Origin: a virus
DNA length: 44,402 bases
Direction: 5' to 3' (one strand)
Virus record (IMG/VR): IMGVR_UViG_3300020220_000101
Span: 1 to 44,402 of that record
The translations under genes and the position numbers were made by a program. The notes under the pieces are model-generated. The model did no database searches and was not told the DNA's origin. It saw only the letters and a program-made list of their open reading frames with translations. The number at the start of each line of letters is the position of its first letter. Position 1 is the first letter of the stretch. This document shows, in pieces, positions 1 through 44,402 of the stretch.

Positions 1-1355
1 AAAGTGATATCCGAGAAAATTGTAGAAGTGGTTGTATTGATATCTACGTTGTTATCAGCAGCAAGACACTTAAGAAGAGGATCGCCAGAAGTGTTGTTAA
101 CTGAGAGATCATTGATGGTTGTGATACCACGATAACCTGTAGTGCTAGTAAGCTCATTATCAAGCTCGTAAGAAGTAAACGAATTGCCATCAGCAAACCT
201 AATCTGATTATTTTGAAGTTGAGTATTATCTACACCTGCCGCAGCAATTACAACATGACCGTTTGAATCTACATCAAAGTCTTCTTGATCGAAAGATGCA
301 AGACCTTTTTGACGGGTTGTTACCGTACCAAGATGTCTCCACGTTACTCCACCATCTGATACATCACCACTATTATGAACTGGTTGTATAGTCTGAGAAG
401 TACCAGAGTTCAATGCTTGATAAAGTCTCCCTTGCTGAACAACTTTATCATAACGAGAATATGAAGTAGCAGTAGCCCAAGTCGGTGCTGTTGTTCCTTC
501 TACTGCAGTTGCGATTGGGAAATCGGTAATACTATAAATTCTTCCCCAAATATCTACACCAACTCTCGATGCAAAAATTGTTTGCGTTGCACCCGCAATT
601 GATGGAACGTTGAATAATTTCTGAGTTGCACCAGAACCAAAGTAACCAGGACCAGCAGCAGCAACTCCTGTTTCTGCAAGATCTAGTGTTGGGTTTCCTG
701 AAACAGCATTACCATTTTGAATGGTAATTCTTCCTGTATCTGCAACAACGACTGCTCTAGTTACAATATTACCTTCAGATGCTCTTGTGATAATTCCTAC
801 AGTAGATATTCCAGCAAAAGAAGTTAAGTCTACATCCAATGGTTGAGCATCAACTAATCCATAACCAGCAATTGTAGTTGGATTTTGTGCTTGTCTAACA
901 CGACCTTGAGAGTCAACTGTTACCTTTGTATATGTTCCAGTGGCATTTTCATTTAATGGATTATAGTGTGGAAGAGTATTAATGAATGATAATTGAGCAA
1001 CTAAGTTTAGGTTGGATGAACCATCAAAAGTTCCAGCACCAACCAAGTCACCAGCAAGAGTGAGCTGACGTGCGTTTGCCAATCTGGTTGCAGTCGAAGC
1101 ATTACCAATTAAAGTGCCAGTAATTGCTCCAGCTGCAAATCCACCATCGGCATCTCTTTTAACTAGTGTATTTGCTGTATTAGTTTCAGCTTCGATAGGT
1201 CTTTCATATTTCAATTGGTTCCATGTGGTTACACCATCACCAATTTTGATACGACCAGTATCGATTTCGATGCCCAATTCACCTTGTGCCAGTGTTGGGT
1301 TCACGTTAGCCCATTGTTGAGCACCATCTCTTCTTAACTGGATTCTATTTGCCAT
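1..1355 (-). CDS. Tail fibre-like protein, N-terminal part (runs off left edge)
   Basis: The reading frame is open from an ATG at 1355 to the window edge, about 451 residues, so the C-terminal receptor-binding end is missing. The N-terminus reads MANRIQLRRDGAQQWANVNP, followed by a LAQGELGIEIDTGRIKIGDG stretch near residues 22-42. This is the repeat typical of phage tail-fibre and tropism-determinant N-termini, which tether a fibre to the baseplate. The rest is low-charge, Asn/Thr/Gly-rich and beta-like. AGGA lies about 10 nt before the ATG and a perfect TATAAATA late promoter lies 38 nt upstream. It is the last gene of the visible structural cluster, after a 2OG oxygenase. What I see is the motif and position; the host-recognition role is inferred from the family. 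Confidence 0.8.
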   Translation of the reverse strand, partial: MANRIQLRRDGAQQWANVNPTLAQGELGIEIDTGRIKIGDGVTTWNQLKYERPIEAETNTANTLVKRDADGGFAAGAITGTLIGNASTATRLANARQLTLAGDLVGAGTFDGSSNLNLVAQLSFINTLPHYNPLNENATGTYTKVTVDSQGRVRQAQNPTTIAGYGLVDAQPLDVDLTSFAGISTVGIITRASEGNIVTRAVVVADTGRITIQNGNAVSGNPTLDLAETGVAAAGPGYFGSGATQKLFNVPSIAGATQTIFASRVGVDIWGRIYSITDFPIATAVEGTTAPTWATATSYSRYDKVVQQGRLYQALNSGTSQTIQPVHNSGDVSDGGVTWRHLGTVTTRQKGLASFDQEDFDVDSNGHVVIAAAGVDNTQLQNNQIRFADGNSFTSYELDNELTSTTGYRGITTINDLSVNNTSGDPLLKCLAADNNVDINTTTSTIFSDIT

Positions 1356-1376
1356 TTGATATAATCCTGATAATAG

Positions 1377-1922
1377 TTAATTCTTCCCTAACTTATTTAT
1401 ACCAGGAATTAAATCACCTAGTGTCATATGTTCTACGGGATGCGTTTGAAAAACAATACTATAACGATTGATAAGTGCTTGCTTTACTGGTGGTCTTCCT
1501 AGGTGTAAAATTTTTGATTTAAATTTAATCAATCTTCCTGGTTTCGGAGTTATCGACTGAATAATTTCTCCGTCATCTCCTACAAAAACAGTTTCTCCTC
1601 CCATATTTACATCCCAATTGGTATTCAAATAAATCAAATAAGTTAGACCATCCTCTGAGTGTGAATCAATATGCGTTCTGGGGGAGTCACCAAATCCAAA
1701 AGAGTTGTACAAACATTTTTTGAAAAATGTTTTTTGATAACCTAGAATATCAATAAATTGATATGCAAGTGGTTCAAACGTACCAACAAATGTTTTGCCT
1801 AAAGTAGGATTATTGTATTGTGGATTATCTGCTAAGTAATCCCATTTTTGATAAGTGTCAAAATAATGGCAACCCTCAGCAATTAGTTCATCAGAAAACA
1901 AATAATCATATACTTTAATCAT
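1377..1922 (-). CDS. 2-oxoglutarate/Fe(II)-dependent oxygenase, prolyl 4-hydroxylase type
   Basis: A 181-aa protein. It carries the full iron- and 2OG-binding set in the usual order: His84-x-Asp86 in RTHIDSH, distal His140 in KILHLGRPP, and Arg153 in NRYSIVF. A GGET turn near residues 108-111 and a PKPGRLIKF strand follow the prolyl-4-hydroxylase pattern. Such enzymes hydroxylate a protein or small-molecule substrate while decarboxylating 2-oxoglutarate; the substrate here is unknown. I start at ATG 1922 because GGAG sits 6 nt before it; an in-frame ATG at 1934 lacks a site. The gene sits between a terminator/late promoter pair upstream and the tail fibre downstream, so it is expressed late. 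Virion-protein modification is a possible role, but this is inference. Cyanophages commonly carry such oxygenases. Confidence 0.85.
   Translation of the reverse strand: MIKVYDYLFSDELIAEGCHYFDTYQKWDYLADNPQYNNPTLGKTFVGTFEPLAYQFIDILGYQKTFFKKCLYNSFGFGDSPRTHIDSHSEDGLTYLIYLNTNWDVNMGGETVFVGDDGEIIQSITPKPGRLIKFKSKILHLGRPPVKQALINRYSIVFQTHPVEHMTLGDLIPGINKLGKN
1394..1401 (-). promoter_or_regulatory. T4-type late promoter for the tail fibre gene
   Basis: The minus strand reads TATAAATA, the exact T4 late promoter box, inside the last codons of the upstream oxygenase gene. Transcription would start about 6 nt downstream, giving a leader of roughly 30 nt before the fibre ATG at 1355. Confidence 0.75.
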
Positions 1923-1935
1923 TATAATCTCCATT

Positions 1936-1958
1936 AAAAAAGAGGGGCTTCACCCCTC
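1936..1958 (-). terminator. Rho-independent terminator
   Basis: On the minus strand GAGGGG-TGAAG-CCCCTC is followed at once by six T. It sits 8 nt after the stop of the 73-aa gene and before the oxygenase, so it should end the transcript from the DUF4815 gene and the two coiled-coil genes. Confidence 0.85.
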
Positions 1959-1962
1959 AATT

Positions 1963-1970
1963 TATTTATT
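1963..1970 (-). promoter_or_regulatory. Late promoter variant AATAAATA for the oxygenase gene
   Basis: The minus strand reads AATAAATA, matching the NATAAATA form used by cyanophages. It overlaps the stop codon of the 73-aa gene and lies 5 nt before the terminator stem. A start about 6 nt downstream would fall at the first bases of that stem. Confidence 0.5.
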
Positions 1971-2187
1971 CTTCTGTGGGATTGTCTACAACTTCATCAT
2001 TTTCCACAACTTGAGGATTCAGATACTGAAGAGTTTCCATTGCACCTTGTAGTTTTAGTGCTACCTGTTCATTTTCTTTAACCTTAGCAATAAGTTGTTG
2101 ATTCTCAGCAATAATAGCATCATATCTTGCTTTAAACTGTTCTAAAAGAACTTCAGGAGCAAGAATCTCAGGGGTATCAACTGTCAT
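1966..2187 (-). CDS. Small coiled-coil protein of unknown function
   Basis: A 73-aa acidic protein. Residues about 10-58 form a heptad-like helix (LLEQFKARYDAIIAENQQL and on), and the C-terminus is acidic and disordered (ending DNPTEE). AGGAG lies 7 nt before the ATG. The start overlaps the end of the preceding gene by 11 nt, so the two are probably translationally coupled. The gene is followed directly by a terminator. Its pairing with another short coiled-coil protein, both behind the 2392-aa DUF4815 gene, suggests an assembly chaperone or small structural partner. That is inference; I do not recognise a family. Confidence 0.75.
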   Translation of the reverse strand: MTVDTPEILAPEVLLEQFKARYDAIIAENQQLIAKVKENEQVALKLQGAMETLQYLNPQVVENDEVVDNPTEE

Positions 2188-2419
2188 TTTTTTCTCCTAC
2201 TAATTGTAATAATAAACTTTTAATCGTGTTCATATCAGATTTTAACTCAGAAACATCAGTTTGTAAAGAGGTGATTGCCTGCTGTTGTGCTTTTCTTTTA
2301 CGAGAAGCTTCAACAGCATTTAAATATAAGTCTTCATTAACATTCACGATAGCACCACTCCTAGAATCTCTAGATAAATCATCAAATCCGTCTACTTTTA
2401 TATATCGATTGTCACTCAT
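2177..2419 (-). CDS. Small coiled-coil protein of unknown function
   Basis: An 80-aa protein starting MSDNRYIKVDGF. A basic patch near residues 39-43 (RKRKA) leads into a coiled coil (AITSLQTDVSELKSDMNTI) running almost to the C-terminus. I chose ATG 2419 because it lies just after the stop of the 2392-aa gene (2421-2423), with GGA about 9 nt upstream; a longer reading from 2440 would overlap that gene. It overlaps the next coiled-coil gene by 11 nt. The gene order suggests co-translation with the DUF4815 protein. Its role is unknown; a trimerisation or chaperone function is a guess. Confidence 0.75.
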   Translation of the reverse strand: MSDNRYIKVDGFDDLSRDSRSGAIVNVNEDLYLNAVEASRKRKAQQQAITSLQTDVSELKSDMNTIKSLLLQLVGEKNDS

Positions 2420-2420
2420 A

Positions 2421-5400
2421 TTATAAATCCAACAACGCAATAACTCTAAAGTCTTTGATTACAGGAACATATGCCTGATTCTGACTGTTCATAATGATCT
2501 TAACTTGGAAACCAATGAAGTTTAATGAATCAACAGTGAAATCAAAATCATGTAGTTCAAACTTCTCAGTCTTGGGAATACTAGTATCTGGACCACCAGT
2601 GGTATTGAAATATTCAAAACCAATCTCATCTACTGATAATGTGCTACCAACAGGTATAACTTTGTACATCACTTTAACATCTGTATATGGGTGCATGTTA
2701 GCAGAGAACATCACTTTCAAACTATTTGCTGGATTTGTCAATTCTACAAATTTAGAAATATAAATTGCCCTGTTTTTATCTCCAGATGCTTTTCTAGAAT
2801 CTGCTTTATCTAAGGGAATATTATTAATTCTATTTGTGGTAGTAATTACACTAGTTCTATCCAAATCAATTACAGGAGAAATATTTACATTATTTGAAAT
2901 AACATTCATTTCATAAATTAAAGACTTAGAACCATTTAAATGAGTATCTTCGTTAACTTGTGAACAAATAATTTTTTGATTATTTAAAATATTTGGTACA
3001 CCAACAATAACATCTTCGTAGATACCATCATTAACAAAAGAACTTTCTAGTAATGTTGCACCATCATCATTAATAGAAGTACCAGATACACAATTAAATC
3101 TATGAAGTATATCCGTATTTGGTAGTTTCATTTGTGTAATCTGTGGAGTAATGCACTCAAATGCAACATTCTGTGTTGCGTAGATATTACTACCACCAGA
3201 AACTATTCCATTTGATGCAATTGAATCTGTGGTAACTTCGTAAGTATCTAATGTTGGATTAGTAATTCCATCGTGAACAGTATTAATTTCGATCATTGGA
3301 ATTCCATCAAAATTATAACACTCCACACCTTCCTCTGTTCCATGTGCCTGCAAGTTTGATCCACCAGCAGCTCTACCACCAGAAGGAATAGTAATGATAG
3401 TTCCATCAGAACTAATCTCGATGTATTTTATAATTTCCGAACCAATTTTAATATATCCAGGATTTGCTACATCTAATGGTAATCCATTAACAACTTTATG
3501 GAATCCATTTGCATCATTTACATGCAACTCAAAGTTTGAACCAACACCGTCTGCAGTTCCAATACCATTCGTATGGTATGCAGCATCAATAATAGTTGGT
3601 GCTACTTCTGAAACTACTCCAGTAATACTTACTGTATTTGCTTGGTCATGCATACCATGATTTTGGTGAGTTACAATTAATTTATTTGATACATTAAAGA
3701 ATGATGGGTTAATAGAGATGAAACGGTTAATATCATCCCCACTAAGTGCAACACCATTTGTAGCAATTGAACCTGATCCAACTACAGTTGAATTTACCGT
3801 CATTGATACTGTATCACCTGCTGCGAATGTTCCAGTAACTGATTTTAAAGATATAACTCTTGTTGATGAATTATACGCAGTAACAACACCACTTCCTCCA
3901 GCACTACTTGTCAATTTCTGTCCAACAGTAAAGGTTCCAGTTACACCACTGTTGAGAGTTATATCAGCTAATGATCTACTAGAAACAATTCGATAAACTG
4001 CCAATGCACCACCAGTTACACCTGTTCTGAAAGTACCTTGAATATCATCAATGATCAAATGTCCATTTACTCCACCACCCCCTTGAACAACTTGTCTAAT
4101 AATCGCAGAAGGTGTTGGAGATTGATCAGTCATGCTGATTTCTGCACCAACAGTATATGAAATAGTTGAACTATTCAATGTAATTTTTAGTTGTGGTTTA
4201 GTAGTTTCGATTGCATTGGGGATTAAATTATGAATTTGATTATTACCGATGCCTAGTTTAGCATTGTTAAATACCGCACGACCAGCTACTGCAGTATTGA
4301 ATACTGCTTTATACATGCTAAATTTCAAATCTTCATATTGATCTGCGGTCCATGTAGTTGCGTTTTGTGATTTGAAGAGTACACCTGCATATGGTTGCTC
4401 TGAAATAGTTCTATCGTTTGTGATATCATTTTCACCCATTCTTGAAACCCAAACCTTATATTCATTTGAGTCAGTAAATAGAACAAATGCATATTCTTGT
4501 GATTCCTGTAAATAAACAGGTGCTGGTAAGACAAAAGTTGTTGGAATAGATCCATTATCTGAGAGTTGAACATCCTTAGGTAGGATAGTTGTATCAGAGA
4601 ATGGTAGGATCTTAGTTGTTGGATAACCATTCTGCATTGTACGAATCTGACAGTTGATGGGGATCTTTTCATCTTTTGTCTTAAAGTATACATCCACCTT
4701 AGTAATGAATGCTCCACCCTTAGAGTCAATCAAGAATGATTGGGCAAGAGGATCCCACCAACCAACTTGTCTGAGTTCTGTTCTAGTGCTCTGTAAGGTC
4801 TGGTTTTGAGTTACTGTATCACGTACAATGTCTGCATTTCTTACAGCAAGAATTGTCTCTTGTTGAGTTTCTAAGGTGCCAGCAGCTTCATACGTTGCTT
4901 CCCCTGCTGAATCAACATCACCAAGAACTCTAGAGTCTGTGGGACTAGACGTAAATCTAAATACTCTTCTACCAGTTCCCCATCTTGGGTTTGCTGATAT
5001 GTTTGGAGAAGGAATAAAGAAAACTCCAGTTAAATTTCCACTCAAATCAGAAATTAATCTTTTCTCCTTTACGATTGCTCTAGCACCAGATGTTTGACCA
5101 ACTAATACTTCACCTTGTACTGGGTTTCCAAAGAAATCTCCATTAACTTGGGATGCCATTAGTGTTGTATTGATGTTAATAATGTCTGTCGTTGATGCAT
5201 ATGCAGTCGGTAATGGAGTTTGTGTATATGGATTTGTTGGAAATCCATCATTAGGAGATACTAATCTCATTCTAACCCCAGAAGTTACACCTACTACTGT
5301 TTCACCTTGTTGGAATGGAATATTGTTTGTTTTAGAATCAATCGTTGAGTTTTTAATAACTTCAATAATTTTTGGTGTAGTATAGACAGAAACTTCTCTA

Positions 5401-8400
5401 GTATCAAAGAATGGATACATTCTTGTTTTTGGTTTTATTCTTTGAATCTTAAATTCGATATTTCTAGAACGAATCCAAGGAATACTTGCTCTAGCAATTA
5501 CGTTATCTCCAAGACTTTGACGATCAATACGTGGAACAACTTGAGTTCTTACACCTTGACGAGTTTGGTTTGTTGTTGTGGTGATATCTGTACTTTGAAG
5601 GACTCTACGTGGAGCACCAAAACAGAAGCATTGCTCAAGCCAAGAACCACTAGTAGCTCCAGTCTGTGTGCCACTCCAGGTTGTTTGCCAGGAACCCCAC
5701 TGAATAGGTGCAAATCCACTTTGATCTGCTCCTAGACGTGCGACGGTAGCATCAAAATCACCTTCAACGTTAACAATTCTCTGAGGTGCACGTTGTGTAT
5801 CTACCCAGTCATCAGATGATGGTGTTAAATCAACTCTTCCAATAAATGCAAATACGTTGAATGGGTTTACGTTTTCTACTCTAGAAGCATATGGTTGATG
5901 AATAAATCTTGTATGCTCGTATGGTAGGGTGAGGATTGCACTGTTTGAACTCAATACTAGATTGCTTGATGCTGTTGGATTATATTCCAATGGGACATTA
6001 GATGTGTAGTGTGCTGGACGTAAGAAACCAGCAACAAAGTCCATAGAACATTCGTAATCTGGATGGTTAGTACCAGCAGCAGTTAATGAGCTAAAGTCAT
6101 CAACCATAAAACCATTCTTAAATTTATCAAATCCGTCAGAATCCTTAATTGAAAGTGTATTGGTTTCCATCTCAAGTAGGTTGAGTGAAGTATAATACTC
6201 AACTTGATCTAAACGTTTTTCAATAACACCAATATCTTTCATTGTAAAACGTCTGTTATTTTCACGTTTAATATATACTTCTTCTGGGTCATACCCATAT
6301 GCTTCATGGGTAAGAGTACACATAAGCATTGCATTTAATAAATTGTCTGGTGGTACTGGAGTCTCAGATGATTTTCCTTTTATGATTTGGAATTCCCTTT
6401 GATCAGTTACAAATAACTTATCAATTCTAGGTAGATAAAAATCATAGTCGCAACGGAAATCGGATTCTGGTTTAGGAATATCGGAGATAGTAGCATTGTT
6501 TGATGCACCACCAGATAAGAAACTTCTATCTTTAAAATCTAAAGTAGCACAATTAACAAAGTATGGATCTGACGTAGTTCCAGAACCAGATAAGTTTGGT
6601 GTAATAGCTGGTCTAAAATCTAACACATCTCTTAAATTTTTCTTCTCACGACCAAAACCTAAGGATGGAATTTCTTCATAATCAATACCAATATAAGAAG
6701 AACCGTTGAAATAATCACCTGATGATTCATGTGTGAATCTATCAAAAATTACTAGTAATTTTCTTAATGGTGCTGATGTGTTGGGTTTTCTAATTAATTT
6801 TGACACATCATAAAAATATCCATTTTGATTAGGATCTAATATAAAGTTATTTGTGATATTATTACTACCATTATTCACCGATCCTTCGTTATCATCAGCA
6901 AGACCTTCTACTGGTTGATCTATTGTATTAACTCCAACGATAGTTTCACCAGGAATAAATTTATTCTCATTTTTATAAACAAATTGACATACTAAAGTTA
7001 CTCCAGAAAAACTAATAACTAATCCCTTAGCACCAGAAGTTTTTCCTTGAATTAATGTTCCTTTCTTAAAGAAAGTAGCATCTTGCATTGTGATACTTGG
7101 CACTGATGGAGAACCATCTACGGTAGATTCGTACACTGCCTGCAATTCATATGCATCTGTGCACCCTAATGAAATTTCTTCATCTTCAATTCTAGTACCA
7201 TAAATTGAACCATAGTTCAAACCAAATTTAGTTACGTCACCACTAATACTAGTTCTTTCTAGTTTCAAAACATTCATTTTTGTCGCAGTTTTGATTCTCT
7301 TAGCAACTTGGTTCTTTGAAAGTGATGCAACTAAACGAACAGTAGTAAATCCAGTTAAGTTACTTACTGTGAGAGATGTTCTTGGTGTACCAGTAGAGTT
7401 GAATGAAATTTTATCTGAAATATCAATAATAGTTCCAGCTGTTGGTGCAAGAGAAACTAGATTATAATGATCTTTATCATATGCTAAGAACTGCTCATCT
7501 GAAGGAAGAGTAATCGTAAAGTTATTGGAACCAGTAACTGTAATATTGTCAAAAGATCTTGCAACTATAACTGATTCATCACTAACTGCTCTGACGGAAC
7601 TCTTTGGCATTTCAATTAAAAGATCAGCATATTGCTTTTCTTTTAACTGTGGTCTTAATCTATAAAGAGAGTTATAAGTTCCATTTGCAAGAGTTCCTCC
7701 ACTTTCTAAAGTAAGAACAGTAGAATTAGAAAGTTGGTTATCAATATTTGTTGAAACTAAACTAATTTTCTTAACTTGAGCATACTTAGTAGTATCGAAG
7801 AAAATCATATCACCAGGTCTTAAATCTCTGGTAAAATTACTTAAAGATCCAGTAAGTGTGGTAGATCCAGAAACAGTAAAGGATGTTCCACTAATAATTC
7901 TCTTTTCATCCAAAACTGCTGATGCTTGGAAGGTAACTGTACTTGAATTATTTCTACCCACAATTGCTTTTGTATCAATAAAATCATATTGATAAAAATC
8001 ATTTAAAACACCAAGTTCAATACCATCCTTTACAATAACTTCACCTTCAATAAATTTACCATAAATTTGATAACACTTAATTAGTGATCCTGTTTGATCT
8101 GACTCAACAAATGCTTTTGCTTTAGATGTACGACCTCTAATTACTTGACCTTGAACAAGAGTCACACTATTTGATAGTTTAAATAAACTTAGTGGTTGAA
8201 CATCAAATAGATATGCTTTATAAGTTGTTGTTGGAGCATTTACAGTAGTACCACTATCGTATTCGTAGATAGCAGTTCTTGCATAACCAATAATGTTACC
8301 TGCAATAGTTCCATTTGAACCTCTTTGATCCCTTAGTTCTACCAATTGATAATTTGTTGTAATACCATTTCCATTAATAATAGGTGAACCCCAAACCTCG

Positions 8401-9599
8401 TTGACTGTTAAGAAGTTCCCCATATCAAATGGGATGATACTATTTTGTAATGCTTTCGTATCTCTTGGTTTATCTAAATCAACATAAGATGGTGCTAAAG
8501 TTTCAATTTCATATCCTAGAACATATGCTTTACCTGGACCAATCTCCACAGCATATTTGGTTTCAGATGATGCATTTCCTTGTTGTGTTTTTGTACCTAA
8601 CGCAAATACACCGTTATTCAATCCATCATCTAGAGATTCTCTCATTCGTACATCAAAATCTTTAATGGTATAATTACCAGATTCATCATACGTTCTAATT
8701 GCAAGCATCTTTTCCAATTCTGAATACTGAGTTCTTTCTACGAACTTTTCAACCTTAGAATTGTTTAGACGAAGTAATTCAATGAAATTTTTATCTGTAT
8801 CATCATCGATTACTTTTTTAACCAATGTTACTTTGATTCTAAATCTATGCCCACCTGGTGCCGCATAGTTAGAAGTGCCAGTTGCATTATCATTTAATGC
8901 TTCATCATCTTCTGGTGTAATAATAGATTCTGAAACTTCAAGACCTACACGATATGATGGATAGTTGCTGTATTGATCAAGGATAATAGTTTGTTCTGGA
9001 ACATCAACAAAGTATCCTCTAATAAAATAGACACCAGTATTAATAGCTGCAGTTGAACCAATTGCAATGGCATTGTTTGGTAGCAATTGTGCAAATGGTG
9101 TACCAACTTCAATTAGGTTTGTACCAAATGTAATTTCTTTATCGCAAACTAACTGCTCATTATTTACAAAAGTTCTTATCTCACTATTATCTCCACCAGA
9201 CTCGGTATATTTTACATATAGTGTGATATAACCTTTTTCGGATTCTTCTGCAGATAATGTATAGACGACCTTTGCCTTAACATTAGTTGTTAATCCAGTG
9301 ATAATAGATCCAACTAACTTCTCTCGATAATTCTCAACTGCTGTACCAAGGAAGTTTGCTTGAAGAATTACTGCCTGAGCTTTAGTATCATATCCAATTT
9401 GCCCAGGAATGACCATCGCACCTTCTTTGAAAAGGTGTGTACCTACAGACTCAATTTGATTCTGTAGTATAGATTGCAATGTGGTTAATTCTCTAGCCTG
9501 TACTGGAAATCCAGGTCTAAATAGAACCTTATAAAAATTGCTAAATTTATCAAAATCATCATAATATGGTGAAATGTTGAGATTAGTATTCTGGGGCAT
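2421..9599 (-). CDS. DUF4815-type giant virion structural protein
   Basis: A 2392-aa protein. The N-terminus (NISPYYDDFDKFSNFYKVLF, then FRPGFPVQARELTTLQ) is the DUF4815 signature found in structural proteins of T4-like cyanophages. Several short units of the form GE-x-V-x-G-x-TSGA-x-A recur: residues near 490-510 (RGRTSKAKAFVES), 850-870 (QGKTSGAKGLVIS), 1415-1440 (GVTSGVRMRLVS), 1480-1495 (GQTSGARAIVKE) and about 1880-1900. The rest is beta-rich and Ser/Thr/Asn-rich with no catalytic motif, signal peptide or membrane helix. AGGA precedes the ATG. It lies immediately after gp8, in the place of the T4 gene 9-12 block, so I infer a peripheral baseplate or fibre-anchoring component. Its length is several times that of the T4 counterparts. 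Confidence 0.8.
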   Translation of the reverse strand: MPQNTNLNISPYYDDFDKFSNFYKVLFRPGFPVQARELTTLQSILQNQIESVGTHLFKEGAMVIPGQIGYDTKAQAVILQANFLGTAVENYREKLVGSIITGLTTNVKAKVVYTLSAEESEKGYITLYVKYTESGGDNSEIRTFVNNEQLVCDKEITFGTNLIEVGTPFAQLLPNNAIAIGSTAAINTGVYFIRGYFVDVPEQTIILDQYSNYPSYRVGLEVSESIITPEDDEALNDNATGTSNYAAPGGHRFRIKVTLVKKVIDDDTDKNFIELLRLNNSKVEKFVERTQYSELEKMLAIRTYDESGNYTIKDFDVRMRESLDDGLNNGVFALGTKTQQGNASSETKYAVEIGPGKAYVLGYEIETLAPSYVDLDKPRDTKALQNSIIPFDMGNFLTVNEVWGSPIINGNGITTNYQLVELRDQRGSNGTIAGNIIGYARTAIYEYDSGTTVNAPTTTYKAYLFDVQPLSLFKLSNSVTLVQGQVIRGRTSKAKAFVESDQTGSLIKCYQIYGKFIEGEVIVKDGIELGVLNDFYQYDFIDTKAIVGRNNSSTVTFQASAVLDEKRIISGTSFTVSGSTTLTGSLSNFTRDLRPGDMIFFDTTKYAQVKKISLVSTNIDNQLSNSTVLTLESGGTLANGTYNSLYRLRPQLKEKQYADLLIEMPKSSVRAVSDESVIVARSFDNITVTGSNNFTITLPSDEQFLAYDKDHYNLVSLAPTAGTIIDISDKISFNSTGTPRTSLTVSNLTGFTTVRLVASLSKNQVAKRIKTATKMNVLKLERTSISGDVTKFGLNYGSIYGTRIEDEEISLGCTDAYELQAVYESTVDGSPSVPSITMQDATFFKKGTLIQGKTSGAKGLVISFSGVTLVCQFVYKNENKFIPGETIVGVNTIDQPVEGLADDNEGSVNNGSNNITNNFILDPNQNGYFYDVSKLIRKPNTSAPLRKLLVIFDRFTHESSGDYFNGSSYIGIDYEEIPSLGFGREKKNLRDVLDFRPAITPNLSGSGTTSDPYFVNCATLDFKDRSFLSGGASNNATISDIPKPESDFRCDYDFYLPRIDKLFVTDQREFQIIKGKSSETPVPPDNLLNAMLMCTLTHEAYGYDPEEVYIKRENNRRFTMKDIGVIEKRLDQVEYYTSLNLLEMETNTLSIKDSDGFDKFKNGFMVDDFSSLTAAGTNHPDYECSMDFVAGFLRPAHYTSNVPLEYNPTASSNLVLSSNSAILTLPYEHTRFIHQPYASRVENVNPFNVFAFIGRVDLTPSSDDWVDTQRAPQRIVNVEGDFDATVARLGADQSGFAPIQWGSWQTTWSGTQTGATSGSWLEQCFCFGAPRRVLQSTDITTTTNQTRQGVRTQVVPRIDRQSLGDNVIARASIPWIRSRNIEFKIQRIKPKTRMYPFFDTREVSVYTTPKIIEVIKNSTIDSKTNNIPFQQGETVVGVTSGVRMRLVSPNDGFPTNPYTQTPLPTAYASTTDIININTTLMASQVNGDFFGNPVQGEVLVGQTSGARAIVKEKRLISDLSGNLTGVFFIPSPNISANPRWGTGRRVFRFTSSPTDSRVLGDVDSAGEATYEAAGTLETQQETILAVRNADIVRDTVTQNQTLQSTRTELRQVGWWDPLAQSFLIDSKGGAFITKVDVYFKTKDEKIPINCQIRTMQNGYPTTKILPFSDTTILPKDVQLSDNGSIPTTFVLPAPVYLQESQEYAFVLFTDSNEYKVWVSRMGENDITNDRTISEQPYAGVLFKSQNATTWTADQYEDLKFSMYKAVFNTAVAGRAVFNNAKLGIGNNQIHNLIPNAIETTKPQLKITLNSSTISYTVGAEISMTDQSPTPSAIIRQVVQGGGGVNGHLIIDDIQGTFRTGVTGGALAVYRIVSSRSLADITLNSGVTGTFTVGQKLTSSAGGSGVVTAYNSSTRVISLKSVTGTFAAGDTVSMTVNSTVVGSGSIATNGVALSGDDINRFISINPSFFNVSNKLIVTHQNHGMHDQANTVSITGVVSEVAPTIIDAAYHTNGIGTADGVGSNFELHVNDANGFHKVVNGLPLDVANPGYIKIGSEIIKYIEISSDGTIITIPSGGRAAGGSNLQAHGTEEGVECYNFDGIPMIEINTVHDGITNPTLDTYEVTTDSIASNGIVSGGSNIYATQNVAFECITPQITQMKLPNTDILHRFNCVSGTSINDDGATLLESSFVNDGIYEDVIVGVPNILNNQKIICSQVNEDTHLNGSKSLIYEMNVISNNVNISPVIDLDRTSVITTTNRINNIPLDKADSRKASGDKNRAIYISKFVELTNPANSLKVMFSANMHPYTDVKVMYKVIPVGSTLSVDEIGFEYFNTTGGPDTSIPKTEKFELHDFDFTVDSLNFIGFQVKIIMNSQNQAYVPVIKDFRVIALLDL

Positions 9600-9612
9600 C
9601 GGACTTCCTACT

Positions 9613-11148
9613 TTAGAATTCGACTACAATTTTGATATCTTCGATCTGGTCACCAGCACGTGAGATTGACCTTCTATTATCTATATAGATTACATCACCA
9701 GAGTTCTTATCGATCTCTGGTTTTGCATATCCATTGGTAAATCTCATTCCTAGATCATATTCTGTATTATTAATAGATCTTGTGGATGAGTTTGGAATAA
9801 TTGGAAAGTTAACATCTGGTTCTGCAGAAGTTCCAGATGATGCTCCAATTACTGGATTACCACCTTCAAACTCCGATAATGATCCAGTAATTTCTGGAAA
9901 GATACCATCAATTCTATTTTGATAGTATTTTAATACTTTAGTTGTAGAGTTCCAAGAAATGACTCTACCTCTAGCAGTAATTTGTTGTCCACCAATAGTT
10001 CTTGTTTGAGAGATGATCTCATCAGTTTGATATGATCCAGTAAATGTTGGTGGGAAAATAACAGCATATGTTCCAGATAATGTTAATTCAGACGCAAGTT
10101 CTGTAGTGCCAAAACGATTTGGATTAATAATAAGACCGATTCTTCGATAATCATTATCTGTTGGGAAGTCACCAGATCCTTCTGCATAAGAAAACTTGGT
10201 ATTAATCATGACTCTATATCCACCCAATTCAAATGATGGATCTGAACCATGACCTCCTTTTGGGGGAATAATCACATCGAGAAGACCACCAGTACCAGTA
10301 CCAGCTCCAATACCATTGATTTCATCAACAATGATTTGTCCGAAAGAATATTCAGATCCACCAGAGGTTACGGTTGATGAAACAATCTTACCACCATCTA
10401 CAACGATAGAAACTCTTCCTCCTGAACCATCTCCTTTAATGGGAACGTTTTCATAAGTACCATTGTTATAACCAGATCCCGAAGAGGAAATAATAACAGT
10501 ATCAATTTCACCTTCTGCTGCTTCTGACTGAACTGCAACATCACTTAGTACTGGCATATACTCATTTGAAAAGAATTTCAAAACAGAGCCAACGGGAATA
10601 GTATAAACATACTTCCATCTATATCCATCAGTAGTTGTAATTACAGATGTAGAAGTTCCAGTTGGTTCTACAGTTGATGGTTTTCCATTAGGGTCTGATG
10701 GTGAAGTACCATTAAAGATACACTTATATACTTGATACTGTGAGTTTACGACATAAAAGTCAGCATCATATAGTTTAGTAGCACCAGACGATGCTGTTTT
10801 AATGGAAGAATAATCATGACGATACATGTCATATGTGTATCCCAAACCACCTGTTGTTTGTTCTGGTGGAGTCCAGTCAATACGACGTATAACTTGAATA
10901 GTATCGTTTGCTAAAACTCTTTTTAGAGAAATTAGATCATCGTATACATCACTAAACTGTTGGAATGAGTCAATAGGATCTGGTGGGACATTCTCATTGT
11001 CCCACTCTTGTGGTCTTCCAATAAAAACATAAAGACGATCTCTATTTGTTCCTGCAACAATGTCCGAAGCAGTTTTATCTGGACCTTCTAAGGTTTTGAT
11101 AAATCTTTTTGCCGCAAAAACTCTAAATTGGTCGGTAAGTAATGCCAT
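9613..11148 (-). CDS. 8: Baseplate wedge protein gp8-like, enlarged
   Basis: A 511-aa protein starting MALLTDQFRVFAAKRFIKTL. The N-terminal third (FIGRPQEWDNENVPPDPIDS, then VIRRIDWTP and YDMYRHDYSS) matches my memory of cyanophage gp8, the subunit of the T4 baseplate wedge. T4 gp8 is 334 aa, so this one is about half again as long. The extra length is largely a central stretch near residues 215-305 made of the Gly-Ser-Gly-Tyr-type repeat (IISSSGSGYNNGTYENVPIK). The same repeat occurs in the giant gp7-position protein and two other neighbours. A TATAAATA late promoter lies 24 nt before the ATG. Position between gp6/giant and the DUF4815 gene supports the call; the assignment is by motif and order only. 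Confidence 0.7.
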   Translation of the reverse strand: MALLTDQFRVFAAKRFIKTLEGPDKTASDIVAGTNRDRLYVFIGRPQEWDNENVPPDPIDSFQQFSDVYDDLISLKRVLANDTIQVIRRIDWTPPEQTTGGLGYTYDMYRHDYSSIKTASSGATKLYDADFYVVNSQYQVYKCIFNGTSPSDPNGKPSTVEPTGTSTSVITTTDGYRWKYVYTIPVGSVLKFFSNEYMPVLSDVAVQSEAAEGEIDTVIISSSGSGYNNGTYENVPIKGDGSGGRVSIVVDGGKIVSSTVTSGGSEYSFGQIIVDEINGIGAGTGTGGLLDVIIPPKGGHGSDPSFELGGYRVMINTKFSYAEGSGDFPTDNDYRRIGLIINPNRFGTTELASELTLSGTYAVIFPPTFTGSYQTDEIISQTRTIGGQQITARGRVISWNSTTKVLKYYQNRIDGIFPEITGSLSEFEGGNPVIGASSGTSAEPDVNFPIIPNSSTRSINNTEYDLGMRFTNGYAKPEIDKNSGDVIYIDNRRSISRAGDQIEDIKIVVEF

Positions 11149-11171
11149 TTCAGTACTCGTTTTTCCTTAGT

Positions 11172-11179
11172 TATTTATA
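11172..11179 (-). promoter_or_regulatory. T4-type late promoter for gp8 and the DUF4815 gene
   Basis: A perfect TATAAATA on the minus strand in the 36-nt gap between the 717-aa gene and gp8. It would start transcription close to the gp8 ATG at 11148. Confidence 0.75.
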
Positions 11180-11184
11180 CTATA

Positions 11185-13338
11185 TTAATTACCTGTTTCG
11201 TCTCTCACTAAGGAGAAGTAAGATACAGAAGTAATCTTTCCATTTCCACCACCTGCACCCGTAATTGTCTCTCCAATTTGATACTCTGATGGTGGATTGG
11301 ATCCAAATTGTGGAGTTTTTACATATAGTAAATTAAAAGTTTCTAGGTATGTAGGATCGTCCTCAAGTTCTTGAGGTTCATTTTGCATTCTTACGACAAT
11401 TGCTCTTGTATTAGTACCAATAATTGATCCAACTGGATGTGATAATTCTAATGTCGTAGAGTTAATAATTCTTTTAATGACGGATCCTGGAGTAATTACA
11501 TCACCTGCCACTAACATACCTTCTTCAAGATCTACTGTATTTGCTACAACAATAATGTTTGATAACGAATTCATGGTGGCACTGGTTGACCATAAACCAT
11601 TAATTATTGTTCTATAGTAGATAATAGTACTTTGAATTGTACTAGTTGCTCCTGTTGCTATTGCACCAGAAATAAATGGGGTTGCTGCAAGTGGTTTTAC
11701 TCCTAGTTTAATTATACATGTATGTCTTTCACCATCAGTTAATCCTGTTACTTCAATAATAGATGGTTCTAATGGTGGCAATGAAGCATCTCTAACAATT
11801 TCTCCCGTAGTGAATAATGTTGTATTTGTGCCTCCTGTATTTTCTTCAATACCATATAATGTATCAGCTCTGCCACCATTTAAGTAAATTTGATCTTCAT
11901 ATGCAGTACCTTCATTGTAGATGTCAGCAAATCCATCACCACCAGGAAACAGTGTAGATGTTGAAGTAACTTCACCAAGATAAAAATCTTCAAATTTATA
12001 ATCTTGCAAAATAGATATGGTTGGTTGAGTTAGTATAATAATAAATTCTCCTATTGCCTCAATAGTTCTATGTGGAAATGTTGTTGCCGAACCAGATATA
12101 CCACCACTAAATGAAATAACATTTGATTTTTCATTTGCTCTGCCTGCATCAATGAATGCTAATTCATCAATTTCAAATTTAATGTACAAAGATTTTGTCT
12201 CTGGAACCCAATCATATACTTTAGCAATTTTATTAGATGCATTTGCATTAACTCTATTTACTCTATCTGTGACTTGGAATTTGTATTGCGAAATTCCAAA
12301 TGCATCATCAGCTCCATTATCTAATACAATTTTTTGATCATATCTGAAGTTAACACCTCTATTACATCCAGTAAGACTCGTTGGAGTTTTTCCAGTAAAG
12401 GATATAATTTCTTTGTTTAAGAAGATTGATCCAGATCCTGGTAATCCTCCAGTTGACTCTAAATGGATTACTGTATCGGAAGGTTCTACATCTTTAATCA
12501 ATCCGACAACATTTTTAACTACAGAATTATAAATCTGTCTATTTCTAATTTTTCTTGATAACTTAGTTTGTCTTGCAAATACAACCTCTGGTGCCGATGT
12601 ATATCTATCTCCTCCATTTATAATTTCAATATCTGAAATTTGTCCAAGGTCTGTAAATGCTTGTGCCTTTGCACCAGATCCTCCTCCACCAACTAATAAA
12701 ACTAGAGGATTTGTTTCATAGAACTCCCCAGGATTTTCAATGTAGATGCTAGATACTGTCCCAAATTCATTAATATTTACAACACCTTGAGCACCTGATC
12801 CACCACCTCCAGAAATAGAAACTAGTGTATTGGCATTCAGATATTCTCTCCCTGTGTTTATAATAGATAAACCAGTTATGAATCCAGTTACAGGACTTAG
12901 AGTAGCACCAGTTCCCCCTCCTCCTCTAATTTGAGCAAGTGTAGTGCCAAAATAACTATCACCCTGAGATGTCATTTGAATGTATTCAATCTCTCCTGTA
13001 TCAACACCATATTGATCTTTTTTTAAAAAAACTTTACCTATTGCACCAGATGGAGTTCCCTCTCCCAGTCCTGGAGGGTTAGTTCCTGTTATCTCAACTC
13101 TTAACGGATCATATCCATATCCACCATCAATAACTTGTACCTTTATAATTTCACCATTTTTAATAATTGGTCTAAGTTTTGCTTCTTGTGTTGGAACTCC
13201 TGCCCCAGTAATCCTTAATAGGGGAGGAGCATCCGATCTATATCCAGATCCACCAGAAAGAATCTCAACACTATCTACACCCAAGTATTGATTAAATATT
13301 GGTCTTATCTTAGCTCCAGATCCAGGTACAATTGCCAT
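11185..13338 (-). CDS. Virion structural protein with Gly-Ser-Gly-Tyr repeats
   Basis: A 717-aa protein. Residues about 20-265 are tandem 25-40 residue units with the core GGSGYRSDAPPLLRI, each ending in a GGGGSGA-x-A turn; five or six copies are visible. A unit near residues 285-340 (TVIHLESTGGLPGSGSIFLN, then EIISFTGKTPTSLTGCNRG) also occurs in the giant protein. The C-terminus carries a GETITGAGGGNGKITSV unit like those of the DUF4815 protein. No enzyme motif, signal peptide or membrane helix is seen. It lies between the subtilase and gp8 and has its own late promoter variant. I infer a fibre or baseplate-decorating protein; no T4 counterpart is recognised. Confidence 0.7.
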   Translation of the reverse strand: MAIVPGSGAKIRPIFNQYLGVDSVEILSGGSGYRSDAPPLLRITGAGVPTQEAKLRPIIKNGEIIKVQVIDGGYGYDPLRVEITGTNPPGLGEGTPSGAIGKVFLKKDQYGVDTGEIEYIQMTSQGDSYFGTTLAQIRGGGGTGATLSPVTGFITGLSIINTGREYLNANTLVSISGGGGSGAQGVVNINEFGTVSSIYIENPGEFYETNPLVLLVGGGGSGAKAQAFTDLGQISDIEIINGGDRYTSAPEVVFARQTKLSRKIRNRQIYNSVVKNVVGLIKDVEPSDTVIHLESTGGLPGSGSIFLNKEIISFTGKTPTSLTGCNRGVNFRYDQKIVLDNGADDAFGISQYKFQVTDRVNRVNANASNKIAKVYDWVPETKSLYIKFEIDELAFIDAGRANEKSNVISFSGGISGSATTFPHRTIEAIGEFIIILTQPTISILQDYKFEDFYLGEVTSTSTLFPGGDGFADIYNEGTAYEDQIYLNGGRADTLYGIEENTGGTNTTLFTTGEIVRDASLPPLEPSIIEVTGLTDGERHTCIIKLGVKPLAATPFISGAIATGATSTIQSTIIYYRTIINGLWSTSATMNSLSNIIVVANTVDLEEGMLVAGDVITPGSVIKRIINSTTLELSHPVGSIIGTNTRAIVVRMQNEPQELEDDPTYLETFNLLYVKTPQFGSNPPSEYQIGETITGAGGGNGKITSVSYFSLVRDETGN
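12560..13290 (-). repeat. Protein-level Gly-Ser-Gly-Tyr repeat array in the 717-aa gene
   Basis: Degenerate tandem repeats encoding GGSGYR/GGYGYD/GGDRYT cores spaced about 30-45 residues apart, alternating with GGGGSGA turns. The repeat is conserved in protein more than in DNA. Confidence 0.75.
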
Positions 13339-13360
13339 TTATATATTCTCTCTACTATGA

Positions 13361-13368
13361 TATTTATC
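13361..13368 (-). promoter_or_regulatory. Late promoter variant GATAAATA for the 717-aa gene
   Basis: The minus strand reads GATAAATA, overlapping the stop codon of the subtilase gene and 22 nt before the 717-aa gene ATG at 13338. One base differs from T4 consensus, as allowed in the cyanophage NATAAATA form. Confidence 0.55.
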
Positions 13369-15022
13369 TGATATATTTGATTTTTACTCTTGGAAATGTT
13401 TGACCTTCTGATCCCCTACCATTTTGATTTTTTCTGGGGTATACTTCCCCAGTCAATCCTCTAAACAATTTATAAAACAAATACCTATTATTTGAGTCTC
13501 CAAAACCAGTATACGGTGATTGGTTTGGTGTCGATCCAACGGTAATTTGATTTAATTTTGAAGTTTTGATTAATATATTTTTTATTTCATTTTGTTTAAT
13601 ATTTGGACAAGATTCCACAATCAACGCAGCAACACCAGCAACTTGTGGAGATGACATACTAGTTCCAGAAATTGATCCTAATTTATAACTAGAATTTCTT
13701 GGATCATTTACCAAATTAATTCCCCATTCAGAAGCAGCTCCAGTATCATATACTGCTGAAATGATATTTGAACCAGGTGCCCAAATGTCAATTCTTGATC
13801 CCCAATTACTAAAATTGGATTTATTTTCTCCTATTAAAGTGCCAACACTACCAACACAAATTACTCCATCTGCGGCTCCTGGGGATGAACCTCTAGAGTG
13901 ATACACCACACCAAAATTATTTGTTGAAACATAATTATTGTAATCTAGTCCTGTTGAAGGTTGCATATTCCAATATGAATTTCCTGCAGATGAGACTATA
14001 ATAACTCCATCTGCAATTGCATCCTGAATATCTGCATCTAACGCAGCATATCTTGCAGGTACTCTGTAAAGATAAGTACCACCAGGAACAGGAACTCCAT
14101 TTGCTTGTAAAGTGGTTGCTTTAACTGTAGTTGAGAATCCACTTAAACTAGTAGTAGTACCTCGATATGTAACAGAGGTTACCTGTGATAAGTCAATTTG
14201 ATTATAACTATATCCCCAACTATGATTAGTTACGGTAGGGTTTCTTGTTCCTGTTGCTGGATTAATTGGTTTAAACAAATGAAATGCTCTGAGATAATCA
14301 AATAAATATAATTCCCAATTTCCCCCAGGAGGAGCATTCCCACCATTATAACCAAATTCCATATTATAGATCTTTGAATCTCTTGCCCAACCCTGTGTAT
14401 TTCCTGCAACAGTTCCAGCCACATGAGTTCCATGATTGCTAGAAATATTACTATAACTATATGGTCCAGTATAGGGAAACTCTAAAAATTCATTGTATAA
14501 AAACCAGTTAATTTGATCGACTCTACTACCACCTGTTCCGTCTGGGTTTACTGCAAATTCTGGGTGAAGAGGATTTATATGAGAATCAACAATTACTACG
14601 TCAACGTTTTTACCTGATGCAGTTGTGTTTATTGTTCCTGTTTGTGATGGATATGGATATCCATCTGTTCCCCAACTAGGTATTTGAGATCCTCTTGCAC
14701 AACGAAGTAAACCCCAATTTTTTTCATTACTCCCTATTGTAGAACTTTTTTGAAATATTCCTGTTTGATTGTAATACGGTGTTACTACTAATCCCACTTC
14801 AGATGGTAATAGTTCAACAGCTAAAACTCTAGAATCATTTCTTAAAAGTTCTGCTTCTTCTTCTGTTAATAAGTAATGAGTGTTTCTAGAGATATTTCTT
14901 CTCATTGCACATTCAACTAATCTATTTGGAATAGTAATGGAACCTCCTTCGGTTTCCATGTCTTCATAGAATGCATCGAGATCTTGAAAATTTTGTAATG
15001 TTACTACGTATTCTTTCATCAT
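13364..15022 (-). CDS. Subtilisin-like serine protease (peptidase S8) in the structural operon
   Basis: A 552-aa protein with the full S8 set in order: Asp146 in VDVVIVDSH, His197 in NHGTHVAGTVAG, the oxyanion Asn347 in SSAGNS, and Ser454 in GTSMSSPQVAGVAAL. Residues about 1-90 (ending THYLLTEEEAELLRNDSRV) resemble an I9-type inhibitory propeptide, so the enzyme may mature by self-cleavage. There is no signal peptide, so it probably acts inside the infected cell or as a virion component. Its ATG overlaps the stop of the 295-aa fibre-like gene (ATGA), indicating coupled translation. A second Met follows directly, so the start may be 15019. All active-site residues are intact, so it should be active. 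Whether it processes virion proteins or attacks host surface proteins cannot be told. Confidence 0.9.
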   Translation of the reverse strand: MMKEYVVTLQNFQDLDAFYEDMETEGGSITIPNRLVECAMRRNISRNTHYLLTEEEAELLRNDSRVLAVELLPSEVGLVVTPYYNQTGIFQKSSTIGSNEKNWGLLRCARGSQIPSWGTDGYPYPSQTGTINTTASGKNVDVVIVDSHINPLHPEFAVNPDGTGGSRVDQINWFLYNEFLEFPYTGPYSYSNISSNHGTHVAGTVAGNTQGWARDSKIYNMEFGYNGGNAPPGGNWELYLFDYLRAFHLFKPINPATGTRNPTVTNHSWGYSYNQIDLSQVTSVTYRGTTTSLSGFSTTVKATTLQANGVPVPGGTYLYRVPARYAALDADIQDAIADGVIIVSSAGNSYWNMQPSTGLDYNNYVSTNNFGVVYHSRGSSPGAADGVICVGSVGTLIGENKSNFSNWGSRIDIWAPGSNIISAVYDTGAASEWGINLVNDPRNSSYKLGSISGTSMSSPQVAGVAALIVESCPNIKQNEIKNILIKTSKLNQITVGSTPNQSPYTGFGDSNNRYLFYKLFRGLTGEVYPRKNQNGRGSEGQTFPRVKIKYIR

Positions 15023-15906
15023 GCCTCTAGTTGCAATAGAGTGAGTGATACTGTAATTGTATTTGCGGACCCAGATTTATTAGTCACTTTCATGTAAATA
15101 TTTGATCCTGGTGTAGTATCGTTGTTAAATCCAAATACTGCAGGTGTCATTAGTTGTGTTTGTGGTCCAGTGGTGATAACTTCTGCAATTACACCAGCAC
15201 CGTTTGCAGGATCTTCGTCTTCTAATCTACTGTAGTCAGCAGCTCTGCTATTTGAATCAGTGTAGATAGTAACCCAGGCAGCAGTACTTGTTTGTACCTT
15301 TAACAGAGAGTATGACTTAAATCCAGTAACCTCAATATATCCAGATGCATTATTTCCAAGAACTATAGTATTTGCTGCTACAGTTGTTCTTGAAGACAGA
15401 CCAACTAATTGTTGACTTAATTCTGCATAATCTGCAATTCTTTTCCAAGCAGATCCATCAGAATAATATAATCTATTGGTTGTTGTTACCTTAGCAAGCA
15501 TACCTGCTTTGGTAGATGCAGTTGGCAGGTCGGGGATATCATTATAATTTGCCCAATTTAAATCCGCAGCATTTCCAGTTGTAGAAACAGTTGCTAGATT
15601 TGGTTTATTTAAGATTTGAGCAATCCCAGATGTAGCATTCCAGTTTGCATTAACTTGTGGTTGTGGAATAATAGGTAGGTTTGTTAACTCATTATATGAT
15701 AAAACTGATGATACAAACTGAGTACCATTTGATCTAAGAATTTTACCTGCTACTACATCATCAATATTAATTTGTAAATTAGTTCCTGTACCAAGAGATT
15801 GGTACAGTTCATCAACCATAGCATTTAATTTACTAGCACCAAATCGTATACTATCTCCAGTTCCGTCGTTTGGTGAAGTTCCAATATTTAAAGACTGCTT
15901 TGCCAT
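15019..15906 (-). CDS. Tail fibre/baseplate adaptor-like virion protein
   Basis: A 295-aa protein. The N-terminus (MAKQSLNIGTSPNDGTGDSI, then FGASKLNAMVDELYQSLG) is a motif I recall from N-termini of many T4-like cyanophage structural and fibre proteins. The middle has ILNKPNL and WANYNDIPDLP, the short LxNKPxL and DIPDLP units typical of fibre shafts. The last 110 residues look beta-rich, like a small distal domain. No enzyme or membrane motif is seen. AGGA precedes the ATG and a CATAAATA late promoter lies 24 nt upstream. The stop overlaps the protease start. A fibre or fibre-attachment role is inferred. Confidence 0.65.
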   Translation of the reverse strand: MAKQSLNIGTSPNDGTGDSIRFGASKLNAMVDELYQSLGTGTNLQINIDDVVAGKILRSNGTQFVSSVLSYNELTNLPIIPQPQVNANWNATSGIAQILNKPNLATVSTTGNAADLNWANYNDIPDLPTASTKAGMLAKVTTTNRLYYSDGSAWKRIADYAELSQQLVGLSSRTTVAANTIVLGNNASGYIEVTGFKSYSLLKVQTSTAAWVTIYTDSNSRAADYSRLEDEDPANGAGVIAEVITTGPQTQLMTPAVFGFNNDTTPGSNIYMKVTNKSGSANTITVSLTLLQLEA

Positions 15907-15929
15907 GATGGTTATTCTTTTTCCTTTAG

Positions 15930-15937
15930 TATTTATG
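15930..15937 (-). promoter_or_regulatory. Late promoter variant CATAAATA for the 295-aa gene and protease
   Basis: The minus strand reads CATAAATA, overlapping the stop codon of the giant gene and 24 nt before the ATG at 15906. It would let the genes after the 18-kb giant be transcribed independently of it. Confidence 0.6.
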
Positions 15938-18900
15938 TTTGGTCTAAAGTTAATTGGGTATTATCTATTGTTGCAGAAGTACTATCAAGAGTTGGATTAA
16001 ATCCAGTTGGTAAATCGGGAACAAGATTATCAACTAGAACTTCAGGATATACATATCCTGAACCAGAGTTTGCCACGACTACCTGATATACACCAACTCT
16101 TGCTAAGATTTGCCCATCAAAACCAGTTGGTGATAGGACGTTAACAGTTGGTCTTGTTATATATCCAGATCCAGGTGCAGTTACCAAAGCAGTATCAATT
16201 CTTCCTGGAGTAATGACTGCAGTTGCTTTACCATTTCTACCTTTAACAGATCCAGAGTATTCAAATGTTACAAGTGAATTAGATGATTCAATAACAGCAA
16301 CAGTACGATTTGAATCTTCACCATCAATGAAGATTTCATCTCCAATTTCAATCGGTGGAACAACAGTTGCTGCAACAACGTCTGCATCAGAACCAATATA
16401 TGAGAATGCTACGAATGAAGATCCAGCACGAGGAATTTCTGAGAATGTAATTCTTGAACCAATTAATTTAAATCCAACCCCAGGTTCCTGAAGAACACCA
16501 TTGATAGCAACAATAATATTATTTTCAGGCAGAATAATATTTGATTGAACACCTTGAGTAATTGTCAGTGAGTAGAATACTCCATTAAATTTAAGGTTGA
16601 ATGAACTTCTAAGTGAATCAAAGTCAAATGAGATATCATCTAACAGTCTTAGTTTACCAATATAATATGCATTAAACGTAGATCCCGCAGGTGGAGCTTC
16701 AGTGAACTGAATATTATCTGCAAAAATAGTATATGCATAGTCTGCTCCAGGTGGTTGTAGGATACCATTAACAAATACTAATAAGTGACCATCAGAATCT
16801 GGGAAGTATGGAGTTCCATTATTGTAAGTTAATTTGAATGATACTGTACTTCCATCAAAACCTCTTGCATATCTATTGACTCTTGCTACTACTTCAGTAG
16901 GATTAATATTGATTAATTTTAATCCACCATTTAATAGTAACTGTTGATTTGATAGGAAGGTTCCACTTACTTCAGTTAACCATAACTTAAAGTTTCCTCC
17001 ACTTTGCTCAATTCTAGTAATTTTGCCAGAAGGTGATGATGTGGTAGTATTGACTGTAAGAACCTGACCAAATATTTTTGGTTGAAGTGTTCCAGGTTGG
17101 AATACACCAACTACAGAACTTCCAGTGTTTACATCATTATCAAAATTGCTTGTTTTGTTGCCAATAAACATTGTACCAGTTACGGAATCATATGAAATGA
17201 CAGTTGCATATTGACCTGTAGGTAAGTTGTTAACAATAACATCTAGTTTATCACCTTGTAAGAAAGTGTCAGATGGATTTCCACCAGTAGTAACTGTACT
17301 TAAATTAAGTACTAGTTGAGTTACAGTAGATCCTCTTAGATATTCTCCAATTATAGGAGCATTAAATCCTACAGCATCAAAACAGGATAACAAGACTTCT
17401 GATTCAGATGCATATACAAACTCACTATATGAGAACCCACCTTGAAGTGTTTCTGTATCTAGTGTTAGTGTACCAGAAGTATTTCCGAGTATTGCTCCAG
17501 AATTGTAATTCCATTGATTAATTTTTGCAAAAGCAGCAGAATTTTCCGAATAAATTGGACTACCAGTTGAGAATGTTCCCATCATTGGTTTTAGCATCAT
17601 TTTATTAGATACTGTAGTAATAGTACCAGTAGCACCACTAGTATTTCCTGTTAATACATCACCAACTTGTATACCAGGAGAAATAGAAATTAGATCCAAA
17701 TAGGTACTACCATTAGTTTGATAAACGATAGCAGTATTATTTAATGCATCCTCAACAGTTTCCCCAGTAACAAATTTAGGAGGATTCTGCCCACCACCTA
17801 GTGTGATAGTATATCTATTGTATAATTTTCTAATTTGATATTTGTTGTATTGCAATGCTGAAATTTCTGCAACCGATGTTGAAGTTTCACCATATATAAA
17901 TGCTGATGGTTCGAATGAAATTGAGTACGGAATAGGAATTGTTCTAGTTGCATAAGTTTTTGATGGAACCTCTACCCCAGCATCTCTAGTAATACTAGTG
18001 ATGTTTGCAGGAGTATTAATTACAAGCTTGTAGATAGCAATTAATGTATCAATATAAGTTGAAGTATCACCAACAGCCAATGCTTGCTCACTATATCTTG
18101 GTTGGTTAGTAGTAGGTCCTAATGGATTTAATGTTTGAGTAACTGCTTTGTTTGCCCAGAATTTAATTCTATCCAAGTGGAATTTAAGATGGACTGGATT
18201 ATATCCACTGAAAGCAATAAAATTATAGAACGCATCTAACCAACTTAAGCATCTCGCATAAGATTTAGCATTGCCATTTGTAACAAGATCATACAACATG
18301 TCAGCAATTATATCAAAACCAAAACTAACTGTTCCAGGATATAGTGGATATGCTTGTTTAGTATCGTTATATGCTTCATTTGCAATATAACTTCTATTAA
18401 ACAACAAGAGTTTTGCAGCATTTCTTCTATTCTGTGAACTATACTGAGCAGATTCCTCAGAAATAATACCTAACAGTAAGTCAAATAGTGTTGAGATTGC
18501 AGAAGTTACATTTGCACAACCGTTTGGATTTTGATTAACTGGATCTCCAGTTATAGACAAGTTTCTATATGGTTGGACATTTGTATATAATGCAACATAT
18601 GCCCCTGATGGAGTGTTCGTAGAGTTTTTAGCATAAAGTAAATTGTTAACTGCCTTTTGAGCAATTGGTTTTGCCAACTCTAAAGATTTATGCATTGCTA
18701 ATAATTCATCTTCAACAAATAAAATATTAGTGTTAGTATCAAGGTATGTATTAAATGCATCCAGGGTTGCATTATTACCACCAGTAATAAGATCCGTCAT
18801 CATCGCAGGAATGAGATGATCTCTCAAATCCCGAATGCATTTCTGCGTATTTGGATTTGTAAATAGATCATAAACAACACCAGTTGGAACATATGTCCAT

Positions 18901-21900
18901 TTGAAATATGCCTCGATTCCCTCAACAACTTCTTCTGCAATATACTGTCTATTAAAATACAGTAAATCTGCAGCATCTCTGAATCTATCTCCAGTTGGTG
19001 CTAATATGTCTGCAATAACATCACATAGATAAGTTACTTCATTAGTAACATTTGCACTATATGTAGACACCACTGGAATAATAATAATATCCGAATATAG
19101 TGTAGTTATAGTATTTGTCAGAATACCATTGATTATTTCTCCAATTTTCTGGTATGCATAAACCGATTGTAGTAATTCATTTCCAATAAACTTCACCCCA
19201 CCTGATTTTTCAAGATATGCTTTGGCAGTATAAACAGTTTGATAATTACCACCAAGATTTAAATCGTTAACGATACCATCTACAATTAATCCTGCATCTC
19301 TAGCACAAGTATCTGTACCTTCGTATCCACCTGCTTCATCCCCTGGCATAACCAGTAGTGGATATTTTGCTTTTAAATATCCCATCATTTCATCAACAAT
19401 AAACTGTTTGTTCTTCCTTACATAATCAGCTGCTTGTCTGTATTCTTCTCTAGCAGAATCAATGACCTCAACAACTAATTTTTTAGACAGAGGATCTATC
19501 TGACCAATAACAGAAACAGAAGTTCTTAACGCATCATATGTTGCCTCAACATAACTTTCTGGATAAATATCAGTTACTCCACTTGGACCATCAAAGTGGA
19601 ATAATAGAATATCTCCAGAATCACCTTCATGTGCTTCTACTTGTGGAGTGAAGTTTGCAGTATATCTATTAATTGCTGATATTCTCAACTCATCGATTAA
19701 ACCACGGAAACCAGTACCATCTTGATATGTAGAACCTATTCTTAATGTTTGACCAACATAATTTAAGTCGTCTGCAAATGTTTGAGTTTGAAGAACTCCA
19801 TTAATATACATCTTAGTAGTTAAATTACCTTTAACCACAGCAATATGAGTCCAAGTATTTACTGGGATTGTTTCATTAGAAATAATCCTATTAGCACCGT
19901 TTGTATAATATACAACTTGATTTAATGTATTGATATACAATGTAGGAACAACCTGAGCCCCTGGGTTTGATGATCTCATATCAAGTAGATATTGTGAAGT
20001 GGCATTTACTGTTTTGTAAATCCACATTTCCATTGTCCAATTATTAGTACCCAATCCAAGTTTTTCTGGATTATCAATTTTAATATTATTTGTACCAGTG
20101 TTGCTTACTCCAAAGGCAGCTGAGGAAATACCAAACTTATTGCTATAAGTTGGTAATATCTTATTAGGTACAATTTTTGTAGCAATAATAGTATCTAATG
20201 TTAACCATAAAGTATCAATTGCAGATGCAATATCAGCACACTGTGGAGTTGATGTATCTACAGTAATTGTCGTATCCTTATTTGGTGCTATAGTTGTATA
20301 TTTTGCAAAATTCAATGTAAAGATTGCAGAACCTGTTCCAGCAGTAGATGGATTTTGGTTTAATAATAATGTAGTATCTGATAATATTGAAACAACACGG
20401 GTGTCGGATGAGAATCCAGTTCCAGTAACATCCATACCTTCAACAATACCAACAGTTGAAGTTACTGTTAATGTAGTTGATGCAGCTCTAACTGTATTTG
20501 GCATGGTAACAGTAAAGTTACGCATTGCTGCAATCATTAGATCTCTACCATACTTATATGCTGCTCGTGATTGTTCTTCTTCTCCAAGAATAAATTGAAT
20601 GTTTCCATTGCCATCTACATAGTAATCACCTGCAGTTATAACTGAAGAATTACCACCATACAATAAATCGAATACAAATGCTTCTACAATCTTTCCAATA
20701 TCTCTCTTACACTTAGTTTCTCCTGGTGAAAAATCACCTGGATTTTCTGCAGGAATTCCTGCAATACTTCCACTAGTAATAGCAGTAGTTAACATGGTGA
20801 ATAATGTAGAAATTGTATTCTTAACATTCACGCATGAACTTTCATTTGTGTTTGATGACGTACCTGACCCTGGAGTGGGGTCAGCCGTAATTGTTAAATC
20901 TTTGTATGGTAATGCGTTTGTAATTGCAGAATAGCACAGATCTCTTGCTGCATTAAAAGCAGCTACAGCTTGTGCCTCTTCACCAACTAAACCATTATTA
21001 ATTGGTGCACCATTGGTAAAATAGTATAATGTCGATTGTCTGGTCCACTTGTTACCACCATCATATAAATCTTGAGCAATTGATAATACAATCAATCTTA
21101 TGTCTCTCTTACACTTATCTGGACCACCAGGAACTGAAAATGTAGGATATTGTGATATAAGTTGATTGTATGCATTGATAACAATGTAATCAAGATTTCC
21201 ACGTATTAAGTTTGCCGCATCTTTGTAACGATATGAATTTGATGGGGATTTTGGATAATAAAAATCTGGATATTTTCTAGCAATATAACCAATAATTTCT
21301 TCTTTGATTAACTCAGTGTTTGCACTAATTCTATTGGCTGCATCAACAAACCTAAAATTAGGTGTAGGTGTGAGTCTTACTTTTGGTGTTCCTGTATTAG
21401 TGATCTTCCAGTTTGCTAGTCTCTCATTAGCAGTGAATACTCCAGTTGGTGGTTTTACATACAAATAAGCATTTGCTGTGTTTACGCCAATAATTTCTGC
21501 TTGAGTTCCACTAGTTAATCCTGTCAGAGTAAATTCTGGGAAGAAGGTGCCTGCTGTTTTATTCTTGTAAACAATCTTTCTAGATCTAATTGTTTCACCA
21601 GTAGTAAATGCACCATCTGTAATAGTAATTGAATTCAGAGAATTTAAGTTACCATCATTTAATGCTGTTGTTAAAATTGCAACTAGAGTATCAATATTAG
21701 ATCTGATGTTTGCACATGAACCTGGATTTGTGTTTCCTGGTGTTCCTGATGTTGGAGATGGATCGAATATAATACTCAGATCTTGCTGAGCACCAGGAAT
21801 TGTTAATCCATTTACTACAGCCAGTTTCATGTAGTCACGAGCTTTATTGAACCCAAATACTGACTGTATTACTTCTCCGTCTAATCCATAAGATAGCAAT

Positions 21901-24900
21901 TGAGTGTCACTACTAAAGTATTTTTTAGTGTTGGTAACAATGTTAGCATTACCAGCAGATGCTAAATCATTACATACCGCATCAATTATATATCCAAGAT
22001 CTCTTTCGCATTTTGCAGTACTATTATTTGGGAAATCAAAATCTGGATATTCTGCTTCAATATCATCAATTACCTGATTGATGATTGCAGTTCTATTTAA
22101 TTGAATTAGTTTCTTGGCATCGAGTCCTCTATGGAAATCTGGTACATTAGCATTAGCATATGAAATTTCTACATTTCTAATGTAATCACCTTCAGACCAA
22201 GTTCCAGATGAGTTGTCGTATACTAAATTAATATTTTGGGCAAACTCTGATAGGGGGAAGTTTTGGTTGACAAATTGAGTATAATTATCAACTTTTGCTG
22301 CACCAATAATTGTTTTACTAACATCATCAGTAATAGTATTGGGATTTTGTGGTAGAGGCAGTCTCTCAAAAATCAGACCAAAGAATGAAGATCCAGTGTT
22401 AATCGTGAGACTTGAGACAACTTGATTTGTTTGAGGATCTCTATATGGACCAATCTTTGTAACTTTTGCAACGATTCCAGTTTGTGCACTGATGAAGAAA
22501 TCATTTAGTTTAATTTCAAATAAACCTGTTTCATACTTAGATGTACCAAAAGTTTTACTAATAATGAGTCTATTAGTTTGTGAACCAATATTCCATACAC
22601 CAGGATTTGAGAAAGGCAATGATGCAATTGATCCACTAGATAATGCATTAGTTAAAATTCCAACAATAGTAGCAATTGCAGATCTAACATCAGCACAATT
22701 GTTTGGATTTAGGTTAGTATTAGTATTTGGATTTGCTCCTCCATTAGTAGCGGATACTTTATCTGCATAAATATCAACATCTTTAAATGGAAGTTGATTA
22801 TTAACTGCTTGCTGCATATAATATACTGCTCTGTTGAAAGCATATATTGCTTGCTCTTCTTCACCAAGAAGACCATTTACGAGTGGAGCACCATTGTTAA
22901 AGTATTTTTTAGTTGTCTCAATTATATTTGAATTACCAGCACCCTTCAAATCTAAACGAGTAGCATCGACGACATAACCAATATCTCTCCTACACTTATC
23001 TGGACCACCAGCTCCCCCAGGAACTGAAAATACAGGATATTGTGTTTGTAGATCATTAAATGCTTGCTCAATGATATATGTTCTATTACCTTCAATTAAA
23101 TTAGCTGCATCTTGGAAACGGTTTCCACTTTGTGCTGTTAAATTATTCCAAGCACTAATTTGTGTTGGGAATTCTGGGAAATATGTTGCTAAGTTAATTT
23201 CTTCAACAATTGCAATTTTTTTGTTGAGATTTGTAATCTGCTCACCAAACTCAAAAATTGTATCCTGAATAACAGTAGAAACAGAGACTAAGGTAGCATT
23301 TAACCCTGTAGCAGATGCCACAATAGTTTCATTGACCTGGAAAGATCCAACAACATTAATTACATCTAGATAAGACGTTGTACTAGAAACAACAACCGCA
23401 GTTGCGTTTGTAGTAATACCTCTAATCTGTTGATTGATTTCTGGTAAAATACCTGAGATGTTAGAAATTGCAATTCTTTTTACTTGTACAGGTTCAAACT
23501 CAATTTCTCTATAAACTACAGAAGCAGGTGGCTTTGGTGGTTCAGTAAATTGGATATTACCATTTGCAATCGTATATGATTGTACAGGAGCTTGTACAAT
23601 ACCATTGATAAGAATCATTGACTGACCAGTTGAAGCAATTGCTTGGTCTCCATTGATCTTAAGTGGGAAAGCTGTTTTTTCTCCATCAAACAGTGAGGAT
23701 ATATCATCAATTTTTTTGACGACTGATGTCAGAATTTCTTCTGATGATGTAAGTCTCTTATTTCTAAAGATAACATCACTATTATTAAATTCTGAATAAA
23801 TTGGTTGAGCAGCAGCAAAGTTAATAATCTCTGCAAAATTTGTAAATTCTGAAATGTCTACTCTCTTAGTAAAATCAGTAGCAACTTTTCTACCAGAAAG
23901 ATCCTTACCACCTGTTAGATTCAATTGACCAAAGATATTAAATCCAGCAGGGTGGTTAATTTTTCTTACAGTATCTCTCCAAGTGTTGATTGGAATTTCA
24001 CTATTAACCACATATGCAAAGTCTTGATAAAAATAGGAGTCTTGAATTTTTTGTACAATCTCTGATGGTTTACCAACGTTATCAATAAATTTACCAGTAG
24101 TTTGTGTTAATGAACCAATATTCAATGTTCCTACTGCAGTATTGATGTTATCAATGGTTCCACTTGCTTTAGAAATAATACCAGTGACTTTTTCACCGAC
24201 TTTCCAATCCCCAGTATAATCAACTACTTTTAATAGTCTTGGACCAATCTGCCAACCATTGTTAGTTGAAACATAACCAACTGCAGAAGGGTCATCTAAA
24301 TTATTACCTTGGAATACCTTTTCACCTTGTAAGAATCTAGAAGTTTCTACAATTGCTTCTGCCTTACCACCAAATACCTCAGTAAGTAAAATCTGCTTAC
24401 CTGAACCATTGTTCAGGAAAGTAATAAATTGACCATTCAGTGCATCTTGAGCTGTGAGAGCAATTCTTAACTGGTTATCTTCAAGACCATTTATACTACC
24501 TGCAATAGCAAAATAAATTTGACCTTCAACTAACGATGTTAAACCTGCCGAAGATGGTTGTGGTAATTGTCCTATTGTAGATCCAATGTCATCTGCTCTT
24601 AAAGAAACTTCAGCTCCAGTACCGATTCCATGAGGGAAATTAAACTGGAAATACCCAAGGTCAACGTTTACCACATATACAAATTCTGATTTCAATACTA
24701 CTTTTGGTTCAGATGAATATCCAGATCCAGGATCTTTAACAAAAATTTCCTGAAGACGATTGTTTTTAACTGTTGCAACAGCAATTGCACCAGTTCCACC
24801 ACCACCTTCTATAATTACTGCAGGAGCAGTTGTATACCCAGAACCAGGATTGGTTACTTTAATTTCTGTCAATACTGATGTATTAAACAGTTGTAAAATT

Positions 24901-27900
24901 GTTGGGAAAGTAATTTCTGGTTGTAGTGTATAATCATGAGGGTAGTCAAAACCAAAGTTATTGTTCTTTAACCTTTTAATTTTACCAACTTGAGTTCCCT
25001 GCAGGAACACAGAAGCACCATTACCTTGAGGAGGAATAACTACGTCCAGAATACCTCCAGAACCTGCCAAACTTGGTCCAAGAATACCAGGGACAGCATC
25101 TATTTGAATAAATCCTGTAGTATATCCCTTACCAGGATCAATTAGATCTACATCAGTGATAGTTCCAGATACAGGATCACCACCCAATTCTACTGTAATA
25201 TTAACTTTTCCACCTTCACCATCTCCAGAGATTGGAACATCTTTATATACACCAAGAGCGTATTCAGTTCCACCATTAGTAATATCAATCCTATCAATCT
25301 GTCTATCAGAAGCTATATTAGTAACGATTGGCAGTTTCTTATAGAATCCACCTTTGTTTACTAATTTAATAGAATTGATTGGACCTGCTGCTTTGATAGA
25401 AGTTGTTGAATACGAAGTCGAATCTAAGATTACTGGTCCTTCTGGTTCTCTTTCTAATTGGAATTTAAACGTTTTTGAAGTTGGAGTTGCAGTGATTCTA
25501 AATTTACCCTTATATGGAGTCTCAACAACGTCAATATACGAATTAACACCCACTGGACTATCTGCACCAGTTCTTGCAGGATCAAAGTAATATGAGATAT
25601 TTGTTACATCACCAATAGTTTTAAATCTAACATAAGGAATTACACCTGGTGGATCAAGTCCTGGATTTCCACTTCTTGTAATGTTGTTAAATGAATATTC
25701 CAACTTGTATTGATTATCTTTTGAAAATGATAGGTAATATCCTGCATTAGATGAATCTCCAACATCAAAGATATATTGATGTCCTTTAACAAATACTAAA
25801 GATGGATGCTTTGCGTAAATATTAACAGCAGTTATAGAAGTGCTGGTAATAGGATCTAATTGAGTTACAGATCTTAATGCAAAAGTAAATTCTCTAGTAT
25901 TGATAACTCTATTGACAAAGAAACTACCATTAAACACATTATATAAGAATCCTTCAACAAAGATAATATCTTTTGCAAGATAATTGTGTGCTCTTGATGC
26001 AACAACGTAAAGATCTCCAGTATTCGTATTTGATACGGACTTAACAATTTTTCTAAGATTTGACTTTAAGGTTATTTTTGTAACTGCAGTGAGACCTGTT
26101 AATGTAGCTACAGTATGTGCAGCATTAAATGAAATGTTAACTCCATTAAATCCAATAGGTACAATATCTCCAGGTAGGAAATTAGATCCCGCAATAACGT
26201 CAACAATTTTTAGGACATAATCATCGGCACTATATGCCTTAAATTCTTTTGTGCCAGCAACTAGATCACTCGTATAATTAGATAGAGGAATTGTAAAAGT
26301 GCCAATATTTGTTGTAAATGGAACTTCCAAAAATGTATATTCAAATTCATTAATAGTATCGACAGAATCTTTAATTCTAGATGTAGTATTTAAAGTTCCA
26401 AAAATTTTACCAATGGTAACATAATCATCACCAGCTTCGATAATCTTACCATAAGCACTAACAACGTTTTGTGCATTTTGTCCAGTTCCTTGAACAGTGT
26501 ACCATTCAAGTTGTGATCCAACTTTAAATCTGCTTGGTTGATTAAATGTAATTTTTTTAACAATATCAACCTTTGTTACTGAGGAATCTTTAAGATAATA
26601 CTTATCAATTACATTAGCAGATATCTTAAGTGTTTTTCCAGCAGGTGTTGGAATGGTTGCAGTCCTAGATGCCCAAGTTTCTGTTCCTGAAGTAAATGTG
26701 TAATTTCCAGGCAAGTGAAGGCTAACGGCATCAGAGAAATCCAATAACTGATAACCAGCACTACCAGGTGAAAACGGACCTACAGTTGCTACTAAGTCTT
26801 CATCAATTGAATATGTAACATTTGTTATTAGTACACTGCTAATAGTGTTTAACGAAGTAACAGCATATGATCCAAGTTTAGTATGGTTGTTGTCAAATTT
26901 AATTAAAGAAGAAATATCATATGTTTTTCCAACATTAAAGTGTAGTAATAATGAAGTACGAGCATCTTTATCAAATGATGCTGTTGGAACTGTAAAAGTA
27001 GTTGTATATCTTGCAAGACCCTTAGTGACTCTAACTTCATCAATAAAACCATTTAGATCATATGGACTGTTTCCTACAATATCTCCACCAAGTTTAATAC
27101 CTCGTGCAGGATAGTTAACTGTATCAACAGCACTAGTTGGTTGAAGAACACCATTAACAAATAGTCTAGTTGTTCCACCTGATCTAGAAACTGCAATGTG
27201 ATACCATGTGTTTGTTACAACTGTTGTGACAGAGAGTAAATTTATACCACTACCTGTTATGTACCTAACAACACCAGCTGCGGTAACGTCAATATATGGA
27301 GCCACGTCAGAACCAGATGTTCTTTGATCCCATAAAACTCTAGTGTTGGATAGATTATTTAAACGAGCCCAAAACTCAATTGTGAAATCACCTGTTTCAA
27401 ATCCATATCCTGCATTTGATTCTATGGTTACATAATCACCATTTCCATCAAAGGATACGGAACTTCCTCCAAATTGATATTGTGCTGTTGAAATAGCAGC
27501 ATTTCCAACAAATGTTGGTGTTACAATATCAGATGTAGTTACACCAAACACCACCACATCTGCAGAACTATCTGAACAAATACTATATCCTTTCCAAGCA
27601 CCATTTACATTAATTCTAGAATCATTTAAAATAGTACCATTGTGCTTAAATTTAACTAGATCCACAAAGGAACCAGTTGAAGTTTCTACACTTATACCTA
27701 GAGTAACATTATTAAATACATCGACTGTATGACCAACTCCTTTTAATCTAGTGAACGTAGTTGCTGCTGGAGATATCCTCTTTGCCCATACTGGTTTGTC
27801 GTATTGTTCTAGATCAATTCTAAACAGAGTAACTTTCTCTGGTTCAGATGTAGCTACATTAATTTCTGTAGCATATAGGTACATGCCTTCATAATCATCA

Positions 27901-30900
27901 ATCTTAATTTTTGGATTAGTAAATTTGTAGTTTGTTGGGTTTTGTATTCTTCTTCCCCAATCATGAATTAAATCAATATTATCATATGATAGTCTTCCAT
28001 AGATAATATCTTCTCCACCTATAATTCCAGTCCAATAAACGTAACCGTCATGGGCATAGATATCAGTGAGTACTTCTTCTTCTGAATCTGTAGTTAATTT
28101 TCTTTTCTCTACAATATCACTCAGTTCTGACATTAATACAAACCACATATCATTGCCAGATTCACTATTTGTATCTGTATAACCACCAATAATTAGAGCA
28201 TCTAATTCATCAGACCAATCAATTGCAGTAGCATAATCTCTTCTAGTATTTCCAGAAATACCTGCAAGTTCTTTTTGCCATTGGATGATACCATCAGGTT
28301 GATTATTACTATTAAAACCAGAAATATACTTAGCAACTAAGACATCAGGATTATATGTTAAGTTTACAGTATTTTGAATTGTATTTCCAACAACATAAAT
28401 TGTGTGTGGGTTTGTATCTACAACAACTAATCTATTCCACACTGCAAATTTTACTCCAGCCGTTGGCGCAGATGGTGTTAGGGTTCTTTTCCATACTAAT
28501 CTACCATCATTATTAAACTTTGCTAGTACTGCAATACTATCTCCATTATCCCTAATAAATCTACCACAAGAATAGATACTTCTATCTTCAGCAATCTTAG
28601 AGTCTTGCCACTCAATATAACCACCAGCACCATCAAATTCTGTAGCAAAATAATTTGCTTTTTTGAAAATTTGAGGATGAGTTACTCGAATTTGTGGAGG
28701 ATTATCTACATCATATGAATTACCAGAATTTATAATGTTAACTTTTGAAATTCTTCCTTGTGATTCTAAACTGATATCCAATAATGCATCTTGACCATCA
28801 CTTGTAATTAATTCATATTCTGCTGGAATATCATTATTATAACCAATACCTTCTTGGATTACTGCTACTTGCTCCAATCCAGAAACAGTTTTAACTTTAA
28901 ATGATTTGAAGTTAGTGTCTAATGCAGCCTCGGTATCAACAATTACAATGTCACCAATTGCTAATCCATGGTCATCTTCTGTGGTAATTGTTGCGATAGT
29001 ATTGACATCATCAAAAGTAGTTGTATAATTTAGAATTTTTGGTCCCTTCACAGACTCTACTTTTGCAGATGCACCAAATCCATCAGTTCCTTCATTATCA
29101 AATGTAACTTTATCGTTGACTTTATAACTGACACCTGGATTTTCAATGACAAATCCATCAATTTGTGCAGATTCAAATTTAGTAATAGTATCTACTTCAA
29201 TATCAACTTTTGATTCAATATCAACAGATGGGAAATAATCAAATAGTTCTAATGACTGCTCTTCTGTCAATTCGAGAATTTCATCTTCTTCATCGGGTAC
29301 AATTAATCCATCATTGTTAGAATCTTGAATTTCAAAGATAATAGTTTCACCATTCTCAGTAGTAATCGTATCTGTTCTTTGATTTGGTTGTCTATCTGTA
29401 TCAATATCTACGTCTTCATATGGGTCTCTAAATCTTACAACATCTCTAGGAATATTAAATTGTACAGCAGTTTGTGATAAGTTCCACTTATCTACTGCTG
29501 AATAATATTGAGGTCCTAGAATATATGGGAATACAGGGTTTCCTTCTGCAGATGCATCAATAGTTACAAAGTATGCATATGTTCCGTTTGGAAACTCAGG
29601 AGTTTTACAGAATCTTCCATTATATTCATCCAAATCTCCTGATCCAAAACCATATTCATAATCTTGTATAAATGAACCAGCTGGATGGAATGATAAAGGT
29701 GGACCATCAATTCTTTTTGGAATAGGATTAGTATCTACGTTGTATATAATATTTGCTTTTAATTTATATGAAGTTACTAACCTACGTACTCCTTTAGATG
29801 AATCTGTGGGATCTGTGAAACCATATGGTCCGTAAATAGGATTTCCATCAAATGCCCATCCAAGAATTGGTGAATGTGAGAATGTTCCTTCTTTTTCTTT
29901 AATAACTTGCTGAGAATTTTTGAATACATTATCTCCAAGGACATATCTCAATGTTTGTGGATTTGATATGTGTGCATATTCACCACCATACTGAGTATTA
30001 TAACCAGCAAATACATATCCACGAGCAGAATCCAATTTAGTTTTTAGTTGATATTCTAAATCATATACCCATTGGAATACATTTGTTTTAAAAACCGCAC
30101 CTTGTCCAATAGATTCCAAACGAATACTAGTTCTACCTTGAGTATAACCTACACCTCTATTGATAATCACAACACCAATTACTTTTCCTTTATCTTCACC
30201 TATTGTTCCAATAATTGCTTTTGCCTTTGCACCAAATCCATCACCATTAATATAAACATTAGGAGCAGTAGTATATCCTTCACCAGAATTAATTACAGCA
30301 ATTGAAACTACTCTACCATTAATAATGATTGGTTGTGCTTCTGCTTTTACACCAGAACTTAAAACAATAGCTGGAACGCTTGTGTAATCTTTACCAGTTT
30401 TCGTAACAGTTACTTTTTTAATAGGTCCTCTAACTTGTGCAGTTGCAGTAGCACCATTGCCGCCACCACCAGAAATGCTGATAAGTGGTTCTGATGTATA
30501 TCCTTCTCCTGGAGTTTCTACTAAAATTTGAGTAACCACACCATTGGTTACAATTGCCTTTGCAGTTGCACCAGCTCCTCCTCCACCAACGATAGACACC
30601 AATGGTTCTGTTTTATATGCTTCTCCACCTGATGTTACATCAAATGCTGAGATAGCTCCATTAACTACTACTTCAGCAGAAGCTCCTGTTCCACCACCAC
30701 CTACGAATGTCAGGGCAGGAGGTGAAGAAGCATCATATCCCTCTCCAGGAACAATAATATCAACATTAGTAATTCCACCATAAACTACAGATTCTTGTGA
30801 TTTATATGACCATGCTGTTACACCATTAACCCAAGTTGCAATTGCACCTGGTTGGATATTGTATCTTACAGAAGTTGTATTTGCTACTAATGGGAATCTA

Positions 30901-33900
30901 TAAAGTTTTCTCTGATTTCCTGGAATGAGTGCGGAGTTTACAAATGGTCCAATTTTATAGTTAGGAATTCCAGTTGCTGCTACATATACATATTCATTAT
31001 TAAAGAAAGTATTTTGTATATTACTTGTAAAATTAGTAACTAAGTTATTAACTTGAATATCATCACTCTTTCCTTTATTTAAGTCAACTGAAATTAAAAT
31101 ATTTCCTTGAGGTGATAACTCAGCAGGTTGAGGTAATTCATACGAAAAAACAAAATTACTAATACGTGCCGAAACTAAGAATGAACCATTATAAACAATT
31201 GGATTTGCACCATAAACAGTTACTTGGTCACCAACTAGAAGACCATGAGGATTTGTACAGGTTACCGTTGCAGTTTTGTTGTTTAATCCCCCAGGAACAA
31301 TCTGTTCAATTTTAACTAATTTCTTGACGTTAAATAACCAATTAGTTACTTTTTTATCTTCTGTAGATGCCCCCAACTTGGCAACATTTAATTTATCTCC
31401 AGGCAAATAATATGAACCAGAATTTGTTAATTCTGTAGTTGCTGCTTCTGCAATCCCCACCACTTTCAATTTAACTTGATTTGGAGTTCCAGCATTTGCA
31501 TATAGGAAAATATCAGAAGTGATGGATGTTCCAGCATCCCAATTAGAAGCTACATTGTTCTTAGAACGAGTACATTCTAAGAACTGATTTAGTGTCTTTT
31601 CTTTATATTGAATATATTCCTGAACATCATTTTCTGTGCCTACAATAATGATGCCATTTCTCTCTGGCCATCCAAGAGTGGAGTCAACAGTTAATATGTT
31701 AGTATCTTCATCAACACCTTCTACTAACTTTGTTTTGTATGGGATAATAAAATCACCTACTTTAGTTTCTTCTGAAATTGCAATTTCGTAAATTTGATTT
31801 TCACCAACAAAAATTGAAATTACATTTTCAACAAGAGCAGATGCATATTTTACATGACTATCTACATCATCTTCATACTGCGTGATAATAGTATTGATTA
31901 AATTCCCAGGATCCCCATCAATTAATTTAACACGTAAAACGGTATCTACAGACCATGTAGCTGCTGATGGCTTGAATAATTCTTCTTTGGGATAACTTAC
32001 TGAAATATTCTCACCAAATATTACCTTGAAGAGATATTCTAAAGCATTTTTAGTTCCCTTTGACAGATAGAAATCTTTTATTGATTTAATAATCTGAGCA
32101 GAATTTACTTTAGTATAATCAATATTAAAAGATGGCAAATATTGATCTACAAATCTTTTAAAAATTTGAAGTAAAAATAATGAATCTAAATTTTTAACTA
32201 TGGCACCCTGTCCATGTTGTCTTGGACGAGATGCTAATTCATTTCTAAATACCTGCTCTCCATTATCATCATAATTAACTACATTACTTACACCCCTACT
32301 AACATCAACAAATGCTGAGGGGGTGTATTCGGATCCTTCCGTAAGAATTGTAAATCCAGTAACTTCACCAACTCCAACATTTGTGGATGCTTTTGCTTCT
32401 GGTGGTGGGGAAATGAATACGGTTGGTGGTTCTGATGAAGAATATCCACTACCAAATGCTGTAATATTAATATCTGTAATTGTACCATTAAAAATTGTTG
32501 CAGCTGCTTTGGCTCCTGTTCCACCGAAAGCAAATCCATTAATATCTTTTCTATTATCGACAATGTATACTGATGGTGGATCAATATATCCAGTTCCACC
32601 ACTAAGAATTTCAATATTAGTAACACTACCATTATTTACAATTACATCTAAAATTTGTGCTCCGACAGGATCAATAATTCTAACTCTAGGCTCAAAAGTA
32701 TATCCGTTTCCTCTAGAAATAACTTGGAAACCACTTACTTGATCGTCAGTTAATACTGCTCTTATAATTGCTTGATTACTACCTGGCGTTGTTGGTGGAT
32801 CAACATAAATTATTGGTGGATTTTTGTATCCATTTCCACCCTTAAGAATCGATAGACTTCCTCCAAGAATTTTTCCCTGTCCATCAATTGCTGCTTTACT
32901 TGTAATTTTTGCACCACCAGGATTTGTAAATTTAACTTTTGGTGGAGTAAGATAACCAGAACCACTATTTAATAGTTTAACCTTGGATACAGATCCAGTC
33001 TGATCATCTATAACAACTTCTGCTACAGGTCTAGTTCCGTTCTCGGGTGGATCATCAAAACTAATTAAAGGTGGATTTAAAGATGTGTAACCTGTTCCAC
33101 CATACAATAGATTAAAGGTTTTTACACCATCAATCAACGCAACCGCAGTTGCATCTTTTCCAACTTTTGCATCTATAGTAACTTTTGGAACAAAATTAGT
33201 AGAATATCCAGATCCACCATCAATGACGATAATAGATGTAACTTTACTATTTTCAACCTTAGATATGATTTGTGCTCCTTTACCACTATCTTTAGCAGTA
33301 TACTCAATAGATCTTATGAAGAGTTTTGAACCTGGTGATGGAGTATCTGTTAGTAAAATTTCATTTTTTGATGTAAATACATAATCCTCATATGGAGTCA
33401 ATAGCACTTTATCCAATGTAACTATTGATAGGATCTCTGATCTTGAAATATATGGTTGCTGATTTGTTAATAAACGATATTTCTTGGTATTTTCTAAGGT
33501 AGTAATTTCATCGAGTGGTTTAACAGCATTCTGTGCAAATCCAAGAAGATATTTGATGTAAGTTCCACCATCTCCATCAGCAGAGGTTTTTGGTCTAGGT
33601 GGAGTAGTAAATATAATATTTGTTCCTGAAATATTATAATCAATATCAGGTTTTAAAATTTTTCCATATAGTGAGACAATTAAATGCTCTTTATCAATAG
33701 GACTAACTGGTTGTCCAGCAACACGTAACGCATACGTGTTTCTCATAATTGGTGGTGTACCAGTTGGAACTAACTGTGGTAATAATGATTCTAATACTTG
33801 GTATCTTGAATCAAATTCAACAAGACTAATCCCAGGAGTTAAAACTACATTGGGGGACTTTGTTATACCCTCATAGTAAAATACTTCGTTATCAATTAAG

Positions 33901-34181
33901 AACGAACCATCTTTCTCTACAAAACCAGTAACATCTTCAACAAAGACAGTGGAGTCTTTATATCCAACATCATCTAACAGAATTGTAGAACCTGTTAGTG
34001 AAATAGGATTATAAGTGTTAACATTTAGATATTCACCCAAATTGTTAACAATGTCGTATGGACGACCTGTTTTCTCTTGTGATTTATAATATTCTTGAAG
34101 CAAGGTATAGAAAATTTCATTCTCTTCTTGAATAAAAAGAGGTTGTTGATCTTTAACCCTATCGGATACCTTAATATTCAT
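15933..34181 (-). CDS. Giant 6082-aa mosaic virion protein in the gp7 position
   Basis: One uninterrupted 18.2-kb frame starts at ATG 34181, with AGG about 7 nt upstream. Approximate layout: wedge-like N-terminus 1-300; Gly-Ser-Gly-Tyr repeats 310-620; a FYLSKGTKNALEYLFKVIFG segment near 700, as in large-phage baseplate proteins; repeats 1133-1355; YHYH domain about 1430-1555 (SPILGWAFDGNPIYGPYGF and LDEYNGRFCKTPEFPNGTYA); probable beta-propeller 1860-2215; LamG-like domain 2235-2415; repeats 2960-3165; alpha-helical cassettes 3687-5355 with a second LamG-like domain at 4710-4865; C-terminal beta region ending in two more Gly-Tyr repeats. It lies between gp6 and gp8, where T4 has gp7 (1032 aa). 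I therefore infer an expanded wedge protein carrying adhesin modules. There is no signal peptide or membrane segment. Confidence 0.85.
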   Translation of the reverse strand: MNIKVSDRVKDQQPLFIQEENEIFYTLLQEYYKSQEKTGRPYDIVNNLGEYLNVNTYNPISLTGSTILLDDVGYKDSTVFVEDVTGFVEKDGSFLIDNEVFYYEGITKSPNVVLTPGISLVEFDSRYQVLESLLPQLVPTGTPPIMRNTYALRVAGQPVSPIDKEHLIVSLYGKILKPDIDYNISGTNIIFTTPPRPKTSADGDGGTYIKYLLGFAQNAVKPLDEITTLENTKKYRLLTNQQPYISRSEILSIVTLDKVLLTPYEDYVFTSKNEILLTDTPSPGSKLFIRSIEYTAKDSGKGAQIISKVENSKVTSIIVIDGGSGYSTNFVPKVTIDAKVGKDATAVALIDGVKTFNLLYGGTGYTSLNPPLISFDDPPENGTRPVAEVVIDDQTGSVSKVKLLNSGSGYLTPPKVKFTNPGGAKITSKAAIDGQGKILGGSLSILKGGNGYKNPPIIYVDPPTTPGSNQAIIRAVLTDDQVSGFQVISRGNGYTFEPRVRIIDPVGAQILDVIVNNGSVTNIEILSGGTGYIDPPSVYIVDNRKDINGFAFGGTGAKAAATIFNGTITDINITAFGSGYSSSEPPTVFISPPPEAKASTNVGVGEVTGFTILTEGSEYTPSAFVDVSRGVSNVVNYDDNGEQVFRNELASRPRQHGQGAIVKNLDSLFLLQIFKRFVDQYLPSFNIDYTKVNSAQIIKSIKDFYLSKGTKNALEYLFKVIFGENISVSYPKEELFKPSAATWSVDTVLRVKLIDGDPGNLINTIITQYEDDVDSHVKYASALVENVISIFVGENQIYEIAISEETKVGDFIIPYKTKLVEGVDEDTNILTVDSTLGWPERNGIIIVGTENDVQEYIQYKEKTLNQFLECTRSKNNVASNWDAGTSITSDIFLYANAGTPNQVKLKVVGIAEAATTELTNSGSYYLPGDKLNVAKLGASTEDKKVTNWLFNVKKLVKIEQIVPGGLNNKTATVTCTNPHGLLVGDQVTVYGANPIVYNGSFLVSARISNFVFSYELPQPAELSPQGNILISVDLNKGKSDDIQVNNLVTNFTSNIQNTFFNNEYVYVAATGIPNYKIGPFVNSALIPGNQRKLYRFPLVANTTSVRYNIQPGAIATWVNGVTAWSYKSQESVVYGGITNVDIIVPGEGYDASSPPALTFVGGGGTGASAEVVVNGAISAFDVTSGGEAYKTEPLVSIVGGGGAGATAKAIVTNGVVTQILVETPGEGYTSEPLISISGGGGNGATATAQVRGPIKKVTVTKTGKDYTSVPAIVLSSGVKAEAQPIIINGRVVSIAVINSGEGYTTAPNVYINGDGFGAKAKAIIGTIGEDKGKVIGVVIINRGVGYTQGRTSIRLESIGQGAVFKTNVFQWVYDLEYQLKTKLDSARGYVFAGYNTQYGGEYAHISNPQTLRYVLGDNVFKNSQQVIKEKEGTFSHSPILGWAFDGNPIYGPYGFTDPTDSSKGVRRLVTSYKLKANIIYNVDTNPIPKRIDGPPLSFHPAGSFIQDYEYGFGSGDLDEYNGRFCKTPEFPNGTYAYFVTIDASAEGNPVFPYILGPQYYSAVDKWNLSQTAVQFNIPRDVVRFRDPYEDVDIDTDRQPNQRTDTITTENGETIIFEIQDSNNDGLIVPDEEDEILELTEEQSLELFDYFPSVDIESKVDIEVDTITKFESAQIDGFVIENPGVSYKVNDKVTFDNEGTDGFGASAKVESVKGPKILNYTTTFDDVNTIATITTEDDHGLAIGDIVIVDTEAALDTNFKSFKVKTVSGLEQVAVIQEGIGYNNDIPAEYELITSDGQDALLDISLESQGRISKVNIINSGNSYDVDNPPQIRVTHPQIFKKANYFATEFDGAGGYIEWQDSKIAEDRSIYSCGRFIRDNGDSIAVLAKFNNDGRLVWKRTLTPSAPTAGVKFAVWNRLVVVDTNPHTIYVVGNTIQNTVNLTYNPDVLVAKYISGFNSNNQPDGIIQWQKELAGISGNTRRDYATAIDWSDELDALIIGGYTDTNSESGNDMWFVLMSELSDIVEKRKLTTDSEEEVLTDIYAHDGYVYWTGIIGGEDIIYGRLSYDNIDLIHDWGRRIQNPTNYKFTNPKIKIDDYEGMYLYATEINVATSEPEKVTLFRIDLEQYDKPVWAKRISPAATTFTRLKGVGHTVDVFNNVTLGISVETSTGSFVDLVKFKHNGTILNDSRINVNGAWKGYSICSDSSADVVVFGVTTSDIVTPTFVGNAAISTAQYQFGGSSVSFDGNGDYVTIESNAGYGFETGDFTIEFWARLNNLSNTRVLWDQRTSGSDVAPYIDVTAAGVVRYITGSGINLLSVTTVVTNTWYHIAVSRSGGTTRLFVNGVLQPTSAVDTVNYPARGIKLGGDIVGNSPYDLNGFIDEVRVTKGLARYTTTFTVPTASFDKDARTSLLLHFNVGKTYDISSLIKFDNNHTKLGSYAVTSLNTISSVLITNVTYSIDEDLVATVGPFSPGSAGYQLLDFSDAVSLHLPGNYTFTSGTETWASRTATIPTPAGKTLKISANVIDKYYLKDSSVTKVDIVKKITFNQPSRFKVGSQLEWYTVQGTGQNAQNVVSAYGKIIEAGDDYVTIGKIFGTLNTTSRIKDSVDTINEFEYTFLEVPFTTNIGTFTIPLSNYTSDLVAGTKEFKAYSADDYVLKIVDVIAGSNFLPGDIVPIGFNGVNISFNAAHTVATLTGLTAVTKITLKSNLRKIVKSVSNTNTGDLYVVASRAHNYLAKDIIFVEGFLYNVFNGSFFVNRVINTREFTFALRSVTQLDPITSTSITAVNIYAKHPSLVFVKGHQYIFDVGDSSNAGYYLSFSKDNQYKLEYSFNNITRSGNPGLDPPGVIPYVRFKTIGDVTNISYYFDPARTGADSPVGVNSYIDVVETPYKGKFRITATPTSKTFKFQLEREPEGPVILDSTSYSTTSIKAAGPINSIKLVNKGGFYKKLPIVTNIASDRQIDRIDITNGGTEYALGVYKDVPISGDGEGGKVNITVELGGDPVSGTITDVDLIDPGKGYTTGFIQIDAVPGILGPSLAGSGGILDVVIPPQGNGASVFLQGTQVGKIKRLKNNNFGFDYPHDYTLQPEITFPTILQLFNTSVLTEIKVTNPGSGYTTAPAVIIEGGGGTGAIAVATVKNNRLQEIFVKDPGSGYSSEPKVVLKSEFVYVVNVDLGYFQFNFPHGIGTGAEVSLRADDIGSTIGQLPQPSSAGLTSLVEGQIYFAIAGSINGLEDNQLRIALTAQDALNGQFITFLNNGSGKQILLTEVFGGKAEAIVETSRFLQGEKVFQGNNLDDPSAVGYVSTNNGWQIGPRLLKVVDYTGDWKVGEKVTGIISKASGTIDNINTAVGTLNIGSLTQTTGKFIDNVGKPSEIVQKIQDSYFYQDFAYVVNSEIPINTWRDTVRKINHPAGFNIFGQLNLTGGKDLSGRKVATDFTKRVDISEFTNFAEIINFAAAQPIYSEFNNSDVIFRNKRLTSSEEILTSVVKKIDDISSLFDGEKTAFPLKINGDQAIASTGQSMILINGIVQAPVQSYTIANGNIQFTEPPKPPASVVYREIEFEPVQVKRIAISNISGILPEINQQIRGITTNATAVVVSSTTSYLDVINVVGSFQVNETIVASATGLNATLVSVSTVIQDTIFEFGEQITNLNKKIAIVEEINLATYFPEFPTQISAWNNLTAQSGNRFQDAANLIEGNRTYIIEQAFNDLQTQYPVFSVPGGAGGPDKCRRDIGYVVDATRLDLKGAGNSNIIETTKKYFNNGAPLVNGLLGEEEQAIYAFNRAVYYMQQAVNNQLPFKDVDIYADKVSATNGGANPNTNTNLNPNNCADVRSAIATIVGILTNALSSGSIASLPFSNPGVWNIGSQTNRLIISKTFGTSKYETGLFEIKLNDFFISAQTGIVAKVTKIGPYRDPQTNQVVSSLTINTGSSFFGLIFERLPLPQNPNTITDDVSKTIIGAAKVDNYTQFVNQNFPLSEFAQNINLVYDNSSGTWSEGDYIRNVEISYANANVPDFHRGLDAKKLIQLNRTAIINQVIDDIEAEYPDFDFPNNSTAKCERDLGYIIDAVCNDLASAGNANIVTNTKKYFSSDTQLLSYGLDGEVIQSVFGFNKARDYMKLAVVNGLTIPGAQQDLSIIFDPSPTSGTPGNTNPGSCANIRSNIDTLVAILTTALNDGNLNSLNSITITDGAFTTGETIRSRKIVYKNKTAGTFFPEFTLTGLTSGTQAEIIGVNTANAYLYVKPPTGVFTANERLANWKITNTGTPKVRLTPTPNFRFVDAANRISANTELIKEEIIGYIARKYPDFYYPKSPSNSYRYKDAANLIRGNLDYIVINAYNQLISQYPTFSVPGGPDKCKRDIRLIVLSIAQDLYDGGNKWTRQSTLYYFTNGAPINNGLVGEEAQAVAAFNAARDLCYSAITNALPYKDLTITADPTPGSGTSSNTNESSCVNVKNTISTLFTMLTTAITSGSIAGIPAENPGDFSPGETKCKRDIGKIVEAFVFDLLYGGNSSVITAGDYYVDGNGNIQFILGEEEQSRAAYKYGRDLMIAAMRNFTVTMPNTVRAASTTLTVTSTVGIVEGMDVTGTGFSSDTRVVSILSDTTLLLNQNPSTAGTGSAIFTLNFAKYTTIAPNKDTTITVDTSTPQCADIASAIDTLWLTLDTIIATKIVPNKILPTYSNKFGISSAAFGVSNTGTNNIKIDNPEKLGLGTNNWTMEMWIYKTVNATSQYLLDMRSSNPGAQVVPTLYINTLNQVVYYTNGANRIISNETIPVNTWTHIAVVKGNLTTKMYINGVLQTQTFADDLNYVGQTLRIGSTYQDGTGFRGLIDELRISAINRYTANFTPQVEAHEGDSGDILLFHFDGPSGVTDIYPESYVEATYDALRTSVSVIGQIDPLSKKLVVEVIDSAREEYRQAADYVRKNKQFIVDEMMGYLKAKYPLLVMPGDEAGGYEGTDTCARDAGLIVDGIVNDLNLGGNYQTVYTAKAYLEKSGGVKFIGNELLQSVYAYQKIGEIINGILTNTITTLYSDIIIIPVVSTYSANVTNEVTYLCDVIADILAPTGDRFRDAADLLYFNRQYIAEEVVEGIEAYFKWTYVPTGVVYDLFTNPNTQKCIRDLRDHLIPAMMTDLITGGNNATLDAFNTYLDTNTNILFVEDELLAMHKSLELAKPIAQKAVNNLLYAKNSTNTPSGAYVALYTNVQPYRNLSITGDPVNQNPNGCANVTSAISTLFDLLLGIISEESAQYSSQNRRNAAKLLLFNRSYIANEAYNDTKQAYPLYPGTVSFGFDIIADMLYDLVTNGNAKSYARCLSWLDAFYNFIAFSGYNPVHLKFHLDRIKFWANKAVTQTLNPLGPTTNQPRYSEQALAVGDTSTYIDTLIAIYKLVINTPANITSITRDAGVEVPSKTYATRTIPIPYSISFEPSAFIYGETSTSVAEISALQYNKYQIRKLYNRYTITLGGGQNPPKFVTGETVEDALNNTAIVYQTNGSTYLDLISISPGIQVGDVLTGNTSGATGTITTVSNKMMLKPMMGTFSTGSPIYSENSAAFAKINQWNYNSGAILGNTSGTLTLDTETLQGGFSYSEFVYASESEVLLSCFDAVGFNAPIIGEYLRGSTVTQLVLNLSTVTTGGNPSDTFLQGDKLDVIVNNLPTGQYATVISYDSVTGTMFIGNKTSNFDNDVNTGSSVVGVFQPGTLQPKIFGQVLTVNTTTSSPSGKITRIEQSGGNFKLWLTEVSGTFLSNQQLLLNGGLKLININPTEVVARVNRYARGFDGSTVSFKLTYNNGTPYFPDSDGHLLVFVNGILQPPGADYAYTIFADNIQFTEAPPAGSTFNAYYIGKLRLLDDISFDFDSLRSSFNLKFNGVFYSLTITQGVQSNIILPENNIIVAINGVLQEPGVGFKLIGSRITFSEIPRAGSSFVAFSYIGSDADVVAATVVPPIEIGDEIFIDGEDSNRTVAVIESSNSLVTFEYSGSVKGRNGKATAVITPGRIDTALVTAPGSGYITRPTVNVLSPTGFDGQILARVGVYQVVVANSGSGYVYPEVLVDNLVPDLPTGFNPTLDSTSATIDNTQLTLDQT
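18115..23125 (-). repeat. Repeated alpha-helical cassette in the giant gene
   Basis: Six complete and two half copies of a helical unit of roughly 150-330 residues. Half A has the form DAA-x-LI-x-x-N-x-x-x-I then YP-x-F; half B has C-x-RD-x-G-x-IVDA-x-x-x-DL then GGN. Half A starts at about residues 3687, 4014, 4275, 4315, 4911, 5066 and 5250. One half B without its partner lies near 4490. Confidence 0.75.
24690..25310 (-). repeat. Gly-Ser-Gly-Tyr repeat array 3 in the giant gene
   Basis: Four or so units (residues 2960-3165) with cores GGTEYA, PGKGYT, PGSGYT and PGSGYS. The first unit (KDVPISGDGEGGKVNI) closely matches the insert in gp8 (ENVPIKGDGSGGRVSI). Confidence 0.7.
30120..30780 (-). 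repeat. Gly-Ser-Gly-Tyr repeat array 2 in the giant gene
   Basis: About seven units (residues 1133-1355) with cores PGEGYD, GGEAYK, PGEGYT, TGKDYT, SGEGYT and RGVGYT, several ending in the GGGGTGA or GGGGAGA turn. It lies just before the YHYH domain. Confidence 0.75.
32330..33250 (-). repeat. Gly-Ser-Gly-Tyr repeat array 1 in the giant gene
   Basis: About eight tandem units of 35-45 residues (residues 310-620) with cores GGSGYS, GGTGYT, SGSGYL, GGNGYK, RGNGYT, GGTGYI, FGSGYS and EGSEYT, each followed by Pro-Pro and a hydrophobic strand. Confidence 0.75.
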
Positions 34182-34201
34182 GTCTTACCTAAATTATGTT
34201 G

Positions 34202-36298
34202 CTAGAAACAAGATGTAACTGATGGATCATCAATATCGGGGAATGATGTAAAGATTGCTCCAATATTTAGATCATTGATTGATCCAAGGACATTAGGATC
34301 TAATGTAAATGGATCGAAAGTTCCAGCTCCCTGAGTTACTGTTGCTACATCCTGAGGAATAATCACAGGAATTGATATATCTAGTAACGTTCCAGGTGGA
34401 GGTGTAATAATAGGAGAAGCAGGAAGTGCTGTAGTATTTATAGTGCCTAGAACACCTGTTCCTGTTGGTGATGCGGTGCCTATACCAGAAATACCAAGAA
34501 CTTTTATAGGTCCAAAACAAACAATTCCTTTTTTATAATCAACAGTACCAATTTTATTTTTTAGAATAATAGTTTTTGAGTTAAGAGTTGTAATTAACTG
34601 TACAGTTCCTTTGCCATCATCTCTCATTCTGACAGGAACAAAAACTGTTTCACTGTTTCCAACAAAAATACCAGCATCTAATTGATCAGAATAATTTAGA
34701 TTAATTAATTGTTCAGTAATGCCATCTACGAAAAATTCATTTGTGATCATAGCATTAAATAATGCTTTACATGATACACCATCATTTCCGTTACCAACAA
34801 AATCACTAGGATTTACAAGACTTTGACCAAAATTTAAACAAGTTGAGTTGTTCTCACCAAATTCTGGAGCAAATTTCTTGGTTACTGTTACTTGAGTTAT
34901 ATTTCCTTTTACCGATGGATCTGCAGCATCAATAAGACAATTCAGTTTAGAATAATCAATTCTGTTTCCAAATTTATTTAAGTTAGACTGACCATTAAAT
35001 TCACCAATAATACCTTGCACTTTACCTACCAAGTCGGTATTACTTATTGATGTTAGATTAGGATCATAGTAAACATATGATTTAAGATTCATTGTCATTT
35101 CATCAGCACCAACAATGACAGGTTCAATAGAAGCCATGGCATATTCTTTTAAGTCTTTAACAATAGACTTTCTTGTTGCTTCATTTAATTGAGTTCCAGA
35201 TTTTGTTTTAATTGCAATGTATACTTTACCATAAATTGGAGGTGTTAAAGTTTCTCCTCCATATGCTTTAACTGCGACTGCATTGGGGTATACCATTTGA
35301 GTAATGGTCTCGTAATCTTGCTCTGTAACTGCTCTATACTGTGCCGTATAGAGTCTAGGAGCACGGTATTTGATAGTTGTGATGTCTTCTGCCATTACAC
35401 CATCCTGAGACCCCTGTATGGTGTTAATTCTGACCACTGCTGGGTCAATAGCCCTACCTAAATTATCAACAAATTCACCAATAGAATAAAACAACTTACA
35501 ACCGTTGCCATCTGCACCTTTGGTACGAAGATATGAAAGAATAATATATTCTCCATCAATTAATTTTCTACCAATAGTTCCATCTCCAAAAGTTACTTTA
35601 TATTTTGTATCTTCAATTTCTTCTATAAAGTAAACTCTGGAGGTAGAATCTAAAGTAGTAATATTTCTTACGGGAGTGTAAGTATCAATTTCTTGAGACT
35701 GCTCAGAAGGACGAATATAAACTTCCAGTAGTGTAGTATCAACGTCAGCATTCGGAATAATATATTCTTGATTTACAGTATTATCTACAGTATAATTAAA
35801 ATTTAATCTATTTCCTTGATATATGACTAATTTATCAAATGTTGCAACTCCTGTAATTGGATTAACATTTGCAAAAATATCTTTTAAAGTGGCAAATGTG
35901 AAAGAATCATCATCTGTAGAACTAACAAAATTATCTCCTGCTTTCAGTTTAATGTAATTTGGATATATCCCTTCAGAAGTTAAACTAGATTGAATTTGAA
36001 TTTTAATACATGCTTTTGCCGCTTTAAGTGATGCTGGAGTATAGTTGAGTAATTTTGCAACCTTTACAACATTTTCTCTAATTGTGGCACTTTCCAAAAA
36101 GTGCTCATTGACAATCATGTTAGCATTAAATGCTGTGTAATAAGTATTATATGCAAGAGTATCCAGCAAATAAGAAGAAGCTGATCCCTCAAAGTCATAA
36201 TCTGTAAAATCTTTTCGTGTTCTTAGGTATGACTTAATCGATTCTCTTATTTGAAAGAAATCTAATGCTGTTAATCTACTTGGTACTCCTGCGGTCAT
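34202..36298 (-). CDS. 6: Baseplate wedge protein gp6
   Basis: A 698-aa protein, close to T4 gp6 (660 aa). The N-terminus (LTALDFFQIRESIKSYLRTR and FEGSASSYLLDTLAYNTYY) and the middle (IKYRAPRLYTAQYRAVTEQD followed by YETITQMVYPNAVAVKAYGG) match the gp6/baseplate J family that forms the inner ring of the wedge in contractile tails. The C-terminal 60 residues are Thr/Pro/Gly-rich and look disordered. AAGGG precedes the ATG. The gene begins 4 nt after gp25 ends, the same neighbour pairing seen in related phages, and is followed after 20 nt by the giant gene. It should be made late and assemble with gp25 and the gp7-position protein. Confidence 0.9.
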   Translation of the reverse strand: MTAGVPSRLTALDFFQIRESIKSYLRTRKDFTDYDFEGSASSYLLDTLAYNTYYTAFNANMIVNEHFLESATIRENVVKVAKLLNYTPASLKAAKACIKIQIQSSLTSEGIYPNYIKLKAGDNFVSSTDDDSFTFATLKDIFANVNPITGVATFDKLVIYQGNRLNFNYTVDNTVNQEYIIPNADVDTTLLEVYIRPSEQSQEIDTYTPVRNITTLDSTSRVYFIEEIEDTKYKVTFGDGTIGRKLIDGEYIILSYLRTKGADGNGCKLFYSIGEFVDNLGRAIDPAVVRINTIQGSQDGVMAEDITTIKYRAPRLYTAQYRAVTEQDYETITQMVYPNAVAVKAYGGETLTPPIYGKVYIAIKTKSGTQLNEATRKSIVKDLKEYAMASIEPVIVGADEMTMNLKSYVYYDPNLTSISNTDLVGKVQGIIGEFNGQSNLNKFGNRIDYSKLNCLIDAADPSVKGNITQVTVTKKFAPEFGENNSTCLNFGQSLVNPSDFVGNGNDGVSCKALFNAMITNEFFVDGITEQLINLNYSDQLDAGIFVGNSETVFVPVRMRDDGKGTVQLITTLNSKTIILKNKIGTVDYKKGIVCFGPIKVLGISGIGTASPTGTGVLGTINTTALPASPIITPPPGTLLDISIPVIIPQDVATVTQGAGTFDPFTLDPNVLGSINDLNIGAIFTSFPDIDDPSVTSCF

Positions 36299-36302
36299 GG
36301 AT

Positions 36303-36719
36303 TTATCCCTTTGTTAGAAGAAAACTAAAGTTTTTCATTACTGGTTGACCAATTATTTGATATTCAACAGTAACAGAAAGTGCATTTAAATCATAACGAT
36401 CATCTTCTACTTCAATATTAAGTATTTTAATTCTTATCTCATTGTTCTGGAGAGAAACTGCAATCTCGTCTCGTATAGCATCAATCATAAATGGGCTATA
36501 ATTTTCAAATAACATACCCATTAAATTACTTCCAAAATATGGTTGGAATAATTTTTCTCCTCTAGCAGTTAAAACTATGTTTCTAACTGACTGTTTTATT
36601 GCCTCTTCATTTTTTAACGTAGAAAAATCACCAGTAACAGGGTTAGACTTAAATGATAAACTAAAGTCTTTGTACCCTCTACTGGTGAATTCTCTTGATC
36701 GGCTGCTAATTCTAGCCAT
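36303..36719 (-). CDS. 25: Baseplate wedge protein gp25
   Basis: A 138-aa protein (T4 gp25 is 132 aa) of the gpW/gp25 family. The core NIVLTARGEKLFQPYFGSNL near residues 45-65 and the following helix (FENYSPFMIDAIRDEIAVSL) are typical. The protein is the sheath-like wedge subunit that starts sheath assembly at the baseplate. A clear Shine-Dalgarno sequence is not visible. The gene starts 3 nt after the stop of the 64-aa gene, so coupled translation is likely, and gp6 follows after 4 nt. Confidence 0.92.
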   Translation of the reverse strand: MARISSRSREFTSRGYKDFSLSFKSNPVTGDFSTLKNEEAIKQSVRNIVLTARGEKLFQPYFGSNLMGMLFENYSPFMIDAIRDEIAVSLQNNEIRIKILNIEVEDDRYDLNALSVTVEYQIIGQPVMKNFSFLLTKG

Positions 36720-36722
36720 ATT

Positions 36723-36917
36723 TTATACGTGCCATCTCTCTACGAAATCATCAAATCCTCCTTTTCCACCACACCATTTCGATAATCTGTTTTTTGGAAC
36801 TTGATATGTGTTTTTTGAAAGATATTTTTCACTGGCATAATCTGTAATCAAACACCTCGTTCCAAATTCTTGCATCATATAATTCATATCTCTATCGGGG
36901 TTTGGACTTTGTGCCAT
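36723..36917 (-). CDS. Small protein of unknown function
   Basis: A 64-aa protein starting MAQSPNPDRDMNYMMQEFGT, with a conserved-looking WCGGKGGFDDFVERWHV end. I use ATG 36917 because AGGAG lies 4 nt before it; the longer frame starts only with TTG at 36971. The ribosome binding site is part of a 9-bp hairpin stem (36922-36956). It sits between the 160-aa gene and gp25, so a baseplate-related role is possible, but no family is recognised and there is no enzyme or membrane motif. Confidence 0.75.
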   Translation of the reverse strand: MAQSPNPDRDMNYMMQEFGTRCLITDYASEKYLSKNTYQVPKNRLSKWCGGKGGFDDFVERWHV

Positions 36918-36921
36918 AAAT

Positions 36922-36956
36922 CTCCTAAAATGTCTGTGAACAGAACTTTTTAGGAG
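36922..36956 (-). promoter_or_regulatory. Hairpin that covers a ribosome binding site
   Basis: On the minus strand CTCCTAAAA pairs perfectly with TTTTAGGAG 17 nt later; inside, CAGA...TCTG forms an inner stem around TTCA, so the sequence can fold into one long hairpin. The AGGAG of the 64-aa gene lies in the 3' arm. Confidence 0.7.
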
Positions 36957-36973
36957 GTTGCTATCTCCCAAAT

Positions 36974-37456
36974 CTATTTAGCAAGCATATCAATGTCTTC
37001 ACCTAAGACTTCACGTAACATTTCATCATTCCAATGACTATAATATCCCATATCACGCAATATAACACGATATTTCCTCAAAACTGCACGAGTATTTAAG
37101 AAAATAATATTGTGCTTGCCATTATTTGACTGAATTCCATTGATGTAAGTGTTATAAGTGGCACAATCTTCTAAAAATATGTACTCTGGAAACTTTTTAT
37201 TGTAAAATTCTACCCAAAATTGGATACTAGCTAGGTCAAGATAGTCCTCAACCACATAAAAAACGACATCATACCCAGAAACGGGCATAATGTCCTCTGC
37301 TTGACACTCTACAATTAGGGTTTTTGCTTTAGCAGCAAACGGACAAACCGCAAAACCTCCTAATTCTGGACGAACTTCAGATATTCTTGCAATCCATTCT
37401 TGTATATCTGTCTCTATTTTATTTTCCTTGTCCACGATATGCTTTTTTCCGTCCAT
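36974..37456 (-). CDS. Hypothetical protein, possibly DUF1415-like
   Basis: A 160-aa protein from ATG 37456 (MDGKKHIVDKENKIETDIQE). A GGFAVCPFAAKAKTLIVEC stretch near residues 33-51 recalls the CPFA motif of DUF1415-type proteins; the later part (YIFLEDCATYNTYING, then a Tyr/Arg-rich helix) has no motif I know. The frame stays open upstream to an ATG at 37528, but that start lies inside the 48-aa basic gene and has no ribosome binding site, while the chosen one overlaps it by only 38 nt. It lies in the late operon before gp25. Function unknown; the DUF1415 link is weak. Confidence 0.65.
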   Translation of the reverse strand: MDGKKHIVDKENKIETDIQEWIARISEVRPELGGFAVCPFAAKAKTLIVECQAEDIMPVSGYDVVFYVVEDYLDLASIQFWVEFYNKKFPEYIFLEDCATYNTYINGIQSNNGKHNIIFLNTRAVLRKYRVILRDMGYYSHWNDEMLREVLGEDIDMLAK

Positions 37457-37565
37457 TTCTTGCAGTTGCAGCAAGATTTGTGTTCTTAGAACGTCCCTGA
37501 GATGTAAGATGTGGTTTCCCAGGAACATAATTTGTCTTTACTAGACCAATTTTTGATTTTGCCAT
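37419..37565 (-). CDS. Small basic protein, in a different frame from its neighbour
   Basis: A 48-aa protein starting MAKSKIGLVKTNYVPGKPHL and ending in a Lys/Arg/Gly-rich tail (NGRKKAYRGQGK). It is strongly basic and would suit nucleic acid or acidic protein binding. GGGAG lies 5 nt before the ATG, the best ribosome binding site in this stretch. The last 38 nt overlap the 160-aa gene in another frame. It follows the PAAR-like gene by 21 nt. I recall similar small basic proteins next to gp25 in cyanophages, but no function. Confidence 0.75.
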   Translation of the reverse strand: MAKSKIGLVKTNYVPGKPHLTSQGRSKNTNLAATARNGRKKAYRGQGK

Positions 37566-37586
37566 AAAATCTCCCTCAAAGATTAC

Positions 37587-38117
37587 TTAAGATGATAGCA
37601 CTAGTGGTGCTCCGAATGCAACAACTGACGAACATGGATAGGATCTAAACGGTGTTCCAAATCCAAGAGGATCTAATACCCTAGCTACTCTTCTTTTTAG
37701 AGCAAATACAGTAAAAGTCATTGCAAAAACAAATCTTATATGTCCAACACCAAACATATCCTCAGCAGTTAAAATACTACAGGGAATTGGTGTTGGAATT
37801 GGACATATACTTGGACCGCATGGACACATGTAAATAATAAGATTCGTACATGCTGACGGATGTGTTATAAATGCATCAAAGTCCAACATAATTGGCAACT
37901 TGTGTACCATTACAAGAGCATTTGCAATTGTGATAGGACTAATTGGAATTAGTGGAAATGGTGGCCACCAACATGTAAAGTTCTTCTCTATGATAGATCT
38001 TGGTATTGGTGGTGAACCGCAGGGTTGCACAGAATGCACCACAGGCGGCAAACAAATACCATGCCCACTACATGGTAGTCCTGCGTGAAATGCTACTGGT
38101 GAGATCCAACCTTTCAT
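37587..38117 (-). CDS. Cys/Pro-rich protein, candidate PAAR-type spike tip
   Basis: A 176-aa protein with many Cys, His and Pro: residues near 16-35 (LPCSGHGICLPPVVHSVQPC) and a middle block TIANALVMVHKLPIMLDFDA followed by a His and several CPCGPSICPIP-type turns. The spacing of short beta strands, Pro and Gly with Cys/His recalls PAAR proteins, which bind zinc and cap the tail spike (T4 gp5.4). The gene starts 1 nt after the 1116-aa gene ends and lies just before gp25, a fitting place for a spike tip. There is no clear PAAR tetrapeptide, so the call is tentative; another metal-binding baseplate protein is possible. Confidence 0.45.
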   Translation of the reverse strand: MKGWISPVAFHAGLPCSGHGICLPPVVHSVQPCGSPPIPRSIIEKNFTCWWPPFPLIPISPITIANALVMVHKLPIMLDFDAFITHPSACTNLIIYMCPCGPSICPIPTPIPCSILTAEDMFGVGHIRFVFAMTFTVFALKRRVARVLDPLGFGTPFRSYPCSSVVAFGAPLVLSS

Positions 38118-38118
38118 A

Positions 38119-41100
38119 TTAGTTTGTTGCGTTTAAACAAATGTCAAAATATGGATTGCCTAATCTATTTACTGCATCAGCATAAACTTTAGCTGATCCA
38201 GTTGAATAGTTTTTGACTGTAACCGTACCTTTAAAAGGACCTAAACGAACTAGATCATTATTTTGGTCAATTACAGTCGGATCAAAAGCAATCGAACTAT
38301 CTATATCAGTAATACCCTCACATACTGGCATTGTGTAAATATAATTATCCCACTGCCCCTGCAGACCTACACCATTCCCATCACCATCATAACCTGAATA
38401 CTTTTGAAACAACCCATTTGGACCAGAATAATGATCCCATGATGTATTTGGTTGATTAGGTCCATTATATTTTGGTGTGAGAACTACAAGTCCAAGTCCT
38501 CCCCACCGATAACTCCGACCATTGAGTCCTATCCCACTCGTTCCTGTTAAAGTAGTTGCTGGTTGTCCAACCCAAACAAAATATGCATCATCTACACTTA
38601 GGTGTGTGTAATCATATACATTTTCATCCAATCCAATTGGATAGAATGAAATATCTCCATCACCTGCCCTAAAGCATCTTCCCTCATAACTACCTCTTTC
38701 ACAGTGCCACGTTTTAATGTTCCCTGGTGCTGCTCTAGGAGCAAGTTGCTTCGGTGCTTGTAAACCCTTCATTTTAGTCATGAAGGCAGTATTGAGTGCC
38801 GCAGAACCAGCAGTACCAGTGAAATCTCCATCAACTTCCATGTAAATATTAAATTTGGTGGATTCTTTCTTAGAGGCTGCATATTGGAATGGCATCCAAC
38901 CAAATACTTTTTTAGAAGCTCCTGCACCAGTTTCATATGCACAGGGAATATCATAAAATCTGCGGGTACTATACAGTGTAGGTTGTGCCATAGTCAAACA
39001 TGAAGATGAAGCAATACCTTCTTTAGTAATAGCACCATAGAGACCACTAGCAGTATCTGCTTGAATTTGTAAATTACTAAATGCTGCACCACCTTGAGAG
39101 GCATAGTTAGCATACCCTGCTCTAAAGTTACCATTAGTGTCTTGTGCAATTATATTTTTAAATAAAGCAGTATTATAATAATCCAGTGGATTGATAGTCT
39201 TGAATAATGGTTGAATGCAACTACCAGGTACACCAATACAAAACTTTAGAGTATTGACTGGATCAATGTCACCGACACCTTTGATGTAACCTGTTCTAAC
39301 ATCTTGTGCTACACCTTTATCAAAAGTTTTAAATGCTGATGAAATAGCATTAGTAAGTTTTGGGTTTTTTAATGATTGACCAATCAATGCATTTACATCA
39401 GGAGAACCTGTATTAGTGCCCCCTACAGCACTTGATAAAGAACTTCCAGATGATGTGGTATCACCACCATGTTTTACTTCTTGAGATAAAATTTTTGGAT
39501 CGTAGACGATGACCTTTGGTGGATCTTGTTTTGTATACCCAGATCCACCATCAATAACAGCAACTTCCTGTATAACTCCTTCCTCACTCATTTGTGTAAT
39601 TTTACAATTTGCTGGTTTGAGTACTATTGCAGTTTCATTAATCGTATGACTCTCTTTTAATGATTTTGTTACAATTGTACCTACAGTTGTGTAATCACCA
39701 TTGTCTCCAATCTTGCCATAGTTAAGTTTATCTCTATCAATGGATACAGCCTCACTATTAGCATAGTGTGCTGCTGCTTTCTTTGTATCGGCACTAGTAT
39801 TCTCTGGATTGGGTGGTAAAATCTCAACTGTTGCTTGATTACTATATCCGTATCCACCATTTTCTATATTTAAAGATTCTACTTTTCCGTTAGCATTAAC
39901 ATTTGCAGTAATCTCTGCTTCATCCATCGTTCTTCTTGGAATTGCAGCATCTGGATGTAGTTCTACTTTATAGTAGGAAACTTTTTTTCTAAATTCATAA
40001 ACACCAAACACTGCACACTTATCGGGAATACCCCATCCAGCAAGTGCTGTAAAAGATGCTGGGTATTGTGTATTACTACTACTATACACCGAACCAAACA
40101 CAAAGTTATTACCATCAACTCCATCTGTTACAGGAGCAAGACGAATGAATCCCGTAGTTAGTTCATCACCCATATAACGATGTTCAGTGATTCTCCAACC
40201 ATTGACAGTATCTCCTTCAACCATGTTAAATGATCCTGCAGTATATCTAAACAGAAGAATTCTATCCTGTGTACCTGCAGTTAAAATATTTTGATCTTCT
40301 CCAGCATCATTTCTAACATCAGTATAGATACGACTCCTTTTGGTCTTCCATACATTTGGTCTTAACTGATAATAATAACGGTAGATATACGGATCAGTTA
40401 GCGGACATGGGTTGTTTTGTGTCGGAGTGCAGCAATTGCCTAGGGAGACTCTATCCGTTTGCATACGGACAGCAAACAAAGGTCCATTCCATGGATCTGA
40501 TGTATCGTATATGTAATAGAAGAATTGTGAGTCATAAAGAAATTTGTATCCTAAGAATTTAGGAAGAGATGCTTTAACAGGACCAAATTCACCATACAGA
40601 AATGTAAAGTTTGCTCTTTGATCATTAATCTGAATATTCAGAAGTCGATTGGGAGCATACCTACCAGTACTCCAACTTGTAGGTTGATTGCCTAATGCCG
40701 TACCACCATTCACATCAGTTAACCATCCATATTGAAATGCGGAACCAGCATATTGTGCCTTACCAACTTCAATGATTCGTTCCTTATTTACACCACTTAC
40801 TCTCTCAAAGACCCAGCATAAAATTCCAGTATACGCATACTGATCTCCACGATCAGGATCTTGCCTATCGTCTCCTGGATACGGTGGTCCTAATGGTCCA
40901 GCATTATACTCTTCAAGATTAACTTCTACATTAGGATGCAACGTATAGAATGAATCCGTAGCAGAACTGCTGTAATAAGAGAAGAGTGGTTTAGCTACTT
41001 CTGCAATCTTTGTATTACGATATAACTGTGCCGCAGCATAAGACGGAAATCCGTATCCAATAATACCTTGAGATGTATAACCACTCACAGAGGCACTCGT

Positions 41101-41469
41101 TGATAACTTAGTGTCTTTTAAAGAATTACTGTAATGACGATAAATTGGTATGGATCCAGCAACTGAACTAGTCATTAATGTGAATACATACTCATTCTCT
41201 GATCTAGGTTCACGATTATATGAACGAGGTTTTTCGTTCTCGTCTTTTGTGTACAAATGATCCCTACGACGCCCATCGTACATACGGTAAATTTTATTTC
41301 GTTGCCCAGTAGATGGTAACGTGATCTGCTCTGGGTCACCAATATAAAATACTTCGTCCTTACCTACAACATAGGATCCTTTTCCACGACCATAAAATTC
41401 TATACCCTGAGTTTGCCAATCAATAGGGTCTGGATATCCTCTTGCTGTTTCTTCAATATAAATGGGCAC
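38119..41469 (-). CDS. Fibre-like virion protein with DUF5648-like repeats
   Basis: A 1116-aa protein starting at GTG 41469 (MPIYIEETARGYPDPIDWQT). Residues about 55-240 contain units such as IYRMYDGRRRDHLYTKDENE, IPIYRHYSNS and LFSYYSSSATDSFYTLHPN, resembling the Tyr-rich DUF5648 repeat of secreted and surface proteins, often presumed carbohydrate-binding. Two Gly-Tyr repeats follow near residues 530 (IENGGYGYSNQATVEI) and 645 (DGGSGYTKQDPPKVIV), the same family as in the giant protein. The C-terminal 300 residues are Trp/Tyr/Gly-rich with no known motif. No closely spaced ribosome binding site is visible; AAGGA lies 16 nt upstream. The gene is 10 nt after the 98-aa gene and 1 nt before the PAAR-like gene. 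A hub-proximal fibre or adhesin role is inferred. Confidence 0.7.
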   Translation of the reverse strand: MPIYIEETARGYPDPIDWQTQGIEFYGRGKGSYVVGKDEVFYIGDPEQITLPSTGQRNKIYRMYDGRRRDHLYTKDENEKPRSYNREPRSENEYVFTLMTSSVAGSIPIYRHYSNSLKDTKLSTSASVSGYTSQGIIGYGFPSYAAAQLYRNTKIAEVAKPLFSYYSSSATDSFYTLHPNVEVNLEEYNAGPLGPPYPGDDRQDPDRGDQYAYTGILCWVFERVSGVNKERIIEVGKAQYAGSAFQYGWLTDVNGGTALGNQPTSWSTGRYAPNRLLNIQINDQRANFTFLYGEFGPVKASLPKFLGYKFLYDSQFFYYIYDTSDPWNGPLFAVRMQTDRVSLGNCCTPTQNNPCPLTDPYIYRYYYQLRPNVWKTKRSRIYTDVRNDAGEDQNILTAGTQDRILLFRYTAGSFNMVEGDTVNGWRITEHRYMGDELTTGFIRLAPVTDGVDGNNFVFGSVYSSSNTQYPASFTALAGWGIPDKCAVFGVYEFRKKVSYYKVELHPDAAIPRRTMDEAEITANVNANGKVESLNIENGGYGYSNQATVEILPPNPENTSADTKKAAAHYANSEAVSIDRDKLNYGKIGDNGDYTTVGTIVTKSLKESHTINETAIVLKPANCKITQMSEEGVIQEVAVIDGGSGYTKQDPPKVIVYDPKILSQEVKHGGDTTSSGSSLSSAVGGTNTGSPDVNALIGQSLKNPKLTNAISSAFKTFDKGVAQDVRTGYIKGVGDIDPVNTLKFCIGVPGSCIQPLFKTINPLDYYNTALFKNIIAQDTNGNFRAGYANYASQGGAAFSNLQIQADTASGLYGAITKEGIASSSCLTMAQPTLYSTRRFYDIPCAYETGAGASKKVFGWMPFQYAASKKESTKFNIYMEVDGDFTGTAGSAALNTAFMTKMKGLQAPKQLAPRAAPGNIKTWHCERGSYEGRCFRAGDGDISFYPIGLDENVYDYTHLSVDDAYFVWVGQPATTLTGTSGIGLNGRSYRWGGLGLVVLTPKYNGPNQPNTSWDHYSGPNGLFQKYSGYDGDGNGVGLQGQWDNYIYTMPVCEGITDIDSSIAFDPTVIDQNNDLVRLGPFKGTVTVKNYSTGSAKVYADAVNRLGNPYFDICLNATN

Positions 41470-41479
41470 TTCACTTTTG

Positions 41480-41776
41480 TTATCGTCCTTCGATGTTATT
41501 TAGACGGGTATACAGGTCATCAAATAATTGTTTGATGTTTAAGTGATCATCATATCCATCTGGTTTATACTTAATCATATTGACACCAGGCTCAGGGAAT
41601 TTTTTCACAAATTCTTCTATCGCAGCAATTCGATCCGCAAGATTATTCAGTGCCTGAGCAATTACCCCATGACAATATTCATTCTCTTCCCACTTATCAT
41701 CAAACTCTGGTACATCAGATGACATAGTAAAGACCTCCCCTGTGTTTTCAATATCTTGTATAAACTCATAATCCAT
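41480..41776 (-). CDS. Hypothetical acidic protein
   Basis: A 98-aa acidic protein, rich in Asp/Glu, with a helical core (VIAQALNNLADRIAAIEEFV) that could form a coiled coil and a second helix at the C-terminus (LFDDLYTRLNNIEGR). It starts 9 nt after the AbrB-like gene and ends 10 nt before the 1116-aa fibre-like gene, so it may act as a chaperone or adaptor for that protein; this is inference from gene order. No family is recognised. Confidence 0.65.
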   Translation of the reverse strand: MDYEFIQDIENTGEVFTMSSDVPEFDDKWEENEYCHGVIAQALNNLADRIAAIEEFVKKFPEPGVNMIKYKPDGYDDHLNIKQLFDDLYTRLNNIEGR

Positions 41777-41785
41777 AAAGTTTTT

Positions 41786-41950
41786 TTATTCCTCAGAAAC
41801 AGGAGTGAGGATAAAACAATCCCCATCTATTTCGTAATTTAAAATATCACCCTCTTCCCATCCGAGTTCCTCGATTATTTCGTCGGGAATCGGACAGAAG
41901 AGAGTGCCCTCTGAATCTTCTTCTAGTGTTACAATAAATTTCTTAGACAT
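41786..41950 (-). CDS. AbrB/SpoVT-like small protein
   Basis: A 54-aa protein starting MSKKFIVTLEEDSEGTLFCP. The core IPDEIIEELGWEEGDILNYE, followed by a hydrophobic strand (DGDCFILTP), is the swapped-hairpin AbrB/MazE-type DNA-binding fold, which usually acts as a dimeric transcription regulator. Similar small proteins occur in many T4-like cyanophages. It is the second gene of the left-going late block, so it may tune the early-to-late boundary next to it; this is inference. It is very acidic for a DNA binder, so a protein-binding role is also possible. No toxin partner is seen beside it. Confidence 0.75.
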   Translation of the reverse strand: MSKKFIVTLEEDSEGTLFCPIPDEIIEELGWEEGDILNYEIDGDCFILTPVSEE

Positions 41951-41974
41951 CTCGGATATATTCATCGTTTTGAT

Positions 41975-42148
41975 TTATATATCAGAAATGTACTTTTCAT
42001 TCCTCCACACTGTTTGAAGTTTAATCTCAGTGAGCAATGTGTCAATGTTCCCATTGTTCTCTGCAATTGGTTGAAGGGTATTGACAAGAAGATTCACTTC
42101 ATCAGCAGTAAGGGTTACATTCACAAGTTTCTTCTGACGCAATTTCAT
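41975..42148 (-). CDS. Small helical protein of unknown function
   Basis: A 57-aa protein starting MKLRQKKLVNVTLTADEVNL. A basic start leads into helices with a hydrophobic face. I chose ATG 42148 because GGAG lies 8 nt before it; the frame extends only to a TTG at 42163. The leader contains a GTCCCCCCA motif that recurs 74 bp upstream. It ends 24 nt before the AbrB-like gene and is the first gene of the left-going block after the 182-nt intergenic gap. No family is recognised. Confidence 0.65.
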   Translation of the reverse strand: MKLRQKKLVNVTLTADEVNLLVNTLQPIAENNGNIDTLLTEIKLQTVWRNEKYISDI

Positions 42149-42313
42149 GTGGGGGGACTCCAATTCATTAGTAGTTATACAAAAACCCTCTGATCTATTT
42201 TTTATACTGGGGAAATTTTTCTATGGGGGGACCCTAAAAAAATAATCAATAATATACAGGGGGTGGGTGCTAGGGACCGTTATAGTTTAACAGTGTCTTT
42301 GATTTTTATAGTC

Positions 42314-42337
42314 GAGGGGGGCATGTAGCACCCCCTC
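42314..42337 (-). terminator. Strong GC hairpin after the early module
   Basis: GAGGGGGGC and GC-A-CCCCCTC pair around ATGTA, with a single A bulge. It lies 9 nt past the stop of the 56-aa gene. No T-run follows on either strand, so it may be a transcript 3' end, a processing site or an mRNA-stabilising structure rather than a simple terminator. The rest of the gap 42164-42345 holds AT-rich sequence with two tggggggac repeats (42150-42158 and 42224-42232) and no gene I can support. Confidence 0.4.
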
Positions 42338-42345
42338 AGTATAAC

Positions 42346-42516
42346 TCAGAAGTCGATCTCTGTCAAGGTGGGAACACCCAGGACCTGCTCAATCATGGGA
42401 GACTCGATATAGTCGAAGGTGCTCACATTGTCAGAGGTGAGTGCATCGAGAATCGAGAGGATTTCGGTGCCTGTGCTACCCTGACGGAGCATCGAGATCA
42501 TAACAGATTTGGACAT
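42346..42516 (-). CDS. Small protein of unknown function
   Basis: A 56-aa protein starting MSKSVMISMLRQGSTGTEIL, followed by a SILDALTSDN helix. It resembles a short conserved cyanophage protein with a GxxGxxILxxLD pattern, for which I know no function. No Shine-Dalgarno sequence precedes the ATG, like most early genes here. It is 65 nt downstream of the 104-aa gene and probably shares its promoter at 42959-42987. Confidence 0.65.
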   Translation of the reverse strand: MSKSVMISMLRQGSTGTEILSILDALTSDNVSTFDYIESPMIEQVLGVPTLTEIDF

Positions 42517-42581
42517 AGGATTGTGCTGTTGAGTGTTAGTGAATGTGGGGTGAGTTTAGTGTCATCACCCAGGACAGATTA

Positions 42582-42896
42582 TCATGCCAGACGCATACCA
42601 TCAAAGAAAGGAATAGGACCCCCTTCCTGTTGCACAAACCACTGAAAGTTCTTCTGAAAGACTTTCTCACCAGGGCAACCATGCACAGAGAGAAGTGCAT
42701 TCAACCGAGACTTTGTGGTGACAGAATGCCATCCACCAGAGAACAATTGAATGAAGTCATTACCAATAGATGCGATGTGATTGCCATGCAGATAGACAAA
42801 CGAAACATCACCAATCGAGACGACTTGAGTGTTGCCAGACTTGAAATCTTTCTGACCGATGATAGCATCGTTCATCTTGGTTTCGATCTTACGCAT
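42582..42896 (-). CDS. Hypothetical early protein
   Basis: A 104-aa protein starting MRKIETKMNDAIIGQKDFKS. It continues with SGNTQVV, VYLHGNHIASIGNDFIQLF and SGGWHSVTTKSRLNALLS, a pattern I recall from small proteins in cyanophage genomes, without known function. I use ATG 42896: the frame extends to 42956, but the -10 box at 42959-42964 puts the transcript start near 42952, downstream of that ATG. The 56-nt leader has a GGAGG/CCTCC pair and no Shine-Dalgarno sequence. First gene of its operon. Confidence 0.75.
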   Translation of the reverse strand: MRKIETKMNDAIIGQKDFKSGNTQVVSIGDVSFVYLHGNHIASIGNDFIQLFSGGWHSVTTKSRLNALLSVHGCPGEKVFQKNFQWFVQQEGGPIPFFDGMRLA

Positions 42897-43026
42897 GAGA
42901 AAGTTGAGAGGATTTGAGAAGTTTGTGGGAGGTGGTTTCCCTTCCCTCCGATGCACTCAATATAGGACGGATGGGAGGGTCTGTCAAGCAATTTGGGATA
43001 AGTATTGCTAATCTGTGTTATAAGGT
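42897..43026 (-). promoter_or_regulatory. Early promoter and leader cassette, copy 1
   Basis: Upstream element starting ACCTTAT (43020-43026), -35 TTGACA (42982-42987), 17-bp spacer, -10 TATATT (42959-42964), then a leader with GGGAAA and ACCTCCCAC before ATG 42896. It closely matches copy 2 at 44116-44232. The -35 and spacing are consensus sigma70, so host polymerase should read it. Confidence 0.85.
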
Positions 43027-43032
43027 CTTCTG

Positions 43033-43117
43033 ATGTCTCTGGGGGTTGACTCTGAGTGTTTTTCGTGATATAATGCGACCTTTACTTACATCAACCAGAG
43101 ACATTTGCAAGAGACAT
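43033..43117. promoter_or_regulatory. Operator-like repeats around the right-facing promoter
   Basis: ATGTCTCTGG at 43033-43042 and its exact inverse CCAGAGACAT at 43095-43104 flank the promoter; a third AGAGACAT lies at 43110-43117. One copy is just upstream of -35 and two are just after the start site, a layout suited to a repressor or looping protein. Confidence 0.5.
43046..43074 (+). promoter_or_regulatory. Strong right-facing sigma70 promoter
   Basis: TTGACT, a 17-bp spacer and a perfect TATAAT, predicted to start near 43081. It faces away from the promoter at 42959-42987 and runs antisense to the early genes on its right. No right-facing gene with a believable start follows. Confidence 0.75.
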
Positions 43118-43155
43118 AGAGAACACTACCTATATTCTTTTAGGTATTTCTTTTT
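43081..43155 (+). ncRNA. Candidate short noncoding RNA
   Basis: From the predicted start of the strong right-facing promoter, about 75 nt lead to a TACCTA...TAGGTA stem (43127-43146) followed by TTTCTTTTT, a weak intrinsic terminator. No open frame with a ribosome binding site lies in it. It is the simplest product for this promoter, but antisense read-through is equally possible. Confidence 0.3.
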
Positions 43156-43195
43156 CCACAACTTTTTCCACAATTTTTGTTAATTTTGTGGAAAA
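43152..43195. other. Cluster of three DnaA-type boxes (TTTTCCACA)
   Basis: Perfect TTTTCCACA at 43152-43160 and 43164-43172, and its inverse TGTGGAAAA at 43187-43195, in a very AT-rich 45-bp stretch between genes. TTTTCCACA is the DnaA box form I recall for Synechococcus. The last two boxes can also pair as a 10-bp hairpin, an alternative reading. Confidence 0.5.
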
Positions 43196-43204
43196 CTTTC
43201 CGCA

Positions 43205-43348
43205 TCATCGATTTTGCGATTGTTCGTAGAGTTTAGCATCAAGTTTGTCTAGGTATTCATCATGGGAGAGTTGTTCTTCTACACAGAAACAATCACGGTA
43301 TTCTGGATAGAGTTCTTGGTAAAGTTTGTCTGTGTTGTAGTCTTTCAT
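43205..43348 (-). CDS. Small acidic protein of unknown function
   Basis: A 47-aa protein starting MKDYNTDKLYQELYPEYRDC, rich in Tyr, Asp and Glu, ending in a helical DEYLDKLDAKLYEQSQNR. There is no Shine-Dalgarno sequence. It is the last gene of the left-going mini-gene run that begins at 44115, and lies just before the DnaA-type boxes. Start and stop are clean and codon use looks like its neighbours, but nothing else supports it. Confidence 0.55.
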   Translation of the reverse strand: MKDYNTDKLYQELYPEYRDCFCVEEQLSHDEYLDKLDAKLYEQSQNR

Positions 43349-43439
43349 TTGTTCTTTGCTGTGGGTTTGTTGTTAAAGAGAATATGCCTAATTGGTGTTT
43401 GATTTGTTTTGATCATGTGTTTGATTCGTTGTTCTCTGC

Positions 43440-43556
43440 TCATTTAGATTCATCCTTGAGAGTGTTACCAACCCAGATGAAGAAATCACCTGTATTGTTG
43501 CGAAATCGTTTGGAGACGATACAACATAGAACGAGAAGTATGAAGAGAGTGTTCAT
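43440..43556 (-). CDS. Small membrane peptide
   Basis: A 38-aa protein starting MNTLFILLVLCCIVSKRFRN: a short hydrophobic helix of about 13 residues with positive charges after it, so probably a membrane-anchored peptide with its tail in the cytoplasm. GGAG, within the end of the preceding gene, lies 8 nt before the ATG, and the gap to that gene is 3 nt, so the two are coupled. The 91 nt that follow, to the 47-aa gene, hold nothing I can support. Function unknown. Confidence 0.6.
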   Translation of the reverse strand: MNTLFILLVLCCIVSKRFRNNTGDFFIWVGNTLKDESK

Positions 43557-43559
43557 GAA

Positions 43560-43670
43560 TTATTCTCCTTGGAGGACATCAGCAGTTGCATGAAGTAGTG
43601 TGCCTGTGGTATAACGCACTTGTGGGGAGATAACCATGAGAATAGCAAACACGAGAACGATGAGTTTCAT
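43560..43670 (-). CDS. Small membrane or secreted peptide
   Basis: A 36-aa protein starting MKLIVLVFAILMVISPQVRY with a TTGTLLHATADVLQGE tail. The hydrophobic stretch could be a signal peptide or one membrane helix. I recall closely similar short peptides (SP-x-VR...TADVL) in cyanophages, with no known role. There is no Shine-Dalgarno sequence; the leader is A-rich. Part of the left-going early run and coupled to the next mini-gene. Confidence 0.65.
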   Translation of the reverse strand: MKLIVLVFAILMVISPQVRYTTGTLLHATADVLQGE

Positions 43671-43693
43671 TTTGTTTTGTTTGTTGGTGATCA

Positions 43694-43852
43694 TCAGATG
43701 ACAGAAACTTCAACCCGTTTGAGATTCAATCCAGCAAGTTGATTCAGTACACGATTGTGGATAGAATCACAGGCATTTTTAAGTTTGGAACGTTCATACC
43801 AGATAGTGATACAACCGTCGTAAGTTTGGACTTCGATTCTGATGTCTTTCAT
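43694..43852 (-). CDS. Small protein of unknown function
   Basis: A 52-aa protein starting MKDIRIEVQTYDGCITIWYE, with a central helix (KLKNACDSIHNRVLNQLAGL) and a final beta strand (KRVEVSVI): a compact beta-alpha-beta shape. Its ATG shares one base with the TGA stop of the 87-aa gene (TGATG), a sign of translational coupling, and no Shine-Dalgarno is needed. No family recognised. Confidence 0.65.
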   Translation of the reverse strand: MKDIRIEVQTYDGCITIWYERSKLKNACDSIHNRVLNQLAGLNLKRVEVSVI

Positions 43853-44115
43853 CAAACGGCACCGTGGAAAGGATTACCGAACATGGCATAGTCTTTGTTA
43901 TCACCAGTCACCACATAATCATGATTGAGTCTATCTTTGATTGCGAGAGACTTTTCAACACGATTGAGAAACTTTTTAGAGATTTGATCTACACCTTTCC
44001 AGGAAAGGATTTGCATACACCACTCTTCAGAAATGTTGCCATCGGGAGTTTCCACAGGATAGAAACCGACTAGCATTGTGCCATCGGAGGACTGTAGAGT
44101 AGGGAAGTCGATCAT
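43852..44115 (-). CDS. Hypothetical early protein
   Basis: An 87-aa protein starting MIDFPTLQSSDGTMLVGFYP, with an EEWCMQILSWKG stretch and a Lys/Arg-rich helix (ISKKFLNRVEKSLAIKDRLN). It is the first gene after early promoter copy 2, with a leader of about 43 nt and no Shine-Dalgarno sequence. The stop is fused to the next start (TGATG). No family is recognised and no catalytic motif is visible. Confidence 0.65.
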   Translation of the reverse strand: MIDFPTLQSSDGTMLVGFYPVETPDGNISEEWCMQILSWKGVDQISKKFLNRVEKSLAIKDRLNHDYVVTGDNKDYAMFGNPFHGAV

Positions 44116-44232
44116 TGCTTTGAGAGATTAAGTGGTGGGAGGTCTTTCCCCCCTTGACTCCTTTAGTATGGCACTGATCAGGTAGGAAGTCAACCCTTTT
44201 TTGATTAGTGTTGCTTATCAGTGAGATAAGGT
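44116..44232 (-). promoter_or_regulatory. Early promoter and leader cassette, copy 2
   Basis: ACCTTAT element (44226-44232), -35 TTGACT (44188-44193), 17-bp spacer, -10 CATACT (44165-44170), then a leader with GGGAAA and ACCTCCCAC before ATG 44115. A CTTATC...GATAAG palindrome lies at 44214-44230. It is a diverged copy of the cassette at 42897-43026. Confidence 0.8.
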
Positions 44233-44378
44233 TATTTAATGAGTTTTTGTTGTTCTACTTTTGCTTTTTCGTGATAGTATGCCTTGAACAGTTTGTCATC
44301 CCGTTGAATGAGAAATGATTGCCACAAAAGCATAGCAATGATACCGAGGAAGATGTAGACGATGTTAGTTGATTTCAT
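44232..44378 (-). CDS. Small membrane protein
   Basis: A 48-aa protein starting MKSTNIVYIFLGIIAMLLWQ: one membrane helix at residues 6-19, then a charged cytoplasmic tail (IQRDDKLFKAYYHEKAKVEQ). GGAAGAG lies about 10 nt before the ATG. It belongs to the operon upstream of promoter copy 2, and its stop codon overlaps the first base of that cassette. No function is known. Confidence 0.65.
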   Translation of the reverse strand: MKSTNIVYIFLGIIAMLLWQSFLIQRDDKLFKAYYHEKAKVEQQKLIK

Positions 44379-44402
44379 GGTGATTCACTCTTCCAGCAGT
44401 TC

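Follow-up and report, generated by a model that had tools for sequence, protein, structure and literature searches.

Phage T4 encodes the baseplate wedge protein gp7, a product of 1032 aa, between gp6 and gp8. In the virus record analysed here (IMGVR_UViG_3300020220_000101, whose entire 44,402 bases are referred to as the window), a single gene of 18.2 kb follows gp6. Two questions are raised by this locus: whether a core wedge protein has grown or an adhesin has replaced it, and what the helical cassettes within the giant product are.

The giant gene and its neighbourhood

The frame at 15933-34181 runs unbroken on the minus strand from an ATG start and encodes 6082 aa, in agreement with the original prediction. 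With 6.0% stop triplets on this strand, the probability that a run of such length stays open by chance is about 1e-164. An assembly join or chimera, raised in that prediction as a possible refutation, is ruled out as the source of the frame, as independent isolates have the same continuous ORF. Nearly the full length of the protein falls in the PHROGs family phrog_701 (6136 positions, 'virion structural protein'). Upstream of the giant gene lie gp6, gp25 and PAAR, while downstream there are a 295-aa gp9-like ORF, a subtilisin-like protease, a 717-aa repeat protein, gp8 and a VrlC-like protein. The predicted position between gp6 and the gp8 block is correct for gp6, which adjoins the giant directly in the order gp25-gp6; gp8 is not the next gene, being separated from the giant by three smaller ORFs. 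The main genes are as follows.

36303..36719, minus strand: gp25 (PHROGs match)
34202..36298, minus strand: gp6, directly upstream of the giant gene (phrog_219)
15933..34181, minus strand: giant gene, 6082 aa, very probably gp7 (baseplate wedge initiator), by its frame, phrog_701, tblastn relatives and gp7 boxes
9613..11148, minus strand: gp8 (E 1.3e-8 to T4 gp8)
2421..9599, minus strand: VrlC-like protein, separate from gp7, assigned by its position after gp8 (its family, phrog_358, is itself nameless)

The protease encoded between the giant and gp8 is a subtilisin-like (S8) serine protease (13364-15022, minus strand; motifs GTHVAGT and GTSMSSPQVAG; phrog_3677 'protease'), and its location among virion genes points to a role in the virion or in maturation. 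A further ORF (38119-41469, minus strand) encodes a 1116-aa protein matching the wedge-subunit family phrog_719, which is also matched by the repeat region of the giant; this type of repeat recurs in several baseplate genes of the window phage.

Most of the domains proposed for the giant from its letters were recovered. Its Gly-Tyr arrays contain 17 GxGY motifs, against 2.3 expected from shuffling and a maximum of 7 in 500 shuffles; the YHYH domain and both LamG-like folds (E ~1e-18) were found by Pfam, and the helical cassettes are present as six good copies and one degenerate copy. The probable propeller had no Pfam match in the giant. The features outside the cassettes are listed below, all on the minus strand.

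32322..33275: N-terminal array of GxGY beta-repeats, about residues 303-620, which lengthens the protein compared with compact gp7s, where box A begins near residue 95
31890..32279: gp7 box A, residues ~635-764, motif DFYLSKGTKNALEYLFKVIFGE at ~704 (PF23786 and profile comparisons)
30072..30806: second GxGY repeat array, about residues 1126-1370 (repeat motif)
29550..29996: YHYH domain, residues ~1396-1544 (Pfam, E 5e-30)
27024..27449: LamG-like domain 1, residues ~2245-2386 (Pfam, E 5e-19)
24657..25184: third GxGY repeat array, about residues 3000-3175 (repeat motif)
23832..24128: gp7 box B, residues ~3352-3450, FYQDFAYVVNSEIPINTWRDTVRKINHPAGFNIFG, found near the C-terminus in compact gp7s
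19677..20099: LamG-like domain 2, residues ~4695-4835 (Pfam, E 9e-19)
16014..18071: conserved C-terminal region, residues ~5371-6056, common to phrog_701

Relatives of the giant protein

A tblastn search with residues 1-800 matched 472 phage records, nearly all of them cyanophages. The same gene is located directly after gp6 in P-RSM6 (25.7 kb), P-TIM40 (22.1 kb), ACG-2014d (20.5 kb), S-WAM1 (20.2 kb) and S-SZBM1 (19.9 kb), and is longer in each of them than in the window. These giant gp7 proteins of Kyanoviridae (phrog_701; 8573 aa in P-RSM6, 7351 in P-TIM40, 6737 in S-WAM1 and 6619 in S-SZBM1) share with the window protein the position after gp6, the box order, the domain types and the size, and their first 800 residues are 42-49% identical to its own. 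All four are longer than the window protein, in which the order and number of the cassettes are different. In isolates, the gene is annotated as 'baseplate wedge initiator' (S-WAM1) or 'gp7' (P-HM2 and S-SSM7). In S-SSM7, two nearby ORFs (11665-20688 and onwards) both carry the gp7 annotation, as if the giant were split in two, and that genome has no cassettes.

The novelty implied for the giant does not hold in view of phrog_701 and these annotations, nor is its product new to virions: the proteomic check suggested with the original prediction has in effect already been done on a close relative, as the 6619-aa homologue of S-SZBM1 was identified in purified virions by mass spectrometry with 71 peptides (PMC9146016). 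The oversized gp7 of marine cyanobacterial viruses is therefore already known, and the new part is the phycobiliprotein-like nature of its cassettes.

The giant protein as an enlarged gp7

Box profiles built from the giants were searched against a database of four sequences, the gp7 proteins of phiM7 (1006 aa), Ps15 (503 aa), Cr30 (767 aa) and T4, all encoded between gp6 and gp8. The box A profile matched the compact proteins (phiM7 3e-23, T4 1.8e-7), as did that of box B (Cr30 9e-16, T4 9e-8), and both boxes occur in the same order in all four. Box A is found at 98 in phiM7, 91 in Ps15, 94 in Cr30 and 734 in T4, compared with ~704 in the window protein; box B lies near 985, 425, 728 and 884, respectively, compared with ~3410. 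The window giant contains both patterns, DFYxxKGTxxxxxxLFK for box A and YQxFSYxI...PI..W....HPaGF for box B. In PDB, the N-terminal profile has a single, weak match, to 'Baseplate wedge protein gp7' (9f4a, E 0.11). No other ORF of the window has box A or box B, and the separate gp7 elsewhere that the original prediction had allowed for was thus not found among them; the 717-aa ORF at 11185-13338 (phrog_708 'baseplate wedge') was considered for this role and rejected, since it has GxGY repeats and lacks a gp7 box.

The two boxes in order, the location right after gp6 and the lack of boxes in other window ORFs support the view that a core wedge protein has grown; the alternative that an adhesin has replaced gp7 is unsupported, both boxes being present in order. 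As the boxes lie towards opposite ends of gp7 in phiM7, Ps15 and Cr30, box A towards the N-terminus and box B towards the C-terminus, the giant has gained an N-terminal extension, an inter-box insertion and a C-terminal extension. Growth thus took place at three sites, with ~600 residues gained ahead of box A, ~2,500 in the inter-box region and ~2,600 beyond box B, and the added residues are mostly repeats and surface-binding domains. In T4-type wedges, gp7 forms a heterotrimer with two copies of gp6. T4 gp7 has both boxes in the same genomic place, but only 150 residues separate them, compared with about 2,700 in the window giant, and it lacks the repeat arrays, YHYH, LamG and cassettes.

A different view is found in the literature, where VrlC was proposed to replace gp7 in cyano- and pelagimyophages, and where a comparison found no match to T4 gp7 (PMC7029224). 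We consider this explanation highly improbable for the window phage, because the two gp7 boxes of the giant stand in the expected order and place, and because VrlC coexists with a compact gp7 in phiM7 and Ps15, where the two genes lie side by side. By its boxes and their order we are confident that the giant is gp7 and not a replacement; we are equally confident of the fold and homology of the cassettes, the conservation of their putative bilin-site residues and the co-occurrence with CpeT, all described below.

Cassettes with a phycobiliprotein-like fold

The original prediction was right about the presence of helical cassettes; it missed their identity as phycobiliprotein-fold domains. The six good copies span residues 3687-5247. 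All copies are on the minus strand.

22620..23123: phycobiliprotein-like cassette 1, residues ~3687-3854; CRRD, Cys 3730; second Cys 3829
21636..22127: phycobiliprotein-like cassette 2, residues ~4019-4182; CERD, Cys 4058/4156
20757..21233: phycobiliprotein-like cassette 3, residues ~4317-4475; CKRD, Cys 4357/4450
20175..20759: phycobiliprotein-like cassette 4, residues ~4475-4669; CKRD, Cys 4491/4648; first helix divergent, internal insertion
18999..19448: phycobiliprotein-like cassette 5, residues ~4912-5061; CARD, Cys 4959/5053
18441..18989: phycobiliprotein-like cassette 6, residues ~5065-5247; CIRD, Cys 5115/5222
18009..18434: degenerate cassette 7, residues ~5250-5391; neither Cys kept

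The first hint of their nature was a Pfam match of the window giant to PF00502 Phycobilisome (E 2.3e-13). When a profile of the six window copies was compared with all PDB sequences, the 60 best matches were all phycobiliproteins (E 1.6e-5), and the same was true of a profile of 78 viral copies (60 best, E 6.6e-6). Searched singly, 26 of these 78 copies matched PF00502, and every other family was matched by at most two. Profile-profile comparison by hhalign with 146 cyanobacterial phycobiliproteins gave P 1.7e-7. A template-free AlphaFold2 model of a cassette (pLDDT 87, pTM 0.87) retrieved only phycobiliproteins among its top 50 Foldseek matches (probability 1.00, TM ~0.6), and a divergent cassette from another contig was modelled in the same fold family with pLDDT 94.6, at weaker E-values of 0.02 and above. 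The likeness seen by sequence search covers mainly 60 residues, which could speak for a chance similarity of helical proteins. Such a coincidence is very improbable, given that sequence search, profile-profile comparison and template-free structure prediction concur with no other family found, and that the controls score lower: the real profile reached 34.8 bits and the best of 20 block-shuffled profiles 24.1, and reversed controls also remained below the real one.

The predicted models show the globin-like fold of known phycobiliprotein subunits. In beta-subunits (phycocyanin, phycoerythrin; PF00502) this fold extends from residue ~34 to the end, as in the cassettes; the N-terminal X-Y helical hairpin (residues 1-33) is absent from the latter, and their alignments begin at phycobiliprotein residue ~34. 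By these models, the cassettes have the fold of phycobiliprotein beta-subunits, minus only the X-Y hairpin. They differ from beta-subunits in their low identity (10-20%), in having only a putative bilin, and in being tandem domains of a 6082-aa virion protein and not stand-alone antenna subunits of 160-180 aa.

Cassettes were found in 362 phage records, all from cyanophages save one named 'Marine', and are also contained in short tail fibres. Two divergent metagenomic cassettes used as queries again retrieved cyanophages, save 'Marine' and 'Caudoviricetes' records and one Actinomycetia phage, in which the match sits outside the cassettes. Among annotated phages, the cassettes are thus confined essentially to cyanophages; they also occur in metagenomic contigs. 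In 194 cyanobacterial genomes, the viral cassette profile found only frames of phycobiliprotein size (163-220 aa), in 28 of them. A scan of genome contigs with cassette 1 as query yielded no relative, and the open-access literature searched yielded no description of phycobiliprotein-like domains in virions.

Residues of the putative bilin site

Phycobiliproteins bind bilin at Cys84 of the motif K-C-x-R-D. The Cys-x-Arg-Asp part of this motif is present in all six good window cassettes and not in the degenerate seventh. Over 174 viral cassettes (about 172 scored), the Cys is conserved in 150/172, the Arg in 134/172 and the Asp in 160/172. The second bilin site of beta-subunits is a Cys immediately ahead of the last helix (beta-Cys153/155). 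All six good window cassettes, and 35 of the 39 full cassettes from isolates and the window, have a second Cys in such a position. In the AlphaFold2 model its placement agrees with beta-Cys153/155; the sequence alignment at this point is weak (i-Evalue 0.49), and therefore the equivalence is suggestive only. The large ORFs of four viral contigs (L039, L051, L055 and L056) hold as many as 11 phycobiliprotein-like cassettes, most of which lack the second Cys.

CpeT and other bilin genes in cassette-bearing phages

The T-type lyase CpeT (phrog_488) is encoded by cassette-bearing cyanophages. It was scored by PF06206, or by a phage CpeT profile for two divergent cases, in 29 phage genomes: 16 of the 17 with cassettes encode it, and the 12 cassette-free phages all lack it. 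The corresponding Fisher P is 2.5e-7 for all 29 and 2.3e-4 within the 22 T4-like cyanophages, values that treat related genomes with ancestry uncorrected. The exception is S-SKS1, with one cassette and no CpeT; the window fragment has no cpeT either. In 12 of 13 neighbourhoods, cpeT adjoins the baseplate hub gene gp5 or is part of a tail-fibre cluster, and in S-PM2, S-CAM3 and S-RSM4 it is found a few short ORFs upstream of a cassette-bearing short tail fibre gene. T-type lyases act regiospecifically at beta-Cys155 (PMC2327270); the site specificity of the cyanobacterial homologue CpcT is for the very Cys position that the second cassette Cys resembles. Phage CpeT has so far been filed as an auxiliary metabolic gene for host phycoerythrin, with no virion substrate known.

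Two other bilin genes were considered. Bilin reductase (PF05996) was rejected as a gene that tracks cassettes over all records, because P-SSM2 and S-SSM7 have it without cassettes. Within 14 cassette-bearing records, it was found in 6/6 Prochlorococcus phages and 0/8 others, which fits, post hoc, a supply of bilin where the host makes little. The S-type lyase CpeS (PF09367) was rejected as a cassette partner, as it occurred only in S-H34 (MT162467), a Cluster C cyanophage without cassettes or CpeT.

Possible role of the cassettes in the phage tail

These observations can be arranged into a model in which the C-terminal extension of gp7 would display six phycobiliprotein-fold domains, and the phage's own CpeT, usually encoded among tail genes, would attach bilin to them during assembly in the infected cell. 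The host might supply the bilin, or, in Prochlorococcus phages, the bilin reductases of the phage. The chromophorylated domains may then act at the host-contact face, either by stabilising a light-responsive binding surface or by binding a host ligand. From the evidence above we infer even chances that phage CpeT attaches bilin to the tail cassettes. Several points count against it: S-SKS1 has a cassette but no CpeT, the window fragment has no cpeT, bilin reductase does not follow the cassettes overall, the second Cys aligns weakly with beta-Cys155, the CpeT association comes from related genomes, and cassettes are also found in metagenomic contigs.

The model has to be weighed against the reading that the cassettes are derived from phycobiliproteins and have lost their pigment, serving as stable helical adhesin or spacer modules with a disulphide between the two Cys residues, or with none, while CpeT acts on host phycoerythrin. 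Published speculation holds that phage CpeT aids host light harvesting (PMC10452541), and the two Cys residues are co-conserved (35/39 vs 0/3), as a disulphide pair would be; moreover, some isolate cassettes have lost the Arg, and the cassettes lack the X-Y hairpin that serves subunit pairing. On the other hand, few residues in the cassette family as a whole are conserved as well as the bilin-site Cys, Arg and Asp; the first Cys persists in many cassettes that lack the second; and cpeT, located among tail genes, tracks the cassettes. We regard the pigment-free reading as a serious possibility, if a somewhat doubtful one. It is improbable that the cassettes mimic phycobiliproteins so that the tail binds host factors recognising these proteins: the shared fold and surface family, as well as the near-restriction of cassettes to phages of cyanobacteria among annotated records, would agree with mimicry, but phycobilisomes are intracellular and the baseplate meets the outer membrane first, and the identity to host proteins is low.

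If bilin is attached to the tail, the cassettes and CpeT might speculatively be linked to light-dependent adsorption. S-PM2, in which this phenomenon was reportedly first described (by Jia et al. in 2010), has 13 cassette matches. The link fits the difference between P-HM2, for which almost no adsorption in the dark is estimated, and P-SSP7, which is not light-dependent (PMC7112961): the former has five cassette matches and CpeT, the latter neither. That most T4-like cyanophages build chromophorylated tails, with CpeT placing bilins on domains of gp7 and short tail fibres and the pigment making adsorption light-dependent, is a bold extension that we hold to be rather unlikely.

Significance for cyanophage biology

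The giant protein shows that a core baseplate protein can grow six-fold with its core kept, and its gp7 identity amends the published opinion that these phages lack gp7. Its phycobiliprotein-like domains are a candidate substrate for phage CpeT within the virion, a direct alternative to the host antenna, and bilin-bearing tail domains are a candidate cause of light-dependent adsorption in some cyanophages. Why cyanophages carry a bilin lyase, and why some of them adsorb only in the light, both become testable questions. If the model is true, cyanophage bilin genes would serve the virion and not only host photosynthesis, and the virus tail itself may be pigmented.
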